IMG/VR virus record: IMGVR_UViG_3300011440_000025
Span: 1-54,933 of that record
DNA from: a virus
Strand: one strand, 5' to 3'
Length of the DNA: 54,933 bases
A program made the position numbers and the translations under genes. Shown here in pieces: positions 1-54,933 of the stretch. Position 1 is the first letter of the stretch; each line of letters starts with the position of its first letter. The notes beneath the pieces were generated by a model. It had not been told where the DNA came from, made no database searches, and saw only the letters and a program-made list of their open reading frames with translations.

Positions 1-10
1 TACAACTAAT

Positions 11-1342
11 ATGGAACTAACCAAGAATCAGAAACAGATCTTTAACCTTACCGAAACTACTAACGATAATGCTTTGGTATTAGGTAAGCCAGGTGTCGGC
101 AAGTCAGTATTAATAAACGAGCTCACGATGATGGGTAACAAGTCCTATACTTTAGGAGCACCAACTGGATTAGCAGCTCTTAATATAGACGGAAGGACAC
201 TGCACTCCATCTTCAAGATTCCTGTAAGCGATGGTATTATACACCCTACCTATAACAAATATCCTACAGAGATGGATAGGGCACATGGGTTTATTAAATT
301 TCAACTCAGGACTCTTATTATAGATGAGATTAGTATGGTCCGTTGCGATATAATGGATTACATAGATCGCTGCTTAAGACATGTTAAAGGAGACGACAGG
401 CCGTTTGGAGGAATCCAAGTTATAGCATTCGGTGACTTCTATCAATTGCCTCCAGTAGTAAAAGGATACTATGACCTGAACGCTTTAAAGTTAGCTGGAT
501 ACAAGTCTCCGTTTATGTTTGACTCTAGAGTATACAGGGAAGGTGGTTTTCAAACTCGTATGCTAAACGAAGTGCTAAGACAGAAGGGTGATCCGGATTT
601 TATTGACTTACTAGATTATGCAAGGGATGGAAACGTACCACAGAAAATGCTTACTAAGTTGAATAAGTTAGTCGGCCAGCCTTACGATATTCGTATAAGG
701 TTATGTGCGACTAATAAGCAAGCGGATATAGTAAATCAAAGTTATCTTGATATGATTCCGGAACCACCAGCTATCTTCTACGCAGAAAAGTTTGGAGAGT
801 GGCCGGCTAACCCAGCTCAAGATCAACTCACGCTTAAGATAGGAGCGCAGGTTATGGTTAAAAAGAATAGGGCAGACAAACCTCCACATCTACGTGGAGA
901 ATTTGAATCTAGGATAGTAAATGGAACGCTGGGCATAGTAACTGAAATCCATGATGCCCCAAGAGACGCTGAAGATTTTGATACAGAGCAGTGGGTGCGT
1001 ATTAAAACAAACGATGGACTTGAAGCTAAGATATATACGTCCAAGTGGGAACGTAAGAAAAAGGAACAGGACATAGATGGTAAGTGGACTGAACGAGTTG
1101 TAGCTTGGTATATTCAAATGCCATTACAATTAGCTTGGGCTATAAGTATTCATAAGAGCCAAGGGCAATCGTTCGATCTTGTCCATATAGACTCTAATAG
1201 GATATTCGCACCTGGTCAACTCTATGTGGCGTTATCAAGATGTAGATCGATGGCAGGTATCTCCTTGGAGACTCCAGTAACCTATAAACAATTCATGACA
1301 GACAGAGACGTAGTAAATTTCTTTAACTTAATAACCGTATAA
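11..1342 (+). CDS. Pif1/RecD-like DNA helicase
   Basis: A 443-residue superfamily 1 helicase, probably unwinding DNA 5'-3' in phage replication or recombination. The Walker A loop GKPGVGKS is at residues 25-32 and the Walker B motif LIIDEISM at about 102-109. The C-terminal part carries SIHKSQGQSFD and QLYVALSRCRS, the helicase motifs that define the Pif1/RecD group. Length suits compact phage Pif1/Dda-type enzymes. It is the first plus-strand gene and is followed after one base by a small gene. The ATG at 11 is the earliest in frame. If the genome is circular, its promoter lies in the repeat-rich stretch at 54078-54933. Confidence 0.9.
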   Translation: MELTKNQKQIFNLTETTNDNALVLGKPGVGKSVLINELTMMGNKSYTLGAPTGLAALNIDGRTLHSIFKIPVSDGIIHPTYNKYPTEMDRAHGFIKFQLRTLIIDEISMVRCDIMDYIDRCLRHVKGDDRPFGGIQVIAFGDFYQLPPVVKGYYDLNALKLAGYKSPFMFDSRVYREGGFQTRMLNEVLRQKGDPDFIDLLDYARDGNVPQKMLTKLNKLVGQPYDIRIRLCATNKQADIVNQSYLDMIPEPPAIFYAEKFGEWPANPAQDQLTLKIGAQVMVKKNRADKPPHLRGEFESRIVNGTLGIVTEIHDAPRDAEDFDTEQWVRIKTNDGLEAKIYTSKWERKKKEQDIDGKWTERVVAWYIQMPLQLAWAISIHKSQGQSFDLVHIDSNRIFAPGQLYVALSRCRSMAGISLETPVTYKQFMTDRDVVNFFNLITV

Positions 1343-1343
1343 T

Positions 1344-1532
1344 ATGGCACGACCTAAAATAAAAAACAGCAAGAATAGTTTTAATAACTATGGACTAAAG
1401 CCTGAAGAAGATAACGAGCTTCAAGCTTTGTTAGAAGAATGCGATCTGAGTGCGGGCCAAGTGGTTCGCGCTCTTTTAAGACAGTGGATAAAAGAAGGTG
1501 GAAGAGGTGTACTTAAATACTCAACAAAATGA
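1344..1532 (+). CDS. Small ribbon-helix-helix-like protein
   Basis: A 62-residue basic protein. Residues about 17-50 (GLKPEEDNELQALLEECDL then SAGQVVRALLRQWI) follow the pattern of a ribbon-helix-helix DNA-binding domain: a short strand, a helix, a turn, and a second helix ending in an alternating Arg/Leu face. It overlaps the next gene by four bases. Palindromic sequences lie just downstream of the pair (1743-1796), so an autoregulatory role is plausible but inferred. Family assignment is by pattern only. Confidence 0.6.
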   Translation: MARPKIKNSKNSFNNYGLKPEEDNELQALLEECDLSAGQVVRALLRQWIKEGGRGVLKYSTK

Positions 1533-1738
1533 ACGAACAAGAAATTTTCTTTTTCTCTATGGTTTCCCATAAGCAAGCAAAGGATGATCCAGAGAGATAC
1601 TGCAAACTAAGAATCGAAGCTACAGACTTAGGGGCAGTATCAGCCGTATTCGAAAAGATATTCAGAGCGGATAGGGCAGGGGTTATAACTAAAGCTATTC
1701 GTAAGGCTATACTAAAAGCTGAGCTAAAGGATAACTAA
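1529..1738 (+). CDS. Small hypothetical protein, possibly DNA-binding
   Basis: A 69-residue protein that starts inside the stop of the preceding gene (ATGA overlap), so translation is probably coupled. The C-terminal half (AVFEKIFRADRAGVITKAIR) has a helix-turn-helix rhythm similar to the helices of its neighbour, but no family is certain. It ends the first plus-strand gene group before a 211-base gap with palindromes. Confidence 0.55.
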   Translation: MNEQEIFFFSMVSHKQAKDDPERYCKLRIEATDLGAVSAVFEKIFRADRAGVITKAIRKAILKAELKDN

Positions 1739-1742
1739 AGTT

Positions 1743-1766
1743 GAAAACTAAGAGTTTAGTTATAAG
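1743..1766. repeat. Imperfect AAAACTAA palindrome
   Basis: Reads GAAAACTAAGAGTTTAGTTA; the arms match the consensus GAAAACTAAA / TTTAGTTTTC seen at 54471-54492 with a few mismatches. It lies 11 bases before a better copy at 1777. Confidence 0.45.
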
Positions 1767-1773
1767 GATCTAT

Positions 1774-1797
1774 TTTAAAACTAAAACCTTAGTTTTC
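1774..1797. repeat. Palindromic 24-base repeat, copy 1
   Basis: Contains AAAACTAAAACCTTAGTTTT (1777-1796), an inverted repeat with arms AAAACTAA and TTAGTTTT. The 24 bases 1774-1797 recur exactly at 54219-54242. Exact conservation in two gene-free stretches argues for a protein-binding site rather than chance. The ribbon-helix-helix-like protein at 1344 is one candidate ligand. Confidence 0.65.
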
Positions 1798-1949
1798 GAG
1801 CCTAAAACCTAGTACGAAAACCTTCGTAATAGAGCCTTTTCGAATACCCCTCTGGCGCTGTCTAAATAGGCCCCCAGACTTTACCAGAAGCCCGTGGTTA
1901 CACGCTAGGCTAAAACCCGTAATACCCTACCTTTAAAAAAAAGTAAGCT

Positions 1950-2159
1950 ATGAAGTTAAAAGACTTAAAACCGTCAAAGGTCGTTCGTCCGTTCGTTACT
2001 ACTCCAAAACTCCTTATATATATAGAGCAAGAAGCTAAAAAGATTCTAGCCTATATAGTAGAAGTAAATGGAACGAAGAAACGATTTGAAATCAAGAACC
2101 ATAATTATTTGTTAACCTTTAAAAAATTAGTATCTTATGTCGAAAAAAATCTCAAGTGA
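1950..2159 (+). CDS. Hypothetical protein
   Basis: A 69-residue basic protein of unknown function, rich in Lys, with a likely beta strand pair (YIVEVNGTKKRFEI, about residues 35-48) and an amphipathic C-terminal helix. It begins the carbohydrate/replication module and overlaps the next gene by 23 bases. Confidence 0.55.
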   Translation: MKLKDLKPSKVVRPFVTTPKLLIYIEQEAKKILAYIVEVNGTKKRFEIKNHNYLLTFKKLVSYVEKNLK

Positions 2160-2388
2160 AAACGCATACTCCAAACATTGGAAAGACATGCCAGAGTTTA
2201 AACAAAACGATCTTAGACCTATTAAACAAATTCTTGTATCTTTTGCTACACCTGAAAGCATTGTAAAATTTAGTAAGCTGGTTGGACAGAAGGTTCTTAA
2301 GGATACCCAAAGTATATGGTATCCTCAAGTACCTAATGTACCGCTTATGAATAAAAGATGGACAGACTCTAAACCTAAGAAGAAATGA
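2137..2388 (+). CDS. Small conserved 'MPEF...SIWYP' domain protein
   Basis: An 83-residue protein consisting almost wholly of a compact domain with the signature HWKDMPEF, then Q-x-D-x2-P-x-K-x-I-x-V-x-F, then LVGQ and TQSIWYP near residue 66. From memory of phage and bacterial sequences this pattern recurs in small proteins and next to ParB-type domains in phage DNA-modification neighbourhoods; I cannot verify that here and no biochemical role is known to me. It overlaps the sulfotransferase-like gene by four bases (ATGA), which places it in the same transcription unit as the sugar enzymes. Confidence 0.65.
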   Translation: MSKKISSENAYSKHWKDMPEFKQNDLRPIKQILVSFATPESIVKFSKLVGQKVLKDTQSIWYPQVPNVPLMNKRWTDSKPKKK

Positions 2389-2984
2389 TAACCCACGACC
2401 ACAAGTTAATTTTTATACACATACCCAAGTGTGCTGGTAGAAGTATAAGCGATGCGTTTAACCAAAGATTCGATCACTTTACAGCTCGCCACTACGCTAC
2501 GGAATATCCTGAATGCTTTCACGAATATACTAAGTTTACAGTTGTCCGTAATCCATACGATAGGTTAGTGTCGCTCTTCCATTATATTAAGGAGCACCGC
2601 AGGCATTCCACAGAATCCATCTACTGCGGTATGGATTTTAAAACGTGGTTAATCAGAAATATGATAGCCTATACTAGAGAGGCAAAGAAGGACTCTCCAG
2701 AATTGGAACGCGGAACAGACGGACAAGTAGGTAGTCCATTTCAATTCGCATCCCAGCAAAGTTTTTTAGGTACTTGGGAGAAACAATTTCTGGTATTCTT
2801 TTTTGAAGATATGAAAGCTGTAGCGACCTTCCTAGAAGAAAAAGGGAATGCTAAGCTAGGGCATTTAAATTCTTCTAAGCATCATTTTTGGATGGAGTAT
2901 TACGACTTGGAACTATGTGAGTTATGTCGATACTTCCCACCTATAGTAACTGATTGCAAAGCGTTTAACTATAAGCTACTATGA
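2385..2984 (+). CDS. Sulfotransferase-family protein
   Basis: A 199-residue protein with the two nucleotide-binding elements of PAPS-dependent sulfotransferases. The 5'-phosphosulfate loop is FIHIPKCAGRSI at residues 10-21. The 3'-phosphate region is FTVVRNPYDRLVSLFHYI from about residue 51, with the conserved Arg and a Ser six residues on. The family moves a sulfuryl group from PAPS to sugars or other hydroxyl acceptors. It is short for the family, so it may be a minimal enzyme. The start overlaps the previous stop (ATGA), and its own stop overlaps the mutase start, which suggests a shared pathway. The acceptor is unknown. Confidence 0.75.
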   Translation: MITHDHKLIFIHIPKCAGRSISDAFNQRFDHFTARHYATEYPECFHEYTKFTVVRNPYDRLVSLFHYIKEHRRHSTESIYCGMDFKTWLIRNMIAYTREAKKDSPELERGTDGQVGSPFQFASQQSFLGTWEKQFLVFFFEDMKAVATFLEEKGNAKLGHLNSSKHHFWMEYYDLELCELCRYFPPIVTDCKAFNYKLL

Positions 2985-4090
2985 AGTATGATTATCTTAT
3001 AGTAGGAGCTGGAGTATTTGGATGTACTTTCGCACATGAGGTGACTAAGCATGGTTATAAGTGCCTAGTCATAGACCAGCGTAATCACTTAGGTGGTAAT
3101 ACTTACTGCCTAGACATTAATGGTATACCTATCCATAACTATGGAGCACACATCTTCCATACGAATAGTGAGCTCTTATGGAAGTATGTTAATCAGTTTA
3201 CTCGTTTCGAGCCGTTTGTTAACTCTCCATTAGCTATGCGAAACAATAGGTTATACAATCTACCATTTAATATGAATACGTTCTATCAGATATGGGGTAT
3301 CGCTGATCCGGAAAAAGCAAGGCAACAAATAATAAGTGAACTAACGGATTATATAAACCCCATTAACTTAGAACAGCAATCCACTAACTTGGTAGGCACT
3401 ACACTCTATAATTTAATTATCAAAGGCTATACCCAAAAACAATGGGGCAGACCGTGTACGGAATTACCTCCATTTATTATCAAGCGCTTACCTATACGCT
3501 ATACCTTTAATAATAATTACTTTAACGACTACTATCAGGGTATACCAGAACAAGGATACAATCCAATGATTCAAGGGATGCTAAAGGATATTCCATACGA
3601 ACTTGGGACACCCTATACTAAAGGACATGATTATAATTGTAAAAAGATAGTATACACAGGATCGCTGGATGAATACTTCGAATACTGTTACGGTGTACTT
3701 CAATACCGCTCTCTAGAATTTGAGCACCATGAGACGTATACAAAGAACCATCAAGGAACTCCAGTTATAAATTATGGAGATGTGCAGATCCCTTATACCA
3801 GGTCCATTGAACATAAACACTTCTATAGGCAATTCACTAATAATAGTAGTGTAGTTTCAAAGGAGTTTCCGATAGAATGGTCGCTGGGCAAAGAAAGGTA
3901 TTACCCAATCAACGATACCAATAACCAAGTATTGTTTTTAAAGTATACGCAACTTGCGGATAAAGAAACGAACGTAATTTTTGGAGGACGTCTTGCCGAG
4001 TATCACTACTACGATATGCATCAAGTTATTGCCTCAGCTCTCAAAGCAGCCCATAAAGAAACCAACACACGCTATGAAATGCAATACTAA
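2981..4090 (+). CDS. glf: UDP-galactopyranose mutase
   Basis: A 369-residue flavoenzyme converting UDP-galactopyranose to UDP-galactofuranose, the donor for galactofuranosyl transfer. The dinucleotide-binding loop GAGVFGCTFAHE is at residues 8-19. The second FAD motif DQRNHLGGN is at about 32-40, followed by YGAHIFHT and GYTQKQWG, both typical of the family. Length matches bacterial enzymes (about 367). It is cytoplasmic and contiguous with a sulfotransferase-like gene and a glycosyltransferase gene, so the furanose sugar is probably used by a phage-encoded transferase. Starts by ATGA overlap with the upstream gene. Confidence 0.93.
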   Translation: MKYDYLIVGAGVFGCTFAHEVTKHGYKCLVIDQRNHLGGNTYCLDINGIPIHNYGAHIFHTNSELLWKYVNQFTRFEPFVNSPLAMRNNRLYNLPFNMNTFYQIWGIADPEKARQQIISELTDYINPINLEQQSTNLVGTTLYNLIIKGYTQKQWGRPCTELPPFIIKRLPIRYTFNNNYFNDYYQGIPEQGYNPMIQGMLKDIPYELGTPYTKGHDYNCKKIVYTGSLDEYFEYCYGVLQYRSLEFEHHETYTKNHQGTPVINYGDVQIPYTRSIEHKHFYRQFTNNSSVVSKEFPIEWSLGKERYYPINDTNNQVLFLKYTQLADKETNVIFGGRLAEYHYYDMHQVIASALKAAHKETNTRYEMQY

Positions 4091-4298
4091 ATTTGCTGGA
4101 TGTTTTAACCAGGAATGTTTAAAAGATTTTACATGTAAAGATTCTCTAAGAGATGATTTATATAGCTACTCCAACGATGAAATTATATTCAAGGCCTTGC
4201 TAGGTAACAAGAATCCATACGTTGAAGAATTGGCTAAACGATTTAAATCATTTACTAACAGTACTAAGGAAAACAATAAAAAGAAAAAGAAAGTATGA
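4074..4298 (+). CDS. Small cysteine-rich protein
   Basis: A 74-residue protein if the ATG at 4074 is used; a longer open frame from 3981 would be entirely inside the mutase gene and out of frame, so the short start is preferred. Cysteines at 3, 10, 15 and 21 suggest a small metal-binding knuckle, and the C-terminus is a Lys-rich tail. Overlaps the mutase gene by 17 bases and the glycosyltransferase gene by four, placing it inside the sugar operon. Function unknown. Confidence 0.6.
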   Translation: MKCNTKFAGCFNQECLKDFTCKDSLRDDLYSYSNDEIIFKALLGNKNPYVEELAKRFKSFTNSTKENNKKKKKV

Positions 4299-5116
4299 AT
4301 CCAAGCTATCCAGTATATATAATAAGTAAGGGCAGGTGGGAGAGTCGGTACACCGCCAAGACATTAGACTATATGAAAGTGCCCTATAGAATTGTTGTTG
4401 AACCGCACGAGTATCTTAAATATGCCGCAGTTATCAATTCCAAAAAGATATTGGTACTACCTTTTAAAAATGTAGGGTGTCCTATACCAGCTAGAAATTG
4501 GGTATGGGAACATAGCATTGCTGAGGGCCATAAGCGCCATTGGATACTCGATGATAACATAAGCTACTTCTTTAGGCTCAACCATAACATGAAGATACCC
4601 GTGGACTCTGGTACCATATTTAAAATATGTGAGGAGTTTACAGATCGCTACACGAACATAGGTCTTAGCGGTATGCAGTATTTTATGTTTGCTAGTCGTA
4701 AGGCAAAACAAAATCCGTTTATATTAAATACACGAATCTATTCTTGTATATTAGTAGACAACTCATTACCTTTAAGATGGAGAGGTACATATAATGCAGA
4801 CACTGATCTAAGCATACGAGTATTACAGTCAGGATTATGTACCGTATTATTCCAAGCCTTCCTATGTGGTAAGATGCAAACGATGACCGTAAAGGGTGGT
4901 ATGACGGACTCCCATCTTAATAATGGTAGATTGAAAATGGCAGAGTCACTTAAGAGGCAGCACCCAAAGCTAGTTACTATAAAAGATAAGTTTGGCCATC
5001 CCCAACATGTAGTTGACTATAGCGCATTTAAGGATAACAAACTTATTTTTAAAAAAGGAATTAATATAAAAGACGGAATAAACAATTATGGACTTGAACT
5101 AATTAAACTACACTAA
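4295..5116 (+). CDS. TET-associated-type glycosyltransferase (copy 1)
   Basis: A 273-residue GT-A-like protein. It shows the pattern I know from the TET-associated glycosyltransferase (TAGT) family: N-terminal VYIISKGRW, VVEPHEY at about 34-40, PARNWVWEHS at 65-74, and RHWILDDNI at 81-89 with the acidic pair D86/D87 as the likely metal and nucleotide-sugar site. A downstream NADTDLS element is probably the acceptor-side acidic patch. The family was proposed from comparative genomics to glycosylate hydroxymethylated bases in phage DNA. Located directly after the mutase genes and four bases before the polymerase. A paralogue is at 6836. Substrate and acceptor are not visible from sequence. Confidence 0.75.
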   Translation: MNPSYPVYIISKGRWESRYTAKTLDYMKVPYRIVVEPHEYLKYAAVINSKKILVLPFKNVGCPIPARNWVWEHSIAEGHKRHWILDDNISYFFRLNHNMKIPVDSGTIFKICEEFTDRYTNIGLSGMQYFMFASRKAKQNPFILNTRIYSCILVDNSLPLRWRGTYNADTDLSIRVLQSGLCTVLFQAFLCGKMQTMTVKGGMTDSHLNNGRLKMAESLKRQHPKLVTIKDKFGHPQHVVDYSAFKDNKLIFKKGINIKDGINNYGLELIKLH

Positions 5117-5120
5117 ACCC

Positions 5121-6833
5121 ATGGGAAATTTTATAGCAGTAGACATCGAAACAACCGGACTCCATCCGATACCTGGTAAGTCAAAGATATTTTGCATTAC
5201 TCGTAACGATGGAAAAAGAATGACGCTCCACGAAAACATAAAAGATATACAGCACGAGTTGGAAGATCCATCTATTATTAAAATAATTCATAATGCAAAG
5301 TTTGATTGCCTCTGGTTAAAACGAATGCATGGAATAACAGTAACTAATATATGGGACACGAGAGTAATGGAACAAGTTATACTGGGAGAGAATTTACCAC
5401 GGCGTGAAAAAAACGTCGAAAAATTAAAGGAGCTCAGTTCGTCTCTTCTATGGACACTCCAGCGGTATGGTTTACCAGCACTCGAAAATAAAGAAATGGG
5501 AAAGTCATTTACTGAACGTCCTATAGATAAACCACTTACACAAGCTGAACGAGATTATGCTATAAACGACGTGCGCCATCTTCCTCAATTAATGGTAGCT
5601 CAGATAAGTAGAATACAAAAGCTTGGACTACAGAAGGTAGCTGCCCTTGAAAATAAGTTAGTTGAAGTACTTGTCGATATGGAGGACAGGGGCATTGGCT
5701 TCGATAAGAGTATTTGGTTGGGTATAGCGAGACAATATACACAGGAATCAAAAGACTTATTAAAACGACTACCATCTGATGTTGCTAACTGGGACAGCCC
5801 ATCGCAAGTAAAAAAATACTTTGCTAAGCAAGGGGTGTTAATAGAATCCTATAACGAGCTTGAAGAGTTGGGTCCACGATACAATAATCCTATACTAAAT
5901 AAGTTTATTGAATACCGCGCATACTATAAAAACTTAACAACTTATGGAAGTAGTTGGTTAGTAGATGATGAGAAAGGTAGTACATTAGATCCTGATGGGA
6001 GAGTCAGAACACGTTATGAGCAAGTAATGAATACAGGTAGGTTATCTTCAGCCCATCCCAACCTACAACAAATTCCCGCAAACACTTTACACCGCACCGC
6101 TTTTATACCTAAGAAAGGACACGCGTTTATTATCGCAGATTTTAGTAACCAAGAAATCGGTATAGCAGCTGCCGCATCCAAAGAGAAGATATGGATAGAT
6201 ACTTTATTAAGGAGAGATGATATACATAGTCTTACAGCAAGTATAATATATCCAGAGAGATGGGCAAAGGGAAAAGAAAAAAAGTGCGCCTTTCCTAAAA
6301 AATGTAAATGCCCACATCACTTAGCTCAACGACAAGATGGAAAAGTATTTAATTTTAAAATACTGTATGGCTCTGGACCTAAATCTATTGCCGAGTATTT
6401 ACAGATACCATACTATGACGGGGTGGCTGTACTAAGTAAATTCAAAAGAGTCGTTCCATCCCTCACAAATTGGTTAAACACTAACGTAAAGAATAGCATT
6501 AAAGAAAGGATATCATATAGTGCAGATAAGTATAGACGTAGGCGGACGTTGAGGGATCCAGAAGATTGGATGGTCAGAACAGTAGCCATGAATAACCCTA
6601 TTCAAAGTTGTGGCGCTAACATGATCAAGCTAGCGATGGTATCACTTCCTAAAGGAGCACCTATAGTATTATCAGAACATGACTCGCTTGTTCTAGAGGT
6701 ACCCAAGAAAGATGTGAAGAAGTGGTCGAAGATACTCAAAACGACTATGGAAAAGGCAGCTGACCATTGCACAGATATAGTTGGTTTAATAGAGGCAAAA
6801 CCAAGAGAGGCATATAATTTACTTAAAGACTAA
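5121..6833 (+). CDS. polA: DNA polymerase I (family A) with 3'-5' exonuclease
   Basis: A 570-residue replicative polymerase. The N-terminal DEDDy exonuclease has VDIETTG at 7-13, HNAKFD at 57-62 and YAIND at 146-150. The polymerase has motif A IIADFSNQE (D340), motif B R404/K408/F412/YG416-417 and motif C SEHDSL (H520, D521). It lacks the 5' nuclease domain, as phage T7-type enzymes do. Between motifs A and B is a Cys/His-rich insert (C389, C395, C397, H399, H400) that could bind zinc; I recall similar inserts in other Bacteroidota phage polymerases. It sits between two related glycosyltransferase genes, an unusual position. Confidence 0.95.
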   Translation: MGNFIAVDIETTGLHPIPGKSKIFCITRNDGKRMTLHENIKDIQHELEDPSIIKIIHNAKFDCLWLKRMHGITVTNIWDTRVMEQVILGENLPRREKNVEKLKELSSSLLWTLQRYGLPALENKEMGKSFTERPIDKPLTQAERDYAINDVRHLPQLMVAQISRIQKLGLQKVAALENKLVEVLVDMEDRGIGFDKSIWLGIARQYTQESKDLLKRLPSDVANWDSPSQVKKYFAKQGVLIESYNELEELGPRYNNPILNKFIEYRAYYKNLTTYGSSWLVDDEKGSTLDPDGRVRTRYEQVMNTGRLSSAHPNLQQIPANTLHRTAFIPKKGHAFIIADFSNQEIGIAAAASKEKIWIDTLLRRDDIHSLTASIIYPERWAKGKEKKCAFPKKCKCPHHLAQRQDGKVFNFKILYGSGPKSIAEYLQIPYYDGVAVLSKFKRVVPSLTNWLNTNVKNSIKERISYSADKYRRRRTLRDPEDWMVRTVAMNNPIQSCGANMIKLAMVSLPKGAPIVLSEHDSLVLEVPKKDVKKWSKILKTTMEKAADHCTDIVGLIEAKPREAYNLLKD

Positions 6834-6835
6834 AT

Positions 6836-7621
6836 ATGAAATATCCAATTTACATTCCATCTAAAGGAAGGGCAGATAACCAAAAAACAGTTAAGCTGCT
6901 CGAAGAAAACAATATCAAGAACTACAAGGTGGTAGTTGAAGAAAACGAGTATAGTAAGTACAACGAGTTTATTAGTGTTCGGAACCTTCTGAGGTTGCCC
7001 AGCTCCAACTATGGAACAGTATCCGTTGCTCGCAATTATGCTATAGAGCATTCAAAAAAGATGGGGTACACAAAGCATTGGCAACTGGATGATGACATAG
7101 GAAAAATATACCTACATGATAAAGGTAAGGTAATCCATGAAGATATAAACAAGGTGCTTTCGGATATAGAAAACACCCTAGAGAAAAAACAATTAAGTCC
7201 TATATTACTTGCTGGACTTACCACATCTGCATCCTTCTTAGCGAGTAAAACAAAGGACTATACGTTGAACACATCCCTAACTTCGTGTGTTCTTATAACT
7301 AATACACCGTTGAGGTTCCGTATAAAGATGCTAGAAGATACAGACTATCAACTACGCATACTTAAACAAGGCGGTTCCATATTAAAATTTAATAACTACG
7401 CATTTGCATACACGACTCAGCTAAAACAAATTGGAGGCTACACTAGCATATATAACGATACGGCTAAACGCATGGAAGGTTTGAAAGAATTTTTAGATCT
7501 GTATCCTGAAGTGTCTCCGGAAATTATTAAAAAGCCAAACGGTATGCTTAAGATTAAAAACATACGATTCGTATGGGCAAAATATAAAAAGAATAATCAA
7601 ATTTTACTTAAACATCTATAA
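6836..7621 (+). CDS. TET-associated-type glycosyltransferase (copy 2)
   Basis: A 261-residue paralogue of the protein at 4295, with the same ordered motifs: YIPSKGRADN at 6-15, VVVEENEYSKY near 32-42, VARNYAIEHS at 64-73, HWQLDDDIG at 81-89 (DDD instead of DDN), and EDTDYQLRILKQGG further on. Divergence outside the motifs is large, so the two probably differ in sugar or acceptor. Two bases separate it from the polymerase stop and two from the ParB-like gene. Possible sequential transferases building a disaccharide; this is inference. Confidence 0.72.
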   Translation: MKYPIYIPSKGRADNQKTVKLLEENNIKNYKVVVEENEYSKYNEFISVRNLLRLPSSNYGTVSVARNYAIEHSKKMGYTKHWQLDDDIGKIYLHDKGKVIHEDINKVLSDIENTLEKKQLSPILLAGLTTSASFLASKTKDYTLNTSLTSCVLITNTPLRFRIKMLEDTDYQLRILKQGGSILKFNNYAFAYTTQLKQIGGYTSIYNDTAKRMEGLKEFLDLYPEVSPEIIKKPNGMLKIKNIRFVWAKYKKNNQILLKHL

Positions 7622-7623
7622 AC

Positions 7624-8253
7624 ATGAAAAAATCAAACATTATTTGGGACTGCATTAAAGTAAGTGTACCTAAGATTAAACCAACGCCTAACAATTTTAA
7701 ACTCTTCGATGAGGAAGGGGCTGCGGTATTCCGGAACTCACTTGACTCATTTGGTAAGGCAGGTTCAGTTATTATTAATAAGGACTACACATTGATTGAT
7801 GGCAATACTAGGTGGAAGGATGCAGTAGAAAACAAAGAGAAATTTCTTTGGGCTTCTATTCCATCACGACTGCTTACGGCCAAAGAGTTCAACGTCATGT
7901 CGGCCATATTCGATAGGGCACGTGCTGGACAAGTAGATACCCTACGCATAAGTGAAGAGTGGTCAAATCAGAAGGGTAATACGAAGTCTTTTTTCAAAGC
8001 CTGGGGTATACCAATGCCTGAAGAAGTATTAAAGAAACTTGAGGATATGGAGAATGGAGTAATCACCCCGGACAAAAAGAAGATAACCGAAAAAGAAATA
8101 CATGATGTGGACGTGATGCCTATTACATTAATTTTTACACCGGCCGAACACAAGAAGTATATGGAGATAGCAGAATCATTATACAAACGTTTTAAGGTTG
8201 ATAATGTCACCGATCTTACAATGAAAGCGATGATCTATGTCAAAAAAAATTAG
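7624..8253 (+). CDS. ParB/sulfiredoxin-fold protein
   Basis: A 209-residue protein with a ParB N-terminal-like core. The element YTLIDGNTRWKDAVE (residues 55-69) corresponds to the ParB box (hydrophobic strand, D-G-x-x-R-W). This fold binds nucleotides (CTP in chromosomal ParB) and occurs in phage DNA-modification clusters as well as in nucleases. The C-terminal part is helical and may bind DNA, but no partition-type helix-turn-helix is obvious, and no ParA is encoded nearby. Its place right after the second glycosyltransferase favours a role in nucleic acid modification over partition. Confidence 0.65.
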   Translation: MKKSNIIWDCIKVSVPKIKPTPNNFKLFDEEGAAVFRNSLDSFGKAGSVIINKDYTLIDGNTRWKDAVENKEKFLWASIPSRLLTAKEFNVMSAIFDRARAGQVDTLRISEEWSNQKGNTKSFFKAWGIPMPEEVLKKLEDMENGVITPDKKKITEKEIHDVDVMPITLIFTPAEHKKYMEIAESLYKRFKVDNVTDLTMKAMIYVKKN

Positions 8254-8277
8254 TTTTTTAATTCGTCCGTGCTTTAT

Positions 8278-8285
8278 TATATTTA
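8278..8285 (+). promoter_or_regulatory. Candidate promoter -7 element before primase
   Basis: TATATTTA matches the Bacteroidota -7 consensus TAnnTTTG at all but the last position and lies 17 bases before the primase ATG in a 49-base gap. The -33 element is only T-rich (8254-8259). Weak evidence on its own. Confidence 0.25.
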
Positions 8286-8302
8286 TATCCCCTTTAGACT
8301 AA

Positions 8303-8806
8303 ATGATAAAGTTTCATATATTTTTCGCTCTGGGTAAATCGGCTTCACTTACGTATGCATACGATGTTACTTGGCGAGCAATCGTCAACTCTATACTCAA
8401 GGACCCACCTAGAGAAAAACATAAGTGCCCAGCTCTAGTCCTTAATAGGTTCAATACTATCAACGGCTCAATCCGCAACCAGTACATACTCCTCAAACAA
8501 ACTACCGGGTATTATGGTATAGACATTGATGACGTTGATAGTATAAACTTTGTTAAGCGACAACTATTCGAGTTCGTTCCCGAATTAAAAATTGTTTGGA
8601 CCAGCCACAGTGGTCGTGGTATCAAAGCAATAGGATACAATCCAATTTTAAAAAACTTAAACCCTGAAGAGTACAAAGCAAGATACAAGTTAGTATGTAA
8701 TAGTATTAAACAACAATGTGGTATTCGAATACATTTCGACCTAGCACAAGGCAGGTGCCACCAACCAGTCTTTCTCAATAACGATCCAAATGCATATACA
8801 CGATGA
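8303..8806 (+). CDS. BT4734/VirE-N-type primase domain protein
   Basis: A 167-residue protein resembling the BT4734-like N-terminal domain of Bacteroidota primases, related to archaeo-eukaryotic primase (prim-pol) folds. The strand YYGIDIDDVD (residues 70-79) carries the acidic metal-binding pair D74/D76, and IVWTSHSGRGIKAIG (97-111) is the family's second signature. The C-terminal ALAQGRCHQP-like stretch (DLAQGRCHQP) is also typical. It overlaps the helicase gene by four bases (ATGA). In many relatives both parts form one polypeptide; here they are separate. It likely synthesises primers for the family A polymerase. Confidence 0.8.
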   Translation: MIKFHIFFALGKSASLTYAYDVTWRAIVNSILKDPPREKHKCPALVLNRFNTINGSIRNQYILLKQTTGYYGIDIDDVDSINFVKRQLFEFVPELKIVWTSHSGRGIKAIGYNPILKNLNPEEYKARYKLVCNSIKQQCGIRIHFDLAQGRCHQPVFLNNDPNAYTR

Positions 8807-10383
8807 AGCTACTTAAGAAAGAATTATTCAAAAAACATAGTAAACACCACCCTGACCTAAAACTTATTACGGTTAGGTGTATACAAGAATACGATGATGA
8901 CACACCACAGGCCGTGGTCGATAGGATAATAAAAGAAGAGTGGATGCACCCCGACTCTGGGGACAATGACCGCAAGAAATTAGTGACGGATATTAAGGCA
9001 CTGTGGTCCAAGGCCGCACTAGAAATAGGAGAGCAGGGTACAGCATACTCGAAACAGCGTAGGCTGAGTGGTCCGGAACAAATGGAACAGGCGCTTGCCT
9101 ATCTTAAGGAGCACGTTGTATACGACGTGTTCAAGAAAGCACACATTGATTTATCCACGAATAAGGAGACAAGCGCTATAGACCTATGTTATAAGTATAA
9201 TAAGCTTGGAGACAATAACTCCTATATTCCGGTGTCGATGTTTGATCGTTTTCTAGAGAGCGTTGAGATACCCAGAATTAATCCAGTTAAGATATGGGCA
9301 GAAGCCTTACCTAAGTGGGATAAGAAAGATCATATCAAAACACTTTGCTCATACGTTCCCGCAGAGGACCCAGAGTTGCTTGAACTATTTCTTAAAGCTT
9401 GGCTCATACGAGCATATGTACAGGCGGTAAATCCAGAAGATAAACCAGCCGTATCCGTTGTGAATCGTTTCTTCTTAATGTTATATGGTACCCAAGAAGG
9501 TAGTGGTAAAACTGGTTTCCTTGAATGGCTTTCTCCAAAACCAGAATGGGTAAGTATATCGGGCGTGGATCTGAATTCAAAGGATAGTAAGTCAGACATG
9601 GGCCAGTATATGATTATAGTCGATGATGAGATGAGAGGGCTACAGCATAAGGAGCTGGAACACTATAAGTCCTTGATTAGCATACCTAAAATCGACATAA
9701 GATTACCGTATGCAAGACGTCCCGTTACTATAGATAGAACAGCTAGCTTATGTGGTAGTACTAATAGACAGGACCTATTCTCTGTAGGGGAGCAGAATAC
9801 TCGTTTCCTTTGTGTAACACTTAAGCCAGGAATGTTCGATTGGAAAGTGTATATTAAAAAGATAGACAAAGAAATGCTCTGGTCACAAGTTAAATATCTA
9901 TGTACTACTAATTGGCTTGAAGATAACGATACTAATATACGAGAGGCACGAAACGAAATAAATGTTAGCTTTGAAAAGGAATCCATGGAGCATCATGCAG
10001 TCCGGTCTCATTTTAAAACGTCTAAAGAGGAAGGTGGTAAACAAGCTGTACTTACGTCAAGCGATGCTATAATTCTATTACGATCTTTAGAACAGTATAG
10101 AACTATTAAACTATATGACGTAGGTATAGGAGTTGCCCTTAAAAAGGTATTTGGAGAAAAAGTAAATGGGTACAAAGTAAGGGAGATTGTATACTCAAAC
10201 TCAGATGGAAAACTAACTGCCAGCCCACCCCCATACGATACTACAAAGCATAGAACAAAGGGGTATAAAGTAGTTTTCGATCCACTCGGAGTAAGTGAAA
10301 ACGCTGAGACTGGGACAGTAGAAAGTACCAGTTTAGTCCTAAAAGTTACTAAGGTCAAAAAAGCTAAAAAACGAAAATCATGA
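8803..10383 (+). CDS. VirE/D5-like replicative helicase
   Basis: A 526-residue AAA+ type superfamily 3-like ATPase of the virulence-associated protein E group. Walker A GTQEGSGKT is at 229-237 and Walker B MIIVDDEM at 270-277. A sensor-like region with CGSTNRQDLF follows at about 333-342, then an arginine-rich stretch. These proteins unwind DNA at the fork and usually work with a primase domain, here supplied by the preceding gene. The N-terminal 90 residues look helical and may be the linker found between primase and helicase in fused relatives. It ends the replication module. Confidence 0.88.
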   Translation: MKLLKKELFKKHSKHHPDLKLITVRCIQEYDDDTPQAVVDRIIKEEWMHPDSGDNDRKKLVTDIKALWSKAALEIGEQGTAYSKQRRLSGPEQMEQALAYLKEHVVYDVFKKAHIDLSTNKETSAIDLCYKYNKLGDNNSYIPVSMFDRFLESVEIPRINPVKIWAEALPKWDKKDHIKTLCSYVPAEDPELLELFLKAWLIRAYVQAVNPEDKPAVSVVNRFFLMLYGTQEGSGKTGFLEWLSPKPEWVSISGVDLNSKDSKSDMGQYMIIVDDEMRGLQHKELEHYKSLISIPKIDIRLPYARRPVTIDRTASLCGSTNRQDLFSVGEQNTRFLCVTLKPGMFDWKVYIKKIDKEMLWSQVKYLCTTNWLEDNDTNIREARNEINVSFEKESMEHHAVRSHFKTSKEEGGKQAVLTSSDAIILLRSLEQYRTIKLYDVGIGVALKKVFGEKVNGYKVREIVYSNSDGKLTASPPPYDTTKHRTKGYKVVFDPLGVSENAETGTVESTSLVLKVTKVKKAKKRKS

Positions 10384-10667
10384 AAAATATAGCTTTTGCC
10401 GTCTCAAACGTCTCACAGAAACTTCGTTTCCAGCCTGTTTTATTCGCAGATATACCTGAGACACTGAGACACTATATATATATAATACTAATACTAGGTA
10501 ATACTATAAGTGGTGTATATAAGTGTTTGACTTTTTACCTCTTTACTGTCTCACCCCGATTTTCGACGTTGCGACGACATCGGCGCTGGTGGGGTTTGGG
10601 GAGGGGAAAGCAAAAAAGATACAAAAAAATGCAGGTAGGAAATGATTAAATAAAATTTTAACTTTAC
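10384..10667. other. Gap with GTCTCA/TGAGAC motifs
   Basis: 284 bases between replication and packaging genes. An ORF can be drawn across most of it (10380-10649) but its translation is low-complexity and unlike a folded protein, so I treat the stretch as non-coding. It contains five GTCTCA or TGAGAC hexamers (10401, 10410, 10457, 10465, 10548), an AT-only stretch around 10472-10485 and a G-rich run at 10588-10608. Confidence 0.45.
10401..10553. repeat. Cluster of five GTCTCA/TGAGAC hexamers
   Basis: GTCTCA occurs at 10401-10406, 10410-10415 and 10548-10553; the reverse complement TGAGAC at 10457-10462 and 10465-10470. The pairs are spaced 9 and 8 bases apart, suggesting cooperative protein binding or a secondary structure. 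Lies directly after the helicase gene. Confidence 0.45.
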
Positions 10668-10955
10668 ATGAAGAAACAAGAGGTCAGAGGTGAACCTCTT
10701 CCATATAGGAAGATACACCGTCAACGCAAAAAGATTACAGAGATACGTGGAATCTACAAAGTATGGTTACGAGCAAAGAGATACATATTGCGTTTGGAAG
10801 CATCTAACCAGATACGTATGTATGTAACAAGTGATGGCTTACTTGGAGCAAAGGTTGAAGCAAAGGAATTTAGAGAGGGCTTTGACGATCATGAGTTGAA
10901 GCGGAAGTATTGGCAAAATAAGTTAGGGGTAAAATTAATTGTAGAACGCGTATGA
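10668..10955 (+). CDS. Basic hypothetical protein
   Basis: A 95-residue, strongly basic protein with no family I recognise. The basic N-terminal third (YRKIHRQRKKITEIRG) suggests nucleic acid contact. It overlaps the HNH-like gene by four bases, so the two are likely co-translated. Confidence 0.6.
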   Translation: MKKQEVRGEPLPYRKIHRQRKKITEIRGIYKVWLRAKRYILRLEASNQIRMYVTSDGLLGAKVEAKEFREGFDDHELKRKYWQNKLGVKLIVERV

Positions 10956-11371
10956 AATGTTCTACTAAGAATTGTAAGAACCCCAGTAAGGGTAGAAAGT
11001 TATGCGCATCATGTAGGTCAAGGAAAGCAAGAAAAAAGAATCCCATAAGGTATGCCTATAATTGTCTTAAGAGTAATGCTAAACGGAGAGGCAGAATATT
11101 TGAGCTTACTTTCAAATTCTTTAAAGAGTTCTGTAAGAAAACTAATTATATTAAGCTAAAGGGAATGGGACCGGATGATATGACTATAGATAGGAAGGTC
11201 AGTCCATTAGGATATATAGATGGTAATATAAGAATGATTTCAAGGAGTGCTAACGCTATGAAGGATAGTCAAATTAGAGATACGTTCTGGGAAGACTATT
11301 ATGCGGAGGTGGGATTTACATATGTACCAGAACCTGAGGAGATTATTGATCCAAATAAAGTACCATTCTAA
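10952..11371 (+). CDS. HNH-endonuclease-like zinc protein
   Basis: A 139-residue protein. The N-terminus has a zinc-knuckle pattern (C3, C8 then CASC at about 18-21) followed by a basic stretch. Further on, MTIDRKVSPLGYIDGNIRMI and SRSANAMKDS follow the second half of phage HNH nucleases (DR, GY, GN and N-x-MK). The first His of the HNH triad is replaced by Thr, so activity is uncertain. HNH proteins beside terminase genes commonly stimulate packaging cleavage, and this gene abuts the small terminase gene (one-base overlap of stop and start). Confidence 0.65.
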   Translation: MKCSTKNCKNPSKGRKLCASCRSRKARKKNPIRYAYNCLKSNAKRRGRIFELTFKFFKEFCKKTNYIKLKGMGPDDMTIDRKVSPLGYIDGNIRMISRSANAMKDSQIRDTFWEDYYAEVGFTYVPEPEEIIDPNKVPF

Positions 11372-12048
11372 TGGCTGTAAAAGTTAAGAGGAAGAAACGT
11401 AAGTTCAAAGGCAAGAGACCACCCAAGGCAACAGATGGTATAGGAGTTAACTATGGTAAGTTTACTATCAAGGGAGATGATAGGAAGTATTTGGCTAATA
11501 TGCATATGGGACCTGGTAAGCCTAAAGCGTTTGAAACTCCAGAGGCTATGGCTCATGCAGCTGAGGATTATTTTAAGTGGTGTAATGATAATCCATGGAT
11601 ACAGAGAGAATGGAAGAATCGTGGAAAGGGTTATGGACTTGTTGAAGTGCCTTTAGGTAGGCCATTCACATGGTCAGGCCTGTGTTCACATGTTGGTGTT
11701 AGTTCAAGGTACTTTGCATCCTTCAGATCTCAGTTCAAGGCTGGACGTCATGAGGATGAAGAATTTGTAACGGTCATTGACAATATTGACGAGATTATCA
11801 AAACACAAAAATTCGAAGGTGCGAGTATTGGAACGTTTAACAGTAACTTAATTGCATACGACCTTGGTTTGAAGAAAGACGTACCTGCTATGTATGGTAA
11901 TTCGGTATCGCTCACAATAAATGTAATAGAGACAGAACATAAAAATTTAGTAGAACAGGTCAAGGCTGAGCTTGAAGCTATAGACGTAGAACATGAAGTA
12001 TTAACAACTAAACAACTTAGTAACGGTAAGGCTAACGGTAAACATTAG
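11371..12048 (+). CDS. terS: Terminase small subunit
   Basis: A 225-residue DNA-packaging protein that would recognise phage DNA and load the large subunit. The N-terminal 30 residues are very basic. The core follows the family pattern: HAAEDYFKWCNDNPW, then GRPFTWSGLCSHVGVSSRYF (a helix-turn-helix-like segment), then FEGASIGTFNSNLIAYDLGL. The C-terminal tail is acidic and helical, suited to contact with the motor. Unusually, the large subunit lies 3.7 kb downstream, with a tRNA and many small genes between. Confidence 0.82.
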   Translation: MAVKVKRKKRKFKGKRPPKATDGIGVNYGKFTIKGDDRKYLANMHMGPGKPKAFETPEAMAHAAEDYFKWCNDNPWIQREWKNRGKGYGLVEVPLGRPFTWSGLCSHVGVSSRYFASFRSQFKAGRHEDEEFVTVIDNIDEIIKTQKFEGASIGTFNSNLIAYDLGLKKDVPAMYGNSVSLTINVIETEHKNLVEQVKAELEAIDVEHEVLTTKQLSNGKANGKH

Positions 12049-12052
12049 TAAT

Positions 12053-12129
12053 GGTCTATGGGGATGCAGGGTGTGTCCGTCTGCCTGTCACGCAGAAGAT
12101 TCAGATGGGTTCGATTCCCATATAGACCG
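12053..12129 (+). tRNA. tRNA-Asp (GTC)
   Basis: Folds into a full cloverleaf. The acceptor stem GGTCTAT/ATAGACC has seven perfect pairs (12053-12059 with 12122-12128). The D arm GGAT/GTCC closes a nine-base loop. The anticodon stem TCTGC/GCAGA holds loop CTGTCAC with anticodon GTC at 12087-12089. The T arm ATGGG/CCCAT holds TTCGATT. The discriminator is G12129, as expected for Asp, and no CCA is encoded. Oddities are G at position 8 and an eight-base variable loop. It starts four bases after the terminase small subunit stop. Confidence 0.9.
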
Positions 12130-12153
12130 CGAAACATTTTAAACAACTATCCA

Positions 12154-12279
12154 ATGGCAAATCAAACAACGGAAAACATTAAGTACACGAAGGTAGTGTG
12201 CAAGAATGAGCTTACGAGACAGGGCAAGAAAATGATGTACCAAGAAAAAATTAAACGTAACACCAATGGCAAAGGATGA
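12154..12279 (+). CDS. Small hypothetical protein
   Basis: A 41-residue basic protein starting at the ATG at 12154. A longer frame from 12058 would run through the tRNA gene, so its first 32 codons are rejected. No family recognised. It overlaps the next gene by 14 bases and begins the small-gene island between the terminase subunits. Confidence 0.45.
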   Translation: MANQTTENIKYTKVVCKNELTRQGKKMMYQEKIKRNTNGKG

Positions 12280-12532
12280 ATGGTTCTTTATGGAATTTGA
12301 TCCTACCGTTGATATTGTTGACGGTGGTACACGATCTGGCAAGACAGAAAATATGCGTAAGTCAGTTGAAAAGATGAGAGCACAAAGAGAGCAAAGGCTG
12401 GATGATAACATAACTGATTACTATAAGGTACTTGCGATCAAGATGGCACAGAATAAAAGTGATGCACGTATTGTACATAAGTTAACCGAATGGTGGGCTC
12501 ATAGGGATCCAACAAACATTATATCTATATGA
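12266..12532 (+). CDS. 88-residue protein with P-loop-like motif
   Basis: A small protein whose segment GGTRSGKT (residues 20-27) fits the Walker A consensus and closely resembles the ATP-binding loop of large terminases. There is no Walker B motif and the chain is far too short for a complete ATPase. The rest is helical and charged, with a C-terminal HKLTEWWAHRDP. Could be a chance match, a nucleotide-binding accessory protein, or a remnant. Overlaps the next gene by four bases. Confidence 0.6.
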   Translation: MAKDEWFFMEFDPTVDIVDGGTRSGKTENMRKSVEKMRAQREQRLDDNITDYYKVLAIKMAQNKSDARIVHKLTEWWAHRDPTNIISI

Positions 12533-12912
12533 AAAACAATGGACCATATCAACCATCTATAGTTATGAATAGTACAGATGATGAACTCGCTGCGCTCAAG
12601 GCAGAGAACGAGCGACTGAAGAAATTCATTAAGGATAATAATGTAACGCTTAAGATTACTGATGGATTAGTAGAAGAGAATGAACAACTTCAACTTGAGA
12701 ATGAGCGACTGAAGGAACTGTATACAACATACGTTCTTCAATGTGAAAAACTAGCGGCCGACAAAGCGGAACTACTTCAACTATTGAGAGATAAACCAAG
12801 GAAACCAATTACGCCACACTTATCTCCTAACGAAAATCCAGATTACTATTTGGATATAGAAAGATGGGAGCAAGAAAAGAATTCACTTCTCTCCAAACAC
12901 GAAACAAAATGA
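12529..12912 (+). CDS. Coiled-coil protein
   Basis: A 127-residue soluble protein with a strongly predicted coiled coil over residues about 16-88. Heptad Leu/Ile spacing is clear in LAALKAENERLKKFI and QLQLENERLKELY. A Pro-rich segment follows, then a short helical tail. Likely a dimer or trimer; no enzymatic motif. The start overlaps the previous stop and the stop overlaps the lipoprotein start. Confidence 0.65.
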   Translation: MKNNGPYQPSIVMNSTDDELAALKAENERLKKFIKDNNVTLKITDGLVEENEQLQLENERLKELYTTYVLQCEKLAADKAELLQLLRDKPRKPITPHLSPNENPDYYLDIERWEQEKNSLLSKHETK

Positions 12913-13094
12913 AAACTATTATTGTATTACTGGCTCTTATCTTTATGTCATGTAGTGGTCTATCATGGCAAACAACAAGCAATGGTTATACGTATTTCAA
13001 TAATCGTGTTAGTGGATGTGAAGCGCCATACCCTAAGACGCCGATGAAGAAAACAAATTATAATACACAAGCATATTATTGGCAAAGGAGGTAA
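12909..13094 (+). CDS. Small lipoprotein
   Basis: A 61-residue protein from the ATG at 12909; an upstream in-frame ATG at 12864 lies inside the coiled-coil gene and would spoil the signal. The N-terminus MKTIIVLLALIFMSCSG is a signal peptide with a lipobox around the first Cys, so the mature protein of about 47 residues would be lipidated. The mature part is rich in Tyr, Asn and Thr. Role unknown; a phage lipoprotein could act in superinfection exclusion or lysis. Confidence 0.6.
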   Translation: MKTIIVLLALIFMSCSGLSWQTTSNGYTYFNNRVSGCEAPYPKTPMKKTNYNTQAYYWQRR

Positions 13095-13096
13095 TT

Positions 13097-13339
13097 ATGG
13101 TAAATGTTTTTTGTTCCGATACAACGTCTACTCCATATTGGAGATTAAGTGATACAACAGCAGGATCAAGTTGGTATTATAATAATGGTAGCTATGGAAC
13201 ATTGCCTATACCACGACAAAAAAAGAATCCATTTCTATTACGTCCTATAGTAGCGTTGCGTTTATTTTTTAATGATAGACCAAAGCAAAAGATAGAATCA
13301 TTTAAGCGAACATCACAATTAACAATTAGTAGAGTATAA
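13097..13339 (+). CDS. Hypothetical protein
   Basis: An 80-residue protein of unknown function. The ATG at 13097 is preceded six bases upstream by AAAGGAGG, one of the very few strong Shine-Dalgarno-like sequences in this window, though it lies partly within the preceding reading frame. A TTG at 13079 could give a six-residue longer form. The N-terminal half is rich in Ser, Thr, Tyr and Gly, and the C-terminal half is basic. Confidence 0.5.
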   Translation: MVNVFCSDTTSTPYWRLSDTTAGSSWYYNNGSYGTLPIPRQKKNPFLLRPIVALRLFFNDRPKQKIESFKRTSQLTISRV

Positions 13340-13342
13340 ACT

Positions 13343-13552
13343 ATGAAAAAGATAATATTAGTATATGAGTATTTTGATTGGGCGGATAATGGTGGAGGCG
13401 TTCATTATGAAGAGTTTAAGACAGAAGCTGAGTTAGATAAACGTGTAGAAGAAATTTATAAACTGGACAAACACGAATTGATAGCGTGTGGTATATTAGA
13501 TGTGTTTACTTATAAGGTAATTGAAAGGGTAACTAAAATAGAACGGGAATGA
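13343..13552 (+). CDS. Acidic hypothetical protein
   Basis: A 69-residue protein with an alpha/beta appearance: an initial strand KIILVYEYFD, a loop with GGGVHYEEF, and a helix with KTEAELDKRVEEIYK. No family recognised. Overlaps the next gene by four bases (ATGA). Confidence 0.6.
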   Translation: MKKIILVYEYFDWADNGGGVHYEEFKTEAELDKRVEEIYKLDKHELIACGILDVFTYKVIERVTKIERE

Positions 13553-13878
13553 ATCGTAAACAATTTTTACGCAAGGCAGCAGTGTCTATAGCAGCCGTCG
13601 CACTCGCACCTGTTATAGTAGATGAATTAATGTATAGCCCAACAGTTGGGCATGCTTATAAGTTCAATACATTCTATAAATTAACTAAAGAAGCAATGGA
13701 AGATATAGATGATATGGCAATTATTATGCGAGACTTTATGGACGAGCATTTGTTAAGAGCAGCAAAGCAGAACATAAAATTAATGGAGAAGGATGTTAAG
13801 ATACATATAGGAACAAGCGATGATGATTTTGCAGAAAATTTATTAACAATGGTATTTGAATCAAAAATTAATTTATAA
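13549..13878 (+). CDS. Secreted hypothetical protein with Tat-like signal
   Basis: A 109-residue protein whose N-terminus MNRKQFLRKAAVSIAAVALA resembles a twin-arginine signal (R-K-x-F-L-R-K followed by a weakly hydrophobic Ala/Val stretch), with one of the twin Arg replaced by Lys. An ordinary Sec signal or membrane anchor is also possible. The mature part is helical and acidic. Function unknown. Confidence 0.55.
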   Translation: MNRKQFLRKAAVSIAAVALAPVIVDELMYSPTVGHAYKFNTFYKLTKEAMEDIDDMAIIMRDFMDEHLLRAAKQNIKLMEKDVKIHIGTSDDDFAENLLTMVFESKINL

Positions 13879-13881
13879 ACT

Positions 13882-14595
13882 ATGAAACAGCTTAAACTAA
13901 TTTTAATTTTATCCCTATTCACAATGTCGACGTATGCGCAAGTTGGGTATAAGATTGGAGAGGTAACACGATGGTGGACGCCTAAACATATTCAAGTAAC
14001 GGATGGGCTAACGGTCAAATATAAATTATATAATGGATATGATACAGCGTATCGTTATAACATTGGACCGGACCCGGATACATTTGATGTGGTAGTTACA
14101 TTTAAGAAACGATTACCACCAGCACCCAAGCCTGATTTAGTTTCTGTAATGGATGATTATACTATAGTACCGAACCAAACTTACTTGCCTGCTACTAGGT
14201 TAAGTGATAACGTTTATAGTTCAACAGCGTGGGCGCATATGAAAGGACAAACATGGAATGCAAATCATTATGCAAATACCGTATCTTTTGTAGAGGGCAT
14301 ACAGGTAGGAGCATACGTTGAATTAACTTGCGTTTGTTATAAGGTAGAATGGTGGGGTGAGCGTAGAAATAATCATGGTATAGTTTCTATTACAACGGAT
14401 GGTGGAGCAATAGCAAACGTTGATACATACGGACCCAATACAGATAATCCTTCAACATTATTTTGGACAAGTGCAGCTGCACCAGTTAATGGTACGCATA
14501 AATTTCGGGTAACGTATACGGGCACAAAAAATCCTGCGTCTACTTCATTTAGTATTGTGCATGATAAATGGGTTATCTATACTAAGCAGCCATGA
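13882..14595 (+). CDS. Secreted galactose-binding-like domain protein
   Basis: A 237-residue protein with a clear Sec signal peptide (cleavage expected at TYAQ, residues 17-20). The C-terminal 130 residues form a beta-sandwich domain like the galactose-binding family: HGIVSITTDGG, NVDTYGP, then HKFRVTYTGTKNPAS. The same domain occurs at the N-terminus of the beta-helix protein at 36812 (HGIMAISIDGG ... VKIRCTGTKNASS), so the phage carries two secreted versions. Likely binds carbohydrate at the cell surface. Unusual between terminase genes. Confidence 0.7.
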   Translation: MKQLKLILILSLFTMSTYAQVGYKIGEVTRWWTPKHIQVTDGLTVKYKLYNGYDTAYRYNIGPDPDTFDVVVTFKKRLPPAPKPDLVSVMDDYTIVPNQTYLPATRLSDNVYSSTAWAHMKGQTWNANHYANTVSFVEGIQVGAYVELTCVCYKVEWWGERRNNHGIVSITTDGGAIANVDTYGPNTDNPSTLFWTSAAAPVNGTHKFRVTYTGTKNPASTSFSIVHDKWVIYTKQP

Positions 14596-14801
14596 GTGAA
14601 ATTAAAAAACACGGATACGATAAGGCTTGCTATAAAGAAATTCACGGATCGAGAATTTACTTATACAAAGGACGTGATCTAATTCATGGTAGGGGATGGT
14701 TCTGCCATTTGTACACAGATTACACAAAGCCATTGTTTGGATTTGGTAAGAATAAATTTGAAGCATTTAGAAATGTTTTTAAGGAGGGTATTGGAAACTA
14801 A
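14592..14801 (+). CDS. Hypothetical protein
   Basis: A 69-residue protein, aromatic-rich, with short strands (SRIYLYKGRDLIHG) and a C-terminal helix. No family recognised. ATGA overlap with the preceding secreted protein suggests coupled translation. Confidence 0.55.
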   Translation: MSEIKKHGYDKACYKEIHGSRIYLYKGRDLIHGRGWFCHLYTDYTKPLFGFGKNKFEAFRNVFKEGIGN

Positions 14802-14807
14802 GCAACA

Positions 14808-15122
14808 ATGATGGAGTGGAAGAAGGAGAATGGAGCACCGGCATGGAATACGTGGCCAACAGCAACTAACTATGAAGGATGGAAACTAAGGAAGTTACAT
14901 ATGCTGGAGCACAACATTTATATTGTAATAAAATTTAAACGGCGTGAACGTTGGCTAATGTTAAGAGCAGAACTTGGACAAGAATATTTAGAACGTATTA
15001 AACAAATAAACTATGAAGCAACTACTAATTATTATGGGGATGGTTTTATCAATGGCAGCGCATGCACAAACGTCATACGTACCACCAGCGGAAACGGATA
15101 CACCAAAGAAACCGCAGTATAA
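14808..15122 (+). CDS. Hypothetical protein, overlaps next gene
   Basis: A 104-residue frame. Residues 1-66 look like a real small protein (charged, with EHNIYIVIKFKRRERWLMLR). The last 37 residues are read from the region that encodes the signal peptide of the next gene in another frame and look like random sequence. The 110-base overlap is the largest in this island, so either this gene has a meaningless tail or one of the two starts is wrong. Confidence 0.4.
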   Translation: MMEWKKENGAPAWNTWPTATNYEGWKLRKLHMLEHNIYIVIKFKRRERWLMLRAELGQEYLERIKQINYEATTNYYGDGFINGSACTNVIRTTSGNGYTKETAV

Positions 15123-15321
15123 AAAAGTTGTGACCATCGACCTAGCGGAAGTACAAGTATTATTAAATGCATTGCAACGATGGAAAGAATTGGATGTGTA
15201 TGACCCAAGGAAGTCAGATGCTGATAAGGTTATTACTATAAAGGAGCTGGATACTTTTAGTAAGCAGTTGATGGAGAAAATAAAAATAGACAGTGTACTT
15301 GTTACTCCCAAGAAACCATGA
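15013..15321 (+). CDS. Secreted hypothetical protein
   Basis: A 102-residue protein with a Sec signal peptide, MKQLLIIMGMVLSMAAHAQ, cleaved before or after the Gln in the Bacteroidota manner. The mature part has a Pro-rich start and then an alpha-helical domain with charged residues (DLAEVQVLLNALQRWKELD). Probably periplasmic. Overlaps the following mini-lipoprotein start by four bases. Confidence 0.6.
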   Translation: MKQLLIIMGMVLSMAAHAQTSYVPPAETDTPKKPQYKKVVTIDLAEVQVLLNALQRWKELDVYDPRKSDADKVITIKELDTFSKQLMEKIKIDSVLVTPKKP

Positions 15322-15386
15322 GATACACATTCAGTATTATATTATTTGTAATGCTTATCTTATTACTAATGTTTGGTTGCTCCTAA
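15318..15386 (+). CDS. 22-residue lipopeptide, possible lysis-type peptide
   Basis: The ATG at 15318 overlaps the stop of the previous gene. The peptide begins MRYTFSIILFVMLILL, continues through a lipobox-like LMFGC and ends one residue after the Cys. It would therefore be a lipidated peptide of almost no mature length, resembling colicin-lysis lipoproteins in design though much shorter. Its last codons form the left arm of the terminator at 15375. It may equally be a by-product of the terminator position. Confidence 0.35.
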   Translation: MRYTFSIILFVMLILLLMFGCS

Positions 15387-15405
15387 CAAGGGGCAGCCTT
15401 TTTTT
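15375..15405 (+). terminator. Rho-independent terminator
   Basis: GGTTGCTCC (15375-15383) pairs with GGGGCAGCC (15390-15398) over nine positions (two G-T wobbles) around loop TAACAA, followed by seven T residues (15399-15405). Ends the run of secreted small genes on the plus strand. Confidence 0.8.
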
Positions 15406-15591
15406 ATGCCTATGAAAATAACTACCGATACAAAAGAAGTTATATGCGGGTCGTGTATATTCTTTAAACAATACGGATCAATGTGGACATGCTCTAATGA
15501 GGAGAGAATGAAAATATATGGACGTGAGTGGTGGCCAAGAGAAACGAATTGTAAATATTATAGATTAAATATTAAAACTTTAAACAATTAA
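15406..15591 (+). CDS. Cysteine-rich small protein, probably metal-binding
   Basis: A 61-residue protein using the ATG at 15406 (15412 is an equal alternative); the in-frame extension to 15373 crosses the terminator and is rejected. The pattern CGSC (about residues 15-18), then one Cys 15 residues after CGSC and a final C in ETNCKYY suggests a four-Cys zinc site. The WTCSNEE and WWPRETNC segments are reminiscent of small phage zinc proteins. Function unknown. Confidence 0.55.
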   Translation: MPMKITTDTKEVICGSCIFFKQYGSMWTCSNEERMKIYGREWWPRETNCKYYRLNIKTLNN

Positions 15592-15595
15592 AATT

Positions 15596-15775
15596 ATGTC
15601 ATTACTAATGGTAATTATTATTGTTGCAGTAGTCATTGCATTACTGTATGCGTTCAATAGATTTGTTAATATACCCGGTAAATTAATTATTATCTATGTA
15701 GTAGTTTTTATTTTATGTATATGGTTGCTTGATGTAGCTGGTGTTATTGATTACTTAAGAAGAATTATTTTGTGA
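15596..15775 (+). CDS. Small two-helix membrane protein
   Basis: A 59-residue protein with two transmembrane segments: residues about 2-19 (LLMVIIIVAVVIALLYAF) and about 30-50, separated by a short basic loop NRFVNIPGK. It resembles the small Thivi_2564-type membrane proteins found widely in Bacteroidota. The TGA overlaps the GTG start of the large terminase gene. Could be holin-like; not demonstrated. Confidence 0.6.
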   Translation: MSLLMVIIIVAVVIALLYAFNRFVNIPGKLIIIYVVVFILCIWLLDVAGVIDYLRRIIL

Positions 15776-17034
15776 AGCCAACGAAAGTATTCTATGAATT
15801 GTTGAGGGCAGTCAAGGACAGGGTTCCTCTAATAGGCTTTAAGGGTAGTGCCCGTTCTGGTAAGACAGTTGGTATTGTTATGGGTAATGACTTCATAGGT
15901 AATTTCTCCTCGAAGCATAAGAAGATTAGTGTAGTATCGCAATCCTTTCCTCACTTAAGAGATGGTTTTAAATATGAGTATTCGCAGTTCCAAGCACGAG
16001 AGCAAATCCACCGAGAGCATAACAAGAGCGAGCACGAGTTCATAGTAGGCAAGTCTGTAATCAACTACTTCTCATTAGATAAAGATGGAGCCAAGGCAAT
16101 AGGACCTGGACGTGATATACTATATCTTAATGAACCAAATAGAGGAATAACATTTGAAGCGTACAATGATTTAAAAATTCGTACCAAGGATTTGGTTATT
16201 ATGGATTGGAATCCTAGTGGAGAATGGTGGGCAGACGAGCAAAAAATATTCGAAGAACCAGGTGCAAGGATTATACATAGTAAGTGGTATGAGGATAACA
16301 TAGAAAATATAAGTAAGGCGCAGTATAATTATTTTATGCGCGCCAAGAAGTTATCCAAGACGGTGCCTTGGTGGAAGTATTGGTGGGATGTTTATGGAGA
16401 AGGAATAGACGGTGTTCCTGTAGATGAAAGGATCATGCCGTTTTTGTTTCGGGCAAGTAAGGTACCAGACGATGCTATAGAAATTCCCAGCGCTCTAGAC
16501 TTTGGATGGAACCCGTCACCAACTGCCTTCCTTAGAATGTGGATTAAACAAACAGGTGGACTACAAGACGAACTTTATGTGCAGGAAATTGTATACGATA
16601 CTAAGCTAAACATAAATGCTATAGGTGGAAATAATTTAACAGACGTACTGGACCGTAAAGGAATAAATAAAAAACATTTAATTATTGCCGAGTCAGCTGA
16701 TCAGCGTGCTGTTAGAGATTTAAGAATAGCAGGCTATAATATTGTTCGTGTTGATAAGACAGCGGTACAAGTTAGTATAAGACACTTCCATGACTATAAG
16801 ATATTTATTGTTGATGGAGTAAGTGATTCTAGGAATAAGGATAACACATATAAAGAGTTTAATAATTACAGGTATAAGAAAAACAAGAAAGGAGTTATAT
16901 TAGACATACCGGATGAAGGACAGGCAGACCATAGTATTGACGCATGTCGTTATGTACTATTATCCAAAGGCAAGCGGTGGGTACTAAGTAAATCAAAACA
17001 GATACAAGCACTTGAAACTATAACTGCACTATGA
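15772..17034 (+). CDS. terL: Terminase large subunit
   Basis: A 420-residue packaging motor. The ATPase has Walker A GSARSGKT (25-32) and Walker B-like ILYLNEPN. The RNase H-like nuclease supplies acidic residues in ALDFGWNPSPTAF, IIAESADQRAV and QADHSIDACRY. Length fits the PBSX/Terminase_3 type. The start is GTG at 15772, overlapping the stop of the small membrane gene. It is separated from the small subunit by about 3.7 kb. Confidence 0.93.
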   Translation: MKPTKVFYELLRAVKDRVPLIGFKGSARSGKTVGIVMGNDFIGNFSSKHKKISVVSQSFPHLRDGFKYEYSQFQAREQIHREHNKSEHEFIVGKSVINYFSLDKDGAKAIGPGRDILYLNEPNRGITFEAYNDLKIRTKDLVIMDWNPSGEWWADEQKIFEEPGARIIHSKWYEDNIENISKAQYNYFMRAKKLSKTVPWWKYWWDVYGEGIDGVPVDERIMPFLFRASKVPDDAIEIPSALDFGWNPSPTAFLRMWIKQTGGLQDELYVQEIVYDTKLNINAIGGNNLTDVLDRKGINKKHLIIAESADQRAVRDLRIAGYNIVRVDKTAVQVSIRHFHDYKIFIVDGVSDSRNKDNTYKEFNNYRYKKNKKGVILDIPDEGQADHSIDACRYVLLSKGKRWVLSKSKQIQALETITAL

Positions 17035-17231
17035 CAACAACAAAATATGTAATAAGAGAAATTGATAATGGTTATTATACGGAAACAAGTGACGGATTAA
17101 TTAGAACTATTGGAGGCAGGCATGCTCGACATGCGATTCATTATGATTCTTTTGCTGAAGCAAACGCAGTACTTAGAAGTCTTCAAATTGGTGGAACGTT
17201 TGTTATTGAACAAATAACTATAATAGAATGA
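17031..17231 (+). CDS. Hypothetical protein
   Basis: A 66-residue protein with an alternating strand/helix pattern (KYVIREIDNGYYTE, then an Ala-rich helix SFAEANAVLRSL). No family recognised. Overlaps terminase and exonuclease genes by four bases each, so it lies within one translationally coupled string. Confidence 0.6.
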   Translation: MTTTKYVIREIDNGYYTETSDGLIRTIGGRHARHAIHYDSFAEANAVLRSLQIGGTFVIEQITIIE

Positions 17232-17788
17232 ATTTATTTTTTGATATAGAGACCACCGGATTGTTTGCTAAGCATCACAAGTGGGACAAGAATTATAACG
17301 AGTATCCATACATATTATCTATGGCCTGGAGGTTCCGGAACAAATCACATTACTACCATATCTACCAAGAAGGTAGGGAAGTGCCGGCTGATGCAACAAA
17401 AGCGAATGGAATTACAACGGCTATGGCAAATAATAAAGATAAGACTAGGAAGTTTGGGGATGTGTTCCCTTTGTTTATGTCCGATGCATTAACGTGTATG
17501 AATATAATAGGACACAACATATATTTTGATACGAGTATCTTTAAGGCAAATGTATGTAGGGAATATGGAGTTAACTCGAATCAAATAAAACGGGCGGTTG
17601 TTGCATTAGATAAAGACAAACGCATCGATACTATGAGGGCAACCATAAAATTATTTAATAAGTGGCCATCTCTTGTAGCACTGCATTATTATTTATTTGA
17701 AGAATCGTTCCAGGCACATGATGCTCTCGAAGATGCGATGGCTACAGAGAGGTGTTACTACGAACTTGTTAGACGCAAAATAATATGA
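17228..17788 (+). CDS. DnaQ-like 3'-5' exonuclease
   Basis: A 186-residue DEDDh exonuclease. FDIETTG at residues 5-11 gives the first two acids, HNIYFDTSIF the third, and HDALEDAMATE the catalytic His and last Asp. It is a stand-alone domain in the size range of DNA polymerase III epsilon cores. The family A polymerase of this phage already has its own proofreading domain, so this enzyme may trim DNA ends, degrade host nucleic acid, or act on RNA. It lies in the packaging operon. Confidence 0.82.
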   Translation: MNLFFDIETTGLFAKHHKWDKNYNEYPYILSMAWRFRNKSHYYHIYQEGREVPADATKANGITTAMANNKDKTRKFGDVFPLFMSDALTCMNIIGHNIYFDTSIFKANVCREYGVNSNQIKRAVVALDKDKRIDTMRATIKLFNKWPSLVALHYYLFEESFQAHDALEDAMATERCYYELVRRKII

Positions 17789-18024
17789 TACAATTAACAC
17801 ATAGACTACTACGGTATACATTAATTCTACTACAGTATGAGGTAGATGGCAAACAAGAGTATAGATGTAATTTATTAAATCCACTAACATGGATTGCCCT
17901 TGTATTTTTTGGCGTGTACTCTGGGGTTGCAGCCGTCTTACAAGTTCTAAAAGATAGCTTGGAAGGAGAGAGGGTTGCGGCTGGGCTATTTCGAGAGAGA
18001 GCAAAAACGCCTAAAACACCCTAG
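17785..18024 (+). CDS. Small membrane protein
   Basis: A 79-residue protein with a single strong transmembrane segment (about residues 34-52, TWIALVFFGVYSGVAAVLQ) and a basic, Pro/Thr-containing cytoplasmic tail. No family recognised. Last gene before a structured 137-base gap. Confidence 0.55.
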   Translation: MIQLTHRLLRYTLILLQYEVDGKQEYRCNLLNPLTWIALVFFGVYSGVAAVLQVLKDSLEGERVAAGLFRERAKTPKTP

Positions 18025-18089
18025 AAAAAGTCATTTTTTTATTTCGCACTTTCTTCTTAAATAGCACATAGTTGCTAGAGGAGTAATTT

Positions 18090-18127
18090 TTGGGGACGCT
18101 GTAAGCCAAAGGTACAGTAGTCCCCAA
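18090..18127 (+). terminator. Stem-loop before portal gene
   Basis: TTGGGGAC (18090-18097) pairs perfectly with GTCCCCAA (18120-18127), with an inner CTGTA/TACAG stem (18099-18103 with 18113-18117). It is followed by ACTTTTG, a short T run, so it may be a terminator for the packaging operon. It is also only 35 bases before the portal ATG and could act as a leader structure. The bases just before that ATG (TATATTTTTTG, 18146-18156) loosely resemble a Bacteroidota -7 element. Confidence 0.55.
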
Positions 18128-18161
18128 ACTTTTGTAATACAAAATTATATTTTTTGCATAG

Positions 18162-19811
18162 ATGGGAAATGCAATAACGCTGTTCAATAGTAGGAGCAAA
18201 GGAGTACAAGCAAATCCGGAAACAGGATTGTGGCCTGAAGCTACCTTCGGTGCAAGACGTGGAACGTTTTCACCTGCAATGAATTTCTTGGTATTTAATA
18301 AGTCTGCTCAATGGCAGAACCTTCGTGGGATGGCGGCATTGTTTGAATGTTTCCATTCTAATCCCATACTCTATTCCGTTATAATGATTAAAGCAAGAGA
18401 GTATGCTAATGCAAAAATATGTGTAGTAGATCGTAAGACAGGTGCGGTTGAAGATCCACTTAAGACACGGCCACGTGAAATCCCTGATCTCCTATACAAA
18501 TTATTTAATCGACCTAACGTATTACAATCTAAGTGGGAATTCCTGCAACAAGGAAAGATAATGGAAGAGGTCGCTGGTAACGCTTTTATATATGGCAACA
18601 GCGCGTCAGGAAAAATAGATGCAAAGAATCTCGCAGCCTTGTGGAACGTATGGCCACAGTGCATGGAATACAAATTATCCGGAAATTATTTTGAAGCTAC
18701 GAGAGTCGAAGATGTTATTGCTGGATGGAAATTCAAAGCAGGAGATTATGAGAAAGCATGGCAGCCTCATGAGATCATGCATAAAAATAAACCAAATACA
18801 GAAATTTACGATGGACTAATTTTTGGTAGGAGTCCAGCGCAGTCCTTGGTTCGGCCATTATCAAACATCGCTTTAGCGTATGAGTCTCGAAATGTGGTAA
18901 TGGCCAACCAAGGAATGTCCGCTATTATATCGGCACAACTTGATAAGGATGGACTATTGCCTTTACTACCTGACGAAGATGATCCAACTGCAAAGGCTCT
19001 TAAGAATTTCGGTAACCTCCACGGACAGAACAGAATGTGGGTCAGTCCCTATCCTGTTAATGTAACTCCTATGAATCAGAACGTTCAGGCGTTAGGATTA
19101 TTCGAAGAGATAAGAGATGATGCAGCTGTAGTCGCTAACGCATATGGCATACCAAAAATATTATTGGAGTTAGCGATTAAAGGAGCCACGTATGAAAATC
19201 AAGAAGCAAGTGTACGTAGGCTATATCAAGGCACTCTCATACCTGAAGCTGAAGATTATTTTATTGCGCTTAACTATTTCCTTAACCTTCATGATACACC
19301 GTGGGTGGTCATCCCGTCATTTGCTCATGTGGCTTGCTTACAAGAGAGCGAAGAACAAAAGGAAGGCACTCGTAAGACACGCGCTGAAAGAATGATGGCA
19401 GAGATTAGTGCACAAGTAAGAACACGTGACGAGTATAGAGCAGATATGGGAATGGAGCCGTTGCCTAAAGTAGAACCTGAAGGTGGAAAACCTGAGGGGC
19501 AAGACACGGCTACCTTACAAGCGCAAGCTCAACTAAGAGGAAGCGTTGGTGGAGTACAGGGCATACTAGGAATACAATCTAGTGTAGCAGCTGGAACAAC
19601 ATCATATGATGCCGCACTTAGTATGTTGGTAATAGTATATGGATTTAACGAACAGGACGCAAAGTCTTTACTCGGCACACCAGAACCTATCGAAGTAGTA
19701 TCAACATCACAGCCAGCTATAGGTACAGGAGAGGAAGTAGATGCTGACGAGACGGACGAACCTATGGAAGCAGAAGAAGATATAACCGAAACGGAAACAG
19801 AAAACAACTAA
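18162..19811 (+). CDS. Portal protein
   Basis: A 549-residue HK97-type portal protein, forming the dodecameric ring at the head vertex. Typical features are the N-terminal FNRPNVLQSKWEFLQQ region, NAFIYGNS, a clip region near GYxx-like WPHEIMHK-type sequence (AWQPHEIMHKNKP), and VVANAYGIPKILLELA followed by EASVRRLYQGTLIPEAEDYF. The C-terminal 140 residues are a family-specific extension with an acidic Glu/Thr tail. First gene of the head module. Confidence 0.88.
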   Translation: MGNAITLFNSRSKGVQANPETGLWPEATFGARRGTFSPAMNFLVFNKSAQWQNLRGMAALFECFHSNPILYSVIMIKAREYANAKICVVDRKTGAVEDPLKTRPREIPDLLYKLFNRPNVLQSKWEFLQQGKIMEEVAGNAFIYGNSASGKIDAKNLAALWNVWPQCMEYKLSGNYFEATRVEDVIAGWKFKAGDYEKAWQPHEIMHKNKPNTEIYDGLIFGRSPAQSLVRPLSNIALAYESRNVVMANQGMSAIISAQLDKDGLLPLLPDEDDPTAKALKNFGNLHGQNRMWVSPYPVNVTPMNQNVQALGLFEEIRDDAAVVANAYGIPKILLELAIKGATYENQEASVRRLYQGTLIPEAEDYFIALNYFLNLHDTPWVVIPSFAHVACLQESEEQKEGTRKTRAERMMAEISAQVRTRDEYRADMGMEPLPKVEPEGGKPEGQDTATLQAQAQLRGSVGGVQGILGIQSSVAAGTTSYDAALSMLVIVYGFNEQDAKSLLGTPEPIEVVSTSQPAIGTGEEVDADETDEPMEAEEDITETETENN

Positions 19812-19812
19812 C

Positions 19813-19998
19813 ATGGAGAAAGATGGTTTAACATACGAAGAAAGACAAGCCATGCGAAATGGTGAATTAACGCCTGAACAGTATAAGGCACTTCGTGATA
19901 AGAAACGAGAACAGGTGCGTAAGCAACACGAGCAAGCATTAATAAGTGGTAAGCTAGTATACAAAGATGGCGATAACAATAATACTACTAAGCGTTAG
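19813..19998 (+). CDS. Small charged protein
   Basis: A 61-residue helical, highly charged protein (RDKKREQVRKQHEQALISG) beginning one base after the portal stop. Could be a minor scaffold or DNA-contact protein; no family recognised. Confidence 0.55.
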   Translation: MEKDGLTYEERQAMRNGELTPEQYKALRDKKREQVRKQHEQALISGKLVYKDGDNNNTTKR

Positions 19999-20101
19999 TG
20001 CTGCAACAATTGGAACTATGTTATGGCTAGTACATTGGCAGCCCACTAAAGATAATAAAGATGAAACTACAAAGCATACCAAAGTTCAGGACAAAGAATG
20101 A
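19967..20101 (+). CDS. Possible 44-residue membrane protein
   Basis: An ATG at 19967 opens a frame encoding an N-terminal transmembrane helix (AITIILLSVSAATIGTMLWL) and a hydrophilic tail with Lys/Thr/Asp. It overlaps the preceding gene by 32 bases and the protease gene by 41. The gap of 62 bases between those two genes would otherwise be empty. The composition is protein-like, but it may be fortuitous. Confidence 0.35.
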   Translation: MAITIILLSVSAATIGTMLWLVHWQPTKDNKDETTKHTKVQDKE

Positions 20102-20936
20102 ACTACACAAATTCATTAAGGATAACCAGGACACCTTAATGGCAGAGAAGAGAATGCAAACAAAATTTGCAGACTCGTTTTGTTATAGTCCCTCTATACA
20201 AGCAGAAGCTGTAGCACAAACATCCGAAATGTTTAAGGCTATAAGTAACGGTGAGCCCATCTCTACTAAAGGACAACTCAAAACCTTAGTAGTAATTAAC
20301 TCCACTAATATCATAGACTCCTATCTTGATATGCACGTGCCATCTCTATGGAAGAAAAGTTTGATGGAGAACAAGAATATAAAATTCCTACAAGAGCATG
20401 ATATGAAATTCGATAAGATCATTGCTGATAAGGGTGATCTAAAAGCGATGGCAAAGTCTATGAGATGGAGTGAGCTGGGTCTCCCATATAAAGGAGTAAC
20501 AGAAGCACTTGTCTTTGAAGCGCTTGTAAAACAAGAAAGAAATCCTTATATGTACGAGCAGTATAGTAAAGGTAATGTGGATCAGCATAGCGTGGGTATG
20601 CAATACGTTACTATGGTACAGTGTATTGATAATGAAGATAAATACTTTAAAGAGGAAAAAGAAAATTGGGACGCATACATATCCCTTGCTGTGAATCCGG
20701 AAGCAGCAGAAGAGTATGGATTTTTTTATGCAGTAACCCAAGCAAAGGTTATTGAGGGCAGCGCTGTTGTATTAGGTGCCAACAATGCTACGCCTACGTT
20801 GTTAGTAGATGAGATGGAACCAGCCAAGTCTATTCCAGTTAGCACGCAGGAGCCGAAGAAACTCACTCCAATAATTGATTACGATTACCTAATGGGTCAC
20901 ATTAACTTATTTAAAACTAAAACATTTTACGAATGA
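20061..20936 (+). CDS. Prohead protease (U35/HK97 type)
   Basis: A 291-residue maturation protease expected to cleave the capsid delta domain. The catalytic His is in FLQEHDMKFD, the Ser in QHSVGMQYV, and the strand KVIEGSAVVLGANNATPTL is the family signature before the C-terminal tail. Overlaps the capsid gene by four bases. Confidence 0.8.
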   Translation: MKLQSIPKFRTKNELHKFIKDNQDTLMAEKRMQTKFADSFCYSPSIQAEAVAQTSEMFKAISNGEPISTKGQLKTLVVINSTNIIDSYLDMHVPSLWKKSLMENKNIKFLQEHDMKFDKIIADKGDLKAMAKSMRWSELGLPYKGVTEALVFEALVKQERNPYMYEQYSKGNVDQHSVGMQYVTMVQCIDNEDKYFKEEKENWDAYISLAVNPEAAEEYGFFYAVTQAKVIEGSAVVLGANNATPTLLVDEMEPAKSIPVSTQEPKKLTPIIDYDYLMGHINLFKTKTFYE

Positions 20937-22495
20937 AACTTAAAATTGGATTGCGTTTATTTCTCGCCAGCGTGTTCTTTATACTGGGCATGCTGTCTGG
21001 TAACTGGATTGCCGGTGCGATAGGAGTTGTACTCTGTGGTATGTTCTTGCCTACATGGAAGTTCACACCCGGATACTTGAACAGTGGTACCATGAGTGCT
21101 GAAGACGAGCTTAAGCAAATGAAATTGCTTGAGAAGATGAGCGAACAGACAGTTGCTCTTCTTAACAAAGCAACACAAGGTCACATTAAGAAAGAAGATT
21201 TCGACACTGAGATCAAAAAACTCAATGATTCTTACAAGAAGCTAAGTGATGATTCTATTACTGAACTTAAGAAAAGAGTAGATGAGTATGCTAAAGGAAA
21301 TCAAGATGCTATCGATGCAGCTACTAAAGCACAAGAAGAAGTTAAGGAACTGAAACTTGATCTTAAGAAGTTTCAAGAGAAAGCAATTGATCCGTCTAAT
21401 AAAGATAAGGTTACAAGTTTCAGACAAGCACTTAAGGATGCCTTCAATGAAATGAATACTAAGACAGGCGGAGCAGTTATCAAGACTATTAAAGATAGTA
21501 ATGGTGAGCGTCTCTCTATGTCCGAGTATTTTCAGAACGGTGGTAAGCAAGCAGTTACCCCAGTAATGCAGATCAAAACTCTAGTCGATATGCTGGAGTC
21601 CTCTATCGTTCAGAATCAAGTACAGCTTGTTCGTCTTACTGAGCTTGATCCTAATAGAGTTGGTTTCCCTCTGAATCCATACCAACACGCTGTAGCTATT
21701 TTCCCTATTAAGAATATGGCCAAGCCTGCCATGTCAATTCTCGTTGCTTACGAATACGAAAACGGAGCAGGGGCAAAGACGGAAGGTAGTGCGCCTAGCA
21801 AGTCAAGCTTCAAGTTGAAGACGGTAGAATTCAAAGCTTGCGTTATTGCAACTTACTTCACGCTGTCCGAAGAAACGCTTGACGATCTTGAAGAAGTTAT
21901 GGACGAGATTGCAATCATCGCACCTGATAAGATATTGGATAACTTTGACGACAAGGTTTTCCGTACTACTGGAGCAGATGATAGCACTGATATTCTTGGT
22001 CTATTCTCTTCAAGTAAATCAACGGCGTTTGCTTTCAACACTTATATTGGAGAGTTCGAACTTGGTAACTTGATCGACCTTATCCAAACAATGAAGTTGC
22101 AAGCAGAAGGTAATGGATACCGACCTGATATGGTAGGCTTGCATCCACGTGACCTTAACAAACTTGCTGCCGAAAAGAATACACTCTCTGACGACTTGAA
22201 TACTCGTCGGGTATTCTATGATAATCTTGGCCAGCCTACTTTCGTATGTGGTCTTAAGATCGTGTTGAATGCAGAGATCGCTGCGAACACTTGCTTCGTT
22301 GCTGACTCTCGTATGGTTTGGATTGGTCGTAGGAAGGATATGCAGTTGACTATCGGTTATAACGGTACTGACTTTACAGAAGGACAGCGCACGGTTATGA
22401 TTTCGATTCGTCTTGCGTTTGGTGTAAGAGATCCACTAGCGGTTATTTATTCTGCTAGTAATACTCAGAACATCGCTTGGATTACACATTCTTAA
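20933..22495 (+). CDS. HK97-fold major capsid protein with hydrophobic N-terminus
   Basis: A 520-residue capsid precursor. Residues 1-42 contain two strongly hydrophobic segments (about 7-20 and 25-40) that look like transmembrane helices. Residues about 55-160 are the coiled-coil delta/scaffold domain. The HK97 core follows, with FPIKNMAKPAMS, EDLEEVM-type helix, DILGLF and the C-terminal VRDPLAVIYS. The ATG at 20933 overlaps the protease stop; a second in-frame ATG at 21092 (MSAEDELKQMK) would give a capsid protein without the hydrophobic part. The delta domain and anything before it is normally removed by the protease. Confidence 0.88.
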   Translation: MKLKIGLRLFLASVFFILGMLSGNWIAGAIGVVLCGMFLPTWKFTPGYLNSGTMSAEDELKQMKLLEKMSEQTVALLNKATQGHIKKEDFDTEIKKLNDSYKKLSDDSITELKKRVDEYAKGNQDAIDAATKAQEEVKELKLDLKKFQEKAIDPSNKDKVTSFRQALKDAFNEMNTKTGGAVIKTIKDSNGERLSMSEYFQNGGKQAVTPVMQIKTLVDMLESSIVQNQVQLVRLTELDPNRVGFPLNPYQHAVAIFPIKNMAKPAMSILVAYEYENGAGAKTEGSAPSKSSFKLKTVEFKACVIATYFTLSEETLDDLEEVMDEIAIIAPDKILDNFDDKVFRTTGADDSTDILGLFSSSKSTAFAFNTYIGEFELGNLIDLIQTMKLQAEGNGYRPDMVGLHPRDLNKLAAEKNTLSDDLNTRRVFYDNLGQPTFVCGLKIVLNAEIAANTCFVADSRMVWIGRRKDMQLTIGYNGTDFTEGQRTVMISIRLAFGVRDPLAVIYSASNTQNIAWITHS

Positions 22496-22514
22496 TTCCT
22501 AACGGATAAAGGAC

Positions 22515-22721
22515 ATGGCTAAACTAATTTTATATGGTGGTCTGCCGTTTCTTAAAACGATCGTTGCTCTTTATGGAAAGAAGATGCAAAAGATTGAGTT
22601 GACGAACGAAGACTATCAACAACCAGTAGCTGAAGTAGCAGTAGAAGAGCAACCTCAAGGAGAGATTGAAGTTACTACTGAAGCAGAGGCAGAAGTGAAA
22701 CCTAAGAAGAAAAAGAAATGA
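22515..22721 (+). CDS. Small hypothetical head protein
   Basis: A 68-residue protein: a hydrophobic N-terminal part (LILYGGLPFLKTIVALYGKK), an acidic Glu-rich middle and a tail of five Lys. Overlaps the connector gene by four bases. Perhaps a minor head or decoration protein. Confidence 0.6.
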   Translation: MAKLILYGGLPFLKTIVALYGKKMQKIELTNEDYQQPVAEVAVEEQPQGEIEVTTEAEAEVKPKKKKK

Positions 22722-23239
22722 ACTTCGTAACCGTCTCTGACTTTGATAAGATTCCATATAATCTTCCAAACGGTGATACACAAAACACCGACTTTGAAGA
22801 TTTTATGGGAGTAATGGAACAAGAGGTGTTAAGGAAACATCTTGGGCATCTATTATATGACGATCTAATCGCAAATGGATTGGTCGCTCCAGCGCAGAGA
22901 CTTGCGAGTTTAATTAACGGTGCGTATTACGAGTACAGCGATATCACGTATAAGTGGGTAGGGTTAAACAAAATGTTGATACCATATCTATACGTCGTGA
23001 GAACCAATGCTACTCTTGATAGTCACACAGGCACGGGTATAAATGTACCTAGCGTTGAGAATGCAGATAAGATCAGTTTCAGACAGAGGGCATCAAGAGC
23101 GTGGAATGTATTCGCTGATGCTTACGGAGTTTGTAAGAGCCATCGTAATTCGTTATATGGTTTTATACAAGCTAATCTGATCGACTATTCTGAGTTCGTC
23201 TATCGTGATCCTAAACACATGAATCCTTATGGGCTATAG
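22718..23239 (+). CDS. Head-tail connector-like protein
   Basis: A 173-residue helical protein similar in pattern to connector proteins of Bacteroidota phages (DUF6712-like). It has EQEVLRKHLGHLLYDDL early, AYYEYSDITYKWVGLN in the middle, then a long helical C-terminus with SRAWNVFADAYGVCK. Its place after the capsid supports a role in joining head to tail. Confidence 0.65.
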   Translation: MNFVTVSDFDKIPYNLPNGDTQNTDFEDFMGVMEQEVLRKHLGHLLYDDLIANGLVAPAQRLASLINGAYYEYSDITYKWVGLNKMLIPYLYVVRTNATLDSHTGTGINVPSVENADKISFRQRASRAWNVFADAYGVCKSHRNSLYGFIQANLIDYSEFVYRDPKHMNPYGL

Positions 23240-23783
23240 GTATATCACGGATGACATAGAGACAGTAGTTATAAAGATGAACTACTACATTAAGAAGATG
23301 CAAGACAAGAAACAGAACGTTCCTTGTAGTGAAGTTTATTTTTTATGTGGTACGGCATCGGAGATTAATGTTCAACTCTTAGATAAGAGCGCAGACTCAA
23401 CGCATAAGTATAGGAAGTATCCGCTTGTTATGCTCAGAACTCCGTCACCAGATTCTATATTGACTGGTATGGTAGATGACTCATTGAATATTGCTATAGT
23501 AAATCAAGCAACAAAGCCTGGATTAAAAACCCATGAGAGAATGGAGCTGGTATTCAAGCCAATTCTTTTTCCTCTCTATGATTTATTTGCTAGGGCAATA
23601 CGCAATGTTGGAATCTTTACTTGGGAAGGAGAGCGTGACAGCTTGCCAGGACAACGCATCATTATTCCTTGTTACGGTAATAGCTTGGAAGGTAGTGCAC
23701 AAAATAAGTTTAGCGATCCATTAGATGCTATTGAGTTAGTAGATTTAAAACTTAATCAAACAATTAATAACTGCATAATATAA
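23229..23783 (+). CDS. Putative tail completion/terminator protein
   Basis: A 184-residue protein of alpha/beta appearance. Position between connector and tail tube, size, and the overall strand-rich C-terminal half (PLDAIELVDLKLNQTINN) fit a tail terminator, but no diagnostic motif is visible. Overlaps the connector gene by 11 bases. Confidence 0.55.
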   Translation: MGYRYITDDIETVVIKMNYYIKKMQDKKQNVPCSEVYFLCGTASEINVQLLDKSADSTHKYRKYPLVMLRTPSPDSILTGMVDDSLNIAIVNQATKPGLKTHERMELVFKPILFPLYDLFARAIRNVGIFTWEGERDSLPGQRIIIPCYGNSLEGSAQNKFSDPLDAIELVDLKLNQTINNCII

Positions 23784-23784
23784 A

Positions 23785-24672
23785 ATGTCATTAAACACTT
23801 GCACAACATTAATTAAAAAGAACATGGGTATTAGCCGGTGCAATAAATTGCCTGGCAAGATCGTAAGTATGATCACTACTCCTGAGTCTTTTGAAATCGA
23901 TGCCGATACGCTAGTTGACCAAGAACTTTTGTTTGCCGCATTGAATGAGGCAATACTTGAGGGGCAGGCAACTCGTATTTACAAATGGCCTGATTTCGTG
24001 AACATGGAGCAGATAAACAAAGAGGCAGCGTATGAAGATACTGCCTATTCGTATTTGCCCATAGATGATGGACAGTACAGATGGAGACCAAGTATTCGTG
24101 AGAATCTTTGTATCCACCGTGCTATGTATACCCATCGTGCGAACAGTGGTAGGATAATCGCAATCGATCATCTTAACCAACTCTTCTTGACTGAAAAGTC
24201 AAACGGAGCAGCGGCCGGATTCAGAATACAAACTTTGAATACGGAGAAACTTTTATTGAACGATGGATCTGTATCCACTAAGTCACCAATCGTTATTGCT
24301 CTTAAGAACAATCTTGAGATTGATAAGACGGGATTGTTAGCGACACTAGATTCTGTAGGTGAACTCTATAGGATTGTGGACGTAGCTATCGAAGTAGTGA
24401 CCGTACTGGCGCAACAGATCGTAGTCATTGTAACAGCAGAATGTGATGGGACAGGTATTGAAGGTTTGGCCCACGCTGACTTTATCCTTAAGGATGCAGC
24501 CGGTGCGGTTCAAACTATTAATGGTTTCTCAGAACAAGGAGATGGACAATATACTCTAGCGAAAACATCTGGCTCTTGGGTCGATGGTACGTTGGAGTTG
24601 AAGCCACCATCCACGCTCTCGTTAACTCCATACGAGTTACCTGAGCCTGTTGATATTGATATACCATCTTAA
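23785..24672 (+). CDS. Major tail (tube) protein with Ig-like C-terminus
   Basis: A 295-residue protein. The N-terminal 200 residues are the probable tube domain; the last 90 (from about VVTVLAQQIVVIVTAECDG) look like an immunoglobulin-like decoration domain with TINGFSEQGDGQYTLAKT. Position immediately before a stem-loop and the tail assembly genes supports the assignment. Head-tail order argues for it more than sequence does. Confidence 0.6.
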   Translation: MSLNTCTTLIKKNMGISRCNKLPGKIVSMITTPESFEIDADTLVDQELLFAALNEAILEGQATRIYKWPDFVNMEQINKEAAYEDTAYSYLPIDDGQYRWRPSIRENLCIHRAMYTHRANSGRIIAIDHLNQLFLTEKSNGAAAGFRIQTLNTEKLLLNDGSVSTKSPIVIALKNNLEIDKTGLLATLDSVGELYRIVDVAIEVVTVLAQQIVVIVTAECDGTGIEGLAHADFILKDAAGAVQTINGFSEQGDGQYTLAKTSGSWVDGTLELKPPSTLSLTPYELPEPVDIDIPS

Positions 24673-24683
24673 ACCTGTAAATT

Positions 24684-24750
24684 AAAAAGGCAGCCGAACA
24701 ACAACTTGTTTCTTGGGTAGTGGTTGGGTTGTATAGTACGCTGCTTTTTT
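24684..24750 (+). terminator. Terminator-like stem with long loop
   Basis: AAAAAGGCAGC (24684-24694) pairs with GCTGCTTTTTT (24740-24750) over 11 positions with one G-T wobble, and the right arm ends in six T. The 45-base loop is long for a simple terminator and may hold a second structure. It follows the tail tube gene and could lower expression of downstream genes. Confidence 0.5.
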
Positions 24751-24760
24751 ATTTTCTATT

Positions 24761-25198
24761 ATGACGTATATTGAAAAAATACAGAACGGTGCTTCGATAA
24801 CGTTGCATCAAATAAATGAAGAGGTGCTTGCTGCAGTTGACGAGAGGGAACCACATATTGTATTACTAAACTTAAAGCAAGTTAATAAGGGAAAAAGATC
24901 AGACGGTAAGGATATTCTACCAAAGTATACACCTGCTACAGTAGCTATTAAAAAGAAAAAGGGACAACCCACAGACAGAGTTACTTTATATGATACAGGA
25001 AGTTTCTACGCAGGATGGCTCATACACTCAGAAGAGTTCCCGATACTCTTTAACAGCGCTGATCCAAAGACTGGTGATCTCGTTAAGAAATATGGGGCAG
25101 CTATCTTTGGACTTGATCGTGAGAGTCAACGAACACTTAATCAAACCTTTCTTAAGGCTGATATACAAAGACGCATCCGCGGTCTATTATACATATAG
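24761..25198 (+). CDS. Tail assembly/completion protein
   Basis: A 145-residue protein with a basic centre (KKKKGQPTD) and the segment VTLYDTGSFYAGWLIHSEEF, reminiscent of HK97 gp10-like or phage virion morphogenesis proteins. The C-terminus is KADIQRRIRGLLYI. It lies between tail tube and tape measure genes, where tail assembly chaperones usually are. The following frame is open across its 3' end, so a frameshifted fusion is possible. Confidence 0.6.
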   Translation: MTYIEKIQNGASITLHQINEEVLAAVDEREPHIVLLNLKQVNKGKRSDGKDILPKYTPATVAIKKKKGQPTDRVTLYDTGSFYAGWLIHSEEFPILFNSADPKTGDLVKKYGAAIFGLDRESQRTLNQTFLKADIQRRIRGLLYI

Positions 25199-25751
25199 CG
25201 ATATAACACTCAAGTTATATATTACTATCTCTGAAACAAATAACTATCTACAGATATGTAAATCTGGTAAGAGCAATTATGATAATTGTCTCGAAGCGTG
25301 GGAAACCATAGTCAAAGAAAACTCTGAGGCAAATGGTGACTACGAATACATGAACTATTTTAATCTCATTAAATCACATAGGAGATTAGTAATAGAACAA
25401 AGTCTAATAACGGCAGCGTTGATTAAATTGCATTTCGCTGTCGATCGTGAACTCGTTTCGTTTGTGAATAAGCGTGGATATAAAATTAGTTTAGTGAATA
25501 CGGCAGAATATGCTGAGAGTCTTGAAGGAGCAATAAGGAAGTTAAAGAATCTCAAGGCTAGGATTACTATGAAGGAGAATGAAATTATAGAATTTCAGAA
25601 GGTTCATAAGAAAGAAGCTGGGACATTCCAGAAGATGATCGCACAACTTACCTACTATAGTAAGGTTGCGATAGCGGATAATATTACTCTTGCTATGTAT
25701 AATGAAATGATGAAGCTAGTTAGGGAACAGTATCAACCTAAAGAAGCATGA
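25092..25751 (+). CDS. Possible tail assembly chaperone; start uncertain
   Basis: The convincing part of this protein begins near 25180 (VYYTYSDITLKLYITISE) and runs to 25751, helical and charged. In-frame ATGs are at 24990 and 25092, both inside the previous gene, and at 25350, which would discard good sequence. I list 25092 as a compromise. The frame is shifted by +1 (equivalently -2) from the upstream gene, so expression as a frameshift fusion, as in the lambda G/GT pair, is a real alternative. Overlaps the next gene by four bases. Confidence 0.5.
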   Translation: MGQLSLDLIVRVNEHLIKPFLRLIYKDASAVYYTYSDITLKLYITISETNNYLQICKSGKSNYDNCLEAWETIVKENSEANGDYEYMNYFNLIKSHRRLVIEQSLITAALIKLHFAVDRELVSFVNKRGYKISLVNTAEYAESLEGAIRKLKNLKARITMKENEIIEFQKVHKKEAGTFQKMIAQLTYYSKVAIADNITLAMYNEMMKLVREQYQPKEA

Positions 25752-25954
25752 AGAATAAAAAGAAAAAGCTGAGTAAAGAAGAAACGATGCGTGGTAAGTT
25801 ACATAACTTTTACGATGTTCATCGTGAGATACCTATTGAAGAACAAGACCCTACTGGAATACATAGAGCATTTAGTAAATTTATGGGTGAGGCATACCAA
25901 AGAAAAATAGCAAAGGCAGCTAAGAATAAATTGAAAGAAGAGAATGGCAAGTGA
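25748..25954 (+). CDS. Small basic protein
   Basis: A 68-residue very basic, helical protein (Lys-rich ends) overlapping both the preceding gene and the tape measure start. No family recognised; position suggests a tail assembly accessory. Confidence 0.6.
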   Translation: MKNKKKKLSKEETMRGKLHNFYDVHREIPIEEQDPTGIHRAFSKFMGEAYQRKIAKAAKNKLKEENGK

Positions 25955-28448
25955 TGGAACCATAAAACGTTCGGATATAATTGAAGAGGCAGCCGTCAAG
26001 GCACCTTATGAATTAGCTCAGAACTATAAGTACTTGGAGAAAGAACTTAATAAATCCTTGAATACGTTCAAGAGTTACGAGACAAAAGTGTCTGGTTCTA
26101 AGAGCACTACTTCACTTACTAAGAATACGAAAGACCTTACAGCAGCTCAAGTTGAACTCGCTAAAATACAGAAACAAATAAGTACTGTTCAAGTCCAGTC
26201 TACTGATCAGGTTATTAAGGCAACGGCTTGGTTAGACAAAAACAAACGAGTATTAAAAGAACGTACTGAACTTGGTAAGCAAGATGCTAAATCGGTAACA
26301 GCAGAAACGGCAAGTTATAAACAACTTGAAGCAGCACTAAAAATAAATACCGATGCATATAAACGCATGAGTGCAGCTGAGCGGGATAATACAGAGGAAG
26401 GTAAAGACTTGGCAACCATAATCAGTAAGCAAAGACAAGAACTAAATGGATTTAAAGAAGCTACTGGAAGTTCAACTGTTACCTTAAAAGATCTTAAGCT
26501 TGAGTTAAAGGCAATACAAAATGAGTTAATAGGATTAGAGGAAGGATCACAAGCGTATATAGTAGCGAGCAAGAAAGCTGGTGAATTAAAAGATCAGATA
26601 GTAGATATTAATGATAACATAAAAGCTAGTTCAGGAGACACGGCATTTGAGAATCTTGGTTCACGTGTGGGTATCTTAGGTGACAAACTTAAGACTGCAG
26701 ATTTCAAAGGGGCAGCGAACCAATTAAATAACATAGCTTCATTGAGTAAGCAAATTACTTTTAAAGAAATGACCAGTGGTATTGGGTCATTCGGTAAAGC
26801 TATCTTCAATGTATTAAAAGCCAATCCTATATTTGCCATAGCGGCTGCGGTGTTAGCGGTTGGCGCTGCTCTCTTTGCCATGAAAGATAAGATTAAAATT
26901 GTCGGCGCAGCCTTTGATGCTATAGGAGATGCTTGGGATTGGCTGGTAGATCAAGGTGGAAAATTAACTGATGCAATTGGTCTTACTACTATAGCGTTTG
27001 ATAAACAGACTGAAGCTATTGTTAAGAATACAACGGCTATTCGTGAAGGAGCGGTACAAGCACTTGAAGATCAAATCAAGTTAGCTAAAGCAGCGGGCGA
27101 ATCTACAGAGCAACTTGAATTAAAAAAGCAACGAGCTATTATTGAAACTACTAGAATTGTTATTGATCGTTTAGAGTTACAAAGAAAGGAAGGAAGTAAA
27201 TTATCTGATGAGCAAGATAAAGAATTAGCTGAGAATAAGAAGTTAAACCATGATGCGCTAATAGAAAAGAAAGTATTAATTATACAAAGCATAACAGATG
27301 CACGTGAAGCAGCAGCTGAAGGAATACAGATTGCAAAGGATGAAGAGGCAGAAAAATTAAAGGTAAGAATAGACGCATCCAATAAAGCATGGGAAGAAAG
27401 GAGAAAGATACTTGAGAAAGAAGCGGATGCATTTAAGTTAGGACTTGCTAAGATACGTGAGATTGCAAATAAAAATACGGATAAGGAAACTGAAGAATCC
27501 AATAAAGCAATTAAGAAAAGATTTGAAGGACTGATTAAAGGTACAGCTGATGCAGCAAAAGAAGTTGAAGATAAATTAAATCTACAAACAGCTAGGGAAA
27601 AGTTTGTATCGGGATGGACAGACGCATTAACTAAAGTTCAAAAGGCTTTAGCTGTATGGGGAAATGCTATAGGAGATTTGTTTGCGTCCATCACTGCTCG
27701 TAGATTACAGAATATAGATACTGAAGAAAGGGCAAGTAATACAGCTAATAAGAAAAGACTACAAGACGAAAAAGACAATCTTGCTAAATCTTTAGATAAT
27801 GAAAAGCTAACACAAGAACAGCGTGATCAACTTAAAGTAGAAAGCGATGTACGAGTGCGGTTACTTGAGGCACAACAAGAACGTAGGCAATTAGATTTTG
27901 AAGCAAGACGCCGAAAGGAGTTACGTAAGCAAGCGATATTTGAAAAAGCGTTGGCAGTAACTCAAGCAATTATTGCTGGAGCCGTTGCTGTTATATCTCA
28001 ACTTAAAGTTGTTGGTGCTGGTATAGGTTTAGCTATAGCAGTTGGAGCGTTAGCAGCAGTTAAAGTAGGAGCAATATTAGCAGCACCAATTCCAGCAGCA
28101 GCAAAAGGTATAAGGAACTTCTTTGGTGGTAAGATACTTGCCGGTGAGGAAGGTCCAGAGTTAGCACATCAACCTGGGAAGGGATGGTCGTTGTTAACTG
28201 AACCGTCTATATACGATATGAAAAAGGGAACCAACATTTATTCACATAAGGAAACTATGAGGATGCTAGCTACTGGATCTTTCAAAGCTAGTAGCAATTC
28301 GGATCGTCAAGGCTTCGATAATAAAGGAATCAAGTATGAACTGCGTGGAATAAAGAAAGCAATACAAGGACAACGTATACCAACGAGAGATGGATATATA
28401 GAGAATGGTACACGAGTTAAATACTTGAACAGTTTAAGGAATAGATGA
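25944..28448 (+). CDS. Tape measure protein
   Basis: An 834-residue tail length ruler. Long helical, coiled-coil stretches occupy most of the chain, with two hydrophobic segments (around residues 288-312, NPIFAIAAAVLAVGAALFAM, and about 675-710, rich in Ala, Gly, Val and Ile). The C-terminal domain FFGGKILAGEEGPELAHQPG is the short glycine-rich cap typical of tape measures. At about 0.15 nm per residue the tail would be near 125 nm, which is an estimate. Confidence 0.9.
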   Translation: MASDGTIKRSDIIEEAAVKAPYELAQNYKYLEKELNKSLNTFKSYETKVSGSKSTTSLTKNTKDLTAAQVELAKIQKQISTVQVQSTDQVIKATAWLDKNKRVLKERTELGKQDAKSVTAETASYKQLEAALKINTDAYKRMSAAERDNTEEGKDLATIISKQRQELNGFKEATGSSTVTLKDLKLELKAIQNELIGLEEGSQAYIVASKKAGELKDQIVDINDNIKASSGDTAFENLGSRVGILGDKLKTADFKGAANQLNNIASLSKQITFKEMTSGIGSFGKAIFNVLKANPIFAIAAAVLAVGAALFAMKDKIKIVGAAFDAIGDAWDWLVDQGGKLTDAIGLTTIAFDKQTEAIVKNTTAIREGAVQALEDQIKLAKAAGESTEQLELKKQRAIIETTRIVIDRLELQRKEGSKLSDEQDKELAENKKLNHDALIEKKVLIIQSITDAREAAAEGIQIAKDEEAEKLKVRIDASNKAWEERRKILEKEADAFKLGLAKIREIANKNTDKETEESNKAIKKRFEGLIKGTADAAKEVEDKLNLQTAREKFVSGWTDALTKVQKALAVWGNAIGDLFASITARRLQNIDTEERASNTANKKRLQDEKDNLAKSLDNEKLTQEQRDQLKVESDVRVRLLEAQQERRQLDFEARRRKELRKQAIFEKALAVTQAIIAGAVAVISQLKVVGAGIGLAIAVGALAAVKVGAILAAPIPAAAKGIRNFFGGKILAGEEGPELAHQPGKGWSLLTEPSIYDMKKGTNIYSHKETMRMLATGSFKASSNSDRQGFDNKGIKYELRGIKKAIQGQRIPTRDGYIENGTRVKYLNSLRNR

Positions 28449-31042
28449 CCGGCCACGCAGATAAATATTATCTACTAAGTAACGATACAGGCGAGAGTCT
28501 GATGCTTGATAATGCACCAGTAGGATGGGATGCAACTCGTTTTAATATATTAAGAGATGCGATTTATCTTGGTGTTATAAAAACAATTAGCGTTGAATTT
28601 AATTTTGTAGGAGAGGGATTTGACTTTCTTCAAAGGCACCGTCTATTATATGGGATGGATGCAAGTATTTTATTTCGTGTCTATAGAAAAAATGTATACT
28701 TGGTTGGTGGTAAAGTTAACTTTGAAAACTTCTATGAAGATAGGAAGTTCAATAAGTTCCGAGTTGATATTGTACAAGGAACGTTCCATCAAAAGTTTAC
28801 TAACAATGAAGATGTAAGATTAAATATTCTTAATGATATATCACTTGATCGTTTAGGTATCACACCAGCTGAATTAAGGTTGGCTACATTTAGAGGTAAG
28901 GAGATTCAATATGTATCAACAGGGCTAAGAGAAAATTCGGATGTTGTATATAATTACCACCATACTATTCCATTTTTCTTTGATGTTAATGGTAACCCTG
29001 GAGTACAGCAACCATCATCTATACAGGCAGACTTTAATCCAGATGAAGGAGCAGGTACTTTAATTCCTAACCTTGCACCTATACTACCAAAGGATATAAG
29101 GAATGATCCAGCTGGGCACCTCTATAAAAATACTTTAAACTCTCCTCAGACTTTAACTATTGATTATGATATAGTAGGCAATGCGAATTATGTAGGTAGT
29201 GTTCCAGGCTTTGATGATTGGGAGTTTGATCAGATATGGCCAGAGCGCAGAATAAGATTAGTGCACGTTGATTCAGTAGGAACAGTTAAAGCAACTTTAT
29301 TTGAATCGGTGGTGCAGGGCTTTAAAGAATTTGGTAACTCTCCTTATGGATGCTATGGACCATTTGCATATTCAAGTATAATTATTGTTACACTTCAACC
29401 AGGAGAAAGACTTTTCTTTTTAAATGAACAAACAATACTTAACATAGTTGATGGTAATATTCTTGTACCATCTGGTACATTATCCGCGGACAGTCCTATG
29501 GATAATATATTTAAAGTGGACTATACCTATAGCGTATTAAGAATATCCATTACTCAACCAAGTACTATATTAGACGATCAACATTCTGTTATTCTACCAC
29601 ACGAAATATTTCAAACGCTTATATCACAAATTAATGGAGGCAGGTTTATATCAAATTATTTCGGTCGTTTAGATTTAGGATATTATGAAGATGGAGAAGG
29701 AGCATACATTGCGATCACTACAGGTGAGATACTACGTGGCATTGATCCAACTACTGTCCAGGTCAATACTTCATTTAGAGATGCATTCAAAAGCTACAAT
29801 GCGATTCGGTGTTTGGGTGCAATTATTGGAGAGGACTATATTAGGATTGAGCCGTTGGATGATTTATTTAATTACGAAATTGCTGCGGACATAGGAGAGG
29901 TAAGAGAGTTTGCTATTACTCCAGCAAAAGATTTTATATTCAATTCTATTAAGGCTGGATTCCCTAACAATGAATACGAACAAGAAAACGGACGTGATGA
30001 ATTTAATACTACCTATCAATATACGAATGGGTTTCAATCTGTTAAACGTGAACTTGATTTAGTTAGCGTATATAATGGGGATGGATATGGAATAGAGTTT
30101 GCAAGACGAGCAAACATAATGTTCACTGGAACAGCCGACTCAAGATATGATGCAAAGATATTTTTAATCTGTCTTAAGCTAGATGATGAAGGAGAGTTGG
30201 TTACTAAAAGAGATGAGGACGTATTATCTGTATCTGGAATTTTTAGTCCAACGACAGCGTATAATTTGGATATCGCAGTAGGACAAAATATGTTAAGGTG
30301 GAAACGCTACCTTAACATTCCATTATATAGAAAGGCAGAACGTAAATTATTTTTTCAAGGCAAGGATAAGAAATCATCTATGCAACTTGTTACTGACTTA
30401 GGTATCAGTAATGATGGTCAAGATATATCCTTAGGTGGATCATATTATTTTCTTCCTGAGGAAAGGAGATTTCAATGCCCTATACATATAGATATTTTAT
30501 TTCAGATACTTGCTAATCCATTAGGGTTAGTTAAGTATACATATAAAGATGAAACGTTTTATGATTTAATCTACGAGCTAGATAGCGAAGTTGAAAAGGC
30601 AGCAACACAATGGAGAGTACTTGGAACTAAAGCAAGTCCTATTGAAGAAACAGATGAACCTACTTATCCTACTGGACCGATCTTAAAGTATGGTTCAAGG
30701 TTAGCGGATTATGTGAAGTATAATATTGATGAGGAAGGTTTTGTATTATATGCTGGTGGTAGCGCAGATGATGGTAGTATTCCTATAGGGGAATTATTGT
30801 TTAGGGGATTTGTTCCAACCATTACCATAGCCAATACGGTGAACATTACGCCTAGCGTTGGAGTTGGATTATTTACTGGCTATGCTCCTAGTGTATTTGG
30901 TGCAGGTGGAGTAGGGGTTGCGTTGTGGACTGGACTTGCTCCTACTGTAGTAATAGACGTACCTGGAGGTGAAGGGTTAGCAACATTAGGTGGAGATTTC
31001 TTACAAACATTAGATGACGAATATATTATAGAATTACCATGA
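28445..31042 (+). CDS. Baseplate/distal tail protein with GFAPTV-type repeats
   Basis: An 865-residue structural protein directly after the tape measure, where distal tail and tail-associated proteins lie. The N-terminus (residues 1-140) looks like a ring-forming beta domain with KVNFENFYEDRKFNK. The last 75 residues contain two or three repeats of the type NITPSVGVGLFTGYAPSV, the same unit that is repeated many times in the protein at 39761. Overlaps both neighbours by four bases. Confidence 0.7.
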   Translation: MTGHADKYYLLSNDTGESLMLDNAPVGWDATRFNILRDAIYLGVIKTISVEFNFVGEGFDFLQRHRLLYGMDASILFRVYRKNVYLVGGKVNFENFYEDRKFNKFRVDIVQGTFHQKFTNNEDVRLNILNDISLDRLGITPAELRLATFRGKEIQYVSTGLRENSDVVYNYHHTIPFFFDVNGNPGVQQPSSIQADFNPDEGAGTLIPNLAPILPKDIRNDPAGHLYKNTLNSPQTLTIDYDIVGNANYVGSVPGFDDWEFDQIWPERRIRLVHVDSVGTVKATLFESVVQGFKEFGNSPYGCYGPFAYSSIIIVTLQPGERLFFLNEQTILNIVDGNILVPSGTLSADSPMDNIFKVDYTYSVLRISITQPSTILDDQHSVILPHEIFQTLISQINGGRFISNYFGRLDLGYYEDGEGAYIAITTGEILRGIDPTTVQVNTSFRDAFKSYNAIRCLGAIIGEDYIRIEPLDDLFNYEIAADIGEVREFAITPAKDFIFNSIKAGFPNNEYEQENGRDEFNTTYQYTNGFQSVKRELDLVSVYNGDGYGIEFARRANIMFTGTADSRYDAKIFLICLKLDDEGELVTKRDEDVLSVSGIFSPTTAYNLDIAVGQNMLRWKRYLNIPLYRKAERKLFFQGKDKKSSMQLVTDLGISNDGQDISLGGSYYFLPEERRFQCPIHIDILFQILANPLGLVKYTYKDETFYDLIYELDSEVEKAATQWRVLGTKASPIEETDEPTYPTGPILKYGSRLADYVKYNIDEEGFVLYAGGSADDGSIPIGELLFRGFVPTITIANTVNITPSVGVGLFTGYAPSVFGAGGVGVALWTGLAPTVVIDVPGGEGLATLGGDFLQTLDDEYIIELP

Positions 31043-33072
31043 CAGCAGTATCTTTTTTAGTTGAGTATGCAGTAGCGAACGTTCTTAAGTTTACACTTGA
31101 CGGTGTAGATACAAGTCAACGTGCGAACTTTGATCAACGCAGGGTCGCTGATTCATTGGCTGCAACTGTTAATAGACAGCAAGAATTTTCTTTACCATTT
31201 GAGAACAATGATCCATTGAAGATACAATTCCTTACCAACTATTCTTATAAGAGAGTTAGGATAATAGATTGTGATGGATTGCAATATGATCCTACTACTG
31301 GATTTCAAAATGCTTTCTACTATACGCCGACTATAATTCATAGCTATACTAATTTATATTATAGAGCGGATTGCAAATTCTCCTCTATAAATGGTAAGAT
31401 GTTTATTTACTTTGAGTCGGGTAATGAATATAGCACTTCGGATTTTACAACCCCTACTGGACAAATTGCACTTGAAGGTAGGCTACCTGCGATCAATGCA
31501 GCAATAGGAGATACAATCAGATATAGACTTGAAGGAGGTGACTTTGCCGATACAATAATTGCGTCTATCGCATGGGATCCAACGTTGCAAGCACAAGGAT
31601 ATTTGACGGATGTGGATATGGTATTATTGTCTCCAGTAATAGGAGTAGTTGAAGTTATATACGATGAAAAAGAAGCAGACCTATACGAGCAAGAAATTGA
31701 TTTAAGTAATTTACTTGAAGGACATTATAGAATAGTAGTAGAGTTGGGATTGGTATCTGCTCTTCGAATATACACTAGCGAAAAAATATTTGTTAAGGAA
31801 GTCCATGAAGATAGTTTGGCAATTGATTATTCGCATCTTGGAACTTATAATGATGCAGACCTTTGGAATTACCTATATGAAAATGGGTGGCAAAATAGAA
31901 TACGCTTGGCGATGGACTTCTATAAAGTTACACCAGCTGGTGAAGTGGAAGCGGATGTGAATGATTCAGGAGTTCAACGTTTGTTAAGAGCAGTACCATT
32001 TAGACAATTAACTTTAGCAGCATATAATTTACCTGATTGGGTAATAGACAAACTAGGCGTAATTTTTAGTCACGATACAAAGATCATTAATGAATACGAG
32101 TGGGAGATTGAAAATCTAGGAGCAGTAGAGAATGTGGAGATGGCTAACGTTGGTACCTTCACCATTAATCTTAGACAGAAAAATGATAGAACAAAACGCT
32201 CAGATATATTTAGTGAGGAGTTAACAGCATACTTTGAACCAGCTTCGTATTCTCCTATAGCATATGGTGGAGGTAGTCCATTGGTATCCACATTTCATAC
32301 TAATAGCGGTGGAGACTTTTATTTTGTTTCATTACCGAGTTGGATATCTGCGGACGTAGCTGTATTTCAAGATGGAGATGTAGTTACCTTTACTATTTCT
32401 GCCAACGCTACATACTTTGAAAGGAGTATAACATTAACAGCGATCAGTGATGCGTTTGATGGATTAACTGCTACTATAGAATTTGAACAAGAGTATGATA
32501 CGAGCGTTCCATTATTTATAGATGTGGATCAAGACCCAGTTCAGATAGCAGGACTTGCTGGTTCAAACATTGTAATTAATGTAAGTAGTAGTGGAGATTA
32601 TGATATAACATATAGCGGTTCCCATACCTTTACTGCTGTTAAAGAAAACGGATTTACACAAGTAAGAATAAGTGAGCCTACAGAAAATGTTGGTCCGGGT
32701 AATCGTACTGGTATTGTTAAACTCGCATTGCAAGCAAACCCATCTATATTTGTTGAGATAGATGTGGAACAATTATTAACAGAAGTATTACTTGGGTTAT
32801 TACAAATTACACCGTCATCTCTTATATATCCAGATAATGGTGGAACACAGTATGTAGATATAGACGCATTAGTTGATTGCCAATGGCAGGCTAACAGTAG
32901 TCAGACTTGGTGTATAGTAAATACCGATGTGCATGTTGGTCCTTATCTTAATTTCAATGTTTTCTTAAACGGTCGTGACCTATATGTATTTGCACCAAGA
33001 TTTGCAGTAGTAACATTGGTAAATATTTTGAATCCATCTAATACTTTAATTATTAACGTTCAACAAAACTAA
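31039..33072 (+). CDS. BACON-domain tail protein
   Basis: A 677-residue tail protein. After an N-terminal beta domain and a central helical region, the C-terminal half has BACON-like Ig domains. One has SLPSWISADVAV, VTFTISANATYFERS and IEFEQEYD (about 425-490). The last (about 590-677) has ITPSSLIYPDNGGTQYVDI, then TWCIVNTD, and ends INVQQN. BACON domains are thought to bind mucin or cell-surface glycans and occur in crAss-like phage tails. Likely an adhesion device at the tail tip. Confidence 0.75.
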   Translation: MTAVSFLVEYAVANVLKFTLDGVDTSQRANFDQRRVADSLAATVNRQQEFSLPFENNDPLKIQFLTNYSYKRVRIIDCDGLQYDPTTGFQNAFYYTPTIIHSYTNLYYRADCKFSSINGKMFIYFESGNEYSTSDFTTPTGQIALEGRLPAINAAIGDTIRYRLEGGDFADTIIASIAWDPTLQAQGYLTDVDMVLLSPVIGVVEVIYDEKEADLYEQEIDLSNLLEGHYRIVVELGLVSALRIYTSEKIFVKEVHEDSLAIDYSHLGTYNDADLWNYLYENGWQNRIRLAMDFYKVTPAGEVEADVNDSGVQRLLRAVPFRQLTLAAYNLPDWVIDKLGVIFSHDTKIINEYEWEIENLGAVENVEMANVGTFTINLRQKNDRTKRSDIFSEELTAYFEPASYSPIAYGGGSPLVSTFHTNSGGDFYFVSLPSWISADVAVFQDGDVVTFTISANATYFERSITLTAISDAFDGLTATIEFEQEYDTSVPLFIDVDQDPVQIAGLAGSNIVINVSSSGDYDITYSGSHTFTAVKENGFTQVRISEPTENVGPGNRTGIVKLALQANPSIFVEIDVEQLLTEVLLGLLQITPSSLIYPDNGGTQYVDIDALVDCQWQANSSQTWCIVNTDVHVGPYLNFNVFLNGRDLYVFAPRFAVVTLVNILNPSNTLIINVQQN

Positions 33073-33504
33073 ATGAGCATGACATTACAAGACTTACAAT
33101 TAGATAGTTTAACCAACCCTCTTTTATTAGAGGTGGTTTTTGCCTCTGTTATAGGAGCGTTGTTACACGTATTTATAAAAGCAAGGGATTTAAAACTAAC
33201 TACAACAAAACACAATATTGAATTTAAGTTCAGAGAATATTTTGTTGGAGATTGGTTGAGCCATATTATATCCGTGTTAGTAATTATGTTATATGTTTTA
33301 TTTATTAATAGGAGATTAGATCATATAACTGTAAACTTATATGAAGCCTTGTTAGCTACGTCAGCTACTGTAGGATATTCAGGTGATCATTTAGCAAGTA
33401 AATTTTTCTCAGCTACTACTAAGAAAATTGAATCCGCTATAGATTATAAAACAAGTTTAGCTGATAAGGCAAGTGGAACAACGGACGCACCTACACCAAA
33501 ATAA
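33073..33504 (+). CDS. Membrane protein, holin candidate
   Basis: A 143-residue protein with about three hydrophobic segments (residues 18-35, 60-79 and 86-105) and a hydrophilic Ala/Thr/Pro tail. It starts immediately after the BACON protein stop. Membrane topology and size fit a holin, but its place within the tail genes, away from the probable lysis cluster at 44092, leaves this open. Confidence 0.55.
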   Translation: MSMTLQDLQLDSLTNPLLLEVVFASVIGALLHVFIKARDLKLTTTKHNIEFKFREYFVGDWLSHIISVLVIMLYVLFINRRLDHITVNLYEALLATSATVGYSGDHLASKFFSATTKKIESAIDYKTSLADKASGTTDAPTPK

Positions 33505-33516
33505 ATTTTAAATAAA

Positions 33517-34014
33517 ATGGCACAAGGCTTTCCCGCTCAATTAAACAATCCAGTAATTCCATATGCCACACCGTTGGTAACGGACTTATTTTTCTTTGCT
33601 GATCCTGCATTGGGTAATGGAAAGAAGAATACACTGTCTTCATTGTTGTCTATACTTTCATCTTTTAATATAGTTCAAAGTGTACAAGTAGATACAACGG
33701 GAGACATTATATTACCTTTTGCAAGCAAAGTATTCGGACATTTTTATGGCAGTACAACTATATCCGCTAATGCGGAAATATCTGTAACGGATGATAGTAC
33801 AGCAATTGAATTACATTTTATTTTTCAAGTAGCTGAAGTATCCGCTGGTGTATTTCCAGAATTAGAATGGCCAAGTAATTTTTATATGGGCGATTCAAGA
33901 TGGATATCAGGAACAAAAAAATGGACAGCACTTGAGGTAGGAATATATTTAGGCAAGGCATATAAAACTGCAACAAGTTGGTATTTAGAAATTTCAACAT
34001 TACCATTCATATGA
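33517..34014 (+). CDS. Short tail fibre protein
   Basis: A 165-residue beta-rich protein beginning like a phage fibre attachment domain (QLNNPVIPYATPLVTDLFFF, then GKKNTLSSLLSIL), followed by a compact C-terminal beta domain. ATG preceded by the A-rich TAAATAAA. Its stop overlaps the start of the next fibre gene. Confidence 0.6.
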   Translation: MAQGFPAQLNNPVIPYATPLVTDLFFFADPALGNGKKNTLSSLLSILSSFNIVQSVQVDTTGDIILPFASKVFGHFYGSTTISANAEISVTDDSTAIELHFIFQVAEVSAGVFPELEWPSNFYMGDSRWISGTKKWTALEVGIYLGKAYKTATSWYLEISTLPFI

Positions 34015-36806
34015 AAAAAATATTTTTATTATTATTTCTTTTTGTACTCTTCACTACAATAGCTTGGAGTCAGAGTACTGTACGTATGGCAACGGCTACC
34101 GGAACAGCGGTATATGTAGCTACATTTAATCCACCGTTAACATCATTGAATAGTCAAACGATGTATACGGTAACTTTTACTGGTGCAAATGTTGTTACTA
34201 ATCCAACCCTTGATCCAGACGGTGCAATACCTGCTACCGATATAAAACAAAATGATGGAACCAATCTTGAGATAGGAACGCTAGTTGCTGGTGGTACATA
34301 TAATTTAAAATATGATCCGACTAGTGGAGATTTTAAAATTATCGGTGCTACTGGTAGTGGCGGAGGTGGTCCATCGACAAACATTTATAATTCAGATGGA
34401 ACGTTAACGAGCAATCGTATATTAGACGGTGCGGGATTTAATCTAACATTAGATGATATTGTAAATTACAATGTAGTTTCTACAGGGTATATAGGAATGC
34501 AAAGTGGAGATGGCGGTATAGCTGTAACTTCTAATGGGAATATTACGCTTGCAACAGCTGGTGGTTCTGCTAATATAATTGCTGAATCAATAGAGTTCCA
34601 ATCTGAAGTTGGAAGTATAAATTTATTATCTGATCTTGCTTCTATATCTTTAACATCTACAGTACAAGATATACAAATTATAGCAGGGGATGATATAGAT
34701 TTAAATCCAGCAGATGATATTTTATTGAAAGGTATTGCAGCTGGTAGTCCAACAACACAATTTTTTAGAGGGGATGGAACGTGGGCTGTAGTTGGTCCGG
34801 GTACTCCTGATTTAACTTGGGTAACAAAGACAAGCAACTATACACCGATAGCAGCAGATTCGTCATTGGTTCAACCTGCATTTAATATGCGATCTGCTTC
34901 TGCAATTTCATTTACTGTTCCACCGTTTTCAGGAGTTAACTTTGCAGCAGGTCAAACGTTTTTAATATACAATGATAGTACAGGTATCGTATCGATACTT
35001 GAAGGATCAGGCGTAGATTTTGAAACTACTGCTGAAGGTGGTACAGGTCCGTGGACATTAGAAGAAAATGAATACGCGGTAGTTTCAAAATCAAATGCAA
35101 CTAATACATGGAAGTTAATGATGGGTGTAGGTGGTGGAGGTGGAGGGGATAACATTTATAATACAAACGGAACCCTTACCGCGGCACGAACATTGACTGG
35201 TGCAAATTTTGATTTAACTTTTACAGGGGTTCAAGATTTATTTTTAGAGTCTACATCCTTTACGGGTCAAGCCCAAGATAATATTGATTTCTTTACATGG
35301 GATGGTAATATAACTTTTGAAGCTAATGAAGCAACTACTGGAAATGTAACAATGATTGCAGGTAACTCGGTATCGTTAGTTTCTGATGATGTTGACTTAG
35401 ATATATTAGATGATTTACAAATCAATGGTGTATCAGGTACAACGGGTCAAGTGATTGGTAATACAAACGGTCATGCCGCATGGATTACACCGTCAGGTTC
35501 ATTTACTAATACAGCAGCAAATAATGAGATACCAAAAAGCGATGGAACAAATCTTGATCCATCAGGTATAGAATCTACTACTGCTGGTAATCTTAAATTA
35601 GGATTATCAAGTACAGTAGGAGCACTTAGAATTTTAGAAGCAAGTGGATCAGAAGTTAATGTTGGTTTACAAATAAACTCTAAAGGAGTCGGCACAATTC
35701 ATATTGCACCCAGTACAATGTCGGGTTCTTTTATAACGATGCTTGCAGGTAGTTTAGCTTTTACAGCAGGTAATGGATCAGCCCAACTTATAGGAACCAC
35801 AGTTGACCTAGCTTCTGGTACAACGGTTAGACTAGGCAAAGATGATTTATCAGGTACTAATAGAACTCTTATAGCAGCAGGGTCAGGATCAAATTTAGAT
35901 ATGACGTTAACAACAAAAGGTGCAAGTTCATTTTATTTTACGCAAGCTATTAACGCTTATTTTCAAAATGTAAATAGTTTTCATATTCAAGGTAATACAA
36001 GCCCAACAATATTTCTTGGCGCTGACGGATACGCAGGTAGTGTTTACCAAAAAGCAGCATCGGGTACAGCTGGTCAGGTCAATGGAGCGACAATAGAGTT
36101 TATCGGTGGTCAAGCATATCAAGCATCAGGCAATGGTAACGGTGGCAATTTAGCTTTTGTATCTGGTGCAAGACGTTCGGCAGGTAGCGGTACCGATGGA
36201 AAAATTTATTTCAATGCTTTAGGTACTTGGACAGAATGGATCAATGGTAATGCAACACCTACAGGTTTATCAAATTCAGTAGGTGTTTATTCACAAGATG
36301 TTTCAAGTAGTGCTGAATGGTTTGTAAAAAATGAATTAGGATATGTACATCAAATTTCCGGATACCATTGGAAAAAATTAACATACGATCTTACTTCTAC
36401 ACCTAGTTCTGGTTCAGGTGAAACAACTTTATTTTCATATTCTTTACCAGCGGGTACATTAGCAGTCAACGGTCAGGCTATACATATAAGAGCAGCTGGA
36501 TCAACTGCTTTAAATGGTAATACGAAAACACTTAAGATGAAGTTTGGTGCAGTTACTTTTTCTACTATACTTTTAGGAAGCAATACAATAAATAATATTT
36601 GGGCAGCGGATTGTTATATTACACGAAATACTGCTACTACACAAAAATGTAATTGCATATTAAATACAACGGATGGATTGATGGTAGCACAGGTATCTTC
36701 GGCAGGAGAAACTTTATCTGGTGCAGTAACATTTTCTATTACTGGACAAGGTTCAGCTACCAACGATATTTTAAGAGACCAAGTTTCCATATTTTACGAA
36801 CCTTAA
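34011..36806 (+). CDS. Large tail fibre protein with signal peptide
   Basis: A 931-residue protein from the ATG at 34011, which overlaps the previous stop; the longer frame from 33978 would bury the signal. The N-terminus MKKIFLLLFLFVLFTTIAWS followed by Q is a clear Sec signal peptide, odd for a virion protein. The body is Gly/Thr/Asn-rich, with two copies of a unit starting NIYNSDGTLTSNR and NIYNTNGTLTAAR, and many beta-solenoid-like turns. The last 140 residues look like a C-terminal knob. Either a fibre with a relic or functional signal, or a secreted fibre-like adhesin. Confidence 0.7.
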   Translation: MKKIFLLLFLFVLFTTIAWSQSTVRMATATGTAVYVATFNPPLTSLNSQTMYTVTFTGANVVTNPTLDPDGAIPATDIKQNDGTNLEIGTLVAGGTYNLKYDPTSGDFKIIGATGSGGGGPSTNIYNSDGTLTSNRILDGAGFNLTLDDIVNYNVVSTGYIGMQSGDGGIAVTSNGNITLATAGGSANIIAESIEFQSEVGSINLLSDLASISLTSTVQDIQIIAGDDIDLNPADDILLKGIAAGSPTTQFFRGDGTWAVVGPGTPDLTWVTKTSNYTPIAADSSLVQPAFNMRSASAISFTVPPFSGVNFAAGQTFLIYNDSTGIVSILEGSGVDFETTAEGGTGPWTLEENEYAVVSKSNATNTWKLMMGVGGGGGGDNIYNTNGTLTAARTLTGANFDLTFTGVQDLFLESTSFTGQAQDNIDFFTWDGNITFEANEATTGNVTMIAGNSVSLVSDDVDLDILDDLQINGVSGTTGQVIGNTNGHAAWITPSGSFTNTAANNEIPKSDGTNLDPSGIESTTAGNLKLGLSSTVGALRILEASGSEVNVGLQINSKGVGTIHIAPSTMSGSFITMLAGSLAFTAGNGSAQLIGTTVDLASGTTVRLGKDDLSGTNRTLIAAGSGSNLDMTLTTKGASSFYFTQAINAYFQNVNSFHIQGNTSPTIFLGADGYAGSVYQKAASGTAGQVNGATIEFIGGQAYQASGNGNGGNLAFVSGARRSAGSGTDGKIYFNALGTWTEWINGNATPTGLSNSVGVYSQDVSSSAEWFVKNELGYVHQISGYHWKKLTYDLTSTPSSGSGETTLFSYSLPAGTLAVNGQAIHIRAAGSTALNGNTKTLKMKFGAVTFSTILLGSNTINNIWAADCYITRNTATTQKCNCILNTTDGLMVAQVSSAGETLSGAVTFSITGQGSATNDILRDQVSIFYEP

Positions 36807-36811
36807 CATAT

Positions 36812-38905
36812 ATGAAAAAACTAATTCTATTATTTTTTATTCTATTTTCTTTTGCGTCTAATGCGCAGATACGTGCTATTGCTACAATGCGTAGCGATAC
36901 GGATGCGCCTACACCACCAACGCCTGAAGATCCATTTGTAATTACGGATGATCATATACTTGGTACGCAAGGTTATCAATTTAACTATGCCGTTGGTACT
37001 TGGATTGGGGGTACAGGAATTGCCGGATGGTATAACACAACTTTATATTATACGGGAACAACTAATGGCTATGTAGAATTTACTTTCAATGGTACTAGCA
37101 TTCATTTGTTTACGGAGAAAAAAGATACGCATGGTATCATGGCCATATCTATTGATGGTGGTGCAGAAACCAATGTTGATTTATATTCTGCTTCACCATT
37201 ACTACAGCAAGATGTTTGGAATAGCGGAACAATATCACAAGCTGTTCATACTGTTAAGATAAGATGTACAGGTACAAAGAATGCAAGTTCATCTAATTAC
37301 TATGCTATTGTAGATTATCTTAAAGTTTATAATCCATTACCAGTAGAAGAGACACCGGACCCTGATCCAACATTTACCCACTACGTTAAAACTACTGGAA
37401 GTAATACGGCAAACAATTGTACTAACTCGGCAGCACCGTGTTTAACAATAGGCTATGCGTTAACGCAAATGAGTTCCGGTCATGTGCTATCTGTTGGACC
37501 TGGAACATTTGTTGAACCAGCTTACTTAGCGCCAACTCCCGGTGAATCTATACATGGAAGTGGAGTAGATGTTACAATAGTAAAACTAAACTCATCATTG
37601 AATTGGGACGTTACTGCTGGAGCAATTCAAGCAAGTAAAACAATGTTCCAATATAATACGGCAGGATCAACGGCACATTTTCTTAGCGATCTTACTATAG
37701 AGGGTAATGGAAAGTTGGTTCATGCTGGAATCTATATAGCGAACGGAAGAAATAATGTTACTGTAGAAGATGTTAAGATAACTAACTTTGATTATTTCGG
37801 AGCATACGTAGCAGCCAATAATATAACTTTTCATAACGTCCAAATAATAAACAGCGCTGAAGCCCATACATCTTTTTCTACTGGTAACTTAATGGTTGGC
37901 GGTCTTAATACTTTTACTTGCGACAATGTAGATATAAGTGATAACCTTGAAGGCTATGGAGTTAAATCTTTTGGTGCAGGGGTTATTATTGAATCAATGC
38001 TCTTTGAAAATAGTGAAGTAAGAGTCGTACCGTATTCACCTTATGGTGGTAGTACTGTTCCAAACATTGCATTTGAATTTGAAAGTGCAAAGCCACGTAA
38101 TTGTATAATAAGAAATAGTTATTTTGATAATAATATTTCAATAGTTCGTGCGATAGGTAGTGTCAATGAAGGGTTTAATACAGTACACATAACAAATAAT
38201 ATAATTGATACAATCACAAAAGGTGCCGGTGGAACTACTTCGATGAATGCGTCTATAGAGTTTTCATCGCATAACGGTGAGATAAGTCATAACCATATTG
38301 TTGGCGGTCGCTTTGCTTATATCGTTAGTTGGAATACTGGTGAAACTACACAACAACAAAATTTAAGAGTGCACCATAATACCGTCTATATGACGGGGCA
38401 TGTAAATTCACCAACAGGATTAGTACGAGCAAGTTATCATGGTTGGAATGGTCTATACATTTATAATAACACCGTTCATATTCCACCAACACAAAATTAT
38501 AATGTTGCTATAGTATATAATGGTGCCAATGGTGTAACCTATAATAGCACAAACGTTCAAGTAAAAAATAATATTATATATGATCAGTCAACAAGCGATG
38601 GTGGAGTAGGTGGTGCAAATGCTATAGTAAGGATGGAAGGTAGCGGTGGAAGTTTCACCTCTTCTAACTTCTCTTATAATTTAATCAACGGTATGTCTAC
38701 TACACTTCCGGGTGGATGGACATCCTCAGATAACTTAACATCATCGCCACAGCTTCAAGGAGGTGGTGGAGTAAATCCATCTCCATTTACTTATACTCCT
38801 TTTTATAAACCAGCACTTGGCTCTCCAGTAATTAATACGGGGATCAATGTTGGGTTACCGTTTACAGGAGCAGCACCAACTAGAGGCAGACTAGAGTATC
38901 CATAA
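36812..38905 (+). CDS. Secreted right-handed beta-helix protein with sugar-binding-like domain
   Basis: A 697-residue protein; ATG at 36812 chosen because it begins a Sec signal peptide (MKKLILLFFILFSFASNAQ). Residues about 45-185 are a galactose-binding-like domain related to that in the protein at 13882. From about 195 (HYVKTTGSNTANNCTNSAAP) a parallel beta-helix of pectate-lyase type runs to the C-terminus, ending SPVINTGINVGLPFTGAAP, a motif common in such folds. Likely a spike or polysaccharide-degrading or binding protein. The signal peptide is unusual in a fibre cluster. Confidence 0.72.
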   Translation: MKKLILLFFILFSFASNAQIRAIATMRSDTDAPTPPTPEDPFVITDDHILGTQGYQFNYAVGTWIGGTGIAGWYNTTLYYTGTTNGYVEFTFNGTSIHLFTEKKDTHGIMAISIDGGAETNVDLYSASPLLQQDVWNSGTISQAVHTVKIRCTGTKNASSSNYYAIVDYLKVYNPLPVEETPDPDPTFTHYVKTTGSNTANNCTNSAAPCLTIGYALTQMSSGHVLSVGPGTFVEPAYLAPTPGESIHGSGVDVTIVKLNSSLNWDVTAGAIQASKTMFQYNTAGSTAHFLSDLTIEGNGKLVHAGIYIANGRNNVTVEDVKITNFDYFGAYVAANNITFHNVQIINSAEAHTSFSTGNLMVGGLNTFTCDNVDISDNLEGYGVKSFGAGVIIESMLFENSEVRVVPYSPYGGSTVPNIAFEFESAKPRNCIIRNSYFDNNISIVRAIGSVNEGFNTVHITNNIIDTITKGAGGTTSMNASIEFSSHNGEISHNHIVGGRFAYIVSWNTGETTQQQNLRVHHNTVYMTGHVNSPTGLVRASYHGWNGLYIYNNTVHIPPTQNYNVAIVYNGANGVTYNSTNVQVKNNIIYDQSTSDGGVGGANAIVRMEGSGGSFTSSNFSYNLINGMSTTLPGGWTSSDNLTSSPQLQGGGGVNPSPFTYTPFYKPALGSPVINTGINVGLPFTGAAPTRGRLEYP

Positions 38906-38916
38906 CTAATTATAAT

Positions 38917-39264
38917 ATGAGTAGCTTAAGAAAAATTTATAAGGGGAATAACGGAACAGTCGAATGGCCATTCAATGACAATGAGGGGAACCCATTAAAC
39001 TTGGATCAGATGGTAACGGTTACTGCACAAGTCATTCAAAAAGATCGTGTAGTAGAAACTTATGTAATGGCAGATGGTACAGAGTTTAGACGTAAAGATG
39101 TAGCAAGCGATACGGTTGTATTCGAATATACAACGGCTCTTACCAATACGTTAGCAAAGATGGTTACTGCATTACGAGTAACAATTGTGGGACCAGAAAT
39201 TTATTTGGTTGTAGATGATAATAGAATATGGACAAAGCAAGAAGATATTTTTGAGGTAGTATAA
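38917..39264 (+). CDS. Small beta-rich tail protein
   Basis: A 115-residue protein resembling the N-terminal attachment domain of phage baseplate upper proteins: IYKGNNGTVEWPFNDNEGNP, then alternating strands ending VDDNRIWTKQEDIFEV. Probably part of the fibre assembly. Confidence 0.55.
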   Translation: MSSLRKIYKGNNGTVEWPFNDNEGNPLNLDQMVTVTAQVIQKDRVVETYVMADGTEFRRKDVASDTVVFEYTTALTNTLAKMVTALRVTIVGPEIYLVVDDNRIWTKQEDIFEVV

Positions 39265-39288
39265 TTTAACTTTTAAACTTTTAATAAA

Positions 39289-39750
39289 ATGGCAGCAGCA
39301 GGAAAATGGAAAATGTACGCAAAGGCTAAACTAGCAATTGCAAATGGTGACATAGATTTTAATGGTCACTCGTTCAAGATTAATTTGTATTTAAGTACAT
39401 CGAATTGTGATACGCTTACAGCCCACGATGCACTAGCAGATTTAACTAACCAAGTAGCAACGGCATTTGGTTATACGCAAAACACAAAAGCAGTAACGAT
39501 TACTACAGCGGATGCAAGTGGTACGATCACAATTGATGAAACTACTAACCCAGTATGGACAGCATCGGGTGGTGCGATCACTGCAAGGTTCGCGGTTATT
39601 TACGATGATACGCACGCGGATGATATGCCGATTTGTGTTTGTCTATTAGATACGGCACCAGCAGATGTGACCGCAACGGATGGTAATACCTTTACTATTA
39701 CAATGAATGCGAGCGGCATCTTAACATTGAGCGGTGCGGATAGTAACTAA
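39289..39750 (+). CDS. Beta-rich structural protein
   Basis: A 153-residue Thr/Ala/Asp-rich protein with a pattern common in phage fibre-associated proteins (KINLYLSTSNCDTL, TITIDETTNPVW, FAVIYDDTHADD). No catalytic motif. ATG lies in an A-rich context (TAATAAA). Confidence 0.55.
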   Translation: MAAAGKWKMYAKAKLAIANGDIDFNGHSFKINLYLSTSNCDTLTAHDALADLTNQVATAFGYTQNTKAVTITTADASGTITIDETTNPVWTASGGAITARFAVIYDDTHADDMPICVCLLDTAPADVTATDGNTFTITMNASGILTLSGADSN

Positions 39751-39760
39751 TTAAAATGAA

Positions 39761-42154
39761 ATGGCTGTAGTATTAGGAGTAAGTTCCGGATTTGTTATAA
39801 CAGCGCCAACGGCTGACCCTGCTGGTGCTGTTAATACTACTATTGATGGTTCATCGGTAGTAACAAAAGATACTGCTCCAAAAGGTGCCACCATTACCAT
39901 AACAGAAATTGGTTGGTATCGTGGTGCCGGAACTAACGCGGCCAATTTTGAAATTGCATTATATTCTGAGTCGGCTGGTATTGCGTCTACTAGGGTACAA
40001 GTTGATGCAACTAATTCAAGTACGTCCGGTGGCTGGACCGTTGTAACAGGATTAAGCTGGGCAGTAACTGAAAACACCGCGTATTGGTTAGCGGTGCAAA
40101 TGGATGCCCATAGCGGATCAAGTACAATAGATGGTGAAGCGTCTGGTGGTGCCGGTGTTGATGTTCTAACTTCCCAAACAACTCTTAACAATCCGTATGG
40201 AGGTGGTACGGTATCCGATGCAGATGGTTTATATGCTATCTATGCAAAGATAAGTATTGTTCAAAATCTTGCTCCAGCAGTAGGCGCAGCAACATGGGAA
40301 GGGTTTGCACCTACTGTAGTTGGTGGTAGTGGCTCACCTGTTAATGTTACCCCAAGCGTTGGAGCAATGGTGGCAACGGGGTTTGCTCCTATCGTTGCAG
40401 CAAGTAATGAATATCAAGTATTGTTAGATAGGGCAACTACACTTACTTATGGACATCCTACAGCTGGACAAAAGATAAAACAAAATACACTTTTTTCTAG
40501 GATAAAATCCGCTGGTTTATTAGATGATATAGAAGCCATGTGGATATTTGCAACGGATAGTAATTCAGATTTCGCTACATTGAATTGGATAACACCAGCT
40601 AGTTATCAATGTACAAAAGTTAACTCCCCTGTCCATACACTTAATCAAGGATTTAATGGTAACGATTCAAACTCTTATTTAAATACTAATTTAGCCACAA
40701 ATCAACTTGTTAAAGCAACAGTAAGTTCAGTATCTTTTTTAATAGATATAAAGTATTGGCCGCTTACAAATGGTTTTCAAATTGGATCAGGAAGTGATTC
40801 TATATCTTTTTCGTTATATAATACAGTTGCTAAACTTATTGGTGGTGACTCCAACTTTGATATGGGGGAAACCCCACCTGTTGGAACATGGTTCGCTGAT
40901 AGAAGTGGAACGGATGTTAACATTTACAACAGTAATAGCTTATATAAAAATGTTACCACAGCTACTGGAACTGCTCATGAGTACCCTATTTGGATAGATG
41001 CTATGAATGAGGGTGCGGGATCAAATTATAATGACGCACTCATAAGAGTTTTAATAATAGCAAAGCATCTTGACAGCACTAAGCGAACAGCATTATACGA
41101 TGCGGTTACTGCTTATATAAATTCAATTACTGAAGCGTTTCCAAATGTTGGTGCAGGTACCTTTAATGGATTCGCACCTACTGTTTCCGTAACTACTAAT
41201 CAAAATATTACTACGGATGTTGGTGCAGGAACATTAATTGGATTTGCTCCTACTGTTGAAACACCATTAAATATAACGGCTGACCTAGGGGTTGCTACCT
41301 TCGTTGGATTTGAACCTACAGTAACAGCTGGATCAGGCTTAACTATTTTACCAGATGTTGGAGTAGGGATACTTACAGGTTTTGGTCCTACTGTAGTTGC
41401 AACAGATCATAAAAATATAATCGCTGACTTAGGGGTTGCGGTATATACTGGGTTTGCTCCAGTAGTATTTGCATCAGACCATAAGAATATAATAACGGAT
41501 ATAGGAGCAGCAACCTATAATGGATTTGTTCCTACCATTACTACTCCAATAAATTTAAATGCTGGTGTAGGAGTATTAACTGCTACAGGATTTGCTCCAT
41601 CCGTTGCCACTCCAAGAGAAGTGTCTCCGGGGATTGGAGTATGTATTTATAATGGATTTGCACCAACATTAGTATTGCCAAGGAATATAACGGTTGATCT
41701 AGGGGTTGCATTATATAATGGATTCGCACCGTCAGTAGCGGCTGGATCAGGGGTACTACCAGATGTTGGTAGTATATTAGCTACAGGATTTGCGCCAACC
41801 GTATCCGTAACTAACCATATAAATATAACGCTTGATGTTGGAGCAGCAACGTATACAGGTTTTGCACCTACAGTATTTGCAAGTGATTCTAAAAATATAT
41901 TAATAGGATTAGGTGAAGCAACTTTAAATGGATTTGAACCAACAGTATTTGCTAGCGACAATAAGAATATCGCTATAGGATTAGGTGAGATGGTAATGGT
42001 TGGATATAATCCAGCTATAGGTACACAACCTACAACAGTTTTTCCAGATATAGGAGCAGCCATATTCTTAGGATATGAACCTACTGTAGTTGCCTCAACC
42101 ACTCCAGTAAATGTTCCGGAACCAAAACGTATGAGGGTAATTTACTTAGATTAA
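39761..42154 (+). CDS. Repeat-rich fibre protein with lectin-like domain
   Basis: A 797-residue protein. An N-terminal beta domain (about 1-165) is followed by two short repeats. Next comes a concanavalin/LamG-like domain (about 225-465; SVSFLIDIKYWPLTNGFQIG, IRVLIIAKHLDSTKRTALYD), then fourteen further repeats of about 25 residues with core D-x-G-x-A-x3-G-F-A-P-T-V. In all I count sixteen repeats, variable only at core-facing positions. The same unit ends the protein at 28445. Probably a beta-rich fibre shaft with a glycan-binding head. Confidence 0.72.
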   Translation: MAVVLGVSSGFVITAPTADPAGAVNTTIDGSSVVTKDTAPKGATITITEIGWYRGAGTNAANFEIALYSESAGIASTRVQVDATNSSTSGGWTVVTGLSWAVTENTAYWLAVQMDAHSGSSTIDGEASGGAGVDVLTSQTTLNNPYGGGTVSDADGLYAIYAKISIVQNLAPAVGAATWEGFAPTVVGGSGSPVNVTPSVGAMVATGFAPIVAASNEYQVLLDRATTLTYGHPTAGQKIKQNTLFSRIKSAGLLDDIEAMWIFATDSNSDFATLNWITPASYQCTKVNSPVHTLNQGFNGNDSNSYLNTNLATNQLVKATVSSVSFLIDIKYWPLTNGFQIGSGSDSISFSLYNTVAKLIGGDSNFDMGETPPVGTWFADRSGTDVNIYNSNSLYKNVTTATGTAHEYPIWIDAMNEGAGSNYNDALIRVLIIAKHLDSTKRTALYDAVTAYINSITEAFPNVGAGTFNGFAPTVSVTTNQNITTDVGAGTLIGFAPTVETPLNITADLGVATFVGFEPTVTAGSGLTILPDVGVGILTGFGPTVVATDHKNIIADLGVAVYTGFAPVVFASDHKNIITDIGAATYNGFVPTITTPINLNAGVGVLTATGFAPSVATPREVSPGIGVCIYNGFAPTLVLPRNITVDLGVALYNGFAPSVAAGSGVLPDVGSILATGFAPTVSVTNHINITLDVGAATYTGFAPTVFASDSKNILIGLGEATLNGFEPTVFASDNKNIAIGLGEMVMVGYNPAIGTQPTTVFPDIGAAIFLGYEPTVVASTTPVNVPEPKRMRVIYLD

Positions 42155-42156
42155 TT

Positions 42157-42372
42157 ATGGCACAGATAGATGGACCAATTTATATTACGCGCACAACATT
42201 AGAAGATGAAATAAATCTTGCGCGAAAAGAACTTGATGGAATAGTTTTTATGACTCGCACACGAACTACTATTATAGTAGAGGGTGCGGAAGATGAAAGT
42301 GAAGGAGCAATGGCAACACAAGGCAATACGCTTATAATAACTTATAATGAAGAGTTTATATTACCTAACTAA
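42157..42372 (+). CDS. Small hypothetical tail-region protein
   Basis: A 71-residue protein starting two bases after the repeat protein. It has strands ITRTTLEDEINL and TLIITYNEEFIL and an acidic middle. Function unknown; possibly a fibre chaperone. Confidence 0.5.
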   Translation: MAQIDGPIYITRTTLEDEINLARKELDGIVFMTRTRTTIIVEGAEDESEGAMATQGNTLIITYNEEFILPN

Positions 42373-42386
42373 AAAATAAAAACAAA

Positions 42387-43640
42387 ATGGCAGTAACGTA
42401 CATTTCTGATTTACCAGCAGCAAGCGCATTGGCTGGGACTGAAGTTTTTCCAGGGGATCAATCCGCAGCTACGAAAAAGATTACCGCTAATCAACTTCGA
42501 CAATATATAAATAAATCTAATGGTTTATTTAATATTTTAGACTATGGTGCAGTACAAGATAGCACAACAGATAATGCAGCATCAATACAAGCAGCGATAG
42601 ATGATGCTATTTTATTTAGAGGAAAAGTTATTGTTCCTTGTGGCGTTTCGAATTTCAATTATTTTAGAATTGATAGTGGCTTGGAAATTTTAGCAACCGC
42701 ATTTCCAAACGATCAACACTATTTGTCTATTGAAGGTTATGGCCGTACTGTTCAAATACAATACCATGGTGCAAATAATGGTTCAGTAATAGCGATAGCA
42801 GGAATGAGAGGCGGTCAAATACATAACCTAAAATTAAGTATAGCAACTGGAATTACTGGATGCACAGGTTTTGATATAGGGACAAACGAGTTTGGAACTA
42901 CTGGTAATTTTTCTTTTTATGATTGTCATGTTGGACTTAATAACGGTGTAGATAATACAGGTTTTAGAACAGGTATATATTCTGTAGGAGGCAATGGAGA
43001 TGTTTCTTTTGTAAACTTTTATAGCTGTCAAGTATGGGGGGGACAAAGTTACGGTTATAGCGGACAGTATGGTTGGGAGATTGGTGGTCAGAACGCTCTT
43101 CAATTTGGTTTTCATAGCTGTGGAATATTTTTATGTGATCGTGGTTTATTTATTAACGATGGTGGGATTGCTTGTTATCTATACGGTACGGGCGGATCAG
43201 GAAATAATATTGATGTCTATGTTGCTTTCGTTGGGTCGCTTACTATTGATGGTGGTAGATGGGAAGGTGGTCATAGATTTTTAGATATCACGTGGGCTGG
43301 AAGACCTTCATGTGTGAGGCTAGCAAATATTGAATTTGGAGGGTATACTTTTAGTGAAGGTAGTACGTTAATTCAGTCTGGTCAAAATTGTACTCTTATA
43401 ATAGACAGCTTAATGGTTTATAGAGGAGCAGGTCTTACGTATACTGATCCTATGATTATTTTGTATGCCGATCACGATAGCATTGGTAATTGTCATATAA
43501 GAGGCGGTCAATATCAGACTTCAAGTTCTACACTTGTAACTGTTACATATCCTTCTAAGTGGCACATAAATTTGAAAAGGGTTGGTAAGTATAATACTAA
43601 CTTGGAGACAACCACTTACTTTGCCGATATAGATAATTAA
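42387..43640 (+). CDS. Tailspike, pectate-lyase-like beta-helix
   Basis: A 417-residue spike. The attachment domain has ISDLPAASALAGTEVFPGDQ followed by TKKITANQLRQYI. Then FNILDYGAVQDSTTDNAASI (from about residue 47) is the hallmark of Pectate_lyase_3/tailspike folds. The rest forms beta-helix coils rich in Gly, Asn and Ser. It probably binds or depolymerises a surface polysaccharide; the active site cannot be read from sequence. No signal peptide, unlike the spike at 36812. Confidence 0.75.
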   Translation: MAVTYISDLPAASALAGTEVFPGDQSAATKKITANQLRQYINKSNGLFNILDYGAVQDSTTDNAASIQAAIDDAILFRGKVIVPCGVSNFNYFRIDSGLEILATAFPNDQHYLSIEGYGRTVQIQYHGANNGSVIAIAGMRGGQIHNLKLSIATGITGCTGFDIGTNEFGTTGNFSFYDCHVGLNNGVDNTGFRTGIYSVGGNGDVSFVNFYSCQVWGGQSYGYSGQYGWEIGGQNALQFGFHSCGIFLCDRGLFINDGGIACYLYGTGGSGNNIDVYVAFVGSLTIDGGRWEGGHRFLDITWAGRPSCVRLANIEFGGYTFSEGSTLIQSGQNCTLIIDSLMVYRGAGLTYTDPMIILYADHDSIGNCHIRGGQYQTSSSTLVTVTYPSKWHINLKRVGKYNTNLETTTYFADIDN

Positions 43641-43644
43641 TAAT

Positions 43645-44088
43645 ATGAAAAAATTACTTTTAATTTTTGGATGCTTAGTTGCTTTGCCATGCATAGTAAT
43701 CTGCTCTCCATTAGATACGACTATCCATAAATATGATAGCGTTGATATGATCGTACGAGATTCTATAGGTGGTAAAGTATTGCGCCACGTAGTTGATTTA
43801 ATTGTTATTGATCCTAAAGGGACTCCACCTCCACAAGAATGTGCTTGCCCTATGCCTTCTATAGAGATCAAGGAAACCATTACTATAGCAGCTGGACTAC
43901 CAGCAAAAGTAGTAAGTGAATCAACACCGACAGGAATTAAGTTAACATTCTATATTCCACAGGGCGCTAACGGTGCAACTGGACCTATAGGCGCAACAGG
44001 TCCACCCGGACCAGTAGGACCACAAGGACCAGTATGGATACCATGTACTAATCCACCTTGTAAATTTTTTATAACGCCTACTAACTAA
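43645..44088 (+). CDS. Secreted protein with collagen-like repeat
   Basis: A 147-residue protein with a hydrophobic signal peptide (residues 1-20), a central domain, and eight uninterrupted Gly-X-Y triplets at 107-130 (GANGATGPIGATGPPGPVG). A Cys-containing C-terminus follows. Collagen-like segments in phages form trimeric fibres. The signal peptide suggests export, or that the protein acts at the host envelope. Four bases after the spike gene. Confidence 0.65.
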   Translation: MKKLLLIFGCLVALPCIVICSPLDTTIHKYDSVDMIVRDSIGGKVLRHVVDLIVIDPKGTPPPQECACPMPSIEIKETITIAAGLPAKVVSESTPTGIKLTFYIPQGANGATGPIGATGPPGPVGPQGPVWIPCTNPPCKFFITPTN

Positions 44089-44091
44089 TTT

Positions 44092-44397
44092 ATGAAATCG
44101 CCGATGTTCTTACCTGATGACTTTGATAAAATTTATAACCACCATAGAGATATAACAGAAGTTTTTAAATGGTCTTTACTCTTATTACTTGGACTTGTAA
44201 ATATTGAAACATTACTATTATGGGTACGATTTATTGCTGGCATACTTTCTATTCCAGCTGGTGTATTACTTATCTTAAGGTTATTTTGGGAAGCAAGGGT
44301 AAAGCGTAGGGAACACGAACTAAAGAAAAAAGAACTGGAGAAAAAGGATCAAGATATGTGGAGAGCAATTGAAGAAAAAGAAAACGGAACTAATTAA
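44092..44397 (+). CDS. Membrane protein, holin candidate
   Basis: A 101-residue protein with two adjacent transmembrane segments (about 27-43 and 45-64) and a charged cytoplasmic coiled-coil tail (RREHELKKKELEKKDQD). Size, topology and location one base before the DUF5675 gene fit a holin. No family name assigned. Confidence 0.6.
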   Translation: MKSPMFLPDDFDKIYNHHRDITEVFKWSLLLLLGLVNIETLLLWVRFIAGILSIPAGVLLILRLFWEARVKRREHELKKKELEKKDQDMWRAIEEKENGTN

Positions 44398-44828
44398 TGG
44401 AAAAATTTTTATTAGAAAGAGTTTACTTGCCAACAGAAACGTTAGGTAGTATCTATGCACCGGATAAAGAAATTGTTTGTAAGACAATGGAGTTACCTTG
44501 GAAAGAAAATAGAAGTAATATAAGTTGTATACCTGAAGGTGAACACTTAGTTAGGAAGATGGTACCGGATCAGTTCCGCAAGTATCCATACTTTAGATTC
44601 GTAAAAGTTGAAGGCAGGGGTATAAATAAATTTTATAACATGAGCACTATACTTATCCATCCGGCAACGTTCGTCCATCATCTTAAAGGATGCATAGGAG
44701 TAGGATCAAAGCATACCGATATTAATAAAGATGGGATACCAGATATCGTTGATTCAAAACTTACTCTTAAGCATATGACAGATACAATGCCTGACGAGTT
44801 TATACTTGATATAAAAAGAAAAGAATGA
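44397..44828 (+). CDS. DUF5675 protein, putative lysis enzyme
   Basis: A 143-residue DUF5675-type protein: KTMELPWKENRSNISCIPEG near residues 29-48 is the family start pattern. LIHPATFVHHLKGCIGVG (86-103) gives a His88/Cys99 arrangement similar to the catalytic motif of L,D-transpeptidases. Between them and the C-terminus lies DINKDGIPDIVD (108-119), an EF-hand/dockerin-like calcium loop. Genes of this family often sit in phage lysis cassettes, but an endolysin activity is not proven. Overlaps neighbours at both ends. Confidence 0.7.
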   Translation: MEKFLLERVYLPTETLGSIYAPDKEIVCKTMELPWKENRSNISCIPEGEHLVRKMVPDQFRKYPYFRFVKVEGRGINKFYNMSTILIHPATFVHHLKGCIGVGSKHTDINKDGIPDIVDSKLTLKHMTDTMPDEFILDIKRKE

Positions 44829-45394
44829 AAAATGTATTCCCTTGGATGATTGTTGCAGCACTATTATTATGGGTAGGATATGAATACTATGATAAAAAAT
44901 CTCCTATTGAAGTTACGCAACATATAGATTCTGTTAGAGCATTAAAAGAAATCCAACGCGTATCAGCAGTACGAATTGATTCTATAGATCGCGCATATAG
45001 AATTAAAATTGAAAAGGATAGCATAGCTAGTGTCAAGTATGAAGCACGTATTAAATATTGGACAGCAAAGGCAAAGCAAATAAAAATAAAGGTAGATACT
45101 ATTATAAAATATCCAGACCTTGATACGTTGCTTCATATTTATGATTCTATAATCTATGTTCAAGCACAGCGTATACATAATTTAAATTTAGAAAAAGGAT
45201 TTATAATTGAAAGCTATGAAGCAAAAATAAAAGAGAAAGATGAAATTATTAAAACCGGATTTGAAATCAATTCCCATATGGATGCCGTTGTTGCAGAACT
45301 CAATAAAGATTTGGCTAAGCAAAAGAAATATAAAATTGGCGGCACAATAGTAGGAGGTGTACTAGGATTTTTTGTTGGTCGTGGAACTAAATAA
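44825..45394 (+). CDS. Spanin-like membrane protein
   Basis: A 189-residue protein with an N-terminal transmembrane helix (residues 5-20), a long periplasmic coiled-coil region (about 30-165, rich in Lys/Glu/Ile) and a C-terminal glycine-zipper hydrophobic segment GGTIVGGVLGFFVGRG. This is the architecture of an inner-membrane spanin, or of a one-piece spanin if the C-terminal segment inserts in the outer membrane. ATGA overlap with the DUF5675 gene supports a lysis role. Confidence 0.55.
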   Translation: MKNVFPWMIVAALLLWVGYEYYDKKSPIEVTQHIDSVRALKEIQRVSAVRIDSIDRAYRIKIEKDSIASVKYEARIKYWTAKAKQIKIKVDTIIKYPDLDTLLHIYDSIIYVQAQRIHNLNLEKGFIIESYEAKIKEKDEIIKTGFEINSHMDAVVAELNKDLAKQKKYKIGGTIVGGVLGFFVGRGTK

Positions 45395-45402
45395 AATACT
45401 AT

Positions 45403-45648
45403 ATGAAAAAATTTATGGAGATGCTTAATATGCGCAACCTAATTATCGCAAGTATGATTTGTCTAGGAGTATCTATGTTGGATGCAATCTTTGTTAGCGA
45501 CATTGCGTGGGATGGATTCAAGAACTTAACTTGGTGGGGAAAATTATTCGTGTTACCAGCTCTCGTTACTTTAGTATACATCTTTGGCTATGTGTTTCTT
45601 TATGGTATGATCTACCTTAACTTAAAGAAATGGTTTATAAAATCCTAA
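45403..45648 (+). CDS. Small membrane protein
   Basis: An 81-residue protein with two hydrophobic segments (about 12-30 and 47-69). No family recognised. It overlaps the next gene by 19 bases. Possibly a second holin or antiholin. Confidence 0.55.
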   Translation: MKKFMEMLNMRNLIIASMICLGVSMLDAIFVSDIAWDGFKNLTWWGKLFVLPALVTLVYIFGYVFLYGMIYLNLKKWFIKS

Positions 45649-46055
45649 CACTGCTGCCGACACTTATTGAATCTTGGCTAGATCGTAAAGGAGAAAAGAA
45701 GCAAGGAAAAATAAAGGACACTATCTGGTTAACAGTTGGTAGTGTCCTTTATATTATGGTTACTTGGAAAATTTTTAATCAGAATCCATTTATCATACTT
45801 GCTTATATCCTTATGTGGCGAGTAACCTTGTTTGATTACCTGACGAATTTTATGTTGAAGAAGTTTAGCGATGGGCATAAGCAAATTAATATTTGGAAGT
45901 ATACTGGTACGACTACATTTTGGTGGGACCAGCTAACGAGTAAGATAGATTGGAGATGGAGATTGATTTTTAGAATAGTGATCCTTGCCGCAGGTGTGAG
46001 TCATCTGATACTTCCTTTCCCATACGATATATATGGAATACATATAAACCATTAA
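45630..46055 (+). CDS. Membrane protein at end of late operon
   Basis: A 141-residue protein with about three hydrophobic segments (residues 33-47, 52-66, 114-128) and an aromatic-rich loop. It contains a 13-base perfect inverted repeat in its coding sequence (45711-45752) and ends 86 bases inside the convergent glycosyltransferase gene. Function unknown. Confidence 0.5.
   Translation: MVYKILTLLPTLIESWLDRKGEKKQGKIKDTIWLTVGSVLYIMVTWKIFNQNPFIILAYILMWRVTLFDYLTNFMLKKFSDGHKQINIWKYTGTTTFWWDQLTSKIDWRWRLIFRIVILAAGVSHLILPFPYDIYGIHINH
45711..45752. repeat. Perfect 13-bp inverted repeat
   Basis: ATAAAGGACACTA (45711-45723) and TAGTGTCCTTTAT (45740-45752) are exact reverse complements around a 16-base loop. 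The stem has T-rich flanks on both strands, so it could act as a bidirectional attenuator or terminator near the convergent junction of the plus and minus operons. Confidence 0.6.
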
Positions 46056-46527
46056 TGATCCGCATGGTCTTTGCTCCTTTACAAAACATCTTATCAAATG
46101 TTTTCTTTCCATCAATAACTTTCTCTTGAAACTTATTCTTTTCCCAATAAGATTTTTTAAAGAGCATGTAGAATCCTGCAACCATAGGAATATCCGCACA
46201 TAGTTGTTTACTACATAAATGTTTAGCGTGAACAATCTGGTCCCATATATCCCCACTCCTAAAAAGATCAGGGGCAGTTGTTTCCCATCTCTCTTCTATC
46301 TGCCATAGGTATCCTGACCGATTAGTATATGCACCAAAGATATCCGTATCTGGATAATTTATAATAGCATTTTCAATAACACGATTACTATCTTTGCAAA
46401 GTATCATTGCGTCCTGATCTAAAAGTTGTATCCATTCATATGGACTCGCAGCGCAGTGATCATTAAGCACACGACCAAATTGATTTGGATCTGTACAGAA
46501 AGGTTGTATTCTAAAAATGTCTATCAT
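45970..46527 (-). CDS. GT-A-fold glycosyltransferase-like protein
   Basis: A 185-residue protein from the ATG at 46527; a longer frame to 46572 overlaps the previous gene and is less likely. EWIQLLDQDAMIL (31-43) contains the D-x-D metal motif at 37-39, and MVAGFYMLFKKSYWEK resembles the acceptor-side loop of GT-A enzymes. Last gene of the minus-strand glycosyltransferase operon; its 3' end overlaps the convergent late operon by 86 bases. Confidence 0.65.
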   Translation of the reverse strand: MIDIFRIQPFCTDPNQFGRVLNDHCAASPYEWIQLLDQDAMILCKDSNRVIENAIINYPDTDIFGAYTNRSGYLWQIEERWETTAPDLFRSGDIWDQIVHAKHLCSKQLCADIPMVAGFYMLFKKSYWEKNKFQEKVIDGKKTFDKMFCKGAKTMRIINGLYVFHIYRMGKEVSDDSHLRQGSLF

Positions 46528-46528
46528 A

Positions 46529-46723
46529 TTATTTTTTCTTTCTTTTAGTTTTAGATTTAAGTTTGGGTTCACCGTCTGGCTTTGCCCAATTCATCCTAGC
46601 CAATTCTTCTATTGGTTGATTAAACATATAAAGAACATCTAACTTAGCAAGTTCCTCTATGGATTGTGGGGACAATGATGCAATCCATTTGTCTCGTTTA
46701 ATTTTAAATTCTTCTGGTGTCAT
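46529..46723 (-). CDS. Small hypothetical protein
   Basis: A 64-residue protein starting at 46723 (ATGA overlap with the upstream mini membrane gene). Begins MTPEEFKIKRDKWIASLSPQ and ends in a run of Lys/Arg. An in-frame extension to 46765 crosses that upstream gene and is not favoured. Function unknown. Confidence 0.5.
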   Translation of the reverse strand: MTPEEFKIKRDKWIASLSPQSIEELAKLDVLYMFNQPIEELARMNWAKPDGEPKLKSKTKRKKK

Positions 46724-46821
46724 ACTACAATAATTAATATAATTAACAATAATACTATTACCCAAAGCACCGCATTGATATTCTTAAGCATCGTTGCGAT
46801 TGTTTTCATATCCTCTTCCAT
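46720..46821 (-). CDS. 33-residue membrane peptide
   Basis: Short gene fitted exactly between neighbours: its ATG (46821) lies one base after the upstream stop and its TGA overlaps the next ATG. The product has a charged N-terminus and a single very hydrophobic helix (AVLWVIVLLLIILIIVV). A longer frame to 46944 lies inside the preceding gene. Confidence 0.45.
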   Translation of the reverse strand: MEEDMKTIATMLKNINAVLWVIVLLLIILIIVV

Positions 46822-46822
46822 A

Positions 46823-47842
46823 TTATAGTTTTTTAATTTCGTGTTTATACGCCTTGAATGCCGACTCTCTATGGATACCGACCACATATGTTTCCTCTTC
46901 ACAACGATCAGACTCTGGCCATATCTCAAATACCTTAAGGACAATTCCTTTCGAGTTAATTACGATGTCCCCTTTATTAATTTCTCGAATAGGTTCCGGG
47001 TTGCTATTACTATCCAAGAACCCTATCTCATTAGCAGGTGTCATACAGTAGTTTAAGAATACGTATGGGTGCATAAGATTTATGGACCTGATTAACATAG
47101 GTTGATAAGCGTTCATAAGTAAGCCTAGTATGGATTGATCATGACGGTGCCCCATCTTCTTATCTTCTTCAGCTTGCCAGAAACTAAAGTCACCCTCTAT
47201 CTTACTATTTGCTGGACCCATAGCACAACACTTGTCAATACTATTCCAATATAACCACTCGTTAACAAGTAACTGGCTCTTAGCATTCTTTCTTATTATA
47301 AACATACCTGAGGCGCACTGAAATGATCTTCGATACTTTTCCATATGCATAGTATTGATGCAAAGTTCAGTAGTAAAGTTTTCGTGGGTATGGATACCAA
47401 GAGCATGAGTTGACTTAGTACGGTTATCCCAATTAACAAATGGTGCTATGATACCTCCACAATTATCCAGTAGCGTATCTAGGTTATGGATATCTGGTCG
47501 CTTCAAGTGATTACGGTCACCTCCTATAAAATCCATAGTCCACATTTCCGGAGAGCAGTCTTGATATATAAGTATATCTCCTTCATCGATCTTCTTAAGT
47601 GCTTCAGAGATTGCGAACGGTTTATATGCTCTGCCGTTTCTTGCTGGATCAACATGGTCAAGGAGAGTTCTATTTTGTTTATAGAAGTCCGTGTCTATTA
47701 TATCATCCCAGCAAGGCATATAAAATTCGTCTATAAGCTGGAACGGTCGTAAGAGTTCTATCATATTCAATTGTGTCTTACGATAGATTCCACCTTTTCT
47801 ACCCATACGATCATCTGATACTGTTACTAATATTGTCTTCAT
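46823..47842 (-). CDS. Glycosyltransferase-like protein
   Basis: A 339-residue protein likely of GT-A type. DEGDILIYQDCSPEMW (about 86-101) is in the position of the nucleotide-sugar motif, though it reads D-x-S rather than D-x-D. GMFIIRKNAKSQLLVNEW and GHRHDQSILGLLMN are typical of capsule/O-antigen-related transferases. A short beta-rich C-terminal region follows (REINKGDIVINSKGIVLKVF). Overlaps the GT2 gene by four bases. Confidence 0.6.
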   Translation of the reverse strand: MKTILVTVSDDRMGRKGGIYRKTQLNMIELLRPFQLIDEFYMPCWDDIIDTDFYKQNRTLLDHVDPARNGRAYKPFAISEALKKIDEGDILIYQDCSPEMWTMDFIGGDRNHLKRPDIHNLDTLLDNCGGIIAPFVNWDNRTKSTHALGIHTHENFTTELCINTMHMEKYRRSFQCASGMFIIRKNAKSQLLVNEWLYWNSIDKCCAMGPANSKIEGDFSFWQAEEDKKMGHRHDQSILGLLMNAYQPMLIRSINLMHPYVFLNYCMTPANEIGFLDSNSNPEPIREINKGDIVINSKGIVLKVFEIWPESDRCEEETYVVGIHRESAFKAYKHEIKKL

Positions 47843-48525
47843 ATACTTCCTTTTCTCCTCATATAATAAACTGTTTCTTGCTTAGTTTGTTTTGCCTTAT
47901 CCAGCATCGATTCTCCTGGTGCATGCTTTCTATAATAAAATAATATCTCTGGTATGGTATGAATCTTATATCCATACTTTGTTGCTCTTAACCAGAACTC
48001 CCAATCCTCATACCCTTGTCTCATTAGTTCATCGTATCCACCTAAGTTCCACCACATCTTACGAGAAAACAACGAGCAACAATTAAGACGGTTTGTTATA
48101 CGTAAGTCTTCCCATGTAGGAGATGGATGTGGCTTACTTACTCTAGTATATTGTCCAAAGGTTTCAAGATACGTTGATATAATATCACGCTCTCTATACT
48201 TATATTGTGCTACCATCTTTTCTATACAGGTAGGATGGATTTTATCATCGGCGTCCAGCGGTAACACTAAACCATCATCTTCTGGTATTGCACATATTCC
48301 GGTGTTACGAGTTGCGGCAAGTCCCCTATTACGTGGATGATGGATTATGGGTATGTCCAAATAATTCACGTACTCAGAAATAAACTTACCTTCAAGTAAT
48401 TCTGTAGAGCAGTCATCTACTATAATAATTTCTATGTTCTTATAGGTTTGTGCTCTTACAGAATCTATAGCTTCAGCTATATATTTGTAATGGTTATAAC
48501 AGGGTATAACTACTGTTACTTTCAT
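47839..48525 (-). CDS. Family 2 glycosyltransferase
   Basis: A 228-residue GT2 enzyme. TVVIPCYNHYKYIAEAIDSV (4-23) is the nucleotide-binding start, IIIVDDCS (33-40) the first acidic site, GLAATRNTGI (68-77) the next, and LPLDADDKIHP (88-98) the D-x-D metal site. GYEDWEFWLRATKYGYKI is the catalytic-base region. Cytoplasmic, transferring a sugar to a lipid-linked or protein glycan; acceptor unknown. ATGA overlaps at both ends. Confidence 0.88.
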   Translation of the reverse strand: MKVTVVIPCYNHYKYIAEAIDSVRAQTYKNIEIIIVDDCSTELLEGKFISEYVNYLDIPIIHHPRNRGLAATRNTGICAIPEDDGLVLPLDADDKIHPTCIEKMVAQYKYRERDIISTYLETFGQYTRVSKPHPSPTWEDLRITNRLNCCSLFSRKMWWNLGGYDELMRQGYEDWEFWLRATKYGYKIHTIPEILFYYRKHAPGESMLDKAKQTKQETVYYMRRKGSI

Positions 48526-48686
48526 ACATAGATAAATGTTAAGGTTACTTGATTATCATACTGCCCTTGACTCTGAGTTGTAAAAAGTATTTGGATACTA
48601 TTTAAACTTTCAAACCATTCGGTAACATCCCTTTCTATTTGATATGCACTACCTGCAAATGTTTTTACTCTTATTGTTTTTTCCAT
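48522..48686 (-). CDS. 54-residue hypothetical protein
   Basis: Fills the 145-base gap between two glycosyltransferase genes. The ATG at 48686 overlaps the end of the fusion gene by 16 bases and the TGA overlaps the GT2 ATG in the same ATGA style as the rest of the operon. The product is mixed strand/helix (KTFAGSAYQIERDVTEWFES, then strands). Family unknown. Confidence 0.55.
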   Translation of the reverse strand: MEKTIRVKTFAGSAYQIERDVTEWFESLNSIQILFTTQSQGQYDNQVTLTFIYV

Positions 48687-50278
48687 GGCCATGTATTTAT
48701 TTCTTGTCTAAGTTCGTCTTTTGTAAGTGCTTTGATTCTACGTAGCTCTTGATCATTTGCCTTAAAGTGTCTATGGGTATTAAGACTATTAGGACCAGTC
48801 CAGTGATTAAGATGATACATATTATTCCCAAGAACTCTTTCAATGCGATAACCCAATTTTTCAAACCGATACATACGTTCAACATCTTCTGCACCATAGC
48901 TAATAAAGTTTTCATTTTCCATTCCTCCATCTATAAACGATTCTTTGTTAAAGCCTACTGCTCCACCAAGACTTACTACGTCACTAGTATTCATTCCATT
49001 AAATCTTGTATCGCCAACTAGTCCAACGTCCCCGTCATAGTCTCTTATCTTTTCAAACCATGTGTTACGTGGCATACGAGCGAACGCCCACTTATAAGGA
49101 TAGACCATATCCGCACCACTACGTAACATCTCTACTGCCTGTAGTATTTGTAATGGAGCAATAAAAACATCTACGTCCCAATTAAAGATATATCTGCGAC
49201 TTGTATTACGAGCCATATTGTTTAATGCTTTCGTCCTATGCATTACTGGAGTGTACATAAGATCATAGCGATGGCAATAGAAGTGTCCCTTATCTTGTAG
49301 GTAAGTCAGCTTTGGTTCATGGTCATACATCTCAGTTACATACACCTCAGCATCTTCAAAGTACCTGTGGAAAAATCGTAGGAGTATTTTAAGATTTTCT
49401 TCACGGTCTTGGTGGTCGTAGTATACTGGAATTTGAAAACTAACATCGATTAATTTTATTTTTTTGTCCTGTCTATCGGTATCCCGTTGGTGATTAAACT
49501 TATAGTAGTTGGGTGGATAATAATCCTTGATATCATTTTTACGCAACAACTGTCCATTGAAATGATGGACAGGTCTTATAATTGTTTTATGTAGTGCGGT
49601 TGAAAGATATGAACCCCACCAAGAGAAAGTAGAATTACCAATAATAAAATCATCACACTGAGACATAAGGCAGATATCTTCAATATCAGAATTGTTTTCT
49701 GAGAAGGTAACATTAGGCAGACAACCGAAATGGTTACGGCAATAAGGTATGTCGTCTGAGAAGATAATAATGTCCCGTTCTTTCCAGTCATCAAAAAATT
49801 CAATAAGCGCCCTGTAATAGTAACCAATAACTGGAAGCAAATGATAGTTAGGATTCCCCACGTAATCCCCACGGCGTATGGATAACGCAATTGGATTGAG
49901 CTTAGTATCAAACTTAATTGTTTGCTTAACACGCTCCACGAACTCTTTCTTAAAGGTAAGCGCACTACGTACTTCTTTTTCATAGTCTTGCCAATATTTA
50001 TATGATTGCAAATATCCGTATACATCTACTTGATCGTTATCACGAATCGCTGGCCAATCAGGTACGTAACTAAAAGTTGTTTCCTTTACTTCACGTCCCC
50101 ATAGATCATCTTCGTTACCTACTGGAAACTCTCCTTCAAAATACTCTGCACATTTCCATGCAGGTAACTTAAGATGGGCACCGAATTTTTTACTGATTCC
50201 TATCATACTTGCATATTGAAACAACTGGTTGCCTAGCCTACCATTGTTTCCAAATGATGTCATTGTTATTTGTTTCAT
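48671..50278 (-). CDS. Fusion: GT11 fucosyltransferase-like plus GT-A galactosyltransferase-like
   Basis: A 535-residue two-domain enzyme. Residues 1-260 are alpha-1,2-fucosyltransferase-like (GT11): GRLGNQLFQYA at 13-23, SIRRGDY at 134-140, FSDD at 174-177 and FIIGNSTFSWWGSYL at 212-226. After a charged linker, residues 276-535 form a GT-A domain: FNWDVDVF with D-x-D at 366-373, and GGAVGFNKESFIDGG with GAEDVERMYRFEKLGY, as in the galactosyltransferase C-terminal family. It probably adds two sugars in sequence. First of the glycosyltransferases in the minus operon. Confidence 0.85.
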   Translation of the reverse strand: MKQITMTSFGNNGRLGNQLFQYASMIGISKKFGAHLKLPAWKCAEYFEGEFPVGNEDDLWGREVKETTFSYVPDWPAIRDNDQVDVYGYLQSYKYWQDYEKEVRSALTFKKEFVERVKQTIKFDTKLNPIALSIRRGDYVGNPNYHLLPVIGYYYRALIEFFDDWKERDIIIFSDDIPYCRNHFGCLPNVTFSENNSDIEDICLMSQCDDFIIGNSTFSWWGSYLSTALHKTIIRPVHHFNGQLLRKNDIKDYYPPNYYKFNHQRDTDRQDKKIKLIDVSFQIPVYYDHQDREENLKILLRFFHRYFEDAEVYVTEMYDHEPKLTYLQDKGHFYCHRYDLMYTPVMHRTKALNNMARNTSRRYIFNWDVDVFIAPLQILQAVEMLRSGADMVYPYKWAFARMPRNTWFEKIRDYDGDVGLVGDTRFNGMNTSDVVSLGGAVGFNKESFIDGGMENENFISYGAEDVERMYRFEKLGYRIERVLGNNMYHLNHWTGPNSLNTHRHFKANDQELRRIKALTKDELRQEINTWPWKKQ

Positions 50279-50601
50279 GTTATAGAAAACTTTTTTAAGT
50301 TCTGTGCTTTAGCAAATGTTACTTCATCTAACTTACTAAGGTATACTGGACCTAGTATTAGTATAGGATTATTTTCATCATCCCATTGGCAAGTAAATCC
50401 TGCTTTACATTCTTTAAATGCTTGTAACGTAATCGTTTCTTTATCTCCTATTATTGCGCTATCAACAATATTATTTTTTGTTGGGTATCCATCGTGTAGA
50501 CATACAGTTGTTATTTTAAGTGTAGCTAAAATAGAAGTGTCTTTATTAAGACGTTCTATAAAGTCATCATGACCCCTTGGTTTATCTCCGTAGTTTAACA
50601 T
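50275..50601 (-). CDS. Hypothetical protein
   Basis: A 108-residue protein from the ATG at 50601 (a TTG at 50610 would add three residues). Alpha/beta character with HDDFIERLNKDTSILATLKI and VCLHDGYPTKNNIVD. Overlaps the fusion glycosyltransferase gene by four bases. No family recognised. Confidence 0.55.
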   Translation of the reverse strand: MLNYGDKPRGHDDFIERLNKDTSILATLKITTVCLHDGYPTKNNIVDSAIIGDKETITLQAFKECKAGFTCQWDDENNPILILGPVYLSKLDEVTFAKAQNLKKFSIT

Positions 50602-51227
50602 GGTTCGCAAACTAAAATTTTATCCTTATACAATATTCCATCTTCAAGCTGTTCATTCCAAAGACTAAACTTATAATCGAATGGGAAAGCATAATTAATA
50701 AAGCCAGCAAACTTAAGAGCGCTGTTTATATCCTGGTCATCAATAATAATAAGATGGCGATGGATTGTCTTATAGGTAATATCACTAATCACTTTTAATT
50801 CTCTCTCCAATATATTGTCCTGAGAAAATTCCATGTTACCTTGCATAAGTTCAGCGTGACCACCAGTATTGGGTCCGGCAGGATGTGCGTCCAGAAATAT
50901 TACGGAGTTTTTATTTGCTCGCTCCAGCATTAATGGTAACATATCGTATGACTTACCTAAATGAATTTCGGCCATAGTATATTTTAATCGCATAGCCACT
51001 ACGAATGGTTCATAAATATCCACACTATAAATATGTTTATACCCAGCGAGTAGTGCTCTCCTTATAGACTCACCCATAGCAGTTCCAGTTTCTACATAGG
51101 TATCACTGAACTCTAAGTAGTCTAAGATATTAAATAGTTTTCCTGTTTTAGTTATCATATCTTCTTTAGTTGGTTCTGGTAAATTTTCTTCAAGATTTCC
51201 TGTTACTCTTGTCTTTGGTATTTTCAT
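50595..51227 (-). CDS. SAM-dependent methyltransferase-like protein
   Basis: A 210-residue Rossmann-like protein. DTYVETGTAMGESIRRAL (42-59) matches the glycine-rich SAM loop of small sugar/FkbM-like methyltransferases, KHIYSVDIYEP (64-74) the second strand with an acidic end, and VIFLDAHPAG the fourth. Placed upstream of the glycosyltransferases in the same operon, so it may methylate a sugar or its acceptor. Binding of SAM is inferred. Confidence 0.65.
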   Translation of the reverse strand: MKIPKTRVTGNLEENLPEPTKEDMITKTGKLFNILDYLEFSDTYVETGTAMGESIRRALLAGYKHIYSVDIYEPFVVAMRLKYTMAEIHLGKSYDMLPLMLERANKNSVIFLDAHPAGPNTGGHAELMQGNMEFSQDNILERELKVISDITYKTIHRHLIIIDDQDINSALKFAGFINYAFPFDYKFSLWNEQLEDGILYKDKILVCEPC

Positions 51228-51658
51228 TTTGTTTCTTGTTTAAATCGTTTCATAATTTTTTTCTTAAGATCATCTCTATCTTTACACCATACAAACTCGT
51301 ATCTAGTTTCCATAGTAGCTACAATTTTATCTAAAGTCTCTGGTCGCATTTTTCTTTCGTTGCCTTTCGGGAACTTGAGCTGGACAAAGTTCTTTCGTAT
51401 GCATTCAACATAGATAGCAATTTTAATACGCCTACTTTTAGCCAAGCACAGCATGTTAACAAACCTAAAATGATTCTGTATAATGCTTTGATATAAATCT
51501 TGCGGTGACTTTCTTTCAATGTGAAACTTGTTTAGTAGTAACTCCGTTGTGTAATCTCCTACATCTAGTTTATGTTTCTTCCATCCTAAAAAAGATATAG
51601 GTAACTGTTCCCTGGTATCAACCAGTACTATACTCCTATTCGACTTTTTCTGCTTCAT
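51224..51658 (-). CDS. ERCC4-type nuclease
   Basis: A 144-residue nuclease of the XPF/MUS81 catalytic family. LVDTREQLP (12-20), VGDYTTEL (33-40) and IERKSPQDLYQSI (47-59) form the G-D-x-n-E-R-K-x3-D signature. It is a single domain without the helix-hairpin-helix part, as in phage Holliday-junction or flap nucleases. Probably cuts branched DNA during recombination or before packaging. Confidence 0.85.
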   Translation of the reverse strand: MKQKKSNRSIVLVDTREQLPISFLGWKKHKLDVGDYTTELLLNKFHIERKSPQDLYQSIIQNHFRFVNMLCLAKSRRIKIAIYVECIRKNFVQLKFPKGNERKMRPETLDKIVATMETRYEFVWCKDRDDLKKKIMKRFKQETK

Positions 51659-51968
51659 AGACAGCGTCCATTAAATCATCCTTATCTCCGGACATAACAA
51701 ACTTCTTAATACCTTTCTTGAGTAGGTTATTAATCCGTTGGACCTTACCATTATTTACATATTGTCTATGCCATTCTTTTTCCATATCGGATACACGACT
51801 ATTGATTTCTCGTGCTTCGCTAGGAGTTATTGATGGTTCAACTAAATAATGATAGAGGCATCCTACTATAAAACCATACCAGTGCGCTGAGTACCATTGT
51901 AATCCTAGTATGTAGGAGATGGCTAATGAGCCGAAATAAAAAGCGAGTAATACAAATAGTTTTTTCAT
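51636..51968 (-). CDS. Membrane-anchored hypothetical protein
   Basis: A 110-residue protein with one or two N-terminal hydrophobic segments (about 3-21 and 28-42) and a charged helical cytoplasmic domain. Lies among recombination genes with short overlaps on both sides. Function unknown. Confidence 0.55.
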   Translation of the reverse strand: MKKLFVLLAFYFGSLAISYILGLQWYSAHWYGFIVGCLYHYLVEPSITPSEAREINSRVSDMEKEWHRQYVNNGKVQRINNLLKKGIKKFVMSGDKDDLMDAVYEAEKVE

Positions 51969-52573
51969 ATAGCTATAGAATTTATTTTTGTTAACTCTGC
52001 TCCTGGGACTTTAATACCATCCTTTAAATCTTGTTCGATCATAGGTACATTTAACATCCAGTATTTGTGAGGTACTTTACTTGGATCCGTCACCAGTGCT
52101 TTTGATAGCCTGCGTCTACTGGCTCCATCTTTGCTTCCTGCAATTTGTGTTTCGCTTATCTTATTTGTATAGGTCTCAACCTTTTTAATTTTACCGGCCG
52201 CAAAATCAGCTTCGATCTTTGCTTCTAAGCGATCTTGCTCGTCATAGAAATCTTTTATAAGTATAGTTATCTTGTCGTTATATTCCTTGATCCTTACTGC
52301 AAAAGGTATGAATAGATTTTCAACCTTAGCTATAGAGGAATACATTCCAGAAGTTATGTCGTCCATCTGTCGCTTTGCTTCTTTACCAATTTCTTTTAAG
52401 AGTTTCATTTGTGTTCCAGCAAACTCTAAATCTTTTTTGGTTTTAACCTCTTCAATCTTCTTTAGCTTATTGAATAGCGGGGCTGCCTGACTTTGTAGTG
52501 ACGCTAATATTACAGCAGTGGTAACAGCGTCTTTGTCTTTTGCTCTATGAGCTAATTTGTTTTTTGTTGCCAT
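51965..52573 (-). CDS. Recombination-associated phage protein (Gp157-like pattern)
   Basis: A 202-residue protein with a long coiled-coil region (about 30-130) and a C-terminal segment VPHKYWMLNVPMIEQDLKDG followed by IKVPGAEL, a pattern seen in phage proteins encoded with SSB and exonucleases. Its neighbours here (SSB-like, PD-(D/E)XK nuclease, ERCC4) support a role in DNA repair or recombination. Family name given only as a resemblance. Confidence 0.6.
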   Translation of the reverse strand: MATKNKLAHRAKDKDAVTTAVILASLQSQAAPLFNKLKKIEEVKTKKDLEFAGTQMKLLKEIGKEAKRQMDDITSGMYSSIAKVENLFIPFAVRIKEYNDKITILIKDFYDEQDRLEAKIEADFAAGKIKKVETYTNKISETQIAGSKDGASRRRLSKALVTDPSKVPHKYWMLNVPMIEQDLKDGIKVPGAELTKINSIAI

Positions 52574-52739
52574 ACATTATCTTGGTTAGTTTCTCTTTGT
52601 ATAATTCATATTCATACCGTGGAATAGTCTTCAATATTTTTTTAATACGCTTCACAATCGGTGCCTTATCTTTTGGTTTAGCGGACTTGCGCATTCCAGT
52701 AAGGTTTTTAATTCGATCAACCTTTTGTCTTGTTGTCAT
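52545..52739 (-). CDS. Small basic protein
   Basis: A 64-residue, Lys/Arg-rich helical protein (RIKNLTGMRKSAKPKDKAPI), possibly nucleic acid binding. It overlaps the nuclease gene by four bases and the following gene by 29. Confidence 0.55.
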   Translation of the reverse strand: MTTRQKVDRIKNLTGMRKSAKPKDKAPIVKRIKKILKTIPRYEYELYKEKLTKIMYGNKKQISS

Positions 52740-53407
52740 AATCCTTTTTCTTTTTGTTTTACCCAGTAATCTTCTATGGACATAAGCTCTCCATAGTTCT
52801 TATACCACCACAATAGGAACTCAAGTTCTTTTGCCGCTGCTTTCTCCTGCTCCTTAAATTCATTCGAAGATATAATATATATGCTATGGGGTGGAAACTT
52901 ATCAACAAAGATAAAGTAAAACTCTTTTAGCTTTTCCATTTGCTTATATACAAAACTTTGCTTTGGGTATCCATATGCTAATGCTCTATTCTTACAGTCG
53001 AGAAACGTCTTGGCAGTAGTGGTCTTTATATCGGAACCTATACGTGGTGCTGGCTGATAAATATCTAATATGTAACTCATCTCCACTCCAAATAATTCTC
53101 CATACTTCTTATCTTCACATACTGAATTTACCATCAATCGTTTTACTACGCTATTCGAATTCATTTTCTTAAGCATGGATTCAATCCGTTTCTTTTCCTC
53201 TTCTGATAATAATGCATAGCTTTCATACTTATCTTCTAGGAAACGTTCATGCAATGCTTTACCAAAGATAAAATGTTTCTCTTCTGGATCTGATGCTGGA
53301 ATACATAGAAGATCGTTTTTAATTTTATTACAGTGCGAGTAACTACTATTCTTTGGTACTGGTCCAGTAATTATATTATGTTTTTTAAGATAGTCTACAA
53401 GTTTCAT
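52736..53407 (-). CDS. PD-(D/E)XK exonuclease (DUF3799-like)
   Basis: A 223-residue nuclease from the ATG at 53407; the longer frame to 53467 crosses the terminator stem. HERF (residues about 53-56) gives the N-terminal helix. VEMSYILDI (108-116) and IGSDIKTTTAKTF (123-135) carry the catalytic acids D126 and the Lys K128, and YGYPKQSFVYKQM the trailing Gln helix. Similar to the nuclease half of exonuclease VIII/RecE-type phage proteins. Likely resects DNA ends for recombination with the adjacent SSB-like protein. Confidence 0.75.
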   Translation of the reverse strand: MKLVDYLKKHNIITGPVPKNSSYSHCNKIKNDLLCIPASDPEEKHFIFGKALHERFLEDKYESYALLSEEEKKRIESMLKKMNSNSVVKRLMVNSVCEDKKYGELFGVEMSYILDIYQPAPRIGSDIKTTTAKTFLDCKNRALAYGYPKQSFVYKQMEKLKEFYFIFVDKFPPHSIYIISSNEFKEQEKAAAKELEFLLWWYKNYGELMSIEDYWVKQKEKGL

Positions 53408-53426
53408 TATACTTTGTTTAAACAGT

Positions 53427-53455
53427 AAAAGAGGTCGGCTACCACACCGACCTCT
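53427..53455 (-). terminator. Rho-independent terminator (minus strand)
   Basis: AGAGGTCGG (53430-53438) and CCGACCTCT (53447-53455) are perfect complements around the eight-base loop CTACCACA. On the minus strand the stem is followed by TTT (the plus-strand AAA at 53427-53429). It ends the SSB-like transcript and separates it from the nuclease operon. Confidence 0.7.
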
Positions 53456-53489
53456 ATAACTAACCAAATAATAAGTAACGGATCAACCC

Positions 53490-54077
53490 TTACTTCTTGC
53501 CCTTTCCTTTTGCTGCTGTCTTTGCTTTCTTACCACCATCTGCTCCTGCTTTCCAATCTGGATACTCTTCAGAAGATGAGATTTTGTTTTTGTCGTAATC
53601 TCCTAGTGCATTAAAGTCATCCATAGTATATGCTTCGTCCAAGAAGAAACTACGAGTTGGAAGTGTTCCCTTGAGTATCTTAGTTCCTTTAGGTAGGGCA
53701 GATATGTTTGTTATATTCGAATAAGTAGCGGAACCATCTTCTGCTTCTTTCTCCGATATAGTTACAAACGCTGGCTTACCAGCCAGTCCTTCGAAATCAA
53801 AGTCCTCTAAATTTTTAATACCTAACCAAGCTTTAATATCTTTTGCTAGGTTTGCTTTCTTACCTACGCTGAACGTATAGGTTTTGTAATTTACGAATGC
53901 GTCCCCGTTTTCTTTCTTAACTCCAAGAATTTCAAACGCTACATTAAGCGTGTTTCTTTTTGTAGGCTTACCCTTGTATGAACCTGATTGCGTGCCCCAA
54001 TGAATTGGTCCTAAACAAATTGATTGGTACACTCCTTCTGGGGTTTGTTCTGCGGGTGCTGCTTTTGGTGCTTTCAT
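53490..54077 (-). CDS. Phage SSB-like protein
   Basis: A 195-residue protein with an OB-fold-like core. GVYQSICLGPIHWGTQSG, then LNVAFEILGVKKENGDAF and KTYTFSVGKKANLAKDIKAWL match a phage single-stranded DNA-binding family, followed by a basic, Ala/Lys-rich C-terminus. It is the first gene of the minus-strand early block and has its own terminator, suggesting high separate expression. Upstream is the repeat-rich region at 54078-54933. Confidence 0.72.
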   Translation of the reverse strand: MKAPKAAPAEQTPEGVYQSICLGPIHWGTQSGSYKGKPTKRNTLNVAFEILGVKKENGDAFVNYKTYTFSVGKKANLAKDIKAWLGIKNLEDFDFEGLAGKPAFVTISEKEAEDGSATYSNITNISALPKGTKILKGTLPTRSFFLDEAYTMDDFNALGDYDKNKISSSEEYPDWKAGADGGKKAKTAAKGKGKK

Positions 54078-54218
54078 TTTTTGTAAAGTTTAAATTAAGT
54101 TTATGTCCTACCTTATAGACTCTCTATAAAGTGACGGTATAAATTTACCTCTATTATATAGGGTATAGAATAGGCTATCTAAGGAAGGTCTAAAACTCCT
54201 TATAATTCCTTAAAGGAA

Positions 54219-54242
54219 TTTAAAACTAAAACCTTAGTTTTC
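54219..54242. repeat. Palindromic 24-base repeat, copy 2
   Basis: Identical to 1774-1797, including the inverted repeat AAAACTAAAACCTTAGTTTT (54222-54241). Preceded by another small palindrome, TTCCTTAAAGGAA. Confidence 0.65.
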
Positions 54243-54266
54243 AGGCCGTTTTTAGGACTCCTAAAC

Positions 54267-54347
54267 TAGCCTATATATAGAGTCCCTAAAGCTATTAGAG
54301 GACTCTAGGGGAAACGTAGGCTTTTAGCCGACTCTATATATAGGCTA
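54267..54347. repeat. 18-base perfect inverted repeat
   Basis: TAGCCTATATATAGAGTC (54267-54284) is the exact reverse complement of GACTCTATATATAGGCTA (54330-54347). The 45-base interval itself contains another GACTCT. It could extrude as a cruciform or form a large RNA hairpin. Confidence 0.7.
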
Positions 54348-54470
54348 ATTTTCGCTATCGCCTAGAGTCCTTATATAGAGTCCTCGAAACGTTTAAAATT
54401 CCTTATAATTCCTTTTAGACTCTAAAAAGACTCTTTATATTTGTCCTACCGTTTAGGGCGTAAACGATTC

Positions 54471-54492
54471 GAAAACTAAAGATTTAGTTTTC
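54471..54492. repeat. Perfect AAAACTAAA palindrome
   Basis: GAAAACTAAA and TTTAGTTTTC are exact inverted arms with a two-base spacer (GA). It is the best symmetrical member of the family also found at 1743, 1777 and 54222. Confidence 0.65.
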
Positions 54493-54716
54493 AGCTTTGA
54501 AAGTCTTAAGTTTAATAACTCCGAAATCTAGGAGACACCGAAACTCGTTGCGAAACTATCTTAATAGTCACGTCGTTAGACGTCTCTCAAACCGGCCCCT
54601 AGCTTAGTAGTTAAAACCGATAGACATTTAATTAGTCCCTTTTAGGATAAAGTCTTTCCTGCTACCTTAAATCTTTAGGTAACAATTAATTTCTTCCTTT
54701 ATAGTCTTTATTAGTA

Positions 54717-54863
54717 TAGCGGTAATATCTAGTTATAAGAAACTATACTATTTAAAGTTAAAAGAATCGCGTGAAGCGAATAACTATAGAACGTAAGTCA
54801 ATACGCTAAGAAGAAATTAAATAGCGGTGAAGTTTAAAGACTATCTTAAAAAACTAGCGGTGA
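54717..54863. repeat. Three TAGCGGTRA direct repeats
   Basis: TAGCGGTAA at 54717-54725, TAGCGGTGA at 54832-54840 and again at 54855-54863, the last two 23 bases apart. Close to the window end and, if circular, within 220 bases of the helicase start, so they may be operator or iteron sites. Confidence 0.45.
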
Positions 54864-54933
54864 GAATTCCGCAACTCCTGCTCGCGAAAATCCGATAAAC
54901 AGAATTTTATAAACTCTTTAGTCGTAGATAGAA

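Follow-up and report, generated by a model that had tools for sequence, protein, structure and literature searches.

Gene Content and Organization

Between positions 2137 and 8253, the window (the whole 54,933-nucleotide stretch of viral DNA analyzed here) carries genes for two TAGT-type glycosyltransferases, a UDP-galactopyranose mutase (UGM) and a sulfotransferase-like protein, together with DNA polymerase A (PolA) and a ParB-like protein (Table 1). Every gene named for this region in the first-pass annotation was found, in the same order and place and on the plus strand throughout, and the E-values of the family assignments are far beyond chance. The genes had also been described as joined mostly by ATGA overlaps; such overlaps are found at 2385, 2981 and 4295, but the TAGT1/PolA, PolA/TAGT2 and TAGT2/ParB junctions are gaps of 2–4 nt. 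The most likely start of the Cys-rich gene is the ATG at 4074, which gives a 17-nt overlap with the UGM gene; the product had no Pfam match above cut-off and none in PHROGs. A megablast search with the first 25 kb of the window found no close relatives among 50,697 phage records.

Table 1. Features of the polymerase-associated locus.
Feature	Position	Strand	Length (aa)	Evidence
Small MPEF/SIWYP protein	2137..2388	+	83	Stand-alone SIWYP domain; HMM from relatives
Sulfotransferase-like protein, PAPS-dependent (predicted)	2385..2984	+	199	PF03567 5.1e-11; phrog_3347 1.6e-14
UDP-galactopyranose mutase (UGM)	2981..4090	+	369	PF03275 2.7e-69; PDB 1i8t 2.1e-130
Cys-rich small protein	4074..4298	+	74	C-x6-C-x4-C-x6-C, read from sequence
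TAGT1, GT-A-fold glycosyltransferase (predicted)	4295..5116	+		PF20691 7.3e-42
DNA polymerase A with 3'-5' exonuclease domain	5121..6833	+		PF00476 2.3e-47; PF01612 9.7e-14
TAGT2, second TAGT	6836..7621	+		PF20691 2.5e-31; DDD and EDTD motifs
ParB-like protein	7624..8253	+	209	phrog_498 (ParB-DNA methyltransferase) 4.2e-7; phrog_620 1.2e-6

The TAGTs and the SIWYP Domain

TAGT1 and TAGT2 are 33% identical to each other and score 144.1 and 109.7 bits, respectively, against PF20691 (cut-off 27.5), with the domain covered over its full length. TAGT1 shares 54–64% identity with 80 viral relatives, and homologues that are mostly 39–46% identical are found in Aeh1 and other isolates. A DxD-type metal motif is present as DDN, invariant across 13 aligned homologues including TAGT1, and as DDD in TAGT2. 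The structural model of one homologue (locus L009) matches GT-A enzymes with Z up to 14.8, in a search that barely covered the SIWYP part. The closest folds are those of protein- and polysaccharide-glycosylating GT-A enzymes at 10–14% identity, a level at which fold similarity is uninformative about the acceptor. TAGT1 carries the private substitutions G62C, E168A, N203M and Y208L at positions that are invariant in 102 of 102 relatives. TAGT2 found no relatives in IMG/VR, the TAGT queries had no matches among plasmids, and the TAGTs of loci L141 and L163, used as queries, each found only themselves. The T4 alpha-glycosyltransferase family had no match in the window, with the positive control also silent. 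Donor-specific residues common to the TAGTs of epimerase-bearing loci were considered, and the idea gave nothing.

The small MPEF/SIWYP protein, correctly listed in the first-pass annotation, is the constant, key partner of this TAGT clade, a relationship that is invisible in a single sequence and emerges across 102 loci. In these non-redundant loci of TAGT1 relatives, an HMM places the SIWYP domain next to the TAGT or fused to it in 91; separate copies lie on the same strand in 86 of 86, and the domain stands 5' of the TAGT almost without exception. It overlaps the TAGT frame in 73 of the 102 loci, and in 42 it stands at the C-terminal end of a longer ORF. SIWYP-TAGT fusions occur in 6 loci and in isolates, for example Aeromonas phage phiAS5 and Tenacibaculum phage PTm1; Aeromonas phages Aeh1 and 65 are further isolates with a SIWYP-TAGT gene. 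Run against a further 1.06 Mb of viral DNA, the HMM had no matches.

The SIWYP-TAGT gene of Vibrio phage 1.076.O sits between portal and head-morphogenesis genes, a position that fits a virion-protein target and counts against a DNA-glycosylation model.

Association with Replication Genes

Two metagenome contigs encode a TAGT and a polymerase in one frame: SIWYP-TAGT-exonuclease-PolA (L007, 1091 aa) and TAGT-UDG-exonuclease-PolA (L001, 1062 aa). TAGT-PolA fusions are absent from the isolates, and in both contigs GC content is lower in the TAGT part than in the polymerase part, a difference that is clearest in L007. That these fusions come from two unreplicated metagenome contigs weighs against the DNA-glycosylation model. 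The UDG domain was considered as a special feature of L001 and set aside, since other phage polymerases align over the stretch preceding PolA as well.

A DNA polymerase lies within 3 kb of the TAGT in 8 further loci, and a processivity factor directly 3' of it in 5. The genes flanking TAGTs encode polymerases, sliding clamps, SSB, DNA methylases and terminases, with no surface-glycan genes among them; the clade is thus found with DNA genes and not with lipopolysaccharide genes. A constant association with the latter was what the first-pass annotation had named as telling against its DNA-modification proposal. Because the clade sits with DNA genes and occurs in two in-frame PolA fusions, the grouping of the window's TAGTs around PolA is probably functional. 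The window PolA itself had just two distant relatives in IMG/VR.

One of the 42 longer ORFs ending in SIWYP (L032) has a ParB domain at its N-terminus (PF02195, 5.1e-8), which is structurally a CTP-type ParB (6sdk, 2.6e-7, Foldseek) and matches the ParB-DNA-methyltransferase family phrog_498 at 1.2e-55. The window protein at 7624–8253 matched PHROG ParB families and had no Pfam match, ParB_N included, hence "ParB-like"; a homologue of it adjoins another TAGT in L163.

UGM, Sulfotransferase and Other Sugar Genes

The identity first proposed for the UGM is borne out by both matches in Table 1, that to PDB 1i8t extending over residues 3–355 and indicating full-length homology to solved UGMs. Judged by its sequence, the enzyme should supply UDP-galactofuranose. 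The sulfotransferase-like protein scores 43.6 bits against a Pfam cut-off of 22, with residues 2–89 alone aligned, and carries the motifs IHIPKCAGRS and VVRNPYDRLVS, which include the PAPS-binding PKCAGRS and RNPYDRLVS. It had no relatives in PDB (phmmer) or in IMG/VR.

The first-pass annotation had suggested surveying TAGT homologues for the two genes; UGM was found in 1 of 38 and the sulfotransferase in 1 of 40 TAGT records, in each case in the window alone. Viral UGM genes mostly lie apart from TAGTs and are usually accompanied by GT11-like and epimerase genes. SIWYP was absent from all 80 UGM loci. A TAGT turned up in L141 (HMM) and, as a distant match, in L163 (Pfam); further distant TAGTs may have escaped these searches. 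L141, an unrelated contig, has the order PolA, TAGT-like, TAGT, UGM (with a 4-nt overlap), beta clamp, a layout that favors the galactofuranose link originally drawn. The L163 gene at 5862–6611 was considered sulfotransferase-like for its SNSGSTWL motif, but that reading finds no support in Pfam or PHROGs and is given no weight here.

Other sugar genes within the module include an NAD-dependent epimerase (6 loci) and a UDP-glucose dehydrogenase (2 loci), and FkbM and other methyltransferases also enter it. The window's UGM and sulfotransferase genes lie between SIWYP and TAGT1, where other loci hold epimerases or methyltransferases. A galactofuranose or sulfated base in this phage is plausible.

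The minus strand of the window encodes GT11/GT7C, GT2 and phrog_14179 glycosyltransferases (50278–45970). Neither UGM nor the sulfotransferase is a conserved companion of the module, and both could serve these enzymes.

The Acceptor

All DNA glycosyltransferases characterized so far act, to our knowledge, on a base that bears a hydroxyl handle. A thymidylate synthase (TS)-superfamily (hydroxy)methylase was found in 0 of 48 viral contigs, the window among them and some possibly partial, with the control positive in 9 genomes; among the records searched, TS is confined to the large genomes of isolates and a single bacterial genome. TET/JBP dioxygenases were found in 0 of 53 records and, by hmmscan, in none of the window proteins, in a search with a silent control and possibly partial contigs. 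The Fe/2OG families PF13640 (0/1) and PF13759 (0/15) were likewise absent, with positive controls. Among the neighborhoods surveyed, there is no recurrent candidate acceptor-making enzyme beside the SIWYP-TAGT module, which leaves a gap in the proposed chemistry; in two loci, the gene immediately 3' of the TAGT encodes a radical-SAM protein.

The earlier observation that the 54,933-base record has no recognizable hydroxymethylase holds, for a record that may be incomplete and with the TET control silent. The accompanying premise, that the TAGTs glycosylate a hydroxymethyl base, is unsupported here because searches of the 48 contigs turned up neither a TS-type nor, less certainly, a TET hydroxymethylase. 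Aeromonas phages Aeh1 and 65 are absent from a list of phages with the dCMP hydroxymethylase gene 42 (PMC2993671).

Proposed Function

DNA as the substrate is supported by the SIWYP/ParB pairing, the PolA fusions and the replication and packaging neighbors, and the SIWYP-TAGT module probably attaches sugars to viral DNA during copying. The chances are about even that this region works as a DNA-glycosylation module within the replication operon of the phage, with a SIWYP-TAGT-tether core to which UGM and the sulfotransferase were added. The core would consist of the TAGT, the SIWYP domain and a DNA-tethering partner, either a ParB-type protein or a DNA polymerase. The SIWYP domain would dock the TAGT on the DNA-bound protein, and the TAGT, using an NDP-sugar, would glycosylate phage DNA at the replication fork or immediately behind it; the sugar may protect the DNA against host nucleases. 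Here, the core would have been opened to admit UGM, for UDP-galactofuranose supply, and a sulfotransferase that could cap the sugar; the TAGT1 changes at family-invariant residues may match the new donor, with TAGT2 possibly adding a second sugar. We infer DNA as the acceptor, the modified base and atom, the use of galactofuranose and sulfate and the anti-restriction role. The DNA-modification cassette of the first-pass annotation is thus borne out in part: it keeps its DNA-gene neighbors and gains the PolA fusions and a new SIWYP core, and its hydroxymethyl-base route is unsupported here. The most specific form of the proposal, in which a large environmental phage clade practices handle-free DNA glycosylation at the fork through SIWYP coupling to ParB or polymerase, here with sulfated galactofuranose, is a long shot. 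We know of no earlier furanosyl-galactose or sulfated nucleobase in DNA.

An unlikely but credible alternative is that SIWYP-TAGT acts on DNA while UGM and the sulfotransferase are passengers, feeding a separate virion or host-surface glycan through the minus-strand glycosyltransferases that the window possesses. Their absence from the other TAGT records searched and the usual company of viral UGM, GT11-like and epimerase genes and not TAGT, are consistent with this. However, the two genes are translationally coupled between SIWYP and TAGT1, at the site of epimerases and methyltransferases elsewhere, TAGT-UGM coupling recurs in L141 near PolA and a clamp, and the four changes at invariant positions are unique to the window TAGT1.

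A reading in which the target of the whole module is a protein, of virion or host, or a surface glycan instead of DNA is improbable. Phage glycan cassettes have been proposed to alter the host surface (PMC7824862), whereas the T2/T6 TAGT works on DNA (PMC13216743). The nearest GT-A folds and the head-gene setting in Vibrio phage 1.076.O are in keeping with a protein or glycan target, but that fold likeness is silent on the acceptor, and the fusions are to DNA polymerase A and a methyltransferase-type ParB, among replication and packaging neighbors.

A hydroxymethyl or hydroxy base made by the host or by an unrecognized phage enzyme, a hidden first step in the classical T-even/TET logic, would suit the hydroxyl handle used by characterized enzymes, the radical-SAM neighbors and a possibly incomplete record, but is very improbable given the TS, TET (control silent) and Fe/2OG results, the want of a recurrent candidate alongside the module and the absence of Aeh1 and 65 from the list of gene 42 phages.

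A 2026 study (PMC13216743) flagged TAGTs without a known glucosyltransferase partner as potential novel transferases. The SIWYP-TAGT module is widespread and little studied, and the galactofuranose and sulfate enzymes are unusual additions in this phage. Solitary-TAGT function becomes testable through the SIWYP partner, the fusions to ParB and polymerase and the accompanying NDP-sugar genes, which point to co-expression partners, to the replication fork as the site and to the sugars expected. Glycosylation of DNA without a hydroxymethyl handle would, if it occurs, be new base chemistry, and galactofuranose or sulfate, if used, would widen the range of phage DNA sugars.

Comparison with Known Systems

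Pyle et al. (Cell Rep 2024) reportedly describe virus-encoded glycosyltransferases that hypermodify DNA with diverse glycans, enzymes said to act on 5-hydroxymethylcytosine and to belong to TET-associated clusters. The T2/T6 TAGT (beta-glucosyl-HMC-alpha-glucosyltransferase, PF20691) shares its Pfam family and GT-A fold with the window TAGTs and glycosylates DNA (PMC13216743, PMC13390438). The T-even enzyme adds a second glucose onto glucosyl-hydroxymethylcytosine and occurs with an alpha-glycosyltransferase and a dCMP hydroxymethylase, whereas neither was found in the window, which has SIWYP, ParB and PolA partners.

Aeh1ORF087c is presumably the same gene as the Aeh1 SIWYP-TAGT fusion. Aeromonas phage Aeh1 ORF087c appears in PMC8056088 (citing Iyer 2013) as a presumed DNA glucosyltransferase acting on an unknown base. 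Solitary TAGTs, which like those of the window are without a known alpha- or beta-glycosyltransferase partner, account for 288 of the 753 phage genomes that encode such enzymes in PMC13216743; the portions of these two papers that deal with such enzymes do not mention the SIWYP domain, ParB or polymerase fusions, or UGM and sulfotransferase.

RB69, Mosigvirus NP and Shewanella phage Thanatos, with arabinosyl or pentosyl cytosine, provide a precedent for unusual phage-made NDP-sugars on bases (PMC13390438, PMC12838424). In these systems, a thymidylate-synthase-type enzyme produces, or may produce, the acceptor, whereas none was found in the window. Phage ParB-DNA methyltransferases (phrog_498) and the ParB near CmoX (PMC12783734) combine the same ParB module with a base-modifying enzyme. 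In phrog_498, that partner is a DNA methyltransferase, whereas in the present module it is a glycosyltransferase, joined through SIWYP.

Organization of the cluster

Every gene assigned to 2137-8253 by the first-pass annotation is present on the plus strand, in the order small MPEF/SIWYP protein, sulfotransferase, UDP-galactopyranose mutase (UGM), Cys-rich protein, TAGT1, DNA polymerase A, TAGT2 and ParB-like protein. The junctions, described as mostly ATGA overlaps, read so in the sequence at 2385, 2981 and 4295; UGM overlaps the Cys-rich gene (start 4074) by 17 nt, and the remaining junctions are gaps of 2-4 nt. The Cys-rich protein matches no known family.

Features of the window and of related loci
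Feature	Location	Strand	Evidence
Sulfotransferase	window, within 2137-8253	+	PF03567, 5.1e-11
UGM	window, within 2137-8253	+	PF03275, 2.7e-69
Cys-rich protein, 74 aa, C-x6-C-x4-C-x6-C, between UGM and TAGT1	window 4074-4298	+	sequence
TAGT1	window, within 2137-8253	+	PF20691, 7.3e-42
TAGT2	window, within 2137-8253	+	PF20691, 2.5e-31
29-nt repeat	window 1774-1802, 54219-54247
Repeat-rich protein	window 39761-42154
Collagen-like protein	window 43645-44088
Gene run	window 45970-54077	-
SSB-like, DUF3799 exonuclease, Gp157, ERCC4 nuclease	window, within 45970-54077	-
Glycosyltransferase	window 45970-46572	-	phrog_14179
Proteins without assignment	window 46823-47842, 50595-51227	-
GT2	window 47839-48525	-
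GT11+GT7C fusion	window 48671-50278	-
TAGT-polymerase fusion	contig L007, 5450-8725
TAGT-polymerase fusion	contig L001, 7030-10218
Radical-SAM/SPASM protein	contig L168, 7834-8814
249-aa protein	contig L163, 5862-6611	-	sequence

A constant partner of the TAGT clade

The small MPEF/SIWYP protein is the constant partner of this TAGT clade, members of which number at least 595 in IMG/VR, 14 in GTDB genome contigs and 24 in phage records (among 50,697), with none found in plasmids. By plain phmmer it matches all but approximately 7 of the first 80 TAGT loci, in which the sulfotransferase, UGM and Cys-rich protein find no match (counts include the window). When TAGTs more than 90% identical were dropped, 102 loci remained, and an HMM placed the SIWYP domain beside the TAGT, or fused to it, in 91. 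All 86 separate copies lie on the TAGT strand, 82 of them 5′ and 73 overlapping the TAGT frame; the HMM had no match in other viral loci totalling 1.06 Mb. The domain stands alone, makes up the C-terminal end of a larger protein (in 42 loci; the one example tested carries Pfam ParB_N) or is N-terminal to TAGT in a fusion (in 6 loci and in isolates that include Aeromonas phage phiAS5 and Tenacibaculum phage PTm1).

Window TAGT1 carries G62C, E168A, N203M and Y208L at positions otherwise invariant across 102 relatives. Private changes of this kind number 18 in the full set; four fall in window TAGT1, the next highest count being two. E168 adjoins the Asp that is conserved in the EDTD motif. From the sequence we read them as retuned donor or acceptor specificity, the alternative being relaxed constraint.

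DNA as the likely target

The target of the SIWYP-TAGT module is likely DNA. A single 1091-aa frame in L007 comprises SIWYP, TAGT (4e-42), exonuclease and DNA polymerase A (6.9e-50), while one of 1062 aa in L001 comprises TAGT (1.6e-48), UDG, exonuclease and polymerase A (2.3e-107), overlapped by a separate upstream SIWYP gene. In both fusions GC is lower over TAGT than over the polymerase, a difference clearest in L007; this fits capture of a mobile module, a contig artefact being the less likely alternative. A polymerase lies within 3 kb in 8 further TAGT loci, and a processivity factor (phrog_947, 2.4e-30) closely follows TAGT in 5. The Pfam families of 83 flanking proteins include helicases, DNA methylases, SSB, RecA, nucleases and terminases, and a sugar epimerase occurs only once among the families listed.

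The ParB part of SIWYP fusions matches the ParB-DNA-methyltransferase family phrog_498 (1.2e-55) and resembles the CDP-bound ParB structure 6sdk. ParBc proteins adjoin phage DNA methyltransferases and CmoX, according to PMC12783734. Because the fusions are to polymerase A and methyltransferase-type ParB, both recurrent partners are DNA-binding proteins. The best-known TAGT, that of T2/T6, glycosylates DNA (PMC13216743, PMC13390438).

The acceptor base

The classical reading, in which TAGT acts on a hydroxymethyl base, is not borne out: of 48 viral contigs, the window plus 47 others of at least 20 kb, none gave a match to the thymidylate-synthase superfamily (the search control matched). Genes of this superfamily turned up in isolate genomes of large size and in a single bacterial genome. 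Consistent with the first-pass annotation, which recognised no hydroxymethylase, hmmscan found no TET/JBP among the predicted proteins of the window; TAGT records searched outside it also gave no match, the control search being equally silent. Aeromonas phages Aeh1 and 65 encode SIWYP-TAGT and do not figure among the phages for which PMC2993671 lists gene 42, the dCMP hydroxymethylase gene; PMC8056088 lists Aeh1ORF087c as a presumed DNA glucosyltransferase, base unknown. In two loci, including L168, a Radical-SAM/SPASM protein lies immediately 3′ of TAGT, a possible source of modified base or sugar.

Sugar genes

Of the TAGT records searched, the window alone gave UGM (1/38) and sulfotransferase (1/40). 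The reverse survey, of 80 viral UGM loci, detected TAGT in L141 and a distant one in L163, and no SIWYP. L141, a contig unrelated to the window, encodes PolA (2.5e-92), a TAGT-like gene, TAGT (2.4e-23), UGM, with a 4-nt UGM/TAGT overlap, and a beta clamp. In L163 a homologue of the window's ParB-like protein overlaps a distant TAGT (1e-14), with UGM a few kb away; a 249-aa protein near UGM, with no family match, contains SNSGSTWL, resembling a sulfotransferase PAPS loop. In 6 other SIWYP-TAGT loci an NAD-dependent epimerase is inserted where the window has UGM and sulfotransferase, its motif LACPASPVHYQ suggesting a UDP-xylose synthase; UDP-glucose dehydrogenase or methyltransferases occupy this place in further loci.

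Remainder of the record

The window is an entire IMG/VR record of 54,933 bases. Its further genes include a helicase of Pif1/Dda type and a primase/helicase of VapE type, along with terminase, portal and capsid genes. The first 25 kb, run by megablast against phage records, gave no match. On the minus strand, recombination genes are interspersed with glycosyltransferases in one gene run, and the latter may serve either DNA-linked glycan extension or surface glycan synthesis. The repeat-rich protein, whose gene contains most copies of degenerate 66-72-nt repeats, is probably a tail or fibre protein, and a small protein has collagen-like Gly-X-Y repeats. An intergenic 29-nt repeat (93% identical) lies close to each record end.

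Proposed mechanism and known systems

In the reading favoured here, the module would glycosylate DNA at the replication fork, with SIWYP as its putative tether to DNA, UGM supplying a donor that is presumably galactofuranose and the sulfotransferase possibly capping the sugar; glycosylation, presumably of a base, would protect the phage DNA. Structure models of the homologues L032 ParB-SIWYP (mean pLDDT 83) and L009 SIWYP-TAGT (mean pLDDT 81) back the two folds, ParB and GT-A, but not any particular mode of SIWYP docking.

In the literature covered, which extends to neither Iyer et al. 2013 nor Pyle et al. 2024, no mention was found of SIWYP as a partner domain, of its fusions to ParB, TAGT and polymerase, or of a module that includes UGM and sulfotransferase. 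TAGTs without alpha-GT or beta-GT were reported previously (PMC13216743). DNA glycosylation is known for the T2/T6 TAGT (PMC13216743, PMC13390438); for the window's clade we infer it from genes.
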